Shown in pieces: positions 1 to 64,000 of a stretch of DNA of 64,000 bases. The DNA is taken from assembly GCA_009693985.1 (NCBI GenBank), contig SHWE01000001.1, forward strand, positions 1 to 64,000, in the 5' to 3' direction. The number at the start of each line of letters is the position of its first letter. Position 1 is the stretch's first letter. The notes under the pieces are model-generated. The model saw only the letters and a program-made list of their open reading frames with translations, was not told the origin of the DNA and did no database searches. Origin of the DNA: Alphaproteobacteria bacterium (GTDB taxonomy: Bacteria; Pseudomonadota; Alphaproteobacteria; Micropepsales; Micropepsaceae). Both the position numbers and the translations under genes were made by a program.

Positions 1-1877
1 GACGTCCGGTTGCCATAGGACGTGCGCAACAGCACGGCGCCCTTGCCGAGAAGGCCATAGCGATTCTCGTCCCTAAGGGTCACACGCCGGAACTGTGCGC
101 CGCGCACATTTGTGATGCCGTAGTGTTTCGCCAGCCTTTCGTTGAGGAAGGTATGATCGGCCGTCAACATCTCCTCTACGTTCTTGTCTTCAAGCAGGAT
201 GCTCCGCAGGAAGAGGTCGATTTCGGTCGAGAAATCCTGGCGCAGTTCGGCGTTGAATTCGGGGAAGATTTGCCGATCCCACTCGAATTTGTCGATTTCA
301 TCGACGTTGAGCCAGCGGACCGCAAAATCCGTCACCAGATTCTCGGCCTGCGGAGCGGCCAGCATACGCCGCACCTGGGCGTCCAGCACGCCGGGCCGCC
401 GCAGTTCGCCCGCGTTCGCGAGCTTGAGCAGCGCATCGTCGGGAGCCCGCTTCCACAAGAAGAAAGACAGACGCGAGGCCAGATCCCGATCGCTCAGCGC
501 ATGGAATTTCGTGTCTTTCGCATCCTTCGGCTGGGCGATTCCGCGATAGAGAAAATCCGGACTCACCAGAACCGCCGTCACCATCTGTTCGATCCCGGCG
601 TTGAATCCGCCTTGTCCTTCATGGCCGGCGTCGTAGAAGGCCATCAGCCCGTCGACATCTTCCTTGGTAACGGGCCGGCGGAAGGCACGCCCAGCGAGAG
701 CCGTAGTGATGCGCTCGGCGCAGGCGCGCTCTTGCCCAGAGCCTTCGGGCTTGCAGATGAACAATTTCTCCCGGCTGGGCGTGCGGGTGGGGCCTTTGGC
801 CGCGTACGGCCCCCCGACCTCTATGGGCCCGATCAAGCGCGGCAGACGCAGATACCCCTTGAAAGCAAACCCGTCATATTGCGCGCCACCGGCGATCAGG
901 TCGTCGGTTGCAACACGGGCGCGCTCGATGAATGTCACGACGACTTCGTGCGCACCGGCCGTCACCTGCACGGGGATATCGGTGAACCGCTGCATGAGCT
1001 TCGCTCCCGCCGGTGCACCGCCGCCGCGATCCACAAACGCGCGATCCGCGTCACCGCCGATCTTTTGCCGGAAGACTTCCTTGCGATCGATCAGCGCGAC
1101 CACATTGGTCTCGTTCTCAATCCCGCGTGGGTAGAGTCCCATATCGAGGTCGGTGATCGTGAACCGGTACTCCCCGTCCGCCGGGAAAATGTACTCGAAC
1201 CTCGTACCGCCCCGCGTACCGAGCGGCATACCGTCCACATAGCCATCCTGGTCTCCGGTAGCCGGCGGCGGGAAAGAGGCGTTGAAGACCTCCGGCACCG
1301 GCTTGCCTACGGCCATGCGCGAGACCACGCGCGCGACATTGACGTACTGCTCCAGGAAGGCGGGTGACACGGTCAACGCCGCAGCGATGTTGCTGAAGCC
1401 GTCGACCTCGATCTCGGCCGGCAGGTACTCCTTGGGATCGATCTCCACAGCCAGGAGGTCCTTCACGGCATTGGCATATTCGGTACGGTTCAGGCGCTGG
1501 ACGGGAACGTGGCCCGCAAGCTGCGTCTTGCTGCTCTCGTCGAGGGTGCCCTCGAGCCAGCCAACCAGCGCGTCGATTTCCTGCTGCGAGGGCTGGGGAT
1601 TGCCGGGCGGCGGCATCTGGCGCCCGCGCAATTTGCGCACGGCTTTCTCGAAGATCTCGGGGTGTCCGGGCACGGACTTTTCGTCAAGCTCGTCGAACAA
1701 GAGGTTGCCGGCGCGAACGCCCTTGTTGTGGCAACCGAAACAGTAGGTCTGAATGGTGGACCACTGCGATGCGGGACGCTGCGCTACCTGGCTCGCGGGT
1801 TGGGAAAAGACCTTGGAGTCAGCCAAAACGATACCGACGGCACAAGAAACACCGGCAAGCCATCTAGCGAGTTTCAT
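1..1877 (-). CDS. DUF1592/DUF1588-type (planctomycete-cytochrome-like) secreted protein, 3' end outside the window
   Basis: Reverse-strand translation from ATG at 1877: MKLARWLAGVSCAVGIVLADSKVFSQ...TYCFGCHNKGVRAGNLLFDE...MPPPGNPQPS...; signal peptide, CxxCH heme motif; open to the window edge, so missing from the ORF track. Confidence 0.8.
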   Translation of the reverse strand, partial: MKLARWLAGVSCAVGIVLADSKVFSQPASQVAQRPASQWSTIQTYCFGCHNKGVRAGNLLFDELDEKSVPGHPEIFEKAVRKLRGRQMPPPGNPQPSQQEIDALVGWLEGTLDESSKTQLAGHVPVQRLNRTEYANAVKDLLAVEIDPKEYLPAEIEVDGFSNIAAALTVSPAFLEQYVNVARVVSRMAVGKPVPEVFNASFPPPATGDQDGYVDGMPLGTRGGTRFEYIFPADGEYRFTITDLDMGLYPRGIENETNVVALIDRKEVFRQKIGGDADRAFVDRGGGAPAGAKLMQRFTDIPVQVTAGAHEVVVTFIERARVATDDLIAGGAQYDGFAFKGYLRLPRLIGPIEVGGPYAAKGPTRTPSREKLFICKPEGSGQERACAERITTALAGRAFRRPVTKEDVDGLMAFYDAGHEGQGGFNAGIEQMVTAVLVSPDFLYRGIAQPKDAKDTKFHALSDRDLASRLSFFLWKRAPDDALLKLANAGELRRPGVLDAQVRRMLAAPQAENLVTDFAVRWLNVDEIDKFEWDRQIFPEFNAELRQDFSTEIDLFLRSILLEDKNVEEMLTADHTFLNERLAKHYGITNVRGAQFRRVTLRDENRYGLLGKGAVLLRTSYGNRT

Positions 1878-2047
1878 ATCAGCCCCCGCGGATTTACGAA
1901 TTCGCGGAGCATACAGCAAAACAGGGCCAACTGCATCCGACTTTGTGGCCATATGGCAATGGCCGTTACCGCTGGGATTTCAGAAAAGGCAGAGGGAGGC
2001 GGGCCTCTCCCAGGCCGCCACCCTTCAAGCCTATTAGGTCCGTTCGA

Positions 2048-2084
2048 CCGAACGGGGTGTCCGAAACAACGCCACCCCGTTCGG
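2048..2084. terminator. Hairpin CCGAACGGGGTG-N13-CACCCCGTTCGG
   Basis: Perfect 12-bp inverted repeat immediately 3' of the 2097-2312 minus ORF. Confidence 0.4.
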
Positions 2085-2096
2085 CCGATGAGCCGG

Positions 2097-2312
2097 CTAA
2101 GGCCTGACGATGATGGTGTCGCCGCCCGTGCGGCCTCGATTGCCCTGTTCGCCTTGAGCACCGGGAGGTCCGGGCGGTCCAGCGACGACGGCGGTATTTT
2201 CAAAGACGCCCATAGGGACGGTGAAGAGCCGTGTCGGACGTGCCCGGCGCGCGTTGAAGGAGACCTTGGACAGCAAGATGCCGTTGCCGAAATCGCGTTC
2301 GGCCAATGGCAA
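2097..2312 (-). CDS. Small hypothetical protein with collagen-like Gly-X-Y tail (start uncertain; TTG or internal ATG)
   Basis: ...VVAGPPGPPGAQGEQGNRGRTGGDTIIVRP*; hairpin just downstream. Confidence 0.35.
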   Translation of the reverse strand: MPLAERDFGNGILLSKVSFNARRARPTRLFTVPMGVFENTAVVAGPPGPPGAQGEQGNRGRTGGDTIIVRP

Positions 2313-2404
2313 TACGATGAATGAAATGCTCGCCCAACTCGGTCATCTCACCCGGATCGCTGCACCGACCGCGCCGGCGAGAAGGGCCATCGCTTAACCG
2401 GCAA

Positions 2405-2441
2405 AGAAAAAGGCCCCGCGCTTTCGCGCGAGGCCTCTTTT
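2405..2441 (-). terminator. Rho-independent-like terminator
   Basis: GGCC...CGCG/CGCG...GGCC hairpin flanked by A-run and T-run, downstream of the 2461-3087 minus gene. Confidence 0.6.
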
Positions 2442-2460
2442 GCAAACCCTGAACCGCTGA

Positions 2461-3087
2461 TTATTGCGGAGCAGCCGGCGGACGGGCGCCAGCGCCAGCC
2501 GCAGGCGTGATCGCATACGGATTCGGCAGATCGGGCAGCAGCGCGGGCTGCGTGCCGAGGACGGCGGTCAGCGCGTTGTGAGCGCAGATTTCGTCGCTCC
2601 AAACGGGCACGGTCGCCGCCATGCCGCCGACGCCGATGGCGCCGAGGAACTGGCCGTCAACCACGATCGGCAGCGCGCCGGCATTGGCGAAATTGCCGAA
2701 CGAGATCACGCGGGCTTCGGACGTCGCGCCCGAGCGCACCGCATTCATCTGCGCCTTGCTGGGGGCGCGCGTGTTGAGCGTGGTCTTCGCCTTCCACAGC
2801 GCGGATTCGGTGTTCGTCTTACCCTGGCCGTCGCCGCGGACGTAATAGGTGACGATGCCGAACTGATCGACGATCACGACGCTGACGCCCATGCCTTTGG
2901 CGGCGGCGGCGTTCAAGCAATGGTCGCCGATCGCCTTGGCGGTCGCGAAATTGATCTGGTTCTTTTCCTTGATGCGATCCGCCATCGCGCCCTTTTGCAC
3001 GACTTGGTCCAACGACGCCGCCGCCATGGCGGAGCCTGCGATTGCGGTGGCCGCAACGGCCGCCAAAAGCGCGAGATGAATCTTCAT
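2461..3087 (-). CDS. GlcG/HbpS (DUF336) family heme-binding-like secreted protein
   Basis: MKIHLALLAAVAATAIAGSAMA signal; DUF336-like VVIVDQFGIVTYYVRGDG, SALWKAKT, GAIGVGG. Confidence 0.8.
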   Translation of the reverse strand: MKIHLALLAAVAATAIAGSAMAAASLDQVVQKGAMADRIKEKNQINFATAKAIGDHCLNAAAAKGMGVSVVIVDQFGIVTYYVRGDGQGKTNTESALWKAKTTLNTRAPSKAQMNAVRSGATSEARVISFGNFANAGALPIVVDGQFLGAIGVGGMAATVPVWSDEICAHNALTAVLGTQPALLPDLPNPYAITPAAGAGARPPAAPQ

Positions 3088-3232
3088 GGGTCTTCCCTCC
3101 GGTTATGATGCACGCTCAGGCATCTGGGCGCACTTTGCCTTTTTGCCGGCGCAGTTACAACGTAGATGTGAGGCTATTTCCACGACTGGCGCACATGCCG
3201 TAAGGTATTGTAGCCAAGCGAAAATCTTCAAC

Positions 3233-4660
3233 TCATTTGCGCAAATCGTGACCGGAATCGCTCGTGCGAAGGCCGAAGGTGGGCGCCGGCGTCGCCGTCG
3301 CGCGCGGTGGAGGGGCAAGCGGCGCCTCGAACTTTTCCGGCATCGGCGGGACGCCGTTTTTGCTGGCATCGGGGATTTCATCGAAAGAATAGAGCTCGAT
3401 GATGTCCGCAGGTGGGGAAGTGGGCTCGACGCGTTCGGAATGTACGCCGTTCGCAGTTTTGTGCATCGCCGCGACATGGGTCTCGTGCGGGGGAAGCGCA
3501 TCTTGCGGCGGCGTGGAATCGTGAATCCGGGCGCCGAATTGCTCGAGCAGCGAGCGCTCGATTGAGGTCTCGGTGGGGGCGGGTGACATGGTACGCGCCG
3601 TTGCCGCGTGGGGCATCGGTGTGGCCGGTGCCGCCAGAGTGGCCGCCGCCACCGGAGTGGCCGATGCCACCGCTGCGAGGACAAACGGAGCCAGACGCGG
3701 CGCTACGATTGGAGGCAGTTCTTCGGCCGCCGCCAATTTTGTGTCCTCGGGCCGCGCGAGGCTGCGATAGGCGTTCGGGGATGCACCGAACAGAAGCGCC
3801 GAGAAGAGGAACAGGCCGGCCGCCTTCAGCGCGATCAATTCCGGCGCATGAGCGGCGACGATTCTGGCCATGTTGATGAGATATTGCGCGCGCTGATCCG
3901 AGGCGAAGCCGTAGAAGCGGCCGAAATCCGCGCCCAGCGCGAAATAGGAGCCGACAAGCATCGCCATCCAGACCGGAATCGCGATGGCGCAAACGACCAG
4001 CAACATGCGCCAGAACTGCCCCGCGCTCAGCGCGAGCGCACGGCGAAGGCTGGCTTGTCCATTCGCCGCCAGAGCAGGGAGAAGGAAGCCGAACCTGATG
4101 GCGGCATAGACCACTGCCGCAAAGGCGATGAGATCGGCGGCCCAGACCGCATTGGTGAGGGCGGGCGAAGTTCCGAACTCCGCCATCACGGGCAGGCCGT
4201 TCTCATCGAACGGAATGTCCGCCACGCCCAATCGGCCGAGCGTTCCGGCAAGCAGATAGGCGATTGCGCCGATGGCGACGACCATTCCCGCTAAAACGAG
4301 GACAAGGCGAAGGCTCGCGAGGAACAAGCGCCACTCCGCTGCACCGAAGGTGAAATGGGCGAGAAAGCTTTTCTTCTCCAGGCCGAGCGCGAGGCGGCTC
4401 GCCGAGACGGCAATCACGGAGAACAGCATGAGGCTTGGAACGAGCAGCGCCAGGATTTCGACTTCGTCGCGCCACAGCGCCATCGACAATCCGGACTCGG
4501 CGATGCGCGCCGCGCGCGTCAGGAAAGCGGGCGCAATCGCGATGGCGCCGACGGCGAAAATCGCGACGGGTAGCCAGATCAATCCGAGGATGTTGAAAAA
4601 CCGGATTATCAGGAAGCCGTAGGCTCGGGCGATCGTCGCACCAATCGGCATCGTTTCCAT
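3233..4660 (-). CDS. Multi-pass membrane protein of unknown function with Ala/Pro-rich C-terminal tail
   Basis: Long ORF with several hydrophobic segments. Confidence 0.7.
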   Translation of the reverse strand: METMPIGATIARAYGFLIIRFFNILGLIWLPVAIFAVGAIAIAPAFLTRAARIAESGLSMALWRDEVEILALLVPSLMLFSVIAVSASRLALGLEKKSFLAHFTFGAAEWRLFLASLRLVLVLAGMVVAIGAIAYLLAGTLGRLGVADIPFDENGLPVMAEFGTSPALTNAVWAADLIAFAAVVYAAIRFGFLLPALAANGQASLRRALALSAGQFWRMLLVVCAIAIPVWMAMLVGSYFALGADFGRFYGFASDQRAQYLINMARIVAAHAPELIALKAAGLFLFSALLFGASPNAYRSLARPEDTKLAAAEELPPIVAPRLAPFVLAAVASATPVAAATLAAPATPMPHAATARTMSPAPTETSIERSLLEQFGARIHDSTPPQDALPPHETHVAAMHKTANGVHSERVEPTSPPADIIELYSFDEIPDASKNGVPPMPEKFEAPLAPPPRATATPAPTFGLRTSDSGHDLRK

Positions 4661-4880
4661 GTCATTCTTCCGTTGACCGAAGCGCCCCAGCTCGGCGATA
4701 CGAAATTAGCGACGCCTCTCAACAGCGGCAAACCTTAACGGCGCGCGCGGCGCACGCTCCCATCGCGAAAAATCCTTTTAAATTGGGCTTTTTTGCAAGG
4801 CCTGTCCGTCGTATCATTAACCTAGAATGAGGATTTACCCCTGCGCGATAAGTCGCGGGTGGAATCGGGAGGAGGGTTCG

Positions 4881-6905
4881 ATGACTTCAATGCACAGCCG
4901 CGCGACTCTGATGGGCACGATTTCGACCGGCATCGTCGCCGCGGCGCTTGCCGTTGGCTCGGCCGAAGCGCGCATCGTGAAAATCGAAATCACGGCGAAG
5001 GAATCGCCGACCTTCGAAGGCAAGGCCTTCGGCGCCGCCGGCCAGTACGAGAAGCTGACGGGGCGCGCGCATGGTGAGCTCGATCCCAAGGATCCCAAGA
5101 ACGCGATCATCGTCGACATCCAGAACGCGCCCAAGAACGCGCGCGGGATGGTCGAATACGACACCGACATCACCATCCTGAAGCCGATCAACAACGCGAA
5201 CGGCAATCATCGCCTGTGGTTCGAGGTCAACAATCGCGGCAACACGCCGGCCTATTCGCTGATGAACGAAGCCGATCCCGATTTCAGCAAGGCGTTCACC
5301 GCCGCCGATGCCGGCAACGGCTTCCTGATGCGTCAGGGCTACACGATCCTCGAAGCCGGCTGGGATCCGGGCGCGCCCGCGACTCCCGGCGTCTTCGGCA
5401 TTCGCGTGCCGGTGGCGAAGAATGCCGACGGCTCGCCGATCACCGGCCCGTCGATGGAAGAATTCGTCATCGACGACGACAAGACGATGCAGGGACGGCT
5501 GACCTATGCGGCCGCCAATCTCGACAAGTCGAGGGCGACGCTGACGGTCAGGGCGCATTATCAGGATCAGCCGACCGTCGTTCCTGCCGACAAATGGCAG
5601 TATACGGACGAAAAAGGCACCGCCATCCGTCTGCTGCCGATGGGCACCGCCTTCCAGCAGGGCACGCTCTACAGCTTCGTCTATGAGGCCAAGGACCCGC
5701 AGGTCGGCGGCATCGGCTTCGCGGCGATCCGCGACGTCGGCTCGTTCTTCCGCAATGCCAGCGCCGACGAGGCCGGCACCGCGAACCCGCTCGCCGGCTC
5801 CATCCAATATGTGATGACCGCCTGCCAGTCGCAGCCTTGCCGTACGCTGCACGATTATCTCCATCTCGGCTTCAATCAGGACGAGACGGGCAAGAAGGTC
5901 GTCGACGGCATGTCGAATTGGATCGGCGGCTCGACCGGCATCTTCCTCAATTACCGCTTCGGCCAAAGCGGGCGCACCCATCGCCAGCACATCGCCCGCT
6001 GGTTCCCGGAAACGGGGCCCTACACCAATCAGGTGATGCTCGATCCCGTCACCGGAAAGCGCGACGGGCGGCTGGCGCGCTGCACGGCGTCCAACACCTG
6101 TCCGAAGATTTTCGAGACCAATTCGGCCAATGAATATTGGGCCAAGAACATGGCGGTCGGCCTCGTCGATACCAAGGGCAAGGACCTCACCAACGAGCCC
6201 GCCAATGTGCGCAATTATTTCATCTCATCCTTGCATCACGCCGGAGCCTTCCCGCAGCGCGGCAAGGGCGTCTGCCAGCAGGTGCGCAATCCGCTGACGC
6301 CGGTGACGGTGTTGCGCGCGCTCACCATCGCGATGGACGAATGGGTGACGAGCGACAAGGCGCCGCCGGCCAGCCGCGTGCCGAGCGCGAGTAAAGGCAC
6401 GCTGGTCACCTCGCTGCCGCAAACGGTGCAAGGGTTCCCGAAGCTTCAGGGCGTTGCTTACAATGGCCGCATGCATACGGGCGATCTGTATGATTTCGGC
6501 CCGAATTTCGACAAGGGCATCATCACCCAATTGCCGCCGAAGCTGGTCGGCACGCCCTATCCGGCGCTGGTTCCCAAGACCGATGCGGACGGCAACGACA
6601 TGGCGGGCATCCGCATCCCGGACGTCGCCGTTCCGGTCGCGACCTATACGGGCTGGGGCTTGCGTGCGGGCAGCGAGGACGGCTGCGACGCGGCGGGCCA
6701 GATGATCCCGTTCGCCAAGACCAAGGCCGAGCGCGAGATGGCGGGTGATCCGCGTCCGTCGCTGGCGGAGCGTTATCCCAGCCACGCCGATTACGTGACG
6801 AAAGTGTCGGCGGTGGCGAACGCGCTGAAGGCCGACCGTCTGATGCTGGATGAGGACGTCCAGGCCTTCACGAAGAAGGCGGAAGAGTCGGCCGTCGCGA
6901 AGTAG
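4881..6905 (+). CDS. Alpha/beta hydrolase domain protein (Abhydrolase_10-like), secreted
   Basis: ATG after GGAGGAGGG; RIVKIEITAKESPTFEGKAFGAAGQYEKLTGRAHGELDP...; paralog of 22009-23553. Confidence 0.75.
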   Translation: MTSMHSRATLMGTISTGIVAAALAVGSAEARIVKIEITAKESPTFEGKAFGAAGQYEKLTGRAHGELDPKDPKNAIIVDIQNAPKNARGMVEYDTDITILKPINNANGNHRLWFEVNNRGNTPAYSLMNEADPDFSKAFTAADAGNGFLMRQGYTILEAGWDPGAPATPGVFGIRVPVAKNADGSPITGPSMEEFVIDDDKTMQGRLTYAAANLDKSRATLTVRAHYQDQPTVVPADKWQYTDEKGTAIRLLPMGTAFQQGTLYSFVYEAKDPQVGGIGFAAIRDVGSFFRNASADEAGTANPLAGSIQYVMTACQSQPCRTLHDYLHLGFNQDETGKKVVDGMSNWIGGSTGIFLNYRFGQSGRTHRQHIARWFPETGPYTNQVMLDPVTGKRDGRLARCTASNTCPKIFETNSANEYWAKNMAVGLVDTKGKDLTNEPANVRNYFISSLHHAGAFPQRGKGVCQQVRNPLTPVTVLRALTIAMDEWVTSDKAPPASRVPSASKGTLVTSLPQTVQGFPKLQGVAYNGRMHTGDLYDFGPNFDKGIITQLPPKLVGTPYPALVPKTDADGNDMAGIRIPDVAVPVATYTGWGLRAGSEDGCDAAGQMIPFAKTKAEREMAGDPRPSLAERYPSHADYVTKVSAVANALKADRLMLDEDVQAFTKKAEESAVAK

Positions 6906-6927
6906 CCGCCACGTCGAATGTAAAAAT

Positions 6928-6959
6928 GCCGCCGCCCATGAGATGGGCGGCGGCGTTTT
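6928..6959 (+). terminator. Rho-independent terminator
   Basis: GCCGCCGCCCAT-GAG-ATGGGCGGCGGC followed by GTTTT. Confidence 0.8.
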
Positions 6960-6976
6960 GCTGTCAGCGACAGTTC

Positions 6977-7744
6977 TTAACGCTTGAACGGTTCCACGTG
7001 GGTCTTGCGTAAGAGTGGGGCTGCCTCCGGCGAAATCATGAACCGGATGAATTGACGCGCAGGCTCGGCTTGCTTGGAAGCAGCCAGCACGGCGACGTCC
7101 GATTGGCATGATTTGTTGAGCGGCGCAGGCACCGGCCCGACAAAGTCGACACCCGGCACGCCGGCCATGATGTTGGTCTGCTGGATGCCGATCTCGAATT
7201 CGCCGCGCTTGAGATAGTCGGTGACGGGACCGCCGGTGGCGCCGCCGGTGAATTTCGTCTTGGCCTTCAGCTGTTCGGTGAGGCCGAGCTGCGCTATCCC
7301 CGCGCCTGCATTGGTGCCGCTGCAGCCGCGCGAATAGCCGATCGATTTCGCCGCCAGCAACGCCGCCTTGTACTTTTCCGGCGTGCTGATGTCGGGCTTC
7401 GGGGCCCCGGCCTTGACCGCAACGCCGAGCGGGGCGAGCACGAAAGGCGTGACCGTTGCGCCCACGACCTTGCCGGCTTTTACGAGGTCCTGCATCGGGC
7501 CGGGATTTTGCGTGATGAGGTCCGCCGCGCCGCCGGCCATTTGGCGTTCGAGCTCGCCGTCCTCGGCCTGGATGACGGTGACCTTGTGCCCGCTGGTCCG
7601 CGAGAACGCGGCGGCGAGTTCCTTGACGCCGGGCGTCGCGCCCTGATTGGTCAGGATGACGAGGTCGGCCGCGCTGGCTGTCTGGATCATCGATCCCGCG
7701 GCCAGCAAAATGCCGATGACCGCCAATTTCGTCTGCGTTCCCAT
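6977..7744 (-). CDS. ModA-like extracellular substrate-binding protein
   Basis: Signal peptide MGTQTKLAVIGILLAAGSMIQTASA; ADLVILTNQGATPGVKELAAAFSRTSGHKVTV; ATG preceded by GGAGGAGG. Confidence 0.75.
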   Translation of the reverse strand: MGTQTKLAVIGILLAAGSMIQTASAADLVILTNQGATPGVKELAAAFSRTSGHKVTVIQAEDGELERQMAGGAADLITQNPGPMQDLVKAGKVVGATVTPFVLAPLGVAVKAGAPKPDISTPEKYKAALLAAKSIGYSRGCSGTNAGAGIAQLGLTEQLKAKTKFTGGATGGPVTDYLKRGEFEIGIQQTNIMAGVPGVDFVGPVPAPLNKSCQSDVAVLAASKQAEPARQFIRFMISPEAAPLLRKTHVEPFKR

Positions 7745-7769
7745 GTTTTCCTCCTCCAATATGTTTCGT

Positions 7770-8624
7770 CTAAGCCGTAAGCGGCCGGTGCGCCTTCATG
7801 AAGGACCGTATCTGGCGGATCGCCAGTGGAATCCGCTCCTTGGGCTCCTTCCACGGATAGATGCTCATTTCGGCCTTCGGCGCCAGCATGGCTGCTTCCA
7901 CCGCGACCGCGTAGGGATGCGCCGGAATGTCGTCGGGCAGGATCAGCACCGGCGTCTGGCAAGAGCGCACGAAATCGCGGCTCGCGGAAATGACGAAGTC
8001 GGGATTGGAGCGGTACATCTTGGTCAGGAACCTATCGACCGTTTCCATGTTGAGATCGGGCCGCCGCTTGACCAAGGTCGGACCCCATTCCTTCATGTTG
8101 CCTTCGTAGAAAAGATCGCGCATTTCGGGGCGCGATCCGCTCGGCTGCGCCAGCACGGCGGCGACGACGCGATTGGGCGCTTTCTCCAGGAGGTTCCAGA
8201 TCAACGGGCCGCCGATGCAGAAGCCCAGCACCATGAATTTGTCGATGCCGAGGTGATCCATCAGGCCGAGCTGGTCGTTGGTGTACATGTCCCACGGGTT
8301 GTCGATATCGAGCGGGCCGGAGGATTGGCCGGCATTCGAATTGCGCAAATCCGATCCGATGCAGCGGTATTCCGACTTGAACGCTTCGTAGGGATTGAAG
8401 GGCCCGCCATTGCGCAAGCCGTTGATCGACGAGTTCAGTCCGCCGCCGGCGATGAGCAGCAACGGAAAGCCCGAACCCTCTTCCTCATAGCGGATACGAA
8501 CATTGCCTTTTTCGTAGAACGTGGCGGCTTGTCTTGCTGGCTGCGCGAGCGCGCCCGGCGTTGCGGCCATCGCCGCTGCCGCGGCACCCGTCGTCAGTAT
8601 GGTGCGTCTCATCCGATCGACCAT
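7770..8624 (-). CDS. Alpha/beta hydrolase, exported
   Basis: MRRTILTTGAAAAAMAATPGALAQ..., GSGFPLLLIAGGGLNSS, LGFCIGG nucleophile elbow-like; paralog of 9582-10436. Confidence 0.8.
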   Translation of the reverse strand: MVDRMRRTILTTGAAAAAMAATPGALAQPARQAATFYEKGNVRIRYEEEGSGFPLLLIAGGGLNSSINGLRNGGPFNPYEAFKSEYRCIGSDLRNSNAGQSSGPLDIDNPWDMYTNDQLGLMDHLGIDKFMVLGFCIGGPLIWNLLEKAPNRVVAAVLAQPSGSRPEMRDLFYEGNMKEWGPTLVKRRPDLNMETVDRFLTKMYRSNPDFVISASRDFVRSCQTPVLILPDDIPAHPYAVAVEAAMLAPKAEMSIYPWKEPKERIPLAIRQIRSFMKAHRPLTA

Positions 8625-8658
8625 TGGCGTTCTCCCTGATCCTTGTTGAGGCCAAATC

Positions 8659-9585
8659 TCAGAAATCCGGTTTGTTCGCAGTCGGAACCGCCGAGTCGCT
8701 TCCGTTGTAATATTCATTGGTGTTCTCGGCACAGACATGTTCCACCCATTCGCCGATGGGGCGGCCATAGGTGATGATCGAAGACCATGGCGTCGTGAAG
8801 ACACCCGCATCCTCGACGGTGATTTGCAGCTGCAGATGCTTGCCCTTGTAATTGGCGTCGAACGCGATGGCGTTCAGACCTTGCAGGTAGCGGGGATTGA
8901 TTTTCGCCTCGCGCTGCACGGCATCCTGGGCGGCCGTGTAATCGACGAGCCGGTAGCGTTCCACCACGTGTAATGCGTCGCTGTACGGCGTGCCGTACAT
9001 GTCGACCATCGCATAGGGTCCGCGCTTGACGCCCACCGTGTCGATGACGAGCGTGTCGCCTTCATAATGGCCGACGGAATCGCCATACCATGACGGCGTT
9101 ACCTTCGCCGGGTGAGCAGCGTTCATGCGCACGCGGCGAACCTCATGATCGTGCATATAAAGCATCGTGATCTTGTCGGGCTGCTGCAGCATTTGCAGTC
9201 CGAAGTTCCAGAACACATACGGCACGCCGCCGGGCCAGCACTGGTTGCTGGGCGTCGGATAGCCGCCGCCGCTGAGCGACAGCTCGCCATGCTTCTTGAC
9301 GATGTCCGCCGCTTTGGCATTCAGAATCGGATTGGTGTAATCGCCGACAAGCTGGTTGTAATTGCTGACGCCGTTGAGCCGCGAGCGGTTGGTCACCGGA
9401 CCCGGCCCCGATGCGGACGGCCCGAGACCGGGACGCATCCAGCGATGCCAGACGCCCGAGAAATCAGGAATCGATGTGGTGCTCTGCGTGGCAGCTTCTG
9501 CCGCCACCGCCGGCCCCTCTGAGAGGGCCGGCGAAGCCGCCGCCAATGCCAGCAACAGAAAAAAATTCCACCGTCGGACCTTCAT
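8659..9585 (-). CDS. Secreted hypothetical protein
   Basis: MKVRRWNFFLLLALAAASPALSEG signal; DFSGVWHRWM...; ATGA overlap with the upstream hydrolase gene. Confidence 0.7.
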   Translation of the reverse strand: MKVRRWNFFLLLALAAASPALSEGPAVAAEAATQSTTSIPDFSGVWHRWMRPGLGPSASGPGPVTNRSRLNGVSNYNQLVGDYTNPILNAKAADIVKKHGELSLSGGGYPTPSNQCWPGGVPYVFWNFGLQMLQQPDKITMLYMHDHEVRRVRMNAAHPAKVTPSWYGDSVGHYEGDTLVIDTVGVKRGPYAMVDMYGTPYSDALHVVERYRLVDYTAAQDAVQREAKINPRYLQGLNAIAFDANYKGKHLQLQITVEDAGVFTTPWSSIITYGRPIGEWVEHVCAENTNEYYNGSDSAVPTANKPDF

Positions 9586-10436
9586 GCAGTAACGGGCCGA
9601 TGCGCCTTGAGGAACGAACGGACTTGGCGCACCGCGATGGGAATGCGTTCCTTCGGCTCTTTCCACGGATACATGCTCACCTCAGCCTTCGGCGCCAGCA
9701 TCGCGCACTCCATGGCGACAACGAGCGGATGCGCCGGCACGTCGTCGGGCATGATCAGCACGGGCGCTTGGCAATTCTTCACGAAATCGCGCGTCGCGGT
9801 GAAGACGAAATCGGCATTGGTGCGATACATCCGCGTTAGATAGCGCTCGACCATGTCCGGCGTGATGTCGGGCCGGCGCTTCATCAATTCCACCGCCCAG
9901 CCATTCTTGCTGCCGTCATAAAGGACGGTAGGCGCCTCGGGGCGGAAGCCGACGGGCTGCGCCGGAACGGCGGCGACGACGCGATTGGGTGCGCGCCTCA
10001 AAAGATTCCAGATGAAGGGGCCGCCGATGCAGAAGCCCAGCACCATGAATTTGTCGATGCCCAGATGATCCATCAGGCCGAGCTGATCGTCGGTGTGCGA
10101 ATCCCACGGCCGTTCGATATCGAGCGGGCCGGTGGACTGGCCGCCATTGGCATTGCGCAAATCGGCGAAGATGCAGCGGAAGTCCGATTTGAATTCCTCG
10201 ATCGGGTTGAAGGGGCTGGTGACGAGACCGGCCATCCGCGAGTTCAATCCGCCCCCCGCGATCAGCAGCAACGGAAAGCCGGAACCGGCTTCCTGATAGG
10301 CGATTTTAACGGGGCCTTTTTCGTAGAATTTGACGGCTCCGGCCGGGCCGGCTGCTTGCGCAAACACTTGCGTTGTTGCGGCGGCCGCTGTCGCGGCCAC
10401 GCCCGTTGCCAGTATGTCGCGTCTTGTCGGTTCCAT
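9582..10436 (-). CDS. Alpha/beta hydrolase, Tat-like signal
   Basis: MEPTRRDILATGVAATAAAATTQVFAQ; GSGFPLLLIAGGGLNS; LGFCIGGP. Confidence 0.8.
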   Translation of the reverse strand: MEPTRRDILATGVAATAAAATTQVFAQAAGPAGAVKFYEKGPVKIAYQEAGSGFPLLLIAGGGLNSRMAGLVTSPFNPIEEFKSDFRCIFADLRNANGGQSTGPLDIERPWDSHTDDQLGLMDHLGIDKFMVLGFCIGGPFIWNLLRRAPNRVVAAVPAQPVGFRPEAPTVLYDGSKNGWAVELMKRRPDITPDMVERYLTRMYRTNADFVFTATRDFVKNCQAPVLIMPDDVPAHPLVVAMECAMLAPKAEVSMYPWKEPKERIPIAVRQVRSFLKAHRPVTA

Positions 10437-10464
10437 GATCGGCCTCCTTTCAGCTCGTTGGAAA

Positions 10465-10866
10465 TTATTGCCCCATCTGCTCGGATGCCGGCACGCCCTT
10501 GTCGAAGATCCGCATCTCGATGTAGCGCGCCGGCCTGCCGGAAAGATTCTGCTGGCGGTGGACGCTGCCGCGCGGAACGTAATTGTACTCGCCGGCCTTC
10601 AGCACTTGCGGCGGCTTGCCCTGCACGGTGAAGGTGATTTCGCCTTCCTGGATTGCGGTCCATTGCTCGCCGGGATGGCGGTGGAACTGATTGCCGGCGC
10701 CCGGCGGCATGTTGACGGATTGCAGGCCGACCTCGCGCGTCGGGTCTTTCTCCAGCGGCATCGTGAAATAGCGATTGTTCTGCGCCTGCGGCGCCGGCGC
10801 CGACAAGGCGGACGTCGCGGCGATGCCCACTGCTACGAATAAAGCTGGGACGATCGATCTGTTCAT
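10465..10866 (-). CDS. Small secreted cupin
   Basis: MNRSIVPALFVAVGIAATSALSAPA; FHRHPGEQWTAIQEGEITFTVQGKPPQVLKAGEYNYVPRGSVHRQQN. Confidence 0.8.
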   Translation of the reverse strand: MNRSIVPALFVAVGIAATSALSAPAPQAQNNRYFTMPLEKDPTREVGLQSVNMPPGAGNQFHRHPGEQWTAIQEGEITFTVQGKPPQVLKAGEYNYVPRGSVHRQQNLSGRPARYIEMRIFDKGVPASEQMGQ

Positions 10867-11223
10867 GAACCCCTCCCGTGTTTTCTTTGACCAAGCCTAC
10901 ATCGTTTGCGCTGAATTTCGGAGTGTCCATCCCTATCTCTATGAGAGACGAACAGGCCAAGGAACGGCACAGCCGCAATGGGACGAAATTGCACCTTATG
11001 GTCCGGAAATTTTGCGACTCTATCCCCGCGAGCCGACAGGGATTTCCGGGCTTTCGGCCCTCCCTGTCCCCGTTTTGGGGAGGGGGGGAGGGGCAGGCGC
11101 CCTGGCCCGGATTTTCCCGCATATTTCCCGGGGGGCGAGGCGCGGCAGTGCCGTCGCCGTGATTCAAGCCGGCGGCTTTTTGTTCTAAGCTCGACCCATC
11201 GCAATTGGACACGGGGCAGGACG

Positions 11224-13164
11224 ATGACAAAGCGCAAAGACGGTACGGGCGCATCGCGGCGCGGATTCCTCAAAGGCGCGGGGCTGGCCGGCGCCGCCGC
11301 CATGGCCGCGCCGCTGAAGGCCGTCGCGGCGCAGCAAACGGCACCCGCGCGCGGCACGCCGCCGCTTCCCAATCGCGCCGCCGAAACCGCGCCGCCCGGA
11401 CCCGAAGTGCTGACGCAGGGCAAGAGCGGCGGCGACTTCATGATGGATGTCATCAAAAGCCTCGGCTTCGAATATATGGCGTCGAACCCGGCCTCTTCGT
11501 TCCGCGGCCTGCATGAATCGCTGATCAATTACGGCGGCAATGTGAACCCCGAATTCCTGACCTGCAGCCACGAGGAAATCTCGGTGGCGATGGGGCACGG
11601 CTATTTCAAGATCGAGGGCAAGCCGCTTCTCGTCATGGCGCACGGCACGGTCGGCCTGCATCACGCGACGATGGCGCTGTACAATTCCTGGTGCGACCGC
11701 GTGCCGGTCTATCTGATCATCGGCAACATCTTCGATTCGCAGATGCGCCGTCCGGGCATCGAATGGAATCACACAGCGCAAGATGCCGCCGCCATCGTCC
11801 GCGATTTCACGAAGTGGGACGATTATCCCGCTTCGCTGCAACACTTCGCCGAATCCTCGGTGCGCGCCTACAAGATCGCGATGACGCCGCCGACTCTACC
11901 GGTGGTGATTGTCGCCGACGGCGCGATGCAGGAAGACGACATGCCGGCGGGCGAGAATCCCGTCATCCCGAAGCTGCCGCAGATCAGCGTGCCGCAGGGT
12001 GAATCCGGCGCCGTCTCCGAAACCGCGCGGCTGCTGGTGAATGCGGAAGCCCCGGTGCTGGTCGCCGACCGCTATGCCCGCAGCCCGTCGGGCATCGGCG
12101 CCAAGATGCTGACCGAGCTTGCCGAGCTGCTGCAATGTCCGGTCATCGACACCAGCGGGCGCCTGAACATCGCCACGCGCCATCCGCTGCAACAGAGCGG
12201 CCGCGCTCGCGGACTCGTCAGGGGCGCCGATGTCGTGCTCGGCCTCGAGATGATCGATTACTGGAACACGCTGAACACCTATCGCGATCAGCTTCACCGT
12301 TCCTCGGAGCGGATCACAAAGGCGGGCGCCCGCACGCTCAGCATCGGTTCCGGCGATCTCTACATCAAATCGAACTATCAGGACTTTCAGCGCTTCCAGG
12401 AGGTCGATGTCGCGATGGCCGCCGACGCCGAGGCGACGATGCCTTCGCTGATCGAAGCGGTGAAGAAGCTCATCACGCCCGCGCACAAGGCGAATTACGA
12501 AGCGCGCGGCAAGCGCCACGCCGCCAATCATCTGGCCGATTACGAGAAGGCGAAGAGCGACGCCACCTATGGCTGGGACGCGAGCCCAGTCTCGACCGCG
12601 CGCCTTTCGATGGAAGTCTACAACGCGGTTCGGGGCGAAGACTGGTCGCTGGCCTCCCCGATGGCGCCGTACTCCTATTGGCCGCAACGCCTGTGGGCGA
12701 TGGAGAAGCCCTATCACTTCATCGGCGATGGCGGCGGCATGGGCATCGGCTATTGCGCGTCGGCCTCGCTCGGCGCGGCGCTCGCCAACCGCAAGCATGG
12801 GCGCTTCACCGTTTCGATCCAGCCCGACGGCGATCTTCTGATGACCATCGGCGCGTTGTGGACGGCGGCGCATCACAAGATTCCGCTGCTTTACGTCATG
12901 CACAACAATCGCGGCTACCATCAGGAAGTTATGCATGTGCAGCGCATCGCCAATCGCCGCATGCGCGGCCTCGACCGCGCCCATATCGGCACCACGCTGC
13001 GCGATCCCTTCGTCGATTACGCCAAGGTCGCCGAAGGCATGGGCGTTCACGGTATCGGCCCGATCACCGATCCCAAGGATTTGGGGCCTGCGCTGGCGCG
13101 CGCTGTCCCGATCGTCAAGTCGGGTCAGCCCGTTCTGATCGACGTCGTGACCCAAGGCCGATAG
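11224..13164 (+). CDS. Thiamine diphosphate-dependent enzyme with Tat signal
   Basis: SRRGFLKGAGLAGAAAMAAPLKAVAA; CSHEEISVAMGHGYFKIEGKPLLVMAHGTVGLHHAT; GDGGGMGIGYCASASLGAAL; DGDLLMTIGALWTAAHHKIPLLYVMHNNRGYHQE. Confidence 0.85.
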   Translation: MTKRKDGTGASRRGFLKGAGLAGAAAMAAPLKAVAAQQTAPARGTPPLPNRAAETAPPGPEVLTQGKSGGDFMMDVIKSLGFEYMASNPASSFRGLHESLINYGGNVNPEFLTCSHEEISVAMGHGYFKIEGKPLLVMAHGTVGLHHATMALYNSWCDRVPVYLIIGNIFDSQMRRPGIEWNHTAQDAAAIVRDFTKWDDYPASLQHFAESSVRAYKIAMTPPTLPVVIVADGAMQEDDMPAGENPVIPKLPQISVPQGESGAVSETARLLVNAEAPVLVADRYARSPSGIGAKMLTELAELLQCPVIDTSGRLNIATRHPLQQSGRARGLVRGADVVLGLEMIDYWNTLNTYRDQLHRSSERITKAGARTLSIGSGDLYIKSNYQDFQRFQEVDVAMAADAEATMPSLIEAVKKLITPAHKANYEARGKRHAANHLADYEKAKSDATYGWDASPVSTARLSMEVYNAVRGEDWSLASPMAPYSYWPQRLWAMEKPYHFIGDGGGMGIGYCASASLGAALANRKHGRFTVSIQPDGDLLMTIGALWTAAHHKIPLLYVMHNNRGYHQEVMHVQRIANRRMRGLDRAHIGTTLRDPFVDYAKVAEGMGVHGIGPITDPKDLGPALARAVPIVKSGQPVLIDVVTQGR

Positions 13165-13175
13165 GAGAAGCGACG

Positions 13176-13529
13176 ATGAAACGCATTTTGATTTTCGCTG
13201 CTCTGTTGGCTGTCGCAAGCGGCGCCGTTCTGGCCGCGCAAGCGTCCGGCGATGTCGCGAAGGGGCGGCAGGTCTATGTCGAAAAGGGCTGCGCCTATTG
13301 CCACGGCACGGTCGGGCAGGGCGGCGGCGGCCGCCTCGGCGGATTGCGGCTCGCCAATATGGGCATCGCTCTTCCGGCTTTCACGGAACAGCTGCGCCAT
13401 CCGCGCGATGAGATGCCGCCTTACGTGGAATCGGTGCTGCCCGACCGCGAGGTCGCCGACATCTTCGCCTATATCGGCTCGCTGCCGCCGCCACAGCCTG
13501 CGAGTTCGATTCCAATCTTGAACAGATAA
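13176..13529 (+). CDS. c-type cytochrome (class I-like), secreted
   Basis: MKRILIFAALLAVASGAVLA; GCAYCHG; RDEMPPYVESVLPDREVADIFAYIGSL. Confidence 0.9.
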   Translation: MKRILIFAALLAVASGAVLAAQASGDVAKGRQVYVEKGCAYCHGTVGQGGGGRLGGLRLANMGIALPAFTEQLRHPRDEMPPYVESVLPDREVADIFAYIGSLPPPQPASSIPILNR

Positions 13530-13603
13530 TTGCAAGTCCGGTTGACTTCGCGAATTCGCGCCCCACAATCGCCCAAACGCTATTCCTATTGGGATGATTG
13601 AGC

Positions 13604-14806
13604 ATGCACGACGTCACCAGTTCTCACTGGCATGAGCCGAAAGGCTTCAAGAATGCGGGCTACGGCGCCTGGAAGCGGCCCAACACGCCCTATGACGATT
13701 TCATGGAGGCGCAAGGGATTCCGATCCACCGCGCCATCGGCGTCAAGCGCGTGCAGGATTTGCCGCTCAAATCCTGGGCGCGGATGGGCGGGCGCGGCAC
13801 CTTCATCCAGCTCTACGGCACCGAAGGGCTGTGGGGCGCCTATGTCGTCGAGGTGCCGGGGCGCGGCGCGCTGAACCCCGAGCGCCATATGTATGAGGAG
13901 ACCTTCCTCGTCGTCGATGGGCGCGGCACCACCGAAATCTGGAGCGATGACCATCCCAAGCCCCGCAGCTTCGAATGGGGCAGAGGCTCGATGTTCTCGG
14001 TGCCGCTCAATTGCTGGCACCGCATCGTCAATGCGGGCTCCGCGCCGGCGCTGATTCTCGTCGCGACCACAGCGCCCAACGTCATCAATCTCTTCCGCGA
14101 CCAGGAATGGATCTTCAATTGCCCGGTGGCGATCCCGTCGCGCTATGACGGGAGCGATGATTATTTCAAGCCGAAGGACGACATCGCGCCCGATCCCTTG
14201 CGCGGTCTTGCCATGCGCAAGACCAATCTCATTCCCGACATCTTCAACGCCGAGCTCTATCTCGATAACCGCCGCAGCCAGGGTTACAAGCGCATGGAGC
14301 CCAATATGGCGGGCAACGTGTTCTATCAATTCGTCGGCGAATATCTGACGGGGCAATATTCCAAAGCGCACGCCCACGCATCGGCCGCCGTGCTCGTCTG
14401 CATACGCGGCACCGGCTACACCTATACGTGGCCGCGCTCGGCGGGACTGACGCCGTGGAAAGACGGCAAGGGCGATGAAGTCTACAAACAGGAATATGAG
14501 CCGGTCGGCATGGTGACGGCGGCGCCCTATGGCGGCGACTGGTTCCATGCGCATTTCGGTACGAGTGTGGAGCCGTTGCGCCTGATCGGCTGGTACGGGC
14601 CCAACAATCACCGCGCGCACAAGCCGGGCCGGCCGGGCGAGAAGGCGATCGATGAAGGCGCCATCGACATCCGCGACGGCGGCACCGCCATTCCCTATTG
14701 GGACGAAGACCCGTTCATCCGCAAGGAATATGAAGAAATTCTGCGTGCGGGAGGCGTGCCGTCTCGGATGGACGCTTCTCTCTATGTGGACCCGTTGAAA
14801 GCCTGA
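13604..14806 (+). CDS. Bicupin protein, paralog 1
   Basis: MHDVTSSHWHEPKGFKNAGYG...; YSKAHAHASAAVLVCIRGTGYTYTWP; WFHAHFG; similar over its length to 25586-26806 and 34900-36117. Confidence 0.8.
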   Translation: MHDVTSSHWHEPKGFKNAGYGAWKRPNTPYDDFMEAQGIPIHRAIGVKRVQDLPLKSWARMGGRGTFIQLYGTEGLWGAYVVEVPGRGALNPERHMYEETFLVVDGRGTTEIWSDDHPKPRSFEWGRGSMFSVPLNCWHRIVNAGSAPALILVATTAPNVINLFRDQEWIFNCPVAIPSRYDGSDDYFKPKDDIAPDPLRGLAMRKTNLIPDIFNAELYLDNRRSQGYKRMEPNMAGNVFYQFVGEYLTGQYSKAHAHASAAVLVCIRGTGYTYTWPRSAGLTPWKDGKGDEVYKQEYEPVGMVTAAPYGGDWFHAHFGTSVEPLRLIGWYGPNNHRAHKPGRPGEKAIDEGAIDIRDGGTAIPYWDEDPFIRKEYEEILRAGGVPSRMDASLYVDPLKA

Positions 14807-14825
14807 GCGCCGTCGAAAGGTGGCC

Positions 14826-15863
14826 ATGCCATCGTCGCTGGGATTGTCGAAACGGTTCATTGCCGCTGCTACGTTCGCCGCGTTTCCGATGCTCGCGCAC
14901 GCGGCGGAACAGCGCCCCTTCTATGCCGGCAAGACGCTGAACGTGATCGTGGGCCTACCGCCCGGCGGCGGCGCGGACGCCTATGCGCGGCTGCTGGCGC
15001 GCCATCTGGCGAAGCATATTCCGGGTCAGCCCTCCATCGTCGTGCAGAACATGCCGGGCGCCGGCACGCTGAAATCGGTGATGTATCTGAACACCACCGC
15101 GCCCGCCGACGGCACGACGGTCGGCACGTTCTCCTCGGCGCTTATCAATGAAGCGCTGACCGCGCCGGCCCGCGTCAACGTCGATTTCCGCAAATTCACC
15201 TGGATCGGCAATATCAGCGAGGACGTGCGCGTCTGTTATGTCTGGGCGGCGAGCGGCGTGAAGAACTGGCAGGACATGCTGGTGAAGAGCCGCACCAAGG
15301 AAATCTTTATGGGCGCCACCGCGCCGGGCACGGCGGGCAATGCCGATACCTCGATGCTGCAAAATCTGTTCGGCGTGAAGATCCGCCAAGTGCAAGGCTA
15401 TGCGGGCAGCGCCGACAAACGCCTCGCGGTGGAGCGGCGCGAGATCGACGGCGATTGCGGCGGCTGGATCGCGGTGCCGCCGGAATGGCTGGCCGAGAAG
15501 AAGATCAATGTCGTCGTCCGCCTGTCGCCGACTCTGGTCCCGGGCATGGATGGAAACGTGCCTTTCGGCGGCAATCTCACAAAAGACGCGCGCGAGCGCC
15601 AACTCTATAATTTCCTCGTCGCGCCGGAGCGGCTGGGCCGCCTCTTCATGGTGTCCTCGCGCGTGCCCGCCGATCGCGCGGCGATATTGCGCGCCGGCTT
15701 TGACGCGACGGTCGCCGATCCGGCGTTCCGCGCCGAAGCGGCCCGCATGAAGCTCACTGTGACGCCGATGAATGGTGCCGAGGTGACGACGCACATTGCC
15801 GCGCTCTATACGACGCCTGCCGATCTCATCGCGCGGGCGCGAACCATCCTGGGTCAGCCATGA
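14826..15863 (+). CDS. Bug/TctC-type tripartite tricarboxylate transporter substrate-binding protein
   Basis: Signal peptide; RPFYAGKTLNVIVGLPPGGGADAYARLLARHLAKHIPGQPSIVVQNMPGAGTL. Confidence 0.85.
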   Translation: MPSSLGLSKRFIAAATFAAFPMLAHAAEQRPFYAGKTLNVIVGLPPGGGADAYARLLARHLAKHIPGQPSIVVQNMPGAGTLKSVMYLNTTAPADGTTVGTFSSALINEALTAPARVNVDFRKFTWIGNISEDVRVCYVWAASGVKNWQDMLVKSRTKEIFMGATAPGTAGNADTSMLQNLFGVKIRQVQGYAGSADKRLAVERREIDGDCGGWIAVPPEWLAEKKINVVVRLSPTLVPGMDGNVPFGGNLTKDARERQLYNFLVAPERLGRLFMVSSRVPADRAAILRAGFDATVADPAFRAEAARMKLTVTPMNGAEVTTHIAALYTTPADLIARARTILGQP

Positions 15864-16723
15864 TGCGTGAAATCGTGTGGCTCGGTTTGGCTTTGGCGTT
15901 CCTCGCGGCACCGTCCGTGTCGTCGGCGCCCGCGCGTCCGCAGGCCGCGCCGGCCCTGCAATCCGTCGACCTCGAACTCGTGCTCGCCACCGACAATTCG
16001 CAGAGCATCGATCGCTCCGAAGCGTTGTTGCAGCGCCAGGGCGTCGCCGCCGCGTTCCGCCACCCGGACGTGGTGCGCGCCATCCAATCGGGCTCGCTCG
16101 GCAAGATCGCCGTCGCCTATATCGATTGGTCGAGCCTGCCTTACACGCGGCTGGCGATCGATTGGCGCATCATCGCCGATAAGGCGAGCGCCGACGCCTT
16201 CGCGGACGCTCTGCTGAAGGCGCCGCCCGGCTTTGGTGCGGGCACCGCGATCGGCGAGACGCTGATGCTGGCCGCTCAATTGATCGAGACCAACGCCATT
16301 CAAGGCGTGCAGCGGACCATCGACATCTCCGGCGACGGCCCGAACAATACGGGCCCCGCGGTCTATGCCGTGCGCGACGAGGTGATTGCGAAGGGCATCG
16401 GGATCAACGGCCTTCCCATCATCAGCACGGGCGATTATGGGCAGGGCGAGTGGGGCGCCTATTACGGCCAGCTCGAACAATATTATCAGAACTGCGTCAT
16501 CGGCGGCCCGCGCTCCTTCGCGCTGCCGGCGCGCGGTTTTCAGGAATTCGCCGCCGCCATACGTCGCAAATTGGTGCTGGAGATTTCCGATGCCACGCCC
16601 CCGACGCCGATCATAAAAGTCGCCGCCAGTTCGCCGCCGCCACTTCGCCCGCCAAATCTCAATCGCGGCGGCGGCGCCGAAAATTGCGGCAACGACGGCC
16701 GCATCAGGCGCTTCCGCTTCTGA
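15860..16723 (+). CDS. DUF1194 (VWA-like) secreted protein
   Basis: VDLELVLATDNSQSIDRSEALLQRQGVAAAFRHPDVVRAI...; start overlaps the preceding stop. Confidence 0.8.
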   Translation: MMREIVWLGLALAFLAAPSVSSAPARPQAAPALQSVDLELVLATDNSQSIDRSEALLQRQGVAAAFRHPDVVRAIQSGSLGKIAVAYIDWSSLPYTRLAIDWRIIADKASADAFADALLKAPPGFGAGTAIGETLMLAAQLIETNAIQGVQRTIDISGDGPNNTGPAVYAVRDEVIAKGIGINGLPIISTGDYGQGEWGAYYGQLEQYYQNCVIGGPRSFALPARGFQEFAAAIRRKLVLEISDATPPTPIIKVAASSPPPLRPPNLNRGGGAENCGNDGRIRRFRF

Positions 16724-18075
16724 TGGCAAAAAAGGCGGGCGCCATCACCGACATCATCGAGGACGGAGGAGACGCGCATCTCCTGCGCACCATCGGCCCG
16801 TGGCAGATGGCGTTCTACGGCGCCGGGTCGATGCTGGGCGCCGGCATTTACGGTTTGATCGGACAGGCCGCCGGCATCATGGGCTCCGCCGTGTGGCTCG
16901 CCTTCGCGGTCGGGCTTATCGCCGCGCTGCTGACGGGGCTCTCTTATGCGTCGCTCGGCTCGCGTTATCCGCGCGCGGCGGGCGCCGCCTATGTCACGCA
17001 GCGCGCCTATGGTCACGGGCTGTTGACGCATGTGGTGGGTCTGACCGTCGCCTTCGCGGGACTGACCTCGATCGCGGCGGGCGCACGCGTGATCGCCGAA
17101 AATCTCGGGCGTCTGCCGGGCCTCGAGACCTGGCCGCTATTGGGGCTCGCATTTCTCTATCTCTTGGTGCTTGGCGGCATCGTCTATCGCGGCATCCGCG
17201 AATCCATGTGGGTGAACATGGCATGCACGGCGGTCGAAGCGGGCGGGCTGTTGCTCGTGCTCGCCGTCGGCGTGCGCTATTGGGGCTCGGCCGACCTTCT
17301 TGAGTTTCCCGTCAACGGAACCGCTGATTTCTCGGTCGTGATCCTGATCCAAGGCGTCGTGCTGACCTTCTATTCCTTCCTCGGCTTCGAAGACAGTTTC
17401 AACGTCGCCGAAGAGGTGAAGAATCCGCGCCGCAACATCCCGCTCGGCCTTGTCTCGGCGCTTGCGTTCACGGCCTGCATCTATATCGGCGTCGCCATCA
17501 CGGCGGTGTCCGTCGTGCCCTGGCGCGAGCTTGCTGAAGCGCGCGCGCCCTTGGCCGAAGTGATGGCGCGTGCGGCACCGTGGTTTCCGACCTCCGCCTT
17601 CCTCGCCATCACCATTTTCGCCGTCGGCAATACGGGGCTGATCAATTACATCACGACCTCGCGGCTGCTCTACGGCATGGCGCGCGACAAAAGGCTGCCC
17701 GGCATGTTCGCCGCCGTGCACAGAAAGCGGCGGACGCCGCACAAGGCGATCTTCGTTATTTTACTCATCCTTGCCGCGCTGGTTCTTTCCGGCGACATCT
17801 CGCAGCTCGCCTCTGCGACGGTTCTGCTGCTGCTGCTGGTCTTCACCGCCGTCAACGGCTCGCTCGCGGTGCTGAAGCTGCGGCCCGGTGAGCCGAAGGG
17901 CGGCTTCGAGATTCCGATCTTCGTGCCGGCGCTGGGCTCGGTGGTGTGCTTCGCGCTGTTCCTCGCCCGGGTCGGTTCGGGCGATTGGCGCGCGCCCGCC
18001 ATCTCGGTGGCGCTGCTCGTCTTTGTCGTGGTGCTCTATGTTTTCGTCAAACCGAAAGCGCGGAGCACAGTATGA
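16723..18075 (+). CDS. APC-family amino acid/amine permease
   Basis: MLGAGIYGLIGQAAGIMGSAVWLAF..., multi-TM; TGATG overlap with the DUF1194 gene. Confidence 0.9.
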   Translation: MAKKAGAITDIIEDGGDAHLLRTIGPWQMAFYGAGSMLGAGIYGLIGQAAGIMGSAVWLAFAVGLIAALLTGLSYASLGSRYPRAAGAAYVTQRAYGHGLLTHVVGLTVAFAGLTSIAAGARVIAENLGRLPGLETWPLLGLAFLYLLVLGGIVYRGIRESMWVNMACTAVEAGGLLLVLAVGVRYWGSADLLEFPVNGTADFSVVILIQGVVLTFYSFLGFEDSFNVAEEVKNPRRNIPLGLVSALAFTACIYIGVAITAVSVVPWRELAEARAPLAEVMARAAPWFPTSAFLAITIFAVGNTGLINYITTSRLLYGMARDKRLPGMFAAVHRKRRTPHKAIFVILLILAALVLSGDISQLASATVLLLLLVFTAVNGSLAVLKLRPGEPKGGFEIPIFVPALGSVVCFALFLARVGSGDWRAPAISVALLVFVVVLYVFVKPKARSTV

Positions 18076-18103
18076 GCCCTATGGTTTTAAATCCTCCAAT
18101 TTA

Positions 18104-18839
18104 TCAGGGAGGAGAAAACCTAAGCATTGATGACCTAACAGGAACTTTAATTCGGTACTTTGTTGCTACACCTTCAACCAAAGATAAGAACCAAGGGTTG
18201 GCCTCGGGTGCGACGACAATACTTCGAAGAAGTTTGCCGAGTGGAATTTTTACAAACATGCCAGTTTCCGGTATTGGTTTTTCGAATTCATCGTGAAACC
18301 GATCGATGATGACGCGGACCTCCTTCTCGAAACTGTAAGCTTTCGTCTTATACGCAAATAAATCGGAATACGGATTGATTTACAATTTTGGATTTCGCCA
18401 GTGGTTCACGTATCTTACTTTTTTTAATGGCTAACTCATAGGGAATGCGAGCCGCGTTGATCGTATCGCGCAACTTCTGAACAGTTGTAGTTATAGCGAT
18501 AGAGTTTTCCGAGCGACCATAGATTTTCCACATGGCCATGTTGTCATTGATATTGGCATGCCAGCAATTGAGGAAAACTTTCTCCCGCAGACGCGAATTC
18601 CATTCTCTAGCTGTGAACGAGATCTTGTTAATTTCGTAAGATTTGTCGATGGCCTGCCTTATAGAAGTTGTGAATGCTCCTTCAAATTTATCCTCAAGCT
18701 GATCGCCCCGAATGAAGAAGAGGCGCTGATTATGGATCAGGTCTAGAAATTTTGCCGTGTCGAGGTAACGCCACAAAATGGTGGTTTCATTCAGTTGATC
18801 GTCAACTCTCGCTTTGCCCTTAATAATTAGAGTCATCAC
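18104..18839 (-). pseudogene. DUF2971-like gene disrupted by +1 frameshift in A7 and an in-frame TAA
   Basis: Frame 1 MMTLIIKGK...IPYELAIKK; after skipping one A of AAAAAAA: VRYVNHWRNPKL*INPYSDLFAYKTKAYSFEKEVRVIIDRFHDEFEKPIPETGMFVKIPLGKLLRSIVVAPEANPWFLSLVEGVATKYRIKVPVRSSMLRFSPP*. Confidence 0.85.
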
Positions 18840-18869
18840 TCAATCAGTAACGCCATTCGTATTAATCGT

Positions 18870-19904
18870 CTAAGGCACCATCGCGCCGGTGTAATCGACA
18901 TAGACCGCATAGACCGATGTGCTCGCGGTCATGAACAGCCGGTTCTTCTTTTTGCCGCCGAAGCAGAGATTGGCGCAAGTCTCGGGCAGATGGATTTTTC
19001 CGATCAGCTCGCCATCCGCCGTGTAGCAGCGCACGCCGTCCTCGGCCGGATTGCCGCTGCCGACGCTGCACCAGACATTGCCGTCGGTATCGCAGCGCAC
19101 GCCATCGGTGCCGCCCTGAGAAAAGTCGGCGGGGAAGATCTTTCCGTTGGTCAGCCGTTCGCCGGCGACGTCGAAAACGCGAATGTGGCCCGGTTGGCCC
19201 GGAATGGCCATGACGATGAGATAGAGCTTCTTCTCGTCGGGCGAGAACGCGAGCCCGTTCGGCCGGCCCGCTTCAGGCGTGTAGACCACGCTCGCGCGGC
19301 CTGTGCGCGGATCGAGCCGATAGACGCTCGGCGGCAATTCTAGCGGCGCCTTGCCGGTCGACTCGTAACTGCCGAGCTTGCCGAAGCCCGGATCGGTGAA
19401 CCACACCGCGCCGTCGGCCGACACCACCACGTCATTGGGCGAGTTCAAGAGCTTGCCGTCGAATCTGTCCATCAGCACGGTGATGGCGCCGTCATGCTCG
19501 GTGCGCGTGACGCGGCGCGTGTCGTGCTCGCAGGAGATCAGTCGGCCCTCGCGGTCGCGCGTATGCCCGTTGGAATAGTTGGACGGAGAGCGGAACACGC
19601 TGACATGGCCGTCATCCTCGCTCCACCGCATGATGCGGTTGTTGGGGATGTCGCTCCACAGCAGATAGCCGCCGTCGCGGACATAGACCGGCCCTTCCGC
19701 CCAGTGGAAACCGGTTGCGATGCGCTCGATAGGCGTATTGCCGATACGGCGGAAGGCGCCCGGCTTCACGATTTCCAGGCGCGGATCGGGATAGCGCGTG
19801 CCCGGCAACGGGCCGAGCGGCAAAATCTGCGCCTTGGCGATGGTTCCCGTCGCCACGGCGATGCCTAGCCCTGCGGCGCCCGCCAGGAATGTGCGTCTCT
19901 CCAT
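18870..19904 (-). CDS. SMP-30/gluconolactonase-like protein, Tat signal
   Basis: MERRTFLAGAAGLGIAVATGTIAKAQ; WAEGPVYVRDGGYLLWSDIPNNRIMRW; NSPNDVVVSADGAVWFTDPGFG. Confidence 0.85.
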   Translation of the reverse strand: MERRTFLAGAAGLGIAVATGTIAKAQILPLGPLPGTRYPDPRLEIVKPGAFRRIGNTPIERIATGFHWAEGPVYVRDGGYLLWSDIPNNRIMRWSEDDGHVSVFRSPSNYSNGHTRDREGRLISCEHDTRRVTRTEHDGAITVLMDRFDGKLLNSPNDVVVSADGAVWFTDPGFGKLGSYESTGKAPLELPPSVYRLDPRTGRASVVYTPEAGRPNGLAFSPDEKKLYLIVMAIPGQPGHIRVFDVAGERLTNGKIFPADFSQGGTDGVRCDTDGNVWCSVGSGNPAEDGVRCYTADGELIGKIHLPETCANLCFGGKKKNRLFMTASTSVYAVYVDYTGAMVP

Positions 19905-19923
19905 CGTCCCCTCCGAATGCGGT

Positions 19924-20166
19924 CTATTTCTCTTGCGCGTACCAATGGTCGGGATCGCTCTCGACGACGCGCAGACGGCGCACGGTCAGATCGTCGATCT
20001 CGACATCGTGCAACCGGACCCGCGAGATCGTCAGGCGGCCGATCACCAGCCGGCAGATCGCAAGCGCGCCGATGGCGATGGCGCCGACGGCGAGCGCCCC
20101 CATGGCGGTCGCACCCAGCGCAAGGGCGGGCGCGGCGGCTCCCGACGGCGAAACGTCTCTCGGCAT
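19924..20166 (-). CDS. Small protein with pentad (beta-helix-like) repeats
   Basis: MPRDVSPSGAAAPALALGATAMGALAVGAIAIGALAICRLVIGRLTISRVRLHDVEIDDLTVRRLRVVESDPDHWYAQEK. Confidence 0.6.
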   Translation of the reverse strand: MPRDVSPSGAAAPALALGATAMGALAVGAIAIGALAICRLVIGRLTISRVRLHDVEIDDLTVRRLRVVESDPDHWYAQEK

Positions 20167-20285
20167 GCTCAACTCCCAAAGATTGTTTTTGGCCCGTGAC
20201 TCCCGGCTGGTCCGATATGAACCCGCCCGCGCAGCGAACGCAAGCATAGGCGGCGCGTGTTTTTTGCGCTAACCGGAAGGCCGGA

Positions 20286-20789
20286 ATGGTAAATTCAACG
20301 GTGGAAAACCCTATGACCTTGAATTTGAGACGCGTGGTGACGGGCCATGATGCGGGCGGCAAGGCGATCGTGCGAATCGATGAACTTTGCAAGAACGTCA
20401 TATCGCGCCGGCCGCGCCATCAAAGCTGCGTCGTGTGGTCGACGGGATCGTTCCCCACCGACAATTCCGGCGATGAGGACGGCGCGGCGCGTGAGCTAGG
20501 TTCGACCGATCCGGGCGGTACGGTGTTTCGCATCGTGCGTTACGAGCCCGGTGTCGCGCCCCGCAATCACCGCACCGATTCCATCGATTACGCGGTCGTG
20601 ATGGCGGGCGAGATCGATATGGAATTGGACGGCGAGGTTGTGCATCTGAAACAGGGCGATGTGATCGTCCAGCGCGGCACCATCCACAATTGGGTCAATC
20701 GCGGGACGGAGGCGTGCGTCATCGCCTTCGTGCTGGTGGCGGCGCGTCCGGTCGAACGCAGCGGACAGGTGCTGAACGCGACCGGCTAG
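20286..20789 (+). CDS. Cupin domain protein
   Basis: YEPGVAPRNHRTDSIDYAVVMAGEIDMELDGEVVHLKQGDVIVQRGTIHNWVNRG. Confidence 0.85.
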   Translation: MVNSTVENPMTLNLRRVVTGHDAGGKAIVRIDELCKNVISRRPRHQSCVVWSTGSFPTDNSGDEDGAARELGSTDPGGTVFRIVRYEPGVAPRNHRTDSIDYAVVMAGEIDMELDGEVVHLKQGDVIVQRGTIHNWVNRGTEACVIAFVLVAARPVERSGQVLNATG

Positions 20790-21862
20790 GGCTGGACCAA
20801 CGGCGCGATCATGCCGCAGACGGAGACGGGCGAGTAGGGCGCGATGTCCTTGCCCATCGCGGCCGGCATGAAACCGTTCGCCACCAGATCGTGCAGCATG
20901 CAGATATAGCCGTCATCGACCGAACGCGTTGTCGAATCCGAGGTAATGATCACGGTCAGCGCGAGATCGGGAACCACGTAAAGCATCTGCCCGCCGAAGC
21001 CCCAGCCGAAATACACGGGGTGCCCATAGGCTTCGGCGATGAACCAGCCATAGCCATAGCCGTTGCCACGCCGGTCGCTCCCCTGCGGCGTCCATGAGGC
21101 GCGGATCCAGTCTTCCGACAAAATGCGCTGGCCGCTCACGACGCCGCCATTGCGATAGAGCTCGGCGAATTTGAACAAAGCGCGCGGGGACAGCGCCATC
21201 TCGTTGCCGCCGAAATAGATGCCTTGCGGATCGCGCGTCCACCCAGGGATGTCGATGCCGAGCGGCTTGCCCAGCCATTCGCGCGCCAGCTCCCAGGTGC
21301 TCTTGCCCGATGCCTCGGTCAGCACTGCCGACAACAAATGCGTGTTGCCGGTCGAATACATGAAGCCGCCACCCGGCTCGTCGAGGAAAGTCCGCGTCAA
21401 TGCGAAGTTCACCTAGTTCGGGCTCATCACCCAGCGGCCGTAATTCTGCCGCCCCGACGTACGCTCGAGACCGGAGCGCATCGACATCAGATGATCGAGC
21501 GTGATGGCCCCAACCTTGGGATCGAGCTTCGCAGGCGCGCGGCTTTTGAGCAGCGGCAGCATCTTCTCGTTCGCGGCTTTAATGACGCCCTTCTCGATGG
21601 CGATACCGACCAGCGCGTCGATGATCGTCTTCGATGCCGATTTGATGTTGACGGGCCGGTCAAGATTAGGGCCGCGCACCACCTTCTCAACGGCAGGCTT
21701 GCCGTCGCGGGCGACGATCAGCGCATGAAGCCGTGGCAGGGCGCTCGCGCGCTCCACCGTCTGCGCCAGCTTTTCGGAATCGAAGGGTGCGTCAGCCGCG
21801 CCGGCCGGCACGAGCCAGAGCGATACGATCAATAAGGGCGCGAGAAAGGCGAGGCGGGACAT
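20786..21862 (-). pseudogene. Serine hydrolase (beta-lactamase/class C-like) interrupted by in-frame TAG at 21413-21415
   Basis: ...QNYGRWVMSPN*VNFALTRTFLDEPGGGFMYSTGNTHLLSAVLTEASG...; same frame on both sides; SASK motif upstream. Confidence 0.85.
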
Positions 21863-22008
21863 GGGCTGAGTTTGCGTGGGGCCGTGCTTCTGTCAACCTT
21901 GAGCGGCTTCAGTTTCGCTTGATGGTTCGTGAGGGCGCGGCGCCCCTCGCCGGGCATCGAAAATGGCCTTACTATGCCGCCCATTCTTGAGACCATCAGG
22001 GGGCGCCC

Positions 22009-23553
22009 ATGTCCATCTCGTTTCGCGTGACCGCCATCGCCGCGTTGCTTGCGGGCACCAGTCTCGCCGTGGACGCCGCGCCCCGCAACGCGACCGAATC
22101 TCGAATCACCGCGATCAGCGTGGCGGGCTCGCAACCGGTCGGCACCTATAATGGCGTCCGCTATTCGCGGACATTCGGAACGGTCACAGGAATCGTCGAT
22201 CCGAGCGAAGATGTGGTCGGGCTCGCGGGCGTCAAGAAGAACGCGCAGCGCCAGTTCGAATACACCACCGAGTTCGAGATCATCGCGCCTGCGGCCGGCC
22301 AGCCCGCCAACGAAGTCATCTTCATCGACTCCGAAAATCGCGGCAACGCCGTGATGCTCAACCTCATCAACGAGGCCGGTATGCAGGGCCCGCCGATGGC
22401 GGCGCGTTTCCGCGAAGGCCTGGGCAACGGTTTCCTCCAGCGCCACGCGACGTCTTACGCGCGCGTGCAATGGCAGGTGAAGATTTCCAAGGACGTGCCC
22501 GAAACCGCCCAAGGCATCGGCCTTGTCATCATGCGCGATTTCGCGCGGGCGCTGGGCGGCCACACCACGGCGCCGTCCGGCTACGCGCCCGCCATCTATC
22601 AGAAGATGATCCTGGGCGGAAAATCGCAGAGCTCGTGGTTCGTGAATTCCTTCATCGCCGAAGGATTCAATGTCGAGCCGATCACCGGCAAGGGCATCTT
22701 CCAGGGCGCGCTGTCGGTCGACGGCATCGGCCATTGGATGGCGCTGAACAAATACGCCGCCCGGAACAACGAGACGCAGCATCCCTATATCAAGCCCGAT
22801 GCGGCGCCGCTGACGCGGACCGAAATGTTAAGCCGTCCGGCGAGCGATCCCATCTTCATCGATACGGCGGCCTATACGGATTTCTACCGGCTGCGCGCCG
22901 GACTTACTTCGGCCGCGACGACGACGGCGAAATATCGCCGCTACGACATTCCGGGGCCGCACAGCCAGCAGCGTCCGCCGGTGACGAAAGAGACCTTCGA
23001 AGATTGCAACAACGGCCAGATGGTGCCGCTCAATCCGATCTTCATGTCGCCCTATATCCGCGCGCAAGTTCTGGGACTCGAAAAGGCGATGGGCGTGAAA
23101 GCCGCGCAAACGGGGCCGTCGTTGCCGCCGTCGGCGCCGTTCGAGCTTGGCCCCGCGCCGACGTCGCTTGCGAATTTCAATCCGCTCAAAGGCGCCGATG
23201 TGAAGGTGCCGCGCGTGGACGCCAACAACATGCCGCTCGGCGGCGTGCGCTTCCCCGACGCGGAATATCCGCTGGGCAAACCGCTGCCAGTGTCGCTGGC
23301 GCCGGTGATCACCACCTCGATCGACAACACTTGCGGCAATCGCGGCGCCTGGCAGCCCTTCACGGCCGTAGAGCTGAACGCGAAATATGGCTCCAAAGAG
23401 AAATATATCGCCCTCTATCGCACGGGCATCCAAAAACTGGTCGGGCAGGGCTTTCTGCTGGCCGAAGACGAGAAGGCGATGCTCGACTACGCATCCTATC
23501 TCTGGGATCACGCGGAGAATTATCTCGTCGCGGACAAGCAGGCCGCACGCTAA
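22009..23553 (+). CDS. Alpha/beta hydrolase domain protein (Abhydrolase_10-like), secreted
   Basis: MSISFRVTAIAALLAGTSLAVDA; FEIIAPAAGQPANEVIFIDSENRGN; related to 4881-6905. Confidence 0.75.
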   Translation: MSISFRVTAIAALLAGTSLAVDAAPRNATESRITAISVAGSQPVGTYNGVRYSRTFGTVTGIVDPSEDVVGLAGVKKNAQRQFEYTTEFEIIAPAAGQPANEVIFIDSENRGNAVMLNLINEAGMQGPPMAARFREGLGNGFLQRHATSYARVQWQVKISKDVPETAQGIGLVIMRDFARALGGHTTAPSGYAPAIYQKMILGGKSQSSWFVNSFIAEGFNVEPITGKGIFQGALSVDGIGHWMALNKYAARNNETQHPYIKPDAAPLTRTEMLSRPASDPIFIDTAAYTDFYRLRAGLTSAATTTAKYRRYDIPGPHSQQRPPVTKETFEDCNNGQMVPLNPIFMSPYIRAQVLGLEKAMGVKAAQTGPSLPPSAPFELGPAPTSLANFNPLKGADVKVPRVDANNMPLGGVRFPDAEYPLGKPLPVSLAPVITTSIDNTCGNRGAWQPFTAVELNAKYGSKEKYIALYRTGIQKLVGQGFLLAEDEKAMLDYASYLWDHAENYLVADKQAAR

Positions 23554-23558
23554 AGCGA

Positions 23559-23589
23559 AATCCCGCGAGGCCCCACGCCCCGCGGGATT
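23559..23589. terminator. Hairpin between convergent genes
   Basis: AATCCCGCG-N13-CGCGGGATT. Confidence 0.5.
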
Positions 23590-23604
23590 CTCGCGAGGTC
23601 TCGA

Positions 23605-23772
23605 CTACGGGTTGATCGCAGTCGAGGTCGAATTCAACGTCGTTTTCAGCGAGCCGCCGACGGAGTTCACCGCGGCGATGATGGCGACGGCGATGCCCGC
23701 CGCGATGAGGCCGTATTCGATGGCCGTCGCGCCGGATTCATCCTTCAGAAAATTCCTCACGAATTTTCTCAT
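23605..23772 (-). CDS. Flp/Fap-type IVb pilin
   Basis: MRKFVRNFLKDESGATAIEYGLIAAGIAVAIIAAVNSVGGSLKTTLNSTSTAINP. Confidence 0.9.
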   Translation of the reverse strand: MRKFVRNFLKDESGATAIEYGLIAAGIAVAIIAAVNSVGGSLKTTLNSTSTAINP

Positions 23773-23889
23773 GTCCAATCCTCGATTGAGTGAGCGTTGA
23801 TTCGTAGTGGAAAGGTTCTGACGAGACGGAAATTCCGCCGCGCGCATTTGATCGGTGTTCTAATCAAATCGGGTTCGCTAAAAAGCGCT

Positions 23890-24996
23890 TCAATTCCTGA
23901 CGTCTTGCAGGAACCATTCGGTGGGAATTTCGCGCCCTAAGCCTGCTTTCTTCGCCAGCTCGTAGACCTTGCCGGCGACGGCGAAGAATTGCGCCCCTTG
24001 CAGATTGCCGCGCTCGGAAAAGGTGATCTGGTCGCGATTGGTGCGGCCCTTGGCTTTTCCTTGCACGACGAGGTCGGCCAAATTCACGCATCTGTCCGCC
24101 AGCAGCACGCCATGCGAGCGGCGTTTCCTGCCGTCGCCATGCTTCTGGCGGTCGGGCCGCGCCTCCCAACCGATATGTTCGTCGTCGAGCGTCAAATCGG
24201 GACGGCTGGTCGGATTGGGCGCGCTGCCGAAGCGCAAATAGACGTCGATGCGCTTCAGCGTTTCCGCGTCGGGCACGCCGCTGCCGCCGATATTGACGAC
24301 ATGGGTGCCCTTTTCGAGGCGCGTGCCGTCGAGCACCGGCACGGCGGAATCGGTGACGGCGGCGACGATGTGCGCGCCCTTGTAGATATCCTCCGGCCGG
24401 TCGCAGACTTTCACCTCGATGCCATGCGCTTCCGCCATCTCGGCGCCGAAGCGCTCGCGGTTCGCCTTGGTCGGGCTGAACACCTGTAATTTTTTGATTT
24501 TGCGCACCTCGGTGAACGCCAGCATATGGGTGTGCGCCATGCCGCCCGAACCGAGCATACCGACCACTTCGGCGTCCTCGTTCGCCATATATTTCACGCC
24601 GATACCGGAATCCGCACCCACCCGCATGTGTTGCAGCACGCCGTCATTGAGGAAGGCAAGCGGCTCGCCATTGTCGATGGAGGTGAGGAGGATCAGCCCG
24701 CAGAAGAGGCCCGGCCGCGAGCAATATTTCTCCTGCGTGATGACGCCGTTATAGCTCTTCTCATAGACGATGTCGGACTTCATGCGGATGGCGAAATAGC
24801 CCGAGGTCGAGCCGCCTTCCATCGAGCCCCATTGGTAATTCTTGGCCGGGTCCTTGGTCGGAATGCGGATGTCGATGCGTGGACGGCAGACCGCCTCTTT
24901 CGAAGCGATCTGAAGATAGGATTCTTCCAGCGCCGCGATGGTGTCCGCCATCGTCAGCACTTTGGTCACGTCGTCATTGTTGATGATGAGCGTCAT
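23890..24996 (-). CDS. Ornithine cyclodeaminase/mu-crystallin family protein
   Basis: GADSGIGVKYMANEDAEVVGMLGSGGMAHTHMLAFTEVRKIKKLQVFSPTKANRERFGAEMAEAHG. Confidence 0.85.
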   Translation of the reverse strand: MTLIINNDDVTKVLTMADTIAALEESYLQIASKEAVCRPRIDIRIPTKDPAKNYQWGSMEGGSTSGYFAIRMKSDIVYEKSYNGVITQEKYCSRPGLFCGLILLTSIDNGEPLAFLNDGVLQHMRVGADSGIGVKYMANEDAEVVGMLGSGGMAHTHMLAFTEVRKIKKLQVFSPTKANRERFGAEMAEAHGIEVKVCDRPEDIYKGAHIVAAVTDSAVPVLDGTRLEKGTHVVNIGGSGVPDAETLKRIDVYLRFGSAPNPTSRPDLTLDDEHIGWEARPDRQKHGDGRKRRSHGVLLADRCVNLADLVVQGKAKGRTNRDQITFSERGNLQGAQFFAVAGKVYELAKKAGLGREIPTEWFLQDVRN

Positions 24997-25014
24997 GGCG
25001 TGTATCTTTCACCG

Positions 25015-25132
25015 TGGCCGGCCTCCGAGCCGGCCATCCAGTACGCGCGCGTCTGCGCGCGAAAGAGTTCTCTCTGCCTGCTGACGCAGGCAGGCTGGGT
25101 GGCCGGGTCAAGCCCGGCCATGGTGAGTAATG
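25015..25132. repeat. Cluster of four consecutive REP-like hairpins
   Basis: TGGCCGGC-CTCCGA-GCCGGCCA; CGCGCG-TCTG-CGCGCG; TGCCTG-CTGACG-CAGGCA; TGGCCGGG-TCAAG-CCCGGCCA. Confidence 0.75.
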
Positions 25133-25552
25133 TCACGGGTCGACGGTGATGGTGACCTTGTCGGACACGACCGGCGGCGTGTGCAACACATGACCGCCAT
25201 CGGCGAGCGCCAGCTCCAGCACATGGTTGCCGGCCGGAAGCGGCACGGAGACTTCGGTTTGTCCGCGGCCGAAATGCATGTGCGCCATGTCCATCGGGAT
25301 CGGAATGCCGGGCATCGCCGAGGCGCCATCGACGATCAGATGATGATGGCCGGTGCCGGGATTGGTGGAGCCGGCGGGCGCGATGCCCATGGCCGAAAGG
25401 CCGAACTGGATCAGCACAGGGCTTTTCACGTGGTCGCCATTTTTCAGATTGATGAAATAGACCTTCGCGCCCGGCAGCGATTCGGTCGCCATCACGGCGG
25501 CGCCCGTCGCGAATGTGGCGACCAGCGCCACGGCAAAAGCTTTCAGTCTCAT
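25133..25552 (-). CDS. DUF4399 secreted protein
   Basis: MRLKAFAVALVATFATGAAVMA; GAKVYFINLKNGDHVKSPVLIQFGLSAMGIAPAGSTNPGTGHHHLIVDG. Confidence 0.85.
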   Translation of the reverse strand: MRLKAFAVALVATFATGAAVMATESLPGAKVYFINLKNGDHVKSPVLIQFGLSAMGIAPAGSTNPGTGHHHLIVDGASAMPGIPIPMDMAHMHFGRGQTEVSVPLPAGNHVLELALADGGHVLHTPPVVSDKVTITVDP

Positions 25553-25585
25553 AGAACCCTCCAATCGAGATTTCGTCACTTTATA

Positions 25586-26806
25586 TCAAACGCCCTTGGG
25601 CAGTTCGCCCTTGAAGTTCTTGTCGTAGAACTCCGGCAGCATGCGCGACGGCACGCCGTTTTTCGCCATGTCCGCTTCCCAGTCCTTCTTCACCTCGGGG
25701 TCTTCCATCCAATAGGGAATGGCGGTGCCACCTTCGGTGATGTCCATGCCGGTGTAATCGATGTGCTTCTCGCCTGGCGGGCCGGGTTCGCGCCCCGGAT
25801 TGTGCGGGCCGAACCATGCCATCAGGCGCAAGGGTTCCTTGGAAACCCCGAAGTGCTGGTGATACCAGCGCGCGCCGCCGGGTGCCGCCGAGATCATGCC
25901 GACCGGCTCGTAATCGATGCGCTTGATCTGGTCCTCGTTGCCGTCCTTCCAGGGCGAGGTGCCGAGCCGTTCGGGCCAGGTGTGCGTGTAGCCCTTGCCC
26001 TTGATGCAGATGAGCACGGCGGCGGAGGTGTGCGCATGCGCCTTGGAATAGCGACCGTTCTCGTGCTGGCCGATCCAGAAATAGAAGCTGTTGCCGGTCA
26101 TGAACGGTTCGACGCGCCGGAAACCGGGCGAGCGGCGATTGTCGAGCGGCAGATCGCAATTCACCGCATCGGGCACGAAATTGGTCCGCCGCATGGCGAG
26201 CCCGCGCACGGGATCGGGCTCGACATCGTCATTATATTTGTAGAAATCGTCGGCGCCGGAGAAACGATCGCGGAACTGCATCGGGCAATCGAAGATCGCA
26301 TTCGTCGATTGCAGCGCGTTCATCGTCACCGGCGCGGTGGTGCCGGCCAGCAGCAGCGCAGGGCCCGAACCCGCATTGACGATGCGATGCCAGGCGTTGA
26401 GCGGAATCGAAAATAGCGAGCCGGCCTGCCACTCGAAAGTGTGGCGCTTGGTATCGCCCTCGAGCCAGACTTCGGTTGTGCCGCGCCCTTCCGCCACGAA
26501 GACGATCTTCTCATAGAGATGCTTCTCGGGGTTGAGTGCGCCGCGCCCCGGCACTTCCACCAGGTAGCAACCCCATTTCGTTTCCGTGCCGTGAAGCTGG
26601 ATATAAGTGCCGCGCCCACCGGTGCGTTTCCAGGGTTGCAACGGCAAATTGCGCACATTGCCGATGCCGATGTCGCGGAAACAGGGAATGCCTTCGGAAT
26701 CCATGAACAGATCGTAGGGCGTCTTCACGCGCCCCCATTTGCCGAGACCGGCGCGCTGCCCCGCTTTGGGCTCGTGCCAATGGGTTTTCGTCGCGACGTC
26801 GTGCAT
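25586..26806 (-). CDS. Bicupin protein, paralog 2
   Basis: MHDVATKTHWHEPKAGQRAGLGKWGRVKTPYDLFMDSEGIP...; YSKAHAHTSAAVLICIKGKGYTHTWP; WYHQHFG. Confidence 0.8.
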   Translation of the reverse strand: MHDVATKTHWHEPKAGQRAGLGKWGRVKTPYDLFMDSEGIPCFRDIGIGNVRNLPLQPWKRTGGRGTYIQLHGTETKWGCYLVEVPGRGALNPEKHLYEKIVFVAEGRGTTEVWLEGDTKRHTFEWQAGSLFSIPLNAWHRIVNAGSGPALLLAGTTAPVTMNALQSTNAIFDCPMQFRDRFSGADDFYKYNDDVEPDPVRGLAMRRTNFVPDAVNCDLPLDNRRSPGFRRVEPFMTGNSFYFWIGQHENGRYSKAHAHTSAAVLICIKGKGYTHTWPERLGTSPWKDGNEDQIKRIDYEPVGMISAAPGGARWYHQHFGVSKEPLRLMAWFGPHNPGREPGPPGEKHIDYTGMDITEGGTAIPYWMEDPEVKKDWEADMAKNGVPSRMLPEFYDKNFKGELPKGV

Positions 26807-26896
26807 GGCGGTCTCGTTCTTTGGATATGGGTTGGGGCCAGAATAGCCATTGGGGCGGTTGCGTCAAACGCGCCGCCGATGGGCCTGGAACGGCGC

Positions 26897-26924
26897 TTGA
26901 CGGGAGGGCGTTTCCCGCTAATTT
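26897..26924 (+). promoter_or_regulatory. Candidate sigma70-like promoter TTGACG-N16-TAATTT
   Basis: -10 ends 7 nt before the ATG of the FAH gene. Confidence 0.35.
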
Positions 26925-26931
26925 CGCGAGC

Positions 26932-27798
26932 ATGTCCGCTCTTCGCTTGGCCAGTTTCCGGTATCAAACCCGCGACCTCTATGGGGCGGTGACGGAAGGC
27001 GGCATCGTCGATCTTTCCAAGCGTCTGGGAGCGAAATATCCCGCGCTGATTGACCTCATCGCCGCTGGCGCCGTCGCCGAAGCGCGCAAGGCGGCCGATG
27101 CACCGGCCGACTACAGCCACGCCGATGTGACATTCCTGCGGCCGGTACCGAAGCCGGAAAAGATCATCTGCGTCGGCATCAATTATCCCGAGCGCGTGAC
27201 CGAATACAAAGACGGCCGCGAGCCGCCGAAATATCCGAACCTGTTCGTGCGCTTTCCCGACTCGCTGGTTGGCCATGAAGGCAAATTGGTGCGGCCCAAA
27301 GTGTCGGAGAAATTCGATTACGAGGGCGAGATCGTTCTGGTGATGGGGAAGACCTGCCGCCAAGTGCCCTATGACAAGGCGCTCTCGATGGTGTTCGGTA
27401 CCACGCTCGGCAATGAAGGAACGTTGCGCGACTGGTTGCGTCACGGCTCGCTGAACGTCACGCAAGGAAAAAATTTCGACGCATCGGGAAGCCTCGGGCC
27501 GTGGATCGTGCCGGCGGAAGACGTCGATCCCGGATCGAATCTGCATCTAATGACACGCGTGAACGGCGAGTTGCGGCAGGACGATCACACGGCGCGACTG
27601 ACCTGGAATTTCCCCTGGCTGATCGAATACATCACGAAATTCGCGACCCTGAAGCCGGGCGATCTCATTTTCACCGGCACGCCGGTCGGCGCCGGCGGCC
27701 ATCAGACGCCGCCCGCCTGGCTGAAGCCGGGCGATGTGCTGGAAGTCGAAGTGCCGGAAATCGGCGTGTTACGGAATGTCGTCATAGACGAAAAATAA
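26932..27798 (+). CDS. Fumarylacetoacetate hydrolase family protein 1
   Basis: KIICVGINYPERV..., YEGEIVLVMGKTCRQV, GDLIFTGTPVGAGGHQTPP. Confidence 0.9.
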   Translation: MSALRLASFRYQTRDLYGAVTEGGIVDLSKRLGAKYPALIDLIAAGAVAEARKAADAPADYSHADVTFLRPVPKPEKIICVGINYPERVTEYKDGREPPKYPNLFVRFPDSLVGHEGKLVRPKVSEKFDYEGEIVLVMGKTCRQVPYDKALSMVFGTTLGNEGTLRDWLRHGSLNVTQGKNFDASGSLGPWIVPAEDVDPGSNLHLMTRVNGELRQDDHTARLTWNFPWLIEYITKFATLKPGDLIFTGTPVGAGGHQTPPAWLKPGDVLEVEVPEIGVLRNVVIDEK

Positions 27799-27834
27799 AA
27801 GCACGCGTGAGTGACGCGGGCTAGGTGGGGAACG

Positions 27835-28833
27835 ATGGCCAAATTGAAGCTCTCCTTCGCGTGCGCGCTCTATGACCGCATGCAGCCGCTTTATACGGGC
27901 GAGGTCGAGCCCGACGGCATTGAGCTGAATTTCATGCCCATCGAGGAACCGCGGCCGATCTTCGACCGCATGTCTGGCGGTCAGGAATTCGACGTCGCCG
28001 AATATTCGTCTTCCGAATTCGTGCAGCGCTTCGCCAATAAGCAATGCCCGTTCGTCGCCTTGCCGGTATTTCCCTCACGCGCGTTTCGCCACGGCTTCAT
28101 CGCCATCAACAAGAAGTCCGGCATCACCAAGCCCAAGGATTTGGAGGGCAAGCGCGTCGGCGTGCCGCTCTACACGATGACGGCGGCGATCTTCATTCGC
28201 GGCCTTCTGCAACATGAATATGGCGTGGACTTCGAGAAGATCCATTGGGTGCAGGGCGCGGTGAACCATGCCGGCAGCCACGGCGATCCGCATGTGTTGC
28301 CGCTGTTGAAACCGATGAATGTCGAGCCGGCGCCGGGCGGGAAATCCCTCAGCGCTCTGATCGAACAGGGCATCGTCGATGCGACGCTCGGCACGTCGCT
28401 GCCGGAATCCATCCGCACCAATCCCGACATCGGGCGGCTGTTCCCGAATTATGTCGAACTGGAAAAGGAATATTACAAGCGCACCGGCATCTATCCGATC
28501 ATGCATCTGATCGCGATTCGCAAAGACATCTACGAGCGCTATCCGTTCGTCGCGACCAGCCTCTACAACGCCTTCGTCAAGGCAAAGCGGATCGCGCTGC
28601 GCAACATGTATAATCTGCGCGCGCTGCGCTACATGACGCCCTGGCTGATGCGCGACATCGACGAAATCTACGATGTCTTCAACGGCGATCCCTGGCCCTA
28701 TGGCGTCGAGCCTAACCGCCGCACGCTCGAAGCGCTCGTCACCTATTTGAAAGACCAACATTTGATCGCGGACGCCCCCAAGGTCGACGATCTGTTCGTG
28801 CCGTCCTATGGCGAGCCCGATTCCTGGTTCTAG
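27835..28833 (+). CDS. 4,5-dihydroxyphthalate decarboxylase-like / periplasmic-binding-fold protein
   Basis: LKLSFACALYDRMQPLYTGEVEPDGIELNFMPIEEPRPIFDRMSGGQEFDVAEYSSSEFVQRF; no signal peptide. Confidence 0.75.
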   Translation: MAKLKLSFACALYDRMQPLYTGEVEPDGIELNFMPIEEPRPIFDRMSGGQEFDVAEYSSSEFVQRFANKQCPFVALPVFPSRAFRHGFIAINKKSGITKPKDLEGKRVGVPLYTMTAAIFIRGLLQHEYGVDFEKIHWVQGAVNHAGSHGDPHVLPLLKPMNVEPAPGGKSLSALIEQGIVDATLGTSLPESIRTNPDIGRLFPNYVELEKEYYKRTGIYPIMHLIAIRKDIYERYPFVATSLYNAFVKAKRIALRNMYNLRALRYMTPWLMRDIDEIYDVFNGDPWPYGVEPNRRTLEALVTYLKDQHLIADAPKVDDLFVPSYGEPDSWF

Positions 28834-28855
28834 AATTCCACTCGGAGATTTGCGC

Positions 28856-29656
28856 ATGTCGAAATTGAAAACTCTCATCAACGATCTGGTGATCGCTAAT
28901 CGCATCCTCGCCAATGAGGACGTGGTCGATGCCTATGGCCATGTCAGCGTGCGCCATCCCGACGATCCGAGCCGCTTCTTTCTCGCCCGTTCGCTGGCCC
29001 CGGAATTCATCACCCCCGCCGACATCATGGAATTCACGCTCGACGGCGTACCGGTCAAGAAGGGCGGGCCGTCGCCCTATCTCGAACGCTTCATCCATGG
29101 CGGCATCTTCGAAGCGCGGCCCGATGTCGTGGCGGTGGTGCATGCGCACGCGGAAGACACCCTTCCGTTCGGTCTGGTGGAAACGCCGATGCGCCCCGTG
29201 ATCCATTCAGGCAGCTTCATCGGCGCGAAGGTTCCGGTATGGGATATCGCCGACAAGTTCGGCGACACCAATTTGCTCGTCGCCAATGTCGAACAGGGCC
29301 AGGATTTGGCCAAAACGCTCGGGCCCAACAATGTCGCGCTGATGCGTGGGCACGGCTTTGCCTGTGCCGCGCGCTCGCTGATCGAAGTGGTGCGCATGTC
29401 GGTGTACCTGCCGCGCAATGCGCGCGCGCTGTCCGGCGCCAAGCAATTGGGCGGCGCGGTCAAATATCTCAGCCAGGGCGAGATCGACGCGCGCAATCGC
29501 GGCTATAGCCCCTATTCGGTCGAGACGTGGCGGGCCTGGCATTATTGGGCGACCAAAGCGGGCGTCGGCAATATGGTGACGCGCCCCGATACGAAGGTCG
29601 CGGTGTCGAAGAAGCCGGCGAAGAAATCGAAGACGGCGAAGGGCAAGAAAAAATGA
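28856..29656 (+). CDS. Class II aldolase/adducin family protein
   Basis: NDLVIANRILANEDVVDAYGHVSVRHPDDPSRFFLARSLAPEFI; VVHAHAEDTLPFG; MRGHGFACAA. Confidence 0.9.
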   Translation: MSKLKTLINDLVIANRILANEDVVDAYGHVSVRHPDDPSRFFLARSLAPEFITPADIMEFTLDGVPVKKGGPSPYLERFIHGGIFEARPDVVAVVHAHAEDTLPFGLVETPMRPVIHSGSFIGAKVPVWDIADKFGDTNLLVANVEQGQDLAKTLGPNNVALMRGHGFACAARSLIEVVRMSVYLPRNARALSGAKQLGGAVKYLSQGEIDARNRGYSPYSVETWRAWHYWATKAGVGNMVTRPDTKVAVSKKPAKKSKTAKGKKK

Positions 29657-30501
29657 AGCTCGCAAGCTATCTTATAGACGGCAACCCCGCCTTCGGTCTC
29701 GTTACCGATTTGGGCGTCATCACGCTGTCGGATCGCCTCAGAAAGCCGGCGATGACATTGCGCGAAGCGTTGGCCGACGGCGAAGCGTTCGACGAGATGC
29801 TGAAGCTCGCCAAGGGCGCGGAGCCCGACCACCCGCTCGAAGGGCTTCACTATCTTCCGACCATCACCGATCCGGGCAAGATCCTTTGCGTCGGCATCAA
29901 TTACCGCGCCCACGCCGCCGAGCACGGTCATGCCGCCGCGGAGAAGCCCAATATCTTCACCAAATTCACCGACTGCCTCGCCGCCCATAATGATGTGATG
30001 TGGCGGCCCAAGGCGTCGGCGTGCCTCGATTTCGAAGGCGAGCTGGTCGTCGTCATCGGCAAGGGCGGCCGGGCGATTCCAGCCGAAGACGCGCTGAGCC
30101 ACGTCGCAGGCTATACGTGTTTCTGCGACGGCTCGGTGCGCGACTTCATCAAGGTCTCGCTGATCACGGGAAAAAATTTCCCGATGACGAGTCCCTTGGG
30201 CCCGTGGATGGTGACCGCGGATGAAATCCCGGACCCGTCAAAGCTGACGCTGACGACGCGGCTGAACGGCGCGGTGATGCAACATTCCGGCGTGGACATG
30301 CTGATGCACGACGTGCCGGCGCTGATCGCCTATTGCTCGGCGTTCACGGAGTTGGCGCCGGGCGACATCATCGCCACCGGCACGCCGGAAGGCATCGGCG
30401 CGCGGCGAACGCCGCCGGTGTGGATGAAAGCCGGCGATGTGCTGGAAGTGGAAATCTCCAACATCGGCACGCTGCACTCGCGCATCATCGACGAGCCGTA
30501 A
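29653..30501 (+). CDS. Fumarylacetoacetate hydrolase family protein 2
   Basis: ILCVGINYRAHAAEHGHA; FEGELVVVIGKGGRAIP; GDIIATGTPEGIGARRTPP; overlaps the preceding stop. Confidence 0.9.
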   Translation: MKLASYLIDGNPAFGLVTDLGVITLSDRLRKPAMTLREALADGEAFDEMLKLAKGAEPDHPLEGLHYLPTITDPGKILCVGINYRAHAAEHGHAAAEKPNIFTKFTDCLAAHNDVMWRPKASACLDFEGELVVVIGKGGRAIPAEDALSHVAGYTCFCDGSVRDFIKVSLITGKNFPMTSPLGPWMVTADEIPDPSKLTLTTRLNGAVMQHSGVDMLMHDVPALIAYCSAFTELAPGDIIATGTPEGIGARRTPPVWMKAGDVLEVEISNIGTLHSRIIDEP

Positions 30502-30507
30502 CCTCTT

Positions 30508-30558
30508 CTTCCCTCCCCCCTTGTGGGGGAAGGTGTCGCGAAGCGACGGAAGGGGGGA
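30508..30558. repeat. Dispersed hairpin element, copy A (convergent junction)
   Basis: CTTCCCTCCCCCCTTGTGGGGGAAGGTGTCGCGAAGCGACGGAAGGGGGG. Confidence 0.8.
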
Positions 30559-31776
30559 TTACTGCACGATCTGGGTGATCGAGCCGTCGGCGTTCTTGCC
30601 CTGCGAACGATATTGCCCGAGCGCCGTCAGCAAAGCCTTGTCCGACACCGTGTAGAGCACCGCGTCGTTCTTGCCGGTGTTGACGTGACGGCGCCACAGG
30701 AAGTTCGGCACCGCCATGATGTCGTTCTTCACCCAATCGAAGCGCTGACCGCCGATCTCCGAGAAGCCTTCGCCTTCCAACACCACGATGAAGGTGGAAC
30801 AGGTCTCGCGCTTAAAGCCGGTTTCTTCGCCCGGCCGCAAGCTTTGCGCGCAATAATCGAGCGAGGCGAAGACCGGCCCACCGGTGACCGGATTGACGAA
30901 TTGCATCTTGATGCCTTCGAATGGATCGCCCTTCTCACCGCGAAGCGCGCGCAACGTATCCATCACATCGACGCCCTTGTAGTGGAACATCGGCGAGGTG
31001 TTTTGGCCCCAGCCGCGCTGGTTCGGCGCGAACACGGGCTTCAACCCGCCATGACCGTACATGCGCGTCGAATGGCCGTCGGAATGAACCGCCGGCTGCG
31101 ATTTCGCGTTCGACTTCGCGGCATCCTGCGCCGCGATATAACCCTGATCGACCCACACGGCATCCAGATATTCCATCAGCGGCCAATCCAGCATGTCGAT
31201 CCAGATCATCGGATCCGGATCGTCATTGCCGTGATCGTGCCAGGTGCCGTTCGGCGTGAACACGATGTCGCCGCGGCGGCATTCGCAGCGCTCGCCTTCG
31301 ACATTGGTATAGCCGCCTCTGTCCGACAGGATCGTGCGGCTGGCGTTCGGGCTGTGCACATGGGCGGGCGCGACGTCGCCATGATTGTAGATGGCGATGG
31401 CGCAGCGGATCGTGTTGGTGATCTGCAAGCGTCCACCGAGTCCCGGATTGGTGAGCAGGATGCCCTGACGGTCGGTGCGCTCCAAGAGCTCGCCTTTGGC
31501 CTCGCCGGCGATTTCAGAGATCTTCTGCAAGTAAGGATAGATTTCGCTCCAGCGCCAGCGATGCGCCAGCATCTTCATCTGGTTCGCCGCGACGCGCCCC
31601 TTGGCAAGCTCGCCGGCGCCCGACTCCCCGCCCATATCCACGAACCACGGCCGCTGCGCCGGGGAATTCGCCTGCGTGCGAATCCAGGCGTTCAGCTTCG
31701 CGGTTTCGGTGTTGAGCTGGTCGAGCTGCTCGGCCGGGCTCGCCTTCTTCTGGGCCGGGTTCGTCACGACGGTCAT
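30559..31776 (-). CDS. Gentisate 1,2-dioxygenase-like bicupin
   Basis: AIYNHGDVAPAHVHSPNASRTILSDRGGYTNVEGERCECRRGDIVFTPNGTWHDHGNDDPDPMIWIDMLD. Confidence 0.8.
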   Translation of the reverse strand: MTVVTNPAQKKASPAEQLDQLNTETAKLNAWIRTQANSPAQRPWFVDMGGESGAGELAKGRVAANQMKMLAHRWRWSEIYPYLQKISEIAGEAKGELLERTDRQGILLTNPGLGGRLQITNTIRCAIAIYNHGDVAPAHVHSPNASRTILSDRGGYTNVEGERCECRRGDIVFTPNGTWHDHGNDDPDPMIWIDMLDWPLMEYLDAVWVDQGYIAAQDAAKSNAKSQPAVHSDGHSTRMYGHGGLKPVFAPNQRGWGQNTSPMFHYKGVDVMDTLRALRGEKGDPFEGIKMQFVNPVTGGPVFASLDYCAQSLRPGEETGFKRETCSTFIVVLEGEGFSEIGGQRFDWVKNDIMAVPNFLWRRHVNTGKNDAVLYTVSDKALLTALGQYRSQGKNADGSITQIVQ

Positions 31777-31838
31777 TGACTGCTCCTCACAAGGCTTTGC
31801 CATCAAATATAATGCTGCCAGAAACTTAGCAAACGGGG

Positions 31839-31852
31839 TTGATCGAGATCAA
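31839..31852. promoter_or_regulatory. FNR/FixK-type box TTGATCGAGATCAA
   Basis: Exact TTGAT-N4-ATCAA, 63 nt upstream of the ATG of the gentisate-dioxygenase-like gene. Confidence 0.6.
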
Positions 31853-31866
31853 TAAACCGCAATGTT

Positions 31867-32652
31867 TCAGCCAGCTTTAAGCAGGAAATCCTTGAGCGTC
31901 TTGGTAAAGAATTGGGGCTGTTCGAGATTGGAAATGTGCCCGGCGCCCGGCACCTCGATAAAGGCGGAACCCGCAACGCCAGTGTGCAGCGCCTTGGTGC
32001 CGGGAAGCGCCGCGTCCTTGCCGCCGCAGATGAATAGCGTGGGCGTCGTGATCGCGCCGAGACCGGGACGCAAATCGAAATCGGAGAGCGCATAGGCGCA
32101 GCCGACGAAGCCCGCGACCGGCGTGGTGCGGATCATCTGGCGCACCTTGTTGGCGGTGGCCGGATTGGCGGCAAGGTACTCCGCCGGGAACCAGCGGCCG
32201 AGGGTGGGTTCGACCAGCGCCGCGATACCCTTGTCGCGGGCAAGCGCGATACGCTCCTCCCATTGCTGGGCCGATTGCGGCGTCGAGGCGGGCCCGCAAT
32301 CGCACGGCACCAGGCGGTCCACGCGGCCAGGATGTTTCTCGGCCAGCGCGACGGCGGTCATGCCGCCCATCGAGAGACCGACGAAATGGGCGCGCGCGAT
32401 GTTGAGCGCGTCATAGAGCCCGATCACGTCGGCGACCAGCGTGTCGAAATTGTAGCGCCCGTCCGGCGCGTCGGTCTTGCCGTGGCCACGCTGGTCGTAG
32501 CGCAGCACGCGGAAATCCTTGGCGAGGGCCGCGGCCTGGTCGTCCCACATCGAAAGATTGGTCGCGAGCGAGTTGGAGAACACGACCCAGGGCGCGCCCT
32601 CTCTGCCGTCGATCTCGCAATTGAACGTGATTCCGTTGGCTTTGACTTTCAT
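31867..32652 (-). CDS. 3-oxoadipate enol-lactonase-like alpha/beta hydrolase
   Basis: FRVLRYDQRGHGKTDAPDGRYNFDTLVADVIGLYDALNIARAHFVGLSMGGMTAVALAEKHPGRV. Confidence 0.8.
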   Translation of the reverse strand: MKVKANGITFNCEIDGREGAPWVVFSNSLATNLSMWDDQAAALAKDFRVLRYDQRGHGKTDAPDGRYNFDTLVADVIGLYDALNIARAHFVGLSMGGMTAVALAEKHPGRVDRLVPCDCGPASTPQSAQQWEERIALARDKGIAALVEPTLGRWFPAEYLAANPATANKVRQMIRTTPVAGFVGCAYALSDFDLRPGLGAITTPTLFICGGKDAALPGTKALHTGVAGSAFIEVPGAGHISNLEQPQFFTKTLKDFLLKAG

Positions 32653-32660
32653 GGGGCGCC

Positions 32661-33437
32661 TCAGACTTTCCAAAAATCTTTCAGCAGAGCGAGCATAGCG
32701 GCGGGCGATGTCGTCGGCATGAAATGGCCGGCATCGATGGTTTCGAAACGCGCGCCCGGAATCTGTTTGGCGATGGCCTCGGTGACGGCGACCGCGCGGA
32801 TGAAATCCTGGCGGCCGGCGATCACCAGCGTCGGACAGGCGATGGTCGAAAGCAGACTCATCATGTTGGTGCGCGCCATCATGCGGAAGGCAAGCCCGAA
32901 GCCGACGGGATCGTTGGCGAGATAACGCCCGCGATAATTCTCGTAAGTCTCGCGATCCGACAATTTCGGCGGATAGGATTTGTCGAGCATGCCCGGAAGG
33001 ATCGCGCGAATGCCTTCGGCTTCCGCCTTGGCCGCGACGCTATTGAGCGCATCGGCGCGGGACGGATCGACGCCGGGCGCCGGGTTGCAGAAGACGAGGG
33101 ACGCCACCTTGCCGGGCGCACGCTTGTTGAATTCGAGCGCCTGCATGGAAGAGGCGGCCAGCGAGACGATATGGAAGGGCGGCGGCAAACCGGCGGCGGC
33201 GATCAGCGCTTCCAGATCATCAACCAGCGTTTCGATGCTGTATTGCGCGCGAACCTTTTCGCTCAAGCCGAAGCCGCGCTGGTCGTAGCGCAAGACCCGC
33301 ATCTTCCCGGTCAGGCCCGGAACCACGCCGTCCCAAGAATCGAGCGAGCCGCCGATTTCGTGCAGGAAGATCGCGGCCGGGCCGTTCCCTTCCACTTTGT
33401 AATGAAAGCTGGCGCCGTTTGCTGTTGTCCAAGGCAA
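32661..33437 (-). CDS. Alpha/beta hydrolase
   Basis: MRVLRYDQRGFGLSEKVRAQYSIETLVDDLEALI...HIVSLAASSMQALEF. Confidence 0.8.
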   Translation of the reverse strand: MPWTTANGASFHYKVEGNGPAAIFLHEIGGSLDSWDGVVPGLTGKMRVLRYDQRGFGLSEKVRAQYSIETLVDDLEALIAAAGLPPPFHIVSLAASSMQALEFNKRAPGKVASLVFCNPAPGVDPSRADALNSVAAKAEAEGIRAILPGMLDKSYPPKLSDRETYENYRGRYLANDPVGFGLAFRMMARTNMMSLLSTIACPTLVIAGRQDFIRAVAVTEAIAKQIPGARFETIDAGHFMPTTSPAAMLALLKDFWKV

Positions 33438-33480
33438 AGCTACTGCTCCCCGAAAATGTTGAAACCAACTCTATAGACAT

Positions 33481-33592
33481 GTCATGGCCCGCAAAAGCTA
33501 GCCATCCAGGCGAAGACGGGCTTGATCTGCGCATGGACATGCGCCGGATGGATGGCGTCCCCGCGAAGGCGGGGATCAAGTCGGGCCATGAC
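33481..33592. repeat. Nested inverted-repeat intergenic element
   Basis: Outer GTCATGGCCCG/CGGGCCATGAC (11 bp, perfect); inner GCGCATG-GA-CATGCGC and CCCCGC-GAAG-GCGGGG. Confidence 0.75.
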
Positions 33593-33603
33593 ATTCCTGA
33601 AAA

Positions 33604-34890
33604 TCAAACCGTCGTGTGCGCGGCGCCTTCTTTCGCGGCGAGCGCATCGAGTGCCGCCGTCGCGAAGGGCTGATCGGGCCCGAGCACGATGGCGGCCGAC
33701 CGCACCCGCTGATGCACGGGTTCGACGCCGGGTGGCGCCGTTCCCTGTTCCACCAGCGCCTTCGCCGCACGGATCAGGCGGCGGCGCGCCATCACGATGC
33801 CCTTGTCGGTGCCGACGAGATTCTCCCGCGAGCGGTCGACGATGGTGCCCATGCTTTCCTGGATCGATGCATCCTGCATCGCGAAGCCTTCGACGCCGCC
33901 ATAGGAGCGGCCGCGTTTTTGTGCCGCGCGGTCGATCAGATAATCATTGTCCTTATTCGCCGTCGGGCGGAACGTCACCGGATCGACCACGGTGTGGATG
34001 CCTGCGCCGTTCTTCATCTGCTCGACGAGCTCGGGTTCCAGCGGCGATGTTACGCGATAGTCGAAGCTCCAGGTCCAGCAATTCTCATCGTCGCGTGGAA
34101 TGAAAAAATGCCCGTGCACCGGATGATTGCCGCGCGGCGGGATCATCGTGAAGGCCGGCATCACCCATTGCGTGATGCGCCAATAGAAATTGCCGTTGTC
34201 GGCGTTGCGCCGCGCGCCGATATAGAGCCCGCCCGGGCTTTCCACGACGTCGAACACCGGCATCAGGTCGCCCATATTGTATTGATTGCCCTTGGCGCCC
34301 TTGAACACCGGATCGGTTTCGAGATCGCCGCGGTGCAGGAACGAGACATGGCTGGAATCGATGCCGCCTTCGAGCGCCTGTAGCCAATTGCATTCCTGCC
34401 AGCGCTTGGAGACGAAACGGTGCGCATCGGGCACCAGTGTGAATTCCCATTCGGGCAGCGGCGGCTGGCGATCCGACGGACCCATATAGGTCCACAGGAT
34501 TCCGCCGCGTTCGATCAGCGGATAGCCCGTCAGCTTAATGCGCTGGCAATGCGTGCTGCCGGCCAGCTCCGACGGGATTTCGACGCATTGGCCGGTGACG
34601 TCGTATTTCCAGCCATGATAGGGGCAGCGCAATCCGTTCTCTTCATTGCGCCCGAACCATAGCGACACGCGCCGGTGGGCGCAGAATTCCTCGATCAGGC
34701 CAAGCTTGCCGCTCGAATCGCGGAACGCGATCAGCTTCTCCGACAGAAGCTCGCAACGCACCGGCGGGCAATCGTTCTCGGGCAATTCCGATGACAGCAG
34801 CGCCGGAATCCAATAGGCGCGAAACATCTGGCCCATCGGCGTGCCGGGGCCGGTGCGCGTGACGAATTCGTTCTGTTCCTTGACCAGCAT
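33604..34890 (-). CDS. Rieske ring-hydroxylating oxygenase, phthalate 4,5-dioxygenase-like oxygenase component
   Basis: Rieske CAHRRVSLWFGRNEENGLRCPYHGWKYD; GGIDSSHVSFLHR. Confidence 0.85.
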   Translation of the reverse strand: MLVKEQNEFVTRTGPGTPMGQMFRAYWIPALLSSELPENDCPPVRCELLSEKLIAFRDSSGKLGLIEEFCAHRRVSLWFGRNEENGLRCPYHGWKYDVTGQCVEIPSELAGSTHCQRIKLTGYPLIERGGILWTYMGPSDRQPPLPEWEFTLVPDAHRFVSKRWQECNWLQALEGGIDSSHVSFLHRGDLETDPVFKGAKGNQYNMGDLMPVFDVVESPGGLYIGARRNADNGNFYWRITQWVMPAFTMIPPRGNHPVHGHFFIPRDDENCWTWSFDYRVTSPLEPELVEQMKNGAGIHTVVDPVTFRPTANKDNDYLIDRAAQKRGRSYGGVEGFAMQDASIQESMGTIVDRSRENLVGTDKGIVMARRRLIRAAKALVEQGTAPPGVEPVHQRVRSAAIVLGPDQPFATAALDALAAKEGAAHTTV

Positions 34891-34899
34891 AGGGCGCTC

Positions 34900-36117
34900 C
34901 TATTCCGCCGCCGATTTGACCTTGGCGCCCGTCACATACCATTCGGGCAGCATGCGCGGTTGCACGCCTTCGCGTTTCAAGGTGTCCATATATTCCTGAG
35001 TGATGTGCGGGTCTTCCATCCAATAGGGAATGGAGGTGCCGCCTTCGGGAATGTCCATCCCGGTGTAGTCGGTGTGCTTCTCGCCGGGCGGGCCGGGTTC
35101 GCGTCCGGGCGAGTGCGGCCCGAACCACGCGGTCAGCCGCAAGGGCTCTTTCGACACGCCGAAATGCTGGTGATACCAGCGCGCGCCACCGGGGGCGGCC
35201 GACACCAGGCCGACCGGCTCGTAATCGATGCGCTGAACCTGGTCGCCCTTGCCGTCCTTGAACGGCGTGACGCCGGCGCGCTCCGGCCAAGTATAGGTGT
35301 AGCCCTTGCCCTTGAGGCAGATCAGCACCGCCGCCGATGTGTGCGCGTGCGCCTTGGAATAGCGGCCGTTCTCGTGCTGCGCGATCCACAGATAGAAGCT
35401 GTTGCCCGTCATGAAGGGTTCGATGCGCCGGTAGCCGGGCGAACGGCGATTGTCGAGCGGCAGATCGCAATTGACGATGTCGGGAATGAAATTGGTCCGC
35501 CGCATCGCGAGCCCGCGCACCGGATCGGCTTCGACGTCTTCTTTGTACTTGTAGAAATCCGCGTCGGTCGAGAAACGGTCTTGGAATTTGTAGGACGAGT
35601 CGAAGATCGCGCCGACATTGTTCAGAAGGTTCATCAGATTGGGCGCGGTCGTGCCGGCCAGCAGAAGCGCCGGCGACGAGCTCGCATTGACGATGCGGTG
35701 ATAGGTGTTGACCGGAATCGAGAACATCGATCCCGCCTGCCATTCGAAGATCTGCTTCTTGCCGCTTTCTTCGAGCCAGACTTCGGTCGAGCCGCGCCCT
35801 TCGACGACGTAGAAGATCTTCTCGTAGAGATGCTTCTCGACGTTAAGCGCGCCGGCGCCCGGCACTTCGACGATGTAACAGCCCCATTTGCCTTCGGTGC
35901 CGTAGAGCTGGATGTAGCTGCCGCGCCCGCCGACGCGCTTCCAGGGCTGCATCGGCAGGTCCTGCACGCGGCGCACGCCGAGCCCGCGGAAAATCGGGAT
36001 GCCTTCGGACTCCATGAAGGCGTCATAGGGCGTGACGGGACGCTTGAACGTGCCGAACCCCGCGCGCTTCTCGCCGGAGGGTTCGTGCCAATGGCTCTTG
36101 TCGGTGAGGTCGTGCAA
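34900..36117 (-). CDS. Bicupin protein, paralog 3
   Basis: MHDLTDKSHWHEPSGEKRAGFGTFKRPVTPYDAFMESEGIP...; YSKAHAHTSAAVLICLKGKGYTYTWP; WYHQHFG. Confidence 0.8.
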   Translation of the reverse strand: MHDLTDKSHWHEPSGEKRAGFGTFKRPVTPYDAFMESEGIPIFRGLGVRRVQDLPMQPWKRVGGRGSYIQLYGTEGKWGCYIVEVPGAGALNVEKHLYEKIFYVVEGRGSTEVWLEESGKKQIFEWQAGSMFSIPVNTYHRIVNASSSPALLLAGTTAPNLMNLLNNVGAIFDSSYKFQDRFSTDADFYKYKEDVEADPVRGLAMRRTNFIPDIVNCDLPLDNRRSPGYRRIEPFMTGNSFYLWIAQHENGRYSKAHAHTSAAVLICLKGKGYTYTWPERAGVTPFKDGKGDQVQRIDYEPVGLVSAAPGGARWYHQHFGVSKEPLRLTAWFGPHSPGREPGPPGEKHTDYTGMDIPEGGTSIPYWMEDPHITQEYMDTLKREGVQPRMLPEWYVTGAKVKSAAE

Positions 36118-36130
36118 GGGATGCGCTCCG

Positions 36131-36151
36131 TTTGTTCGCTAAACGAACAAA
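36131..36151. promoter_or_regulatory. Candidate operator TTTGTTCG-CTAAA-CGAACAAA
   Basis: Perfect 8-bp inverted repeat 14 nt upstream of the bicupin-3 start; extra ACGAACA half-site at 36163-36169. Confidence 0.6.
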
Positions 36152-36314
36152 TAATATCAATAACGAACAGACTAAACCGCGCGGCCCGCGAGTCAAGACA
36201 AGTCGCCGCTTAAGTAGATTCCGAAGCTAGAAACGATGCTGCGCGCGTGAGGTGATGCCACCGCGAGGTTCCGGCCACCGGCTCGTCCCCCACGCCCCGC
36301 CATAGGAGATATTT

Positions 36315-36623
36315 ATGCGCGTGCTCATCGCCGCCAGTGTTCTCATTCTCTCGGCCCTTCCAGCTTCCGCCGCCGCTGTTGCGGGCAACGCAGAGGCGGG
36401 GCGCCAACTTGTCACGCGGTCATGCACAACCTGTCACGCAACGAATACGGCCACCAGCGCCACCGATGTCGTGCCTCCGCTTTCGGTACTCGCAAAAAAC
36501 AATAAAGAGCGGCCGGCCTGGATTCGTGGTTGGCTGATGGAACCGCATCCGCCGATGCCGAATATTTCGCTTTAGCGCCAGCAGATCGACAACATCGTGG
36601 CCTATCTGAATACGCTGAGTTGA
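36315..36623 (+). pseudogene. c-type cytochrome interrupted by in-frame TAG at 36573-36575
   Basis: MRVLIAASVLILSALPASAAA...SCTTCHA...MEPHPPMPNISL*RQQIDNIVAYLNTLS*. Confidence 0.8.
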
Positions 36624-36780
36624 TACCCCGGCAGCCGCCAGAGACGGCGCCAGCGGGTCATCGCCCGTTGTGCGCCGCGAACTCTATTGAGCTTGCTTGT
36701 CGAGCGGCCTATGAATGACAATTAAGCTGCGGCTCCGGCGGAGCTTGCGATAATCCGTTATAAACACAGGGAGATTTGCC

Positions 36781-37470
36781 GTGAGCGTGGTCGTCCGCAA
36801 CATAAACCGGGTGGCCCCGGAAACGGTCGCTGGCTATGCCGGGATCGGCGTCGCTACCGTGCACGAAGCGCAAGGGAGGAAGGGTCTGCTCGCCTCCAAC
36901 ATGCGGCCGATCTACCGCCCGGTCCACATTGCCGGACCCGCCGTCACCTGCGAGGTCGCGCCGGGCGACAATTGGATGCTCCACGTCGCGGTCGAACAGT
37001 GCCAGAAAGGCGACATCCTCGTCGTCGCGCCGTCGAGCCCGTGCGAGGACGGCTATTTCGGCGAGCTGATCGCGACCCAATTGAAGCTGCGCGGCGTCAA
37101 GGGGTTGATCCTCGAAACCGGTTGCCGCGACATCGCCGAACTGACCAAGATGGAATTTCCGGTGTGGTCGAAAGCGGTCTTCGCGCAGGGCACGGTCAAG
37201 GAAACGGTCGGCGACGTGAACCTGCCGCTCGTCTGCGCCGGGCAATTGATCAATCCGGGCGATTTGATCGTCGCCGACGATGACGGCGTCGTGGTGGTGC
37301 GGCGCAAAGAGGCGGCCGATGTTCTGAAGATGAGCATCGAGCGCGAAAAGAAGGAAGCGCAAAGCCGCGAGCGTTATCTACGCGGCGAACTGAGTCTGGA
37401 CGTTGCCAATATGCGCGGGCGCCTGGCCGAGAAGGGCCTCAAATATATCGACACCCCCGCGAAGGATTGA
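36781..37470 (+). CDS. ligK: 4-carboxy-4-hydroxy-2-oxoadipate aldolase/RraA-family protein (GTG start)
   Basis: RraA-like: VHEAQGRKGLLASNMRPIYRPVHIAGPAVTCEVAPGDNWMLHVAVEQCQKGDILVV...GYFGELIATQLKLRGVKGLILETGCRD; lies in the lig cluster. Confidence 0.8.
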   Translation: MSVVVRNINRVAPETVAGYAGIGVATVHEAQGRKGLLASNMRPIYRPVHIAGPAVTCEVAPGDNWMLHVAVEQCQKGDILVVAPSSPCEDGYFGELIATQLKLRGVKGLILETGCRDIAELTKMEFPVWSKAVFAQGTVKETVGDVNLPLVCAGQLINPGDLIVADDDGVVVVRRKEAADVLKMSIEREKKEAQSRERYLRGELSLDVANMRGRLAEKGLKYIDTPAKD

Positions 37471-37477
37471 TCCGGGC

Positions 37478-38377
37478 ATGGCCGCTTTCTCGCGCGTCGC
37501 ACTGATCGGGTTTGGCGAGGTCGGGCAGACCCTCGGCGCCGATCTGTTGGCGGCTTGTGCGAGCGTGGCGGCTTACGATGTGCTGTTCGCGCGTGCCGAC
37601 AGCGCGCCGTCGCGTGCGCTGGCGAACATTCGGTTGCGCGCGGCGAAATCGGCACAAGAAGCGGTGAGGAGCGCGGAACTCGTCATCAGCGCGGTGACCG
37701 CGGCCTCCGACGTCGATGCGGCGAAGAGCGTCGTGCCTGAATTGGAGAAGGGTGCGTTCTATCTCGACCTCAATTCCGTCTCGCCGGGCGTTAAGCAGGC
37801 TTGCGCGAAAATCATCGAAGAGGCGGGCGGCCGTTACGTCGAAGCCGCAGTGATGACGCCGATCGCACCCAAACGCATCGCCTCTTCGATGCTGCTCGGC
37901 GGACCGCACGGCGCGGAATTTCAGATGCGCGCCGCGCCAACCGGGTTCACCGGCGCGAAAGTGTTTTCGCCCATTATCGGTCAGGCTTCGGCCACCAAGA
38001 TGTGCCGCAGCGTGATCATCAAAGGAATAGAATCCCTGCTCGCCGAATCCATGCTGACGGCGCGCCATTACGGCGTCGAAAAAACGGTGCTCGATTCCCT
38101 CTCCGATCTCTTGCCGGCGGGCGATTGGGAAAAGATCGCGACCTATTTCATCTCACGCACACTCGAGCACGGCACGCGCCGCGCCGAAGAGATGCGCGAG
38201 GCCGCCGAGACGGTTCACGAAGCCGGACTGGAACCATTGATGGCGAACGCCACCGCGATGCGCGAAGATTGGGCGGCACAATTCAAATCCGCTCTCACCG
38301 AAACCAATCTCGGCGCCATGCTCGACGCCATCCGCAACGACATCGAAAAACAGGCCGCGCGGAAGGCCGCCGAATAA
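37478..38377 (+). CDS. NAD(P)-binding 6PGDH-like / DUF1932 protein
   Basis: VALIGFGEVGQTLGADLLA...; C-terminal DUF1932-like KMCRSVIIKGIESLLAESMLTARHYGVE. Confidence 0.8.
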   Translation: MAAFSRVALIGFGEVGQTLGADLLAACASVAAYDVLFARADSAPSRALANIRLRAAKSAQEAVRSAELVISAVTAASDVDAAKSVVPELEKGAFYLDLNSVSPGVKQACAKIIEEAGGRYVEAAVMTPIAPKRIASSMLLGGPHGAEFQMRAAPTGFTGAKVFSPIIGQASATKMCRSVIIKGIESLLAESMLTARHYGVEKTVLDSLSDLLPAGDWEKIATYFISRTLEHGTRRAEEMREAAETVHEAGLEPLMANATAMREDWAAQFKSALTETNLGAMLDAIRNDIEKQAARKAAE

Positions 38378-38390
38378 TCAGGGGACATCA

Positions 38391-39410
38391 ATGATCATCG
38401 ATTGCCACGGCCATTACACGACGGAACCCAAGCCCCTGATGGATTTCCGTCAGAGACAGACCGCCGCCTTCAAGGACAAGGCGAAATTGCCGTCCTTTGC
38501 TGAGGTGAAGATCAGCGACGATGAATTCCGCGACAGCGTTTCCGGCAATCAATTGCGCATCCAGAAGGAGCGCGGCACGAACCTGACGCTGTTCTCACCG
38601 CGCGCGTCCGGCATGGGCCATCACGTCGGAGATGCCGAAGTCTCCTTGCAATGGTCGCGCGCCTCCAACGATTGCATCCATCGCGTTTGTACCCTCTACC
38701 CCGAGAACTTCATCGGGGTTTGCCAACTCCCGCAATCGCCGGGCGTTGCGCCGGAGAATTGCATTCCCGAACTCGAACGCTGCGTGAAGGAGCTGGGCTT
38801 CGTCGGCTGCAATCTCAATCCCGATCCGTCGGGCGGAAGCTGGACCGCGCCGCCGCTGACCGACCGTCATTGGTACAAGCTCTATGAGAAGATCGTCGAG
38901 CTCGACGTGCCGGCGATGGTCCATGTCAGCATGTCGTGCAATCCCGCCTTTCACACGACGGGCGCGCATTACATCAATGCCGACACGACGGCATTCATGC
39001 AGCTCATCACCGCCGATCTGTTCAAGGACTTCCCGACGCTGCGGCTGATCATTCCGCATGGTGGCGGCGCGGTACCCTATCATTGGGGCCGCTATCGGGG
39101 CCTGGCGCAAAATCTCAACCGGCCGCCGCTGCACGAGATGATGAAGAACAATGTCTTTTTCGACACCTGCGTCTACCACCAGCCGGGAATCGACCTGCTC
39201 GCCAAGCTGATCCCCGCCGACAATATTCTCTTCGCCTCCGAAATGCTGGGCGCGGTGAAGGGCGATGATCCGACGACGGGCAAGCCCTATGACGACACCA
39301 AGCGCTATGTCGATGCGCTGCCTCTCGATGCTGGGGACAAGCGCAAGATCTTCGAGACCAACGCGTTGAAGGTCTATCCGCGGCTCAAGCAGAGGCTCGG
39401 CGTGCATTGA
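38391..39410 (+). CDS. ligJ: 4-oxalomesaconate hydratase-like amidohydrolase
   Basis: MIIDCHGHYTTEPKPLMDFRQRQ...; context. Confidence 0.85.
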   Translation: MIIDCHGHYTTEPKPLMDFRQRQTAAFKDKAKLPSFAEVKISDDEFRDSVSGNQLRIQKERGTNLTLFSPRASGMGHHVGDAEVSLQWSRASNDCIHRVCTLYPENFIGVCQLPQSPGVAPENCIPELERCVKELGFVGCNLNPDPSGGSWTAPPLTDRHWYKLYEKIVELDVPAMVHVSMSCNPAFHTTGAHYINADTTAFMQLITADLFKDFPTLRLIIPHGGGAVPYHWGRYRGLAQNLNRPPLHEMMKNNVFFDTCVYHQPGIDLLAKLIPADNILFASEMLGAVKGDDPTTGKPYDDTKRYVDALPLDAGDKRKIFETNALKVYPRLKQRLGVH

Positions 39411-40288
39411 ACAAGAATTCCAATCCGCCCTATATCCCGTTTCATCCGAACCCGTCGAAGCCGCGCTTTCAGCCGCCGGCGGGCGCGGTGGATTCGCATT
39501 GTCATGTCTTCGGGCCGGCGTCGCGCTTTCCCTATGCGGCGGAACGCAAATACACGCCCGTCGATGCGCCCAAGGAAAAGCTGTTCGCCCTGCGCGATTT
39601 TCTCGGCTTCGACAAGAACGTCATCGTGCAGGCGAGCTGCCACGGCACCGACAATGCGGCGCTCGTCGATGCGCTGGTCAATTCCAACAACAAAGCGCGC
39701 GGTGTCGCAACCGTTGGCGAACAGACGAGCAAGCAGGAGCTGCAAGCGCTCGACAAAGCGGGCGTGCGCGGCGTGCGCTTCAATTTCGTCAAGCGCCTGG
39801 TCGATTTCACCCCGCGCGACGTGCTGGAGAAGATCGCCGCCACCATCGCGCCTATGGGCTGGCACATCGTCGTTTATTTCGAGATGCCGGATCTGCCCGA
39901 GTTGGAATCCTTTTTCACTGCGCTGCCGACGCTCGTCGTCGTCGATCACATGGGCCGTCCCGACGTGAAGAAGGGCATCGACCATCCCGAGTTCCAGCGC
40001 TACCTCAAGCTGCTCGATGCCCACGACAACATCTGGAGCAAAGTCTCATGTCCCGAGCGGCTGACGTCGCAAGGCGCGCCCTATGACGATGTCGTGCCCT
40101 TCGCGCGCGCCCTCGTCGAACGCTATCCAAATCGCGTGCTGTGGGGCACCGACTGGCCACACCCGAACATGCCGGTCGAAGCGCCCGACGACGGCGTTCT
40201 CGTCGATGTGATCCCGAGGATTGCCCGTAACCCCGAGTTGCAAGAGGCGCTGCTTGTCCACAATCCGATGGCGCTCTATTGGAGTTAG
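39407..40288 (+). CDS. ligI: 2-pyrone-4,6-dicarboxylate lactonase-like amidohydrolase (TTG start overlapping previous stop)
   Basis: AVDSHCHVFGPASRFPYAAERKYTPVDAP...VLWGTDWPHPNMP. Confidence 0.9.
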   Translation: MNKNSNPPYIPFHPNPSKPRFQPPAGAVDSHCHVFGPASRFPYAAERKYTPVDAPKEKLFALRDFLGFDKNVIVQASCHGTDNAALVDALVNSNNKARGVATVGEQTSKQELQALDKAGVRGVRFNFVKRLVDFTPRDVLEKIAATIAPMGWHIVVYFEMPDLPELESFFTALPTLVVVDHMGRPDVKKGIDHPEFQRYLKLLDAHDNIWSKVSCPERLTSQGAPYDDVVPFARALVERYPNRVLWGTDWPHPNMPVEAPDDGVLVDVIPRIARNPELQEALLVHNPMALYWS

Positions 40289-40291
40289 GCC

Positions 40292-41528
<1,237 letters not shown>

Positions 41529-41543
41529 CATCAGGGGACGAAC

Positions 41544-42500
41544 ATGAAGATTTGCGTAGTGGGCCAAGGCGCCTTCGGTCAGAAGCATTTGGATGCGTTA
41601 AAGCGCATACCGGGCGTCGAAGTGACGTCGCTCATCGGGGGCAATCCGCAAGGCACCGAGGACGTCGCCAAGAAATACGGCGTTCCCCATTGGGGCCACG
41701 ACCTTGCCGAAGGCATCAAACGCGCCGACGCTGTGATCCTGGCGACGCCGACCCAGATGCACCGCGCGCAAGGCGAGCAGGTGATGCGCGCCGGCAAGCA
41801 TGTGCTGATCGAGATTCCCATCGCCGACAATGTCGAAGATTCCGAAGCATTGGCGCGGGTCGCGAAGGAAACCGGGGTTGTCGCGATGGCGGGCCATGTG
41901 CGCCGCTTCAATCCGAGTCATCAATTCGTCCATCGCCGCATCCAGAAGGGCGAGCTGAAAATCCAGCAGATGGACGTGCAGACCTATTTCTTCCGCCGCA
42001 CCAACATCAACGCGGCGGGCAAGCCCCGCAGCTGGACCGATCATTTGCTCTGGCATCATGCCGCGCACACGGTCGATCTCTTCCATTTCCAGACCGGCGA
42101 AACGGCGACGGAGATTTCCGCGGTGCAGGGGCCGCGCCATCCGACGCTCGGCATCGCGATGGATATGGCGATCCTGTTGAAGGTGCCGTCGGGCGCGATT
42201 CTGACGCTGTCGCTGTCGTTCAACAATGACGGGCCGATCGGCTCGTTCTTCCGCTATATCGGCGATACCGCGACCTATCAGGCCTATTACGACGATCTTG
42301 CCGACGGCAAGAAAAATCCCATCGATCTTTCCAAGGTCGACGTGTCGATGGACGGCATCGAGCTCGAGGACCGCGAATTTATCGCTGCGATCAACGAGAA
42401 GCGCGAGCCCAATGGCAGTCTGGCGCAGGTGCTGCCCTGCATGCGGGTGCTGGGCAAGATCGAGTCGCTGATCGATCCTAGCCGCGAATGCGTGATGTGA
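41544..42500 (+). CDS. ligC: 4-carboxy-2-hydroxymuconate-6-semialdehyde dehydrogenase-like
   Basis: MKICVVGQGAFGQKHLDALKRIPGVEVTSLIGGNPQGTEDVAKKYGVPHWGHDL. Confidence 0.9.
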   Translation: MKICVVGQGAFGQKHLDALKRIPGVEVTSLIGGNPQGTEDVAKKYGVPHWGHDLAEGIKRADAVILATPTQMHRAQGEQVMRAGKHVLIEIPIADNVEDSEALARVAKETGVVAMAGHVRRFNPSHQFVHRRIQKGELKIQQMDVQTYFFRRTNINAAGKPRSWTDHLLWHHAAHTVDLFHFQTGETATEISAVQGPRHPTLGIAMDMAILLKVPSGAILTLSLSFNNDGPIGSFFRYIGDTATYQAYYDDLADGKKNPIDLSKVDVSMDGIELEDREFIAAINEKREPNGSLAQVLPCMRVLGKIESLIDPSRECVM

Positions 42501-43489
42501 TGCAGAAACGCCAGCTGGGTCTGTTTTCGGTTTCCGCCATCGGCCTTGGCTGCATGAATCTCAGTCACGCCTATGGCACGCCGCCCGATGCGAAGATTGC
42601 GGGCGATGTGCTGCTGAAGGCGCTCGATCTCGGCTACACGCATTTCGATACGGCGGCGCTTTACGGTTTCGGCGCCAATGAGACGCTGCTCGGCAATGTG
42701 CTGAAGATCCGGAGCGGCGAATTCATGCTGGCGAGCAAATGCGGCATGTTCCGCGATGCCGAAGGCAAGCGAGAGATCGACGCCCGCCCGCATGTGCTCA
42801 AGAAAACCTGCGAAGATTCGCTGAAGCGCCTGCAAACCGATGTGATCGACCTTTATTATCTTCACCGCTGGCAGAAGACGATTCCGATCGAGGAGAGCAT
42901 CGGCGCGCTCGCCGATCTGGTGCGCGAGGGCAAAATCAAGGCTATCGGGCTTTCCGAAGTCTCCGCCGATACGCTGATGAAGGCGCATCGCGTACACCCC
43001 ATCGCCGCGTTGCAGACCGAATATTCGCTGTGGACGCGCAATGCGGAAATCGCCGTGCTGGCGGCCTGCAAGAAGATCGGCGCCGCCTTCGTCGCCTTCA
43101 GTCCCATCGCGCGCGGCTTTCTCGGCGGTGAGTTGCGCGATGTGACGGTCCTGCCGCCGAAGGACATTCGCCTTCCGATGCCGCGCTTTCAGGGCGAGAA
43201 TTTCGCCAAGAATTTGAAGCTGCTCGACGGCTTTTCGAAGCTGGCCCGCGAGAATGATTGCACGATGGCGCAATTGTCGCTCGCCTGGCTGCTGGCGCAA
43301 GGTGATCATGTGATCCCCATTCCCGGCACCACGCGGATCGATCATCTTGCCGAGAACGCCGCCGCCCCCGATGTGAGATTGAGCACCGAAACGCTGGCCC
43401 GCCTCGACGCGCTCATTAATCCCAATACGGTCAGCGGCCTGCGTTACCCGGCGGCGGTGCAAGCAGAAATCGACACGGAAGGGGCCTAA
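42500..43489 (+). CDS. Aldo/keto reductase
   Basis: AIGLGCMNLSHAYG; FDTAALYGFGANETLLG; TGATG overlap with ligC. Confidence 0.9.
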   Translation: MQKRQLGLFSVSAIGLGCMNLSHAYGTPPDAKIAGDVLLKALDLGYTHFDTAALYGFGANETLLGNVLKIRSGEFMLASKCGMFRDAEGKREIDARPHVLKKTCEDSLKRLQTDVIDLYYLHRWQKTIPIEESIGALADLVREGKIKAIGLSEVSADTLMKAHRVHPIAALQTEYSLWTRNAEIAVLAACKKIGAAFVAFSPIARGFLGGELRDVTVLPPKDIRLPMPRFQGENFAKNLKLLDGFSKLARENDCTMAQLSLAWLLAQGDHVIPIPGTTRIDHLAENAAAPDVRLSTETLARLDALINPNTVSGLRYPAAVQAEIDTEGA

Positions 43490-43494
43490 GAACG

Positions 43495-44922
43495 ATGGAC
43501 AGCACCCGTCTCAATCGCTTCGTCGGTCAAATCTGGGACGATGCCGTCGTCCCTTCGCTCGTCGATTATATCCGCATCCCCAACAAATCGCCGTCCTTCG
43601 ATCCCGATTGGGCCGCGCATGGCTATATGGACGATGCGGTAAAGTTGATGGAGGCGTGGGCGCGCGCCCGCATCGCACCCATCAAAGGCGCCACGCTCGA
43701 AGTGGTGCGATTGGAAAAACGCACGCCGGTCATCTTCATCACCATCCCGGGCGAGGGCACCGAACCGGTGCTGCTCTACGGCCATCTCGACAAGCAGCCC
43801 GAATTCACCGGCTGGGCCGAAGGGCTCGGGCCGTGGACGCCGGTGATCAAGGGCGACAAATTATACGGGCGGGGCGGCGCCGATGACGGCTATGCGATGT
43901 ATGGCGCGCTCTCCGCCGTTCTGGCGCTGCACGATCAGGGCGTCAAACACGCGCCCTTGCGCATCATCATCGAAGCCTGCGAAGAATCCGGCAGCTACGA
44001 TCTTCCCTTCTATGTCGATCATTTGGCTCCGCGTATCGGGTCGCCAGGCCTCGTGGTGTGCCTCGATTCCGGCTGCGGCGATTACGACCGGCTGTGGCTG
44101 ACGACCTCCTTACGCGGGCTTGCCACGGCGACGCTGACCGTCCGTGTACTGACCGAAGGCGTCCATTCCGGGGATGCCTCCGGCATCGTCCCGTCATCTT
44201 TCCGCATCGCGCGGATGCTGCTGTCGCGGCTGGAAGATCAAGACACCGGCGAGATCATCCCGCGCGGGTTCTATGTCGACATCCCGAAAAGCCGGCTAAC
44301 CCAGGCGACGGAAGCGGCTGCGATCCTGAACAAGGATGTTTACGCGAAATTCCCCTTCGCCGGCGCGACGAAGCCGATGGCGGACGACCCGACGGAGCTC
44401 ATCCTCAACCGCACCTGGCGGCCGCAGCTTGCCGTCGTCGGCGCGGCCGGGATGCCGGCACCGGCCAATGCCGGCAATGTGCTGTTGCCCTCGACGACGC
44501 TGAAACTCTCCTTGCGGCTGCCGCCGACCCTTAAGGGCAACGATCCCATCGCGCTGATGCGCCAGACCCTCGCCAGCGATCCGCCCTATGGCGCGGAAGT
44601 CCGCGTCGACGCCGATCCTTTCGTGTCGGCGGGTTGGAATGCGCCGGAGCTTGCGCCGTGGCTGGAACAGTCGCTGATGGGGGCGGGCCGCGCCGTATTC
44701 GGCCATGACGTCGCCTATATGGGCGAAGGCGGCAGCATTCCCTTCATGGGCATGCTGGGCGAGAAATTCCCCAAGACCCAGTTCGTCATTACGGGCGTGT
44801 TGGGTCCGGGATCGAACGCGCACGGGCCGAACGAATTCCTCCACATCCCGACGGGCAAGCGCATTTCGCAAGCCATCGCGATGGTGCTCGCGGATCATTG
44901 CGCGAAATCGTCCGCGCATTGA
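43495..44922 (+). CDS. M20-family peptidase/amidohydrolase
   Basis: PVLLYGHLDKQPEFTGW; LYGRGGADDGYAMYGALSAV; IIIEACEESGS. Confidence 0.9.
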   Translation: MDSTRLNRFVGQIWDDAVVPSLVDYIRIPNKSPSFDPDWAAHGYMDDAVKLMEAWARARIAPIKGATLEVVRLEKRTPVIFITIPGEGTEPVLLYGHLDKQPEFTGWAEGLGPWTPVIKGDKLYGRGGADDGYAMYGALSAVLALHDQGVKHAPLRIIIEACEESGSYDLPFYVDHLAPRIGSPGLVVCLDSGCGDYDRLWLTTSLRGLATATLTVRVLTEGVHSGDASGIVPSSFRIARMLLSRLEDQDTGEIIPRGFYVDIPKSRLTQATEAAAILNKDVYAKFPFAGATKPMADDPTELILNRTWRPQLAVVGAAGMPAPANAGNVLLPSTTLKLSLRLPPTLKGNDPIALMRQTLASDPPYGAEVRVDADPFVSAGWNAPELAPWLEQSLMGAGRAVFGHDVAYMGEGGSIPFMGMLGEKFPKTQFVITGVLGPGSNAHGPNEFLHIPTGKRISQAIAMVLADHCAKSSAH

Positions 44923-44942
44923 CGATGCCGGCGCAAACAAAA

Positions 44943-44966
44943 AGCGGCGCCGTTTCCAGCGCCGCT
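44943..44966. terminator. Hairpin between convergent genes
   Basis: AGCGGCGC-CGTTTCCA-GCGCCGCT. Confidence 0.6.
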
Positions 44967-44992
44967 CTTCGTCAAATCACCTTACTTCGGCG

Positions 44993-45610
44993 TTACGGCA
45001 TGGCCGTGATGCGGTTGGCGAGCGCGCCTTCGGCGTTGCGCAGGCCCTGCACGCGGACTTTGCCGCCAGCCTTCACGATGGTGGCATTCGCGTCGGTGAA
45101 CTTGAACACCGGGACGCCGGGATCGAGAATGAGATCGGACTCACCGGCAGGATATGTGGTGCCGGCTCCGCCGATCTGGCTGGGTCCGAACTTCACCTTC
45201 ATGACGTTGCTGCCGTTCACGACCGCGGTGCCGCTTACGACCGCGTTGGTCATGGTCTGATTGCGCGCGTCGTTCATCGGGCGCTGGCCATCGCCGATGC
45301 CCCGCATCTTTTCCGAGAAGATGCGCAGCTCGGTCGAGTGCAGCTTGCCGTCTTCCTTGCGGACGGCGGCGGAGGCCACGAAATCGTTGCTCTTGATGTC
45401 CGACAGCTTCGAGTTCGCCTGTTGGATGTACAGAATATTCGGGGCGATCTTGTAGATTTCGACCATACCGCTGTCGTCGTTCTTCACGGAGATCGACGTC
45501 GCGTCGACCTTTTCCACCACGCCGAAGACGTTGATGGCGTTATTGCCTTGCGTCATCGCCGGAGCGGCGAGCAGCGTAACAAAACTTGCGAGCATCAGGA
45601 TTTTGCGCAT
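44993..45610 (-). CDS. Secreted hypothetical protein
   Basis: MRKILMLASFVTLLAAPAMTQG signal; INVFGVVEKVDATSISVKNDDSG. Confidence 0.7.
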   Translation of the reverse strand: MRKILMLASFVTLLAAPAMTQGNNAINVFGVVEKVDATSISVKNDDSGMVEIYKIAPNILYIQQANSKLSDIKSNDFVASAAVRKEDGKLHSTELRIFSEKMRGIGDGQRPMNDARNQTMTNAVVSGTAVVNGSNVMKVKFGPSQIGGAGTTYPAGESDLILDPGVPVFKFTDANATIVKAGGKVRVQGLRNAEGALANRITAMP

Positions 45611-45800
45611 GGGGGGTCGTTTCCTCAGGGTTCGAAAGGCGCGTGTTTCACGCCATGGCTCTCTTTACCACAGAAGGCGGAGCGAAGCACAGGGGGCCGG
45701 GTTCCGCGCCCTTGCTGGTGCCTGATATCCATAGCATTCTCGGGCCAATTCACGGCAATTTCATGCGCCTTTGGGCGCTAGACGAGGGCAATGGGCGGTA

Positions 45801-46691
45801 ATGGCAAATCTCGGTTTTATCGGTCTTGGGATCATGGGGCGTCCGCAGGCGGGGCATCTCCAGGCGGCGGGCAATCAGCTCTATCTGAATACGCGCAGCA
45901 AGATTCCGCAGGAGCTGCTCGACAAGGGGGGCATCGCCTGCCGGACCAATAAGGAGGTCGCGGAGAAATCCGACATCGTCTTCATCATGGTTTCCGATAC
46001 GCCCGATGTCGAACAGGTGCTGTTCGGCGAGAACGGCGTCGCTTCCGGCTTGAGCAAGGGCAAGATCGTCGTCGACATGAGCACGATCTCGCCGATCACG
46101 ACCAAGGAATTCGCCAAGCGGATCGAAGAAAATGGCGGCCTCTATCTCGACGCGCCGGTTTCCGGCGGCGAGGTTGGCGCCAAGAACGCGACGCTGACCT
46201 TCATGGTCGGCGGGCGCGAAGAGACGTTCGAGAAGGTGAAGCCCTATTTCCAGCTGATGGGAAAGACCATCACGCTGATCGGCGGCAATGGCGATGGACA
46301 GACGGCGAAGGCGGCGAACCAGATCATCGTCGCGCTCACCATCGAAGCGGTCGGCGAGGCGCTGCTGTTCGCGTCGAAGGCGGGCGCCGATCCGGCCAAG
46401 GTGCGCCAGGCGCTGCTCGGCGGTTTCGCCGCATCGCGCATTCTGGAAGTGCATGGCGAGCGCATGATCAAGCGCACCTTCGCGCCGGGTTTCCGCATCG
46501 CGTTGCACAAGAAGGATCTCAACATCGTGCTGTCGGGCGCCCGCGCTTTGAAGGTCTCGCTTCCGGGAACCGCTCTGTGCCAGGAGCTGTTCAACGCCAA
46601 CAGCGCGATGGACGAAGACGGGCTCGATGATTCCGCGATGGTGAAAGTGCTGGAGCGGATGGCCAATCACGAAATCCGCGCCAAGGATTAG
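45801..46691 (+). CDS. 2-hydroxy-3-oxopropionate reductase-like (3-hydroxyacid dehydrogenase family)
   Basis: MANLGFIGLGIMGRPQAGHLQAAG; LYLDAPVSGGEVGAKNATLTFMVGG. Confidence 0.88.
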   Translation: MANLGFIGLGIMGRPQAGHLQAAGNQLYLNTRSKIPQELLDKGGIACRTNKEVAEKSDIVFIMVSDTPDVEQVLFGENGVASGLSKGKIVVDMSTISPITTKEFAKRIEENGGLYLDAPVSGGEVGAKNATLTFMVGGREETFEKVKPYFQLMGKTITLIGGNGDGQTAKAANQIIVALTIEAVGEALLFASKAGADPAKVRQALLGGFAASRILEVHGERMIKRTFAPGFRIALHKKDLNIVLSGARALKVSLPGTALCQELFNANSAMDEDGLDDSAMVKVLERMANHEIRAKD

Positions 46692-46698
46692 GCTTTTC

Positions 46699-47955
46699 GT
46701 GGATACGAATCCACGCAGCCTTCTCACCGGGCTTTTTCGTAGCGCGGTGGACGCGGCGTCGCCGGCAAATTGCGTGCCGGGGAACCTGCCACGGCTTCCG
46801 CGCGGGCGCACGGTTCTCGTCGGCGCCGGCAAGGCCGCGGCGAGCATGGCGCGTGAGGTCGAGGAGCATTGGTCCGGCCCACTCACGGGCCTCGTGGTGA
46901 CGCGCTACGGGCATGGCGTTCCCTGCCGGAACATCGAAGTGATCGAGGCCGGCCACCCTGTACCGGACGCGGAAGGATTGCGCGCGGCGGAGCGCATGCT
47001 CGCATCGGTGCGCGGGCTCAATGCGGACGATCTCGTGCTCGCGCTGATCTCGGGCGGCGGCTCGTCTCTGTTCGCAGCTCCGGCGGAAGGATTGGCGCTT
47101 TCGGATAAGCAAAGCGTTACGCGCGCGCTGCTGAAATGCGGCGCGCCGATTTCCGAGATCAATTGCGTGCGCAAGCATCTTTCGGCCGTGAAGGGCGGGC
47201 GGTTGGCGCTCGCGGCGGCACCTGCGCAAATCGTGAGCCTCATCATCTCCGACGTGCCGGGCGATGATCCGGCGGTGATCGCTTCGGGTCCGACGGCACC
47301 CGATTCGACGACGCGTGGCGATGCGAGCGCGATCTTGCGCAAATACGGGATTGCGGTTCCCGATGCCGTGCAAAGCTGGCTCGCCAATCCGCTTTCCGAA
47401 ACGCCCAAGCCCGGACACGCGTCCCTAGCGCGCGTCCACAATCGGATCATCTCAAGCGCCAAAGAAGCGCTCGAAGCGGCGGCACGCGCGGCCCAAGCCG
47501 CAGGCTACAAAACCATTATCCTCGGCGACGCGCTCGAAGGCGAAGCGCGCGAGGTGGCGCGCGAACATGCACGCCTCGCGCTCGCGGGATGCGGGCCTTG
47601 CGTGTTTCTATCGGGGGGCGAAACCACGGTGACCGTGCAGGGCGCGGGACGCGGCGGGCGCAACGCCGAATTCGCGCTGGCGCTGGCGCTGGCGCTCAAT
47701 GGCGCGCGTGGCATCCATGCCATTGCCTGCGACACGGACGGCATCGACGGCACCGAAGACAATGCGGGCGCTATGATCGGCCCCGATACGCTCGCGCGCG
47801 CCCGCGGCCTGGGGCTGAATCCGGCGGGCCATCTCGCCGACAACGATGCCTATGGGCTGTTCGCCGCGCTCGGCGACCTGGTGGTGACGGGACCGACCCT
47901 CACAAACGTCAACGACTTCCGAGCCGTTTTGATTGGCCCGGAAGTCGCTGGGTAA
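46699..47955 (+). CDS. Glycerate 2-kinase (MOFRL family)
   Basis: VLVGAGKAAASMAREVEEHW; LISGGGSSLFAAPAEGL; FLSGGETTVTVQGAGRGGRNAEFALALAL. Confidence 0.9.
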   Translation: MDTNPRSLLTGLFRSAVDAASPANCVPGNLPRLPRGRTVLVGAGKAAASMAREVEEHWSGPLTGLVVTRYGHGVPCRNIEVIEAGHPVPDAEGLRAAERMLASVRGLNADDLVLALISGGGSSLFAAPAEGLALSDKQSVTRALLKCGAPISEINCVRKHLSAVKGGRLALAAAPAQIVSLIISDVPGDDPAVIASGPTAPDSTTRGDASAILRKYGIAVPDAVQSWLANPLSETPKPGHASLARVHNRIISSAKEALEAAARAAQAAGYKTIILGDALEGEAREVAREHARLALAGCGPCVFLSGGETTVTVQGAGRGGRNAEFALALALALNGARGIHAIACDTDGIDGTEDNAGAMIGPDTLARARGLGLNPAGHLADNDAYGLFAALGDLVVTGPTLTNVNDFRAVLIGPEVAG

Positions 47956-47973
47956 GTCTTTACGTCGATAGAT

Positions 47974-48543
47974 CTAGGACCGTACCGGCTGGCCGTTGAC
48001 CGTGAAGCGCTTGAGCTGGTCGGCGGCGAGCGTGAAGTCGGGCTGCAATTCGAGCGCCTTCTTGTAATCGAGATAGGCGCCTCTCGCGTCCCGGAGGAAT
48101 TCCTTTGCGAGGCCGCGATTGTAATAGGCCAGATGCACCTTATCGAGGCCGAGGCTGATCGCCTTGTCGAATTGGCTCATGGCGTCCTGCGGTTGGTCGA
48201 GATTGAGTAGCGCCGCGCCGCGATTGACATAGGCTTCGCCGAAATTGGAAAAGCGCGTGATGCTCTGATCCGTATCGGCAACCGCGCCGCGATAGTCGCG
48301 GGCGCGCAGGCGCACGACGCTGCGGTTGACGAAGGTCGCCGCCTTGTCGCGCACCGACAGATAGGGATCGTTCAACGCCTTCGTGCAGAGATCGAAAGCC
48401 GCGGAAGGATCGCCGAACTCGGCCGTCGCGTAGCACTGGGCCGCGACGCCGCCGCCGATGACGATGACGACCGCATGGGCCTGGCTGGCCGCCAGAAGCA
48501 ACCCGCCGGCGCAAAGCGCCGAAGCAAGCGTAAGAGTGCGCAT
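47974..48543 (-). CDS. Secreted TPR-repeat protein
   Basis: Signal peptide; SNFGEAYVNRGAALLNLDQPQDAMSQFDKAISLGLDKVHLAYYNRGLAKE. Confidence 0.8.
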   Translation of the reverse strand: MRTLTLASALCAGGLLLAASQAHAVVIVIGGGVAAQCYATAEFGDPSAAFDLCTKALNDPYLSVRDKAATFVNRSVVRLRARDYRGAVADTDQSITRFSNFGEAYVNRGAALLNLDQPQDAMSQFDKAISLGLDKVHLAYYNRGLAKEFLRDARGAYLDYKKALELQPDFTLAADQLKRFTVNGQPVRS

Positions 48544-48727
48544 GTAAACCTCCCTGGGTGCCGGCCAAAGTTACGGCCAGCGGCGCATTCAATCTATAAT
48601 AGCACCAATCCATTGACGCGCGCATCCCCCTTAAAACGGCGGTTTGACGCGGCGATTAACGCTGCTCCGGCCGGAGTATCATGGCGCGATTCTTTCTCGA
48701 TTCTGGGCTGGGAGGCCCCGATTTCCC

Positions 48728-49072
48728 ATGAGCTACCCGGCTCTTGCGCCGATTCTCTTCCTCTGCATTTCCAACGTCTTTATGACTTTTGCCTGGTATG
48801 GGCAGCTGCGATTCCCCAACACCCCCTTGTGGATTGTGGTGCTGGTGAGCTGGGGCATCGCCTTCGTCGAATATTGATTCGCGGTGCCCGCCAACCGGAT
48901 CGGGCACACCGTCTATTCGGCGGCGCAGTTGAAGACGATGCAGGAGATCATCACGCTCATCGTCTTCGGCGTGTTCTCGGTCAGCTATCTTGGCGAGGCG
49001 CTGCGCTGGAATCATTTCGCGGCGTTCAGCTGCCTGATGCTGGCCGGCTATTTCGCGTTTTCCAAGTGGTAA
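48728..49072 (+). pseudogene. DUF486/DMT-family small membrane protein interrupted by in-frame TGA at 48875-48877
   Basis: MSYPALAPILFLCISNVFMTFAWYGQLRFPNTPLWIVVLVSWGIAFVEY*FAVPANRIGHTVYSAAQLKTMQEIITLIVFGVFSVSYLGEALRWNHFAAFSCLMLAGYFAFSKW*. Confidence 0.85.
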
Positions 49073-50890
<1,818 letters not shown>

Positions 50891-50920
50891 CGCTTCTCCT
50901 TACGAAACTGAAGCTTTAGA

Positions 50921-51067
50921 CTGGCCGCCATTACCGACGTCACCCAGACCGACATCGTCGCAGGCAGCACGCCGGCGCCCGCGCGCTCGGAGCATCTGTT
51001 CAGCCCGCTGGTCGATTTCCTGATGCTCGGCGGCGGCTCACGCCCGCCGGATGGATGGCGCACATAG
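50921..51067 (+). pseudogene. Possible N-terminal remnant of a membrane protein gene
   Basis: In-frame LAAITDVTQTDIVAGSTPAPARSEHLFSPLVDFLMLGGGSRPPDGWRT*; no ATG, abrupt end after the conserved-looking segment. Confidence 0.35.
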
Positions 51068-51169
51068 CTGCCCCCTTTGAGACCCAGTCCTGGCGCGCGT
51101 TAAAACACTCTTGCGTCACGAGGCAAAGAGGCGTGAGCATAAAGGCGGTGGGAGATAGAGGAGGCAGAT

Positions 51170-53218
51170 ATGCCCAGGAAGAGCGGAGGAAGTGGGCCAC
51201 GTTGCGTGGCCCTGGTGGGTCCATTCGGAGCGGGGAAGACCACGCTCCTGGAAAGCATTCTCTGGATCACCGGCGCAACCCAGCGAAAAGGTTCGGTTCC
51301 GGCCGGCAATACGGTGGGCGACGGATCGATAGAAGCCCGCGCCCGCCAGATGAGCGTCGAGACCAATAGCGCCACCACGCGCTACATGGACGAATCCTTC
51401 ACCTTCCTCGATTGCCCCGGCTCGATCGAATTTCTGCAAGAGACGCTGAACGTTCTTCCCGGCATCGACGCGGCCATCGTGGTGTGCGAACCCGAACCGA
51501 ATAAGGCGGCGATGCTGCAGCCTTATCTGAAGCGGCTGGCCGATCTCAACATCCCGCACGCGCTATTCGTCAACAAGATCGACAAGGCGACGGGGAGCTT
51601 GCGCGAACTGCTCGCGGTGCTTCAGGAGATCGCGCCCAAGCCGCTGGTCATCCGCCAGATTCCGATCTGGGAAAACGGCATCGTCACCGGCTTCGTCGAT
51701 CTGGCGCTCGAGCGCGCCTATGTCTATCGCGAGCACGCGGCGTCCTTGCTTGTCGACATGAACGACGAGGTCAAGACGCGCGAAGCCGAAGCCCGTTACC
51801 AGATGCTGGAGAAGCTCGCCGATTACGACGAGCATCTGATGGAGGAGCTGCTCTCGGACGTCTCTCCGCCCCGCGATGAGGTGTTCGACGATCTGCAGCG
51901 CGATCTGCAGGAGGGCTTGATCGTGCCGGTGCTGATCGGCTCGGCGACCGGCGACAACGGCATAAGGCGCCTTTTGAAGATGCTGCGCCACGAGACGCCG
52001 GAAGTGGCCGTGACGGCGGCGCGCGCGGGCGTAAAGGCCTCTGGCAACGATGCCATCGCCCATGTGCTCAAGACCTATCACACGATGCATGGCGGCAAGC
52101 TCAGCCTGGTGCGCGTGCTGGCTGGGACGTTGAAGGATGGCGCCACGCTCTATCGCGCCGGCGGCGATGATTCACGCGTCGGCGGCATGTTCGCGCTCAA
52201 GGGCCAGGAGCAGATCAAGCTCACCGAAGCAAAGCCCGGCGATACGGTTGCGCTCGGACGGCTGGAAGAGATTCACACCGGCGAAACGCTGTCCACCGCC
52301 AAGGCCGGCGCGAAGCTCAGCGCAAAGCCCGAGACCCTGACGCCGGTCTATGGTCTTGCCATCGCGGCGGCGGATCGCAAGGACGAGGTGAAGCTCACCT
52401 CCGCGATCGCGAAATCGCGCGAGGAAGATACTTCGCTGCTGTTCGAGCAAAATGCCGAGCTGCATCAGATGGCGCTGCTCGGTCAGGGCGAAATGCATCT
52501 TCGCGTGGCGGTGGACCGGCTTGCCTCCAAATACGGGCTGAAGCTGGAAACCCGCAAAACCCAGGTGCCTTATAAGGAGACGATCAAGAAACCCACCACG
52601 CAACGCGGCCGCCACAAGCGCCAGACCGGCGGCCACGGCCAGTTCGGCGATGTCGTGCTGGAGATCAAGCCGCGGCCGCGTTCGAGCGGCTTCATCTTCG
52701 AGGACCAGATCACCGGCGGCGTGGTGCCGCGCAATTTCATCCCTTCGGTCGAAAAGGGCGTGATCGATTTCTTGAAGGAAGGCCCGCTCGGTTTTCCCAT
52801 CGTTGATATCGCGGTGGCGCTGGTCGACGGCTCCTACCACGACGTCGACTCGTCCGATGCCGCCTTCCAGACGGCGGCCCGCCTCGGCATGAGCGAAGGC
52901 ATGCCCAATTGCGGCCCGGTGTTGCTCGAGCCGATCATGCATGTGAAGATTCACGTGCCCTCGGATTCGACGGCCAGCGTCAATGGCGTGATTTCGAGCC
53001 GCCGGGGGAGGATCCTCGGCTTCGATGCGCGCCCAGGGTGGAAGGGCTGGGACACGGTCGAAGCGCAAATCCCGCAAAGCGAGCTGCACGATCTGATCGT
53101 CGAGCTACGTTCGCTGACGCAAGGGGTGGGCACGTTCGAACAGAAATTCGACCATCTCTCCGAACTGACAGGCAAGCTCGCCGAAACCGTGGTGGCGGCA
53201 AGGAAAGCCGCCGCATAA
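51170..53218 (+). CDS. Elongation factor G-like GTPase
   Basis: GPFGAGKTTLLESIL; DCPGSIEF; NKID; EF-G-like C-terminal domains. Confidence 0.88.
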   Translation: MPRKSGGSGPRCVALVGPFGAGKTTLLESILWITGATQRKGSVPAGNTVGDGSIEARARQMSVETNSATTRYMDESFTFLDCPGSIEFLQETLNVLPGIDAAIVVCEPEPNKAAMLQPYLKRLADLNIPHALFVNKIDKATGSLRELLAVLQEIAPKPLVIRQIPIWENGIVTGFVDLALERAYVYREHAASLLVDMNDEVKTREAEARYQMLEKLADYDEHLMEELLSDVSPPRDEVFDDLQRDLQEGLIVPVLIGSATGDNGIRRLLKMLRHETPEVAVTAARAGVKASGNDAIAHVLKTYHTMHGGKLSLVRVLAGTLKDGATLYRAGGDDSRVGGMFALKGQEQIKLTEAKPGDTVALGRLEEIHTGETLSTAKAGAKLSAKPETLTPVYGLAIAAADRKDEVKLTSAIAKSREEDTSLLFEQNAELHQMALLGQGEMHLRVAVDRLASKYGLKLETRKTQVPYKETIKKPTTQRGRHKRQTGGHGQFGDVVLEIKPRPRSSGFIFEDQITGGVVPRNFIPSVEKGVIDFLKEGPLGFPIVDIAVALVDGSYHDVDSSDAAFQTAARLGMSEGMPNCGPVLLEPIMHVKIHVPSDSTASVNGVISSRRGRILGFDARPGWKGWDTVEAQIPQSELHDLIVELRSLTQGVGTFEQKFDHLSELTGKLAETVVAARKAAA

Positions 53219-53224
53219 GGAACC

Positions 53225-53254
53225 TTGAAGTTACATTAGAGTTATTCTAATGTA
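53225..53254 (+). promoter_or_regulatory. Candidate dps promoter TTGAAG-N17-TAATGT with embedded palindrome TACATTAGA-GTTAT-TCTAATGTA
   Basis: Palindrome 53232-53254; TTAGAGTTATTCTAA at 53236-53250 resembles an ICE box (TTTAGAA-N3-TTCTAAA). Confidence 0.6.
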
Positions 53255-53282
53255 GTCGGAGCCTTTTCCGAAAGGAGCTTCT

Positions 53283-53753
53283 ATGGACATCGGTATCGCC
53301 AAAGCCAATCGCGAGCAGATCGTGGCCGGGCTCGCCCGCGTGCTCGCCGACACCTATGTGCTTTACCTCAAGACCCACGCCTATCATTGGAACGTGACGG
53401 GACCGTATTTCTCCTCGCTGCATCTGCTGTTCGAGACCCAATATAACGAGCTGCACGGTGCGGCCGATACAATCGCGGAGCGCATCCGCGCCCTCGGCGT
53501 TCATGCGCCGGGCAGCTATGGCGCCTTCGCCAAGCTCGCCAGCATCAAGGAAGACAATGATGCGGTGCCCGCCGCGATGGTGATGGTGCGCAATCTCGCC
53601 GCCGGTCAAGAGGCGCTCGGGCGCACATTGCGTGATGCCTTCAAGATCGCGGAAAGCGGCGGCGATCAGGCGAGCATGGACATGCTGATCGGGCGCATGG
53701 ACGCGAGCGACAAGGCGGCCTGGATGCTCAGGAGCCATCTCGAAGGCGGCTAA
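53283..53753 (+). CDS. dps: Dps-family ferritin-like protein
   Basis: LADTYVLYLKTHAYHWNVTGPYFSSLHLLFETQYNELHGAADTIAERIRALG. Confidence 0.93.
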   Translation: MDIGIAKANREQIVAGLARVLADTYVLYLKTHAYHWNVTGPYFSSLHLLFETQYNELHGAADTIAERIRALGVHAPGSYGAFAKLASIKEDNDAVPAAMVMVRNLAAGQEALGRTLRDAFKIAESGGDQASMDMLIGRMDASDKAAWMLRSHLEGG

Positions 53754-53771
53754 TTCCTGCTAGGTTCGCGC

Positions 53772-54719
53772 GTGATCGATGCGGGGCGAGGGGACATGCA
53801 GTCTTGTCCGGTCTGCGGCGGGAACGCGCCAGTGAGCGCGCTTCTGCCTGCGGGCGATATCGCCGCGCGCCTCAAAGACGAGCTTGGCGCCGCGGTGCCG
53901 GAAAGCATGACAATCGCCGATTACGCGATGCGGCAATGCAGCGCCTGCGGGCTCGTCTTCGCCGATCCGATGCTGGCGGGCGATGCGTCCTACTACCGAT
54001 GGGTGACGGCTTTCCCGCACTACCATGCGGAAGACCGCTGGGAATGGGGCGTGGTGCGGCGCGTGCTGGCCGAGAGGGGCAAAACGAGGCTTCTCGAATT
54101 GGGCTGCGGGGAAGGGCGGTTTCTTGCCTCGCTTGCTAGCTTTGCCGATGTCGAAGCCGAGGGCATCGATCTTTCCGAAGGCGATGTCGCGGCGGCGCTG
54201 GCACGCGGGGTGAAAGCGCGCTGCCTGTCGCTCCAGGACGCGATTCTAGAACCCGCCCGCTTCGATGTGATCTTCATGAGCCACGTCCTCGAACATGTCG
54301 AAGATCCGCTCGGCATCGTCGCGGGTTGCAAGCGCCTGCTTACGCCAGGCGGCGAGATCGTCTTCTCGGTGCCCTATTCGCCGACCTCGCGGGAATATCG
54401 CGAACTCGACATCATGAATCTTCCGCCGCACCATTTGACGCGCTGGAACATGAATTCGCTGAAGCGGCTGGCCGAGATTGCCGGCTTGCAACTCGGCTAT
54501 GAAATGCGCAAGCCCAAATCGCTGTTGAAGCGGACGCTGCGCCATACGGTGGAAAGCGTCACCGGCAAACCCACGAGGACAGGGACGCTGCGCACACTCG
54601 CGATTCTGGCATCGCATCCGGGCGTTTTTTCGGACGCTCTGAAACTTCATCGTTCGCGCGAAAAAGTCGGTGGCCGCCGCGCCGCCGACGAAATCCTGGT
54701 GCGATTGAAAACCACCTAG
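53772..54719 (+). CDS. Class I SAM methyltransferase with N-terminal zinc-ribbon-like motif
   Basis: CPVCGGN...CSACGLVFADPM; LLELGCGEGRFLASLASF. Confidence 0.85.
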   Translation: MIDAGRGDMQSCPVCGGNAPVSALLPAGDIAARLKDELGAAVPESMTIADYAMRQCSACGLVFADPMLAGDASYYRWVTAFPHYHAEDRWEWGVVRRVLAERGKTRLLELGCGEGRFLASLASFADVEAEGIDLSEGDVAAALARGVKARCLSLQDAILEPARFDVIFMSHVLEHVEDPLGIVAGCKRLLTPGGEIVFSVPYSPTSREYRELDIMNLPPHHLTRWNMNSLKRLAEIAGLQLGYEMRKPKSLLKRTLRHTVESVTGKPTRTGTLRTLAILASHPGVFSDALKLHRSREKVGGRRAADEILVRLKTT

Positions 54720-54721
54720 TC

Positions 54722-54920
54722 TGTCATCCCCGGCGAAGCCCGCGCATCCTTCGAGACGCAAGTGCCACCTCATCCTGAGCTTGTCGAAGGAGAGGTGGCA
54801 CTTGCTCCTCAGGATGAGGGCGTGGGCTGAGGGAAGGGGACCCAGGTGTCAATATTTGCTCAAATGTCGGGACCTGGTTTCCCTTCCCCTCGCGCCTTCA
54901 GCGCTCGGCCGGGAATGACA
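54722..54920. repeat. About 200-bp nested inverted-repeat intergenic element
   Basis: Outer TGTCATCCCCGGC/GCCGGGAATGACA (one mismatch); inner CAAGTGCCACCTC/GAGGTGGCACTTG (perfect); competing CCTCATCCTGAG/CTCAGGATGAGG; GGAAGGGGACCCAGGT/ACCTGGTTTCCCTTCC. Confidence 0.85.
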
Positions 54921-54928
54921 ATCAGTGC

Positions 54929-55717
54929 TTAAATCGCCGGCATAAGTTCGCGCGCTTTCAGGAATTCGATCACCAACGCATCGAACCCGGCGGGATCTTC
55001 CAGACAGCACGCATGGCCGGTGCCGGGAAGTACGCGGTGTTCGGCGCCTGGAACGAGGCTTGCCGTGCGCCGCCCCGCTTCTAGGGAATGATCGAACTCG
55101 CCATTGATCACGAGGGTCGGCACGCGCATCGAAGGCAGACGGTCCGTCGTGTCGGTGGAATTTCCGGCCGCGAACACTTGCGCGATGGCGTCGCCTTTCA
55201 GCCGCGCCTCACGCTCGACCCACATATTGAGCAGATGCCGTCCGAGCCGCGTGTCCGCGAAAGCCGGCGCCACCAGTTCGCGCATATGCTCGATATGATA
55301 GGCGCCGAGATCGGCGCGGTAGCCGTCGATGCGCTTTTGGTAGCGATTGCTGGCGCCGCTATTGCCGCCGACCAGGATCACGGCCTCGAACAATTCGGGA
55401 TGGTCGAGCGCCAGCAGCAGGCTGATCCCCGAACCGACGCTGCACCCCATCAGCACGGCCTTGGCCGTACAAGTCGTCCGCATCACGCCCACCACGTCCT
55501 CGGCCATGTCCTTCAAGACGAACGGCGCCGTCATTTTTGACGAACGCCCATAGCCGCGGATGTCGATCCCGATCACCCTGAACCAGGTGGAAAAATGCGC
55601 GGTTTGGTAAATCCAGAGGTCGTGGTCGAAGGGATTGGCGTGGACGAGCACCAGGGCCGGTCCCTCGCCTTTGACCTCGTACCAGATGTCCACGCCGCCG
55701 GCCGTGCTGAAAGGCAT
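54929..55717 (-). CDS. Alpha/beta hydrolase
   Basis: FRVIGIDIRGYGRSSKMTAP; VLMGCSVGSGISLLLALDHPELF. Confidence 0.88.
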   Translation of the reverse strand: MPFSTAGGVDIWYEVKGEGPALVLVHANPFDHDLWIYQTAHFSTWFRVIGIDIRGYGRSSKMTAPFVLKDMAEDVVGVMRTTCTAKAVLMGCSVGSGISLLLALDHPELFEAVILVGGNSGASNRYQKRIDGYRADLGAYHIEHMRELVAPAFADTRLGRHLLNMWVEREARLKGDAIAQVFAAGNSTDTTDRLPSMRVPTLVINGEFDHSLEAGRRTASLVPGAEHRVLPGTGHACCLEDPAGFDALVIEFLKARELMPAI

Positions 55718-55938
55718 TTAGCTCTCCTCGCACCGATGTTAACGCGATTTCAGGCGGCTCGCGTCAGGGTGACGCTTGGGCCGAAAAACCTTGCCTAAAA
55801 CAGGCTTATCCGCCGATTTCGAGGATTGGTCTTGGTATCCATGAGGGCTATATTTCGTTATAGAACGGCAAGTTGATTTGCCCTCAACCGTGGGCCTGAC
55901 TAGGCGCAAGGACAGGCAAACCGGCCGAGGAGATTGGT

Positions 55939-56946
55939 ATGTTGGTCAGAGTGAAGCCGAGCTGGGAAATCCCCGAAAGGGAGATTACGCCCGAGCGGCT
56001 AGTCTTCAACCGGCGCAACGTGCTGAAGGGCGCGGGCCTTATGACCATCGCGGGCGTCGCGGCCGCCTGCGACCGTGGCTCGCCGACCCAGACCGCCGGC
56101 ACGCCTGCGCCAGAAGCCGGCCTTGCCGACGCGCCGGATCCGACCGCGAGCCTCTATCCGGTTCCGCGCAACGCCTCCTATACGGTCGACCGCGAGACCA
56201 CCGCGGAAGAGATCGTCGCCGGCTACAACAATTATTACGAGTTCGGCGTCGACAAGGACGATCCGGCCCGCGAAGCGCACAAGCTGCCGATCCGTCCCTG
56301 GGCGGTCAGCTTCGAGGGCATGGTCGAGAAGCCCTTCACCGCCGACATCGACACGCTGATCAAGGCGATGCCGCTCGAAGAGCGCGTCTATCGCCATCGC
56401 TGCGTCGAGACGTGGTCCTTCATCGCGCCCTGGGCGGGCTTTCCGATGAAGGCGCTGATCGACTACGCCAAGCCGACATCGGCGGCGAAATATGTCGTGA
56501 TGAAATCCTGGATGAAGCCTGAGATCGCGCCCGACCAGGCGCAATTCTGGGTGCCCTGGCCCTATACCGAAGGGCTGTCGATCGAAGAAGCCACCAACGA
56601 CGTCACCTTCATGGTGACGGGCGCCTATGGCAAGCCGCTGTCGAAGCAGAACGGCGCCCCGCTGCGTCTAGCGACGCCGTGGAAATACGGCTTCAAATCC
56701 ACCAAAGGCATCCAGAAATTCATCTTCACGAACGAACGGCCGACCACCTATTGGATGGCGCTCGGCGCCCGCGAATACGGGTTCTGGGCCAATGTGAATC
56801 CGCAAGTGCCGCATCCGCGTTGGAGCCAGGCGTCGGAGGAAGTGTTGGGCCTCGGCCGCCGGGTGCCCACGTTGCTTTACAATGGCTATGGCGAGCAGGT
56901 GGCCTCGCTTTATTCCGGCCTCGTGAACGAACGTTTGTTTATGTAG
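55939..56946 (+). CDS. msrP: Protein-methionine-sulfoxide reductase catalytic subunit (YedY/MsrP-like)
   Basis: RRNVLKGAG Tat signal; NNYYEFGVDKDDPAREAHKLPIRPWAVSFEG; YRHRCVETWSFIAPWAGFPMKALIDYAKP. Confidence 0.92.
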   Translation: MLVRVKPSWEIPEREITPERLVFNRRNVLKGAGLMTIAGVAAACDRGSPTQTAGTPAPEAGLADAPDPTASLYPVPRNASYTVDRETTAEEIVAGYNNYYEFGVDKDDPAREAHKLPIRPWAVSFEGMVEKPFTADIDTLIKAMPLEERVYRHRCVETWSFIAPWAGFPMKALIDYAKPTSAAKYVVMKSWMKPEIAPDQAQFWVPWPYTEGLSIEEATNDVTFMVTGAYGKPLSKQNGAPLRLATPWKYGFKSTKGIQKFIFTNERPTTYWMALGAREYGFWANVNPQVPHPRWSQASEEVLGLGRRVPTLLYNGYGEQVASLYSGLVNERLFM

Positions 56947-56960
56947 CGATAGAGTGCCCG

Positions 56961-57161
56961 ATGAAAAAGATCATTCTCCCCGCATTGCTTTTGCTCTCCG
57001 CCTGCGCGACGGCCCCGACGCAAGTCGCCAGTGCCGATGGCGCGCGCAGGAGCCTGTGTTCCGACGGTTACGACGTCGCCAAGTCGGTCGATCCGCTTGG
57101 CGAGTACACGGTGGCGCCGCGCGTCGATTGCCGCCTGGAAATCGAAAAGCCGGTGAAGTAG
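56961..57161 (+). CDS. Small lipoprotein
   Basis: MKKIILPALLLLSACATAPTQVASADGARRSLCSDGYDVAKSVDPLGEYTVAPRVDCRLEIEKPVK. Confidence 0.65.
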   Translation: MKKIILPALLLLSACATAPTQVASADGARRSLCSDGYDVAKSVDPLGEYTVAPRVDCRLEIEKPVK

Positions 57162-57177
57162 ACCGCCCAAAGAAAAA

Positions 57178-57201
57178 GGCCGGGATGGTGGCATCCCGGC
57201 C
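57178..57201. terminator. Hairpin terminator
   Basis: GGCCGGGAT-GGTGGC-ATCCCGGCC preceded by an A-run. Confidence 0.65.
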
Positions 57202-57348
57202 TAGTTCTCACGGGAGGTATCGGCCGTGATACGCACGGTCTAGGGAGGAGACCTCCGCCGGTTCGCTCGGGGGGGCAAACGAACCTATAAGTTCAATATG
57301 GGAACGCGTTTCGGTTTTTCAAACCCGCTCCCGCTCATGTCATAAAAA

Positions 57349-58293
57349 TTAGTGGCCGCCGGCCAGGAAGCGTTCCGCTTCGAGCGCCGCCATGCAGCCC
57401 ATCCCCGCCGCCGTGACCGCCTGACGGAAGACTTTGTCCTTCACGTCGCCCGCCGCATAGACGCCGGGCACGCTTGTCTTGGTCGAGTCCGGCGCGGTGC
57501 GGATATAGCCTTCCTCGTCCATGTCGAGCTGGCCGCGGAAGATTTCCGTCGCCGGCACATGGCCGATGGCGATGAACAGCCCGTCGGCGGCCAGCGTGTC
57601 GAGCGCGCCGTTCTTCACATTGCGCACTTTCAGTCCCGAAACGACTTTCGGCTCGCCGGCGCCGAGCACTTCCTCCACTACGCTGTCCCACAACACGCGC
57701 GTCTTGGGATGGTCGTCGAAGCGTTTCTGATTGGTCTTGTCGGCGCGTAAACTGTCGCGGCGGTGGATCAGCGTCACGTCGCTGGCGAGATTGGCGAGAT
57801 AGAGCGCTTCTTCGACGGCGGTATTGCCGCCGCCGACGACCGCCACTTTCTTGCCCTTGAAGAAGAACCCATCGCAGGTCGCGCACGCCGACACGCCGCG
57901 GTTCTTGTATGTTTCCTCGCTCGGGATGCCGAGCCATTTCGCCTGGGCGCCGGTGGCGACGATCAGCGAATCCGCCGAATAGCGCTTGCCGGAATCGCCC
58001 GTCAGGATGAAGGGCCGCCGCGCCAGATCGACCGACAGGATGTGATCGTAGTGGACGCGCGTTCCAAGATGCTCGGCCTGCGCTTGCATCTGCTCCATCA
58101 GCCACGGCCCCTGGATGGCGTCGCGGAAGCCCGGATAGTTCTCGACTTCGGTGGTGATGGTGAGCTGCCCGCCGGGCTGGATGCCGGCGACGATCATCGG
58201 CTCCATCATGGCGCGCGCGGCATAGATGGCGGCCGTGCAGCCGGCCGGGCCGCTCCCGAGGATCAGGACCTTGGCGTGCTCGATATCGGACAT
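57349..58293 (-). CDS. trxB: Thioredoxin reductase
   Basis: ILGSGPAGCTAAIYAARAM; CATCDG; VYAAGDVKDKVFRQAVTAAGMGCMAALEAE. Confidence 0.95.
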   Translation of the reverse strand: MSDIEHAKVLILGSGPAGCTAAIYAARAMMEPMIVAGIQPGGQLTITTEVENYPGFRDAIQGPWLMEQMQAQAEHLGTRVHYDHILSVDLARRPFILTGDSGKRYSADSLIVATGAQAKWLGIPSEETYKNRGVSACATCDGFFFKGKKVAVVGGGNTAVEEALYLANLASDVTLIHRRDSLRADKTNQKRFDDHPKTRVLWDSVVEEVLGAGEPKVVSGLKVRNVKNGALDTLAADGLFIAIGHVPATEIFRGQLDMDEEGYIRTAPDSTKTSVPGVYAAGDVKDKVFRQAVTAAGMGCMAALEAERFLAGGH

Positions 58294-58464
58294 GGGATTC
58301 CTTGGGGCCGAAATTGGGGAAACTGGGCTGGCCGCCTGATATCGGAGGAAGCCGGCACAACGTCAAGCAGCCGAAAACCCAGGCTTTTTGAAAATGTGTG
58401 GAAACAATATTACTCACCCGGCGTTGGAATTGTCATAGTGGGAAAGGACAATTGAGGCCCCTCC

Positions 58465-58944
58465 ATGGCCCGCCACAAGCTCGACGCGATTGACCGCCAA
58501 ATCCTGGCTTCTCTCCAGGCCGATGGACGGATGACCAATGTCGAGCTGGCGAGCCGGGTCAAGATTACGGCGCCGCCATGCCTGCGCCGCGTCCGGGCGC
58601 TCGAACAGGCCGGCTATATTCGCGGCTACCATGCCGAGCTCGATGCCAAGTCGCTGGGCTATGGGGTGACGGCCTTTGCCTTTGTGGGCCTTTCCAGCCA
58701 GGCGGAAGCCGATCTGCGCGCCTTCGAAGACCAGGTCCGCGCCTGGCCGCAAGTGCGCTCCTGCTTCATGCTGTCGGGCGAGGTGGATTTCGTCCTGCGC
58801 TGCGTCGCCCGCGATCTTTCCGAACTCCAGGGGTTCATCACGGAAAAATTGACGGCGGCGAAGAACGTCGCATCCGTCAAAACCGCGCTCGCCATCCGCC
58901 AATCCAAGGACGAACCGGGGATTCCTCTGGACACCGCGACCTAG
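58465..58944 (+). CDS. Lrp/AsnC-family regulator
   Basis: LDAIDRQILASLQADGRMTNVELASRVKITAPPCLRRVRALEQAGYIRGYHAELD. Confidence 0.93.
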   Translation: MARHKLDAIDRQILASLQADGRMTNVELASRVKITAPPCLRRVRALEQAGYIRGYHAELDAKSLGYGVTAFAFVGLSSQAEADLRAFEDQVRAWPQVRSCFMLSGEVDFVLRCVARDLSELQGFITEKLTAAKNVASVKTALAIRQSKDEPGIPLDTAT

Positions 58945-58983
58945 CCTCATCAAGGCTAGAGTGGAACCAGGGGAGTAACAGCG

Positions 58984-60006
58984 ATGAATCGTGTCTCGCG
59001 GATCGTCCTCTTTGCCGCCGCCGCTTTGCTTTCGACGCCCGCAATAGCGCAGCCATCGGGCGAGCCCCGCAACGACCTGCCGCAGCCCTACCGGACGACC
59101 CGCGATTGGGGCGAGCTGCCGGCCGGCACCGCGAAATGGGCAGCCGTTACGGCGGTCGAAGCCGCGCCCGCCGGCTCCATCTATGTGATCCATCGCTGCG
59201 CGGCGAATTCCTGCGTCGGGCGCCCCGAGCCGCCGATCCTGAAATTCAATCCGGCCAGCAAGCTGCTGGCGAGCTGGGGCGCGGGCCAGTTCAACTTCCC
59301 GCACGGTGCCGTCGTCGATGGCGAAGGCAATCTTTGGGTCACCGATGCGGGCGGAACGCCAGGCAAGGGCCATCAAGTGTTCAAATTCGCGCCCGATGGG
59401 CGCGTTCTGATGACGCTCGGAAAAGCCGGCATGTCGGGCACCGAGCCCGGCCTGTTCGATCAGCCGACCGATGTGGCGATCGCCGCCAATGGCGACATCT
59501 ATGTTTCCGACAGCCATCGCAACGGCAAGAACAACCGTATCCAGGTTTTCACCAAGGACGACCGCTTCCTGCGCGCTTGGGGCAGCAAAGGCACGGGCCC
59601 CGGCCAGATCAGCGAGCCCCACAGTATCGCCTTCGATTCACGCGGCCGTCTTTTCGTCGGCGACCGCGAGAACAACCGCATCCAGATCTACGACACCAAC
59701 GGCAAATTGCTCGATACGTGGCGGCAGTTCGGCCGGCCGAGCGGCATCTTCATCGCCAAGGACGACACGATATATGTGGCGGATTCCGAATCCGGCCCCG
59801 ACACCGGCGCGCATGAAATCATGGGCGCCAAGAAGGGCATTCGCATCGGCAGCGCGCGCGACGGATCGGTCACCGCCTTCATCGAAGACATGGAGCCCTT
59901 GCGGCCCGAACATTCGGGCGCCGAAGGGGGTGGCGTCGACGCGCAGGGCAATGTCTATGGCGGGGTCGTCCGCCGCCAGATGCTCGAACGCCATGTGAAG
60001 AAATAA
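58984..60006 (+). CDS. NHL-repeat / peptidylglycine amidating lyase-like secreted protein
   Basis: Signal peptide; FNFPHGAVVDGEGNLWVTDAGG; EPHSIAFDSRGRLFVGDRENNRIQIYD. Confidence 0.85.
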   Translation: MNRVSRIVLFAAAALLSTPAIAQPSGEPRNDLPQPYRTTRDWGELPAGTAKWAAVTAVEAAPAGSIYVIHRCAANSCVGRPEPPILKFNPASKLLASWGAGQFNFPHGAVVDGEGNLWVTDAGGTPGKGHQVFKFAPDGRVLMTLGKAGMSGTEPGLFDQPTDVAIAANGDIYVSDSHRNGKNNRIQVFTKDDRFLRAWGSKGTGPGQISEPHSIAFDSRGRLFVGDRENNRIQIYDTNGKLLDTWRQFGRPSGIFIAKDDTIYVADSESGPDTGAHEIMGAKKGIRIGSARDGSVTAFIEDMEPLRPEHSGAEGGGVDAQGNVYGGVVRRQMLERHVKK

Positions 60007-60116
60007 CGCTTTGGTTTGAATGTCATCCGGCCGGCAGCGCTTTAGTGAACGGCGCCTGCTTGACTCGTGGCGGGTCCTCCACAACCCTTGGGCGAAATAT
60101 ATAGCGGGAGGCACGC

Positions 60117-61205
60117 ATGAATTTCGGAACCACCAATCGCCGCAATTTCCTTATGGGCGCCGCCGCGATAGCGGGCGCTTCCACTCTTGCGGGTGGGCTC
60201 CGCGCCCCCGCGCACGCGGCCCAAGCCGCGGGTGCGCGCAAGCAGGTGATGGTGGGGGGCCGCCGCGTCAAGGTCGTCGACATCCACGGCCATCTCGTTA
60301 TCCCGGCAGCGGCCCCGCTTTTGGCCGGCACCGGCGTCGAGGGTGATTTCCCGCGCGCGCAAATCATGGGGCCCGAGCGGTTCACCCGCATGGATGCGCG
60401 CGGCATCGATGTGCAGGTGCTCAGCATCAACGGTTATTGGTGGTACGCTGCGGCCGACCGCGCTCTCGCGGCGCGCATCGTGCGCGCGCATGACGAGGGT
60501 ATCTCGGCCTGGTGCAAGGGGAATGCGGAGCGCTTCGTCGGCCTGACCTCGCCGGCGATCCAGCATCCCGATCTTGCCGCCGAGCAGATCGACTACGCGG
60601 TGAAGACTTTGGGCCTGCGCGGCGTCTCCATGGGCGGCAATGTCGCGGGCGAAGTGCCGTCATCTGCGAAATACGATCCGCTGTGGCGCAAGATCGAAGA
60701 ATTGCAGGTGCCGGTCTTCATGCACCCGACCAATGCCGAGAACCTTGCTCTCGACAAGGCATTCGAGGGGCGCGGCGATCTCGGCAACATCGTCGGCAAT
60801 CCGATGGAAACGACTTTGTACCTGACCAAGCTGATCTTCGACGGTGTGTTCGACCGTTTCCCGCGGCTGAAAGTCTGCGGCGCCCATGGCGGCGGCTTCC
60901 TGCCGTCCTATTTCGGCCGTACCGAAGTCACCTGCGACGTGCGCCCCAATGCGATGTGCGCCAACAAGAAGCGGCCCAACGAGTACCTGAAGGCCAACAT
61001 CATGGCGGATTCGATGGTGTTCTCGGACGAAGGCTTGCGCCATCTCGTGGCCGAAATGGGCGCGAACAACGTCGTCTACGGCTCCGACATGCCGTTCAAC
61101 TGGCCGGACACGATCGATCTCGTCGTCAACGCGTCCTATCTCAGCAACGCCCAGAAGGAAGCCATCCTCGGCGGCAATCTGTCGGCGATGCTGAAGATTA
61201 CGTAA
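60117..61205 (+). CDS. Amidohydrolase-2 family protein with Tat signal
   Basis: NRRNFLMGAAAIAGASTLAGGLRAPAHA; VVDIHGHLVIPAAA; FMHPTNAEN; YGSDMPF. Confidence 0.88.
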   Translation: MNFGTTNRRNFLMGAAAIAGASTLAGGLRAPAHAAQAAGARKQVMVGGRRVKVVDIHGHLVIPAAAPLLAGTGVEGDFPRAQIMGPERFTRMDARGIDVQVLSINGYWWYAAADRALAARIVRAHDEGISAWCKGNAERFVGLTSPAIQHPDLAAEQIDYAVKTLGLRGVSMGGNVAGEVPSSAKYDPLWRKIEELQVPVFMHPTNAENLALDKAFEGRGDLGNIVGNPMETTLYLTKLIFDGVFDRFPRLKVCGAHGGGFLPSYFGRTEVTCDVRPNAMCANKKRPNEYLKANIMADSMVFSDEGLRHLVAEMGANNVVYGSDMPFNWPDTIDLVVNASYLSNAQKEAILGGNLSAMLKIT

Positions 61206-61213
61206 CGGATTTC

Positions 61214-61259
61214 CTTCCCCCCTTGTGGGGGAAGGTGGCCCGTAGGGCCGGAAGGGGGG
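61214..61259. repeat. Dispersed hairpin element, copy B (convergent junction)
   Basis: CCTTCCCCCCTTGTGGGGGAAGGTGGCCCGTAGGGCCGGAAGGGGGG. Confidence 0.8.
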
Positions 61260-61904
61260 TCATCCCCCCGCGTCGGGTTGCTTCGAGGGATGCGCGTCCG
61301 CGAAGGGCTTCAGCGCGTTGCAATTGGCGATGACGGCGTTGATCTCGGTGTAGGGCGACATATCGGTCTTGAAGCGCACCGCCGAAAAGGCGTGGGCGAC
61401 GAGATAGGCGTCCGCGATGGTCGGCGCATCGCTGTAACAGAACCCTTTGCGGTATTTGTCGGCGCGCAGCATCGTCTCGATGGCGGAAAATCCCGCTTGA
61501 TTCCATAGCCCGATCCAGGCGGCGACGCCGTCGGCATCCTGTTTGTAGGTATCGCGGACGAAATTCCGTATACGGAGATTGTTCACCGGATGCATGTCGC
61601 TTCCGACGATGGAGGCGAGCGCCCGCACCTGGGCGCGGCCAAGCGCATCCTGCGGCAGCAGCGGCGGATCGGGATAGAGCTCTTCGAGATATTCGATGAT
61701 GGCGGGTGATTGGTAGAGCCGCACCCCATCGACTTCGAGCGTCGGCACGCCGCGCATCGGATTGATCTCGCCATAGGAGAATCCGAGATGCTCGCCTCTG
61801 TCCAAGCGGATCGAAATATATTCGTATTCCAGCCCCTTCAGGTTGAGCACGATCCGCGTGCGGTAGGAGGTGCTGCTGGCGTGGAAATTGTAGAGCTTCA
61901 TCAT
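61260..61904 (-). CDS. Maleylacetoacetate/maleylpyruvate isomerase-like GST
   Basis: MMKLYNFHASSTSYRTRIVLNLKGLEYEYISIRL; NPMRGVPTLEVDGVRLYQSPAIIEYLEELYPDPPLLP. Confidence 0.88.
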   Translation of the reverse strand: MMKLYNFHASSTSYRTRIVLNLKGLEYEYISIRLDRGEHLGFSYGEINPMRGVPTLEVDGVRLYQSPAIIEYLEELYPDPPLLPQDALGRAQVRALASIVGSDMHPVNNLRIRNFVRDTYKQDADGVAAWIGLWNQAGFSAIETMLRADKYRKGFCYSDAPTIADAYLVAHAFSAVRFKTDMSPYTEINAVIANCNALKPFADAHPSKQPDAGG

Positions 61905-62045
61905 GGTGGGCGGTCTCCCTCGGAATGCGGTTTTGCGCGATTTAACGCCCGGATTCAAAGGTTAAACGGAATGTCATCTGGCGCGTTCTTGCAAGTCATT
62001 CGCAATTATGGTCCCTTGATCGGCCCCCGTGGGAAAGGACGTTCC

Positions 62046-63326
62046 ATGCGTGTTCTCCGCTCCGCTTGCCTCGCCGCGAGTCTCATGCTGTCGGGTTCGA
62101 TGCTTGCCGCGCCGGCGCCGGCAACGGCGCCCACCGCCGCTGCGGTGCTGACCTCCTATGGCGATATCGCGCGCGCGATGTATGAGGATTCGCTCGCCAC
62201 CGCCAGGGCGTTGCAGGTGGCGGTCAACGCCTTCCTCGCCAATCCCACGCCGGCGACGCTGACGGCCGCGAAGAACGCCTGGAAGGCCGCACGCGTGCCT
62301 TACATGCAGACGGAGGTCTACCGCTTCGGCAATGTCGCGGTCGATGAATGGGAAGGCAAGGTGAACGCCTGGCCGCTGGATGAGGGGTTGATCGATTACG
62401 TCGCGACGTCCTACGGCACGACGTCCGACGAGAACCCGCTCTACACGCTGAACGTCATCGCGAAAAGGCAGATCCGCGTCGGCGCGCGGCAGGTGGACGC
62501 CACCACTATCAATGCGAACCTCTTGCGCAACCTGCAGGAAGCGCAAGGCGTCGAGGCCAATGTCGCAACCGGCTATCACGCCATCGAATTCCTGCTCTGG
62601 GGCCAGGATCTGCACGGCACAGGGCCGGGCGCGGGCGAACGTCCGGCGACCGACTTCAATGCGCGGGCCTGCACCAACGGCAATTGCGACCGTAGAGCCG
62701 CCTATTTGAGGACGGCGGTGGAGCTTCTGATCGCCGATTTGACCGAGATGACGGCGGACTGGGCACCGGGCGGCAAAGCGCGTGCGCAATTGGCGGCCAA
62801 GGGCGTCAATGGCGGGCTCGCGACCATCCTCACCGGCATCGGTAGCCTCTCTTACGGCGAGCTGGCGGGCGAGCGCATGAAGCTCGGCCTCATCCTGCAC
62901 GATCCCGAGGAGGAGCACGATTGCTTCTCCGACAACACGCACAACGCGCATTATTACGATCAGCTCGGCATGACCGGCATCTGGCGCGCCCGCTATACGC
63001 GCGCGAACGGGGCCGTGATGCAGGGCGCCTCCTTGCGCGATTACACGATGGCGCGCAACGCCGATGCCGCGCGCCGCATGGATGCGCGCATGGACGAGAC
63101 GCTCGCCAAGATCAAGCTGATGAAGGACACCGCCGATTCCGGGCGGATGGCCTACGACCAGATGATCGGCAGCAACAATGCCGCCGGCAACAAACTGGTG
63201 CAGGACTCCATCGACGCGTTGATCGCGCAGACGCGCGCCGATGAAGCCGTGGTCGCGGCGCTGGGCTTGAAGATCTCGGTCGAAGGATCGGACAGTCTCG
63301 ACAATCCCTCCGCTGTGGGCCCCTGA
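62046..63326 (+). CDS. Imelysin-family protein
   Basis: Signal peptide; AKNAWKAARVPYMQTEVYRFGN; GYHAIEFLLWGQDL. Confidence 0.9.
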   Translation: MRVLRSACLAASLMLSGSMLAAPAPATAPTAAAVLTSYGDIARAMYEDSLATARALQVAVNAFLANPTPATLTAAKNAWKAARVPYMQTEVYRFGNVAVDEWEGKVNAWPLDEGLIDYVATSYGTTSDENPLYTLNVIAKRQIRVGARQVDATTINANLLRNLQEAQGVEANVATGYHAIEFLLWGQDLHGTGPGAGERPATDFNARACTNGNCDRRAAYLRTAVELLIADLTEMTADWAPGGKARAQLAAKGVNGGLATILTGIGSLSYGELAGERMKLGLILHDPEEEHDCFSDNTHNAHYYDQLGMTGIWRARYTRANGAVMQGASLRDYTMARNADAARRMDARMDETLAKIKLMKDTADSGRMAYDQMIGSNNAAGNKLVQDSIDALIAQTRADEAVVAALGLKISVEGSDSLDNPSAVGP

Positions 63327-63333
63327 GGCATTG

Positions 63334-64000
63334 ATGCCGCCATTCCGTCCCGCTTTCACGCGCCGTGCCATTCTTGCAGGCGGCGCCGCGATACTGGCCG
63401 CGCCCCTCGTCGGGTGCAGCCAAAGCACCGTTCCGGTTGCGGGAGCACCGCCGGCTGGCCGCTTGCGCGAAACGCGCATCGGCGGGCAGGCGATCACGCT
63501 GACCGCACAGGAACACCCGCTCACCCTTGGCGGTCGATCGGGCGCGACGCCGACCTGGCTGTATGGCGAGGAGCTGTTTCCGGTCTTGCGTTTGAAGCGC
63601 GACGAAAGCCTCGAGGTCACGCTGCAAAACCAGCTCAGCGAACATACTTCGATCCATTGGCACGGGGTGCGCGTGCCCAATGCGATGGACGGCGTTCCCT
63701 ATGTGACGCAGATGCCGGTGAAGCCCGGCGAGAATTTCACCTATCGCTTCACGCCGCCCGGTTCGGGCACGTACTTCTTCCATCCCCATTGCAACACCTC
63801 CGTACAATTGGGACGCGGCCTGTCGGGCGTGCTGATCGTCGAAGACGGCGATCCCCAATATGACGACGACGTCGTCGTGGTGCTGAAGGATTGGCGCCTG
63901 GCGGAGGACGGCAGCTTCCTGCCGTTCCTGACGGCGGAAGGCGCGGGCCGCTCGGGCACCTATGGAACGCTGCGCACCGTCAACGGAATGGTGGCGCCGG
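63334..64000 (+). CDS. Multicopper oxidase, N-terminal part (truncated by window edge)
   Basis: FTRRAILAGGAAILAAPLVGC signal; TSIHWHGVRVPNAMDGVPYVTQMPVKPGENFTYRFTPPGSGTYFFHPHCN; open to the edge, so missing from the ORF track. Confidence 0.9.
   Translation, partial: MPPFRPAFTRRAILAGGAAILAAPLVGCSQSTVPVAGAPPAGRLRETRIGGQAITLTAQEHPLTLGGRSGATPTWLYGEELFPVLRLKRDESLEVTLQNQLSEHTSIHWHGVRVPNAMDGVPYVTQMPVKPGENFTYRFTPPGSGTYFFHPHCNTSVQLGRGLSGVLIVEDGDPQYDDDVVVVLKDWRLAEDGSFLPFLTAEGAGRSGTYGTLRTVNGMVAP

Follow-up and report, generated by a model that had tools for sequence, protein, structure and literature searches.

The 64,000-nucleotide stretch of DNA analysed here (referred to as the window) encodes a ThDP-dependent enzyme that carries a Tat signal and is directly followed by the gene for a small c-type cytochrome. 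Export of the enzyme by Tat and a role of the cytochrome as its dedicated partner are both well supported and, like the integrity of the cofactor site, rest on sequence, whereas three further elements are inferences: that electrons are transferred between the two proteins, that no flavin is involved and that the substrate is a 2-oxo acid. With moderate confidence we propose that the enzyme resides in the periplasm, where it would oxidise a 2-oxo acid (or a related ketone) and pass the electrons to this cytochrome. The features of the enzyme gene are given below; conservation counts refer to the Tat-bearing homologs (Tat clade) and to a cytoplasmic, Tat-less sister clade.

11224..13164, + strand: ThDP-dependent enzyme of the benzoylformate decarboxylase/acetolactate synthase superfamily, predicted to be Tat-exported, 646 aa (Pfam, PDB profile, AF2/Foldseek)
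11224..11331, + strand: predicted Tat signal peptide, residues 1-36, RR at 12-13, cleavage inferred between VAA and QQ (TIGR01409; conserved R12/R13/F15)
11572..11574, + strand: E117, ThDP-activating catalytic glutamate, aligns with Glu47 of benzoylformate decarboxylase (BFD); E in 88/89 Tat-clade and 33/33 sister sequences
11641..11643, + strand: H140, aligns with the active-site His70 of BFD; 87/89 Tat-clade and 33/33 sister sequences
11770..11772, + strand: H183, invariant histidine (89/89 and 33/33), probable active-site residue, role inferred
12826..12909, + strand: Mg-ThDP motif D535-G536-D537 ... N561-N562; D535, G536, N561 and N562 invariant in both clades
12925..12927, + strand: E568, invariant acid; E in 89/89 Tat-clade versus D in 33/33 sister sequences

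The reading frame extends from the ATG at 11224 to the TAG at 13162-13164, and its product begins MTKRKDGTGASRRGFLKGAGLAGAAAMAAPLKAVAAQQ. The HEE and DGD...NN cofactor-binding features described in an earlier note on this DNA are present (H116-E117-E118, D535-G536-D537 and N561-N562), in matching frames and at matching coordinates. Of the Pfam domains, TPP_enzyme_C reaches 89.2 bits and TPP_enzyme_N 53.9, each above its cut-off, and TPP_enzyme_M (30.0 bits) falls marginally below its cut-off of 30.4. Comparison with PDB profiles returned BFD as the top match (E 3e-37), and the AlphaFold2 model (pLDDT 81, pTM 0.82) was matched by Foldseek to glyoxylate carboligase, 2-hydroxyacyl-CoA lyase, acetolactate synthase, benzaldehyde lyase and BFD. 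With its domains, catalytic glutamate and Mg-ThDP motif the protein belongs to the ThDP decarboxylase (DC/ALS) superfamily, and it is expected to work as a dimer or tetramer. No NCBIfam family reached its cut-off, the best being an unnamed 'thiamine pyrophosphate-requiring protein' (176 versus 456 bits). More specific assignments were rejected, namely benzoylformate decarboxylase (NF005485, 113.2 bits against a cut-off of 493), pyruvate oxidase (NCBIfam models far below cut-off) and acetolactate synthase or glyoxylate carboligase (curated models far below cut-off, FAD-site motifs absent). An Rfam scan of the window gave no match, and a promoter and terminator scan found nothing beyond what shuffled sequences produce.

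The amino terminus combines an SRRxFL-type motif, a hydrophobic stretch and an AxA-like site, the features of a Tat substrate from which export itself is inferred. Its first 67 residues score 20.9 bits with the NCBIfam model TIGR01409 (TAT_signal_seq, cut-off 16.7) and 18.8 with Pfam TAT_signal, which is below the cut-off of 22.7; the N-terminus of one cytoplasmic sister protein had no match in the Tat-signal model search. R12, R13 and F15 are invariant across 56 aligned full-length homologs, and RRx[FL] together with a hydrophobic stretch is found in essentially all homologs with a complete 5' end, L023 being the sole ambiguous case. The Tat signal proposed in the earlier note therefore withstands both the TIGR01409 search and the comparison of homologs, and its conservation, the lack of which would have refuted the proposal, extends to the tree described below, on which the Tat state changes a single time.

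The second gene of the pair lies on the same strand behind an 11-nt spacer:

13163..13167, + strand: AGGAG Shine-Dalgarno sequence of the cytochrome gene, overlapping the stop codon of the ThDP gene (sequence)
13176..13529, + strand: secreted monohaem class I c-type cytochrome, 117 aa (Cytochrome_CBB3, Cytochrom_C)
13290..13304, + strand: haem c site C39-A-Y-C42-H43 (CxxCH in 89 aligned partner cytochromes)
13413..13415, + strand: M80 in a conserved MPP(Y/F) motif, probable axial haem ligand (MP in at least 90% of 89 cytochromes)

Its frame opens with the ATG at 13176, ends with a stop at 13529 and contains GCAYCHG, just as had been read from the sequence beforehand. From the overlap of the Shine-Dalgarno sequence with the preceding stop codon we infer that translation of the two genes may be coupled. 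Cytochrome_CBB3 (41.9 bits) and Cytochrom_C (35.5 bits) both score above their Pfam cut-offs, and among solved structures bc1-complex cytochrome c and CcoP domains come closest. The protein meets the features of a class I c-type cytochrome, with CxxCH, a distal methionine, a single haem and a signal peptide (the last recognised by eye); the assignment of M80 as axial ligand is by analogy to this class.

To place the pair among its relatives, 84,980 species genomes were scanned for homologs of the ThDP protein with a pattern-based search, which is biased to closer relatives. The scan yielded 76 loci from Rhizobiales, Xanthobacteraceae, Burkholderiales, Comamonadaceae, Limnohabitans and Acidobacteria, most of them at 46-64% identity. 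In 74 of the 76 the gene that immediately follows the enzyme, in the same orientation, codes for a CxxCH protein, the exceptions being L067 and L077, in the latter of which the matched reading frame is broken. A tree of 128 rows, including paralogs and sister-clade genes, was built under LG+G4 with a quick search, so that support is modest. The cytochrome is present in 84 of its 89 Tat rows and missing from three (L009, L067, L114), the other two being cut off; none of the 33 sister rows has one, with two again cut off. In other words, an adjacent downstream cytochrome accompanies 84 of 87 assessable Tat-clade genes versus 0 of 31 assessable Tat-less sister genes, which answers in the affirmative the question of conserved linkage on which the earlier proposal also depended. 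Cytochrome presence changes four times on the tree, once at the base and once each in L009, L067 and L114. A second copy at L077, whose start falls at a contig end, is basal on the tree and has the cytochrome. With one gain and linked inheritance, the genomes carrying the pair are not independent trials.

The two genes also duplicate as one unit. Tandem head-to-tail pairs occur in the window's genus, four of them in L104 (6319-15955) and three each in L105 and L106. The spacers between enzyme and cytochrome genes mostly measure 4-17 nt. Pairwise distances of enzymes and cytochromes correlate over 89 pairs (r = 0.82; largest of 500 permutations 0.21) as well as over 20 paralogs of one genus (r 0.75; largest of 2000 permutations 0.28). 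At the level of sequence distances this match shows a stable partnership, which is not in itself proof of contact.

The distribution of the family was surveyed in 92 genomes of the window's taxonomic family, 386 of its class and 398 of its phylum. In the window's genus each of the seven genomes carries 3-10 copies; elsewhere in the family a single copy is present in five of 85 genomes, and the remainder of the class sample has mainly the Tat-less kind of gene. The phylum-wide sample gave no match at a strict threshold beyond the window genome, and the family is thus patchy rather than core; a phage collection contained no homologs. Besides the window copy, the window genome (2.0 Mb, 64% complete) carries five more Tat-clade copies, one of 59% identity on contig C53 at C53:27637, two of about 49% on C51, one of 50% on C41 and a C-terminal fragment on C9, as well as two copies (39% and 34%) without Tat signal and cytochrome. 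The C53 paralog (L009:6638-10212) has kept the Tat signal and lacks an adjacent cytochrome; two glyoxalase/VOC-family proteins begin 9 nt downstream of it. The presence of several diverged copies per genome suggests several substrates. On plasmid p3 of Caballeronia zhejiangensis a Tat-clade homolog (48% identical) has as neighbours a ring-hydroxylating dioxygenase and genes of the lower aromatic pathway; a 206-aa, two-haem version of the cytochrome follows 8 nt behind it, and the pair carries the locus tags LDZ23_RS29905-RS29910. On a plasmid of Novosphingobium sp. KACC 22771 a homolog of 45% identity is accompanied by a second cytochrome reading frame downstream. The extra c haem in series on both plasmids looks like what is expected of an outgoing electron chain. 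As these genes are found on sequenced plasmids of named strains, the idea is directly testable.

A survey of 138 neighbouring genes for clues to the substrate revealed no constant gene beyond the pair; the commonest other neighbours were TctC receptors (11/138) and FAD_binding_3 monooxygenases (8/138). Immediate flanks are not conserved, those of the window copy differing even from those of its 77% ortholog L102. In the window's genus several arrays adjoin an Amino_oxidase-family flavoprotein and an SBP_bac_3 (amino-acid-type binding) protein (L010:6961-11185, L105:11282-14716, L106:2091-6023, L103:1-1445). The flavoprotein carries a Tat signal in L010, and L010, L105 and L106 also encode a pair of small proteins (about 110-150 aa), which in L106 match no Pfam family. 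Among the loci examined this cluster was not found outside the genus. It is compatible with 2-oxo acids being made in the periplasm by oxidation of amino acids or amines, and we take the binding protein to resemble the XoxJ-like partners of quinoproteins.

The window contains many genes for the degradation of aromatics, encoding LigA and LigB, amidohydrolases and an oxygenase of the LigXa type. At 36781-45000 a cluster of the protocatechuate 4,5-cleavage type encodes an RraA-like aldolase, two amidohydrolases, LigA and LigB consecutively, which suggests that the host degrades lignin-derived aromatics. A Rieske oxygenase with a LigXa C-terminal domain is encoded at 33604-34890; the LigXa family includes 5,5'-dehydrodivanillate demethylase. 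Three similar proteins of about 400 aa starting with (M)HDxxxxxHWHEP are found at 13604-14806, directly behind the ThDP-cytochrome pair, at 25586-26806 and at 34900-36117, with a cupin domain in both of those scanned, and two secreted-looking Abhydrolase_10 (PF20091) proteins are located at 4827-6905 and 22009-23553.

Within the Tat clade H116, H183, D187, K197, D535, G536, N561, N562 and E568 are invariant. E568 (in the pattern NNxGYxxE) is presumably, by analogy, the second catalytic acid known from pyruvate decarboxylase. Alignment with the acetohydroxyacid synthase (AHAS) of the same genome places ADR and GLExxDxW where AHAS has the FAD-site motifs SGGGI and GSRFDDRVTG. Owing to this replacement the enzyme is expected to lack the cofactor and is probably flavin-free, although this remains an argument from sequence alone.

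In the proposed scheme, the enzyme would fold and be loaded with ThDP and Mg in the cytoplasm before Tat export, and the cytochrome would leave through Sec and acquire its haem in the periplasm. There, ThDP would attack the keto group of a 2-oxo acid (or a related alpha-dicarbonyl or hydroxyketone), and decarboxylation or cleavage would leave an electron-rich adduct, to be oxidised in two one-electron steps by the adjacent class I cytochrome c. The product would be released as a carboxylic acid, and the electrons would pass from the cytochrome to the oxidase chain. We regard this direction of flow, from the ThDP adduct to haem, as the most economical and a reasonably probable reading, electron transfer itself being inferred. 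More tentatively, and with somewhat less than even confidence, the family could form a class of periplasmic respiratory dehydrogenases, in which a flavin-free Tat-exported ThDP enzyme reduces haem c directly from the adduct and the arrays serve different 2-oxo acids or aromatic alpha-ketones.

Several points weigh against oxidation coupled to the cytochrome. There is no biochemistry behind it, the gene neighbourhood yields no consistent substrate, and no natural fusion of enzyme and cytochrome was seen among the examined loci. The three Tat copies without an adjacent cytochrome, including the 59% paralog of the window copy, imply that a cytochrome might serve an enzyme encoded elsewhere (in trans), or that the enzyme can do without it. 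Moreover, neither the closest characterised relatives (BFD, benzaldehyde lyase, catabolic ALS) nor the closest solved ones are oxidative enzymes, and this lends weight to the main rival, a periplasmic non-oxidative decarboxylase, lyase or carboligase that releases an aldehyde for a separate periplasmic dehydrogenase to oxidise, the cytochrome being the acceptor of the latter. The conserved BFD-type histidine and E568 could favour protonation of the adduct, and the cytoplasmic sisters function without a cytochrome, several of them adjoining an NAD(P)-dependent reductase of the beta-hydroxyacid dehydrogenase type. However, no aldehyde dehydrogenase is regularly adjacent (Aldedh family, 5/138 neighbours), and the sole constant neighbour is the cytochrome, co-duplicated with the enzyme; we consider this rival unlikely, if a serious one.

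The remaining alternatives fare worse. A PoxB-like oxidase, with an FAD in the central domain relaying electrons from ThDP to the cytochrome, would fit the existence of that domain and the presence of FAD-binding glyoxylate carboligase and AHAS among the nearest folds, but the replaced FAD-site motifs and the low scores of the pyruvate oxidase models make it improbable. That the cytochrome instead feeds electrons to the enzyme, or has an unrelated role in oxygen protection or structure, draws on the copies lacking a cytochrome gene and on the fact that the direction of flow is itself inferred; it is rendered very improbable by the resemblance of the small CBB3-type monohaem cytochrome to respiratory cytochrome domains, by the added haem domain or gene in the two plasmid hosts and by the strongly reducing nature of ThDP adducts. 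Chance adjacency or an annotation artefact, with an unused Tat-like N-terminus, can appeal to the Pfam TAT_signal score, yet with TIGR01409 passed and both linkage and signal kept over dozens of loci in Alphaproteobacteria, Betaproteobacteria and Acidobacteria it is scarcely tenable, and chance adjacency of the two genes is contradicted by the homolog survey.

Taken as an oxidase with its own cytochrome, the pair looks like a previously undescribed extracytoplasmic route for the oxidation of small organic acids; the open full-text literature, which leaves out most subscription journals, yielded no description of such a module. In textbooks, ThDP decarboxylases and carboligases are enzymes of the cytoplasm. 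If the proposal is true, ThDP joins PQQ, flavin and molybdenum as a cofactor type for periplasmic organic oxidation, and genes now labelled only 'thiamine pyrophosphate-binding protein' gain a function. We know of no thiamine-to-haem electron route, and the module, if flavin-free, would be the first.

Among known systems, BFD (MdlC) shares the three-domain ThDP fold and the aligned pairs E117/Glu47 and H140/His70, but the window enzyme is only about 20% identical to it, Tat-exported by prediction and paired with a cytochrome. Functionally, the enzyme would be an analogue of PoxB and other pyruvate oxidases in linking ThDP-dependent 2-oxo acid oxidation to the respiratory chain. PoxB is an FAD enzyme on the cytoplasmic side that uses quinone, whereas the window enzyme has no FAD motif, is inferred to be periplasmic and has a cytochrome partner. 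A mechanistic analogue is provided by pyruvate:ferredoxin oxidoreductase, in which a metal cofactor oxidises the ThDP adduct in one-electron steps; it differs in its iron-sulphur clusters, its use of CoA, its cytoplasmic site and its architecture. The cytoplasmic ThDP sister clade (31-39% identical; L012, L013, L115, L116, L146) has the same core with E117, H140, H183 and DGD...NN, but differs from the Tat clade in lacking Tat signal and cytochrome and in carrying D for E568 and W for N384. Its genes at L012, L115, L116 and L146 are clustered with TctABC-type transporter and beta-hydroxyacid-dehydrogenase-like genes, sometimes with two ThDP paralogs, and constitute an uncharacterised carboxylate pathway. 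In organisation, the pair resembles the quinoprotein systems (XoxF/XoxG with XoxJ), where a periplasmic dehydrogenase has its own small cytochrome c and, as in the window's genus, a family-3 binding protein nearby; these, however, use PQQ in place of ThDP, and the catalytic subunits are unrelated.
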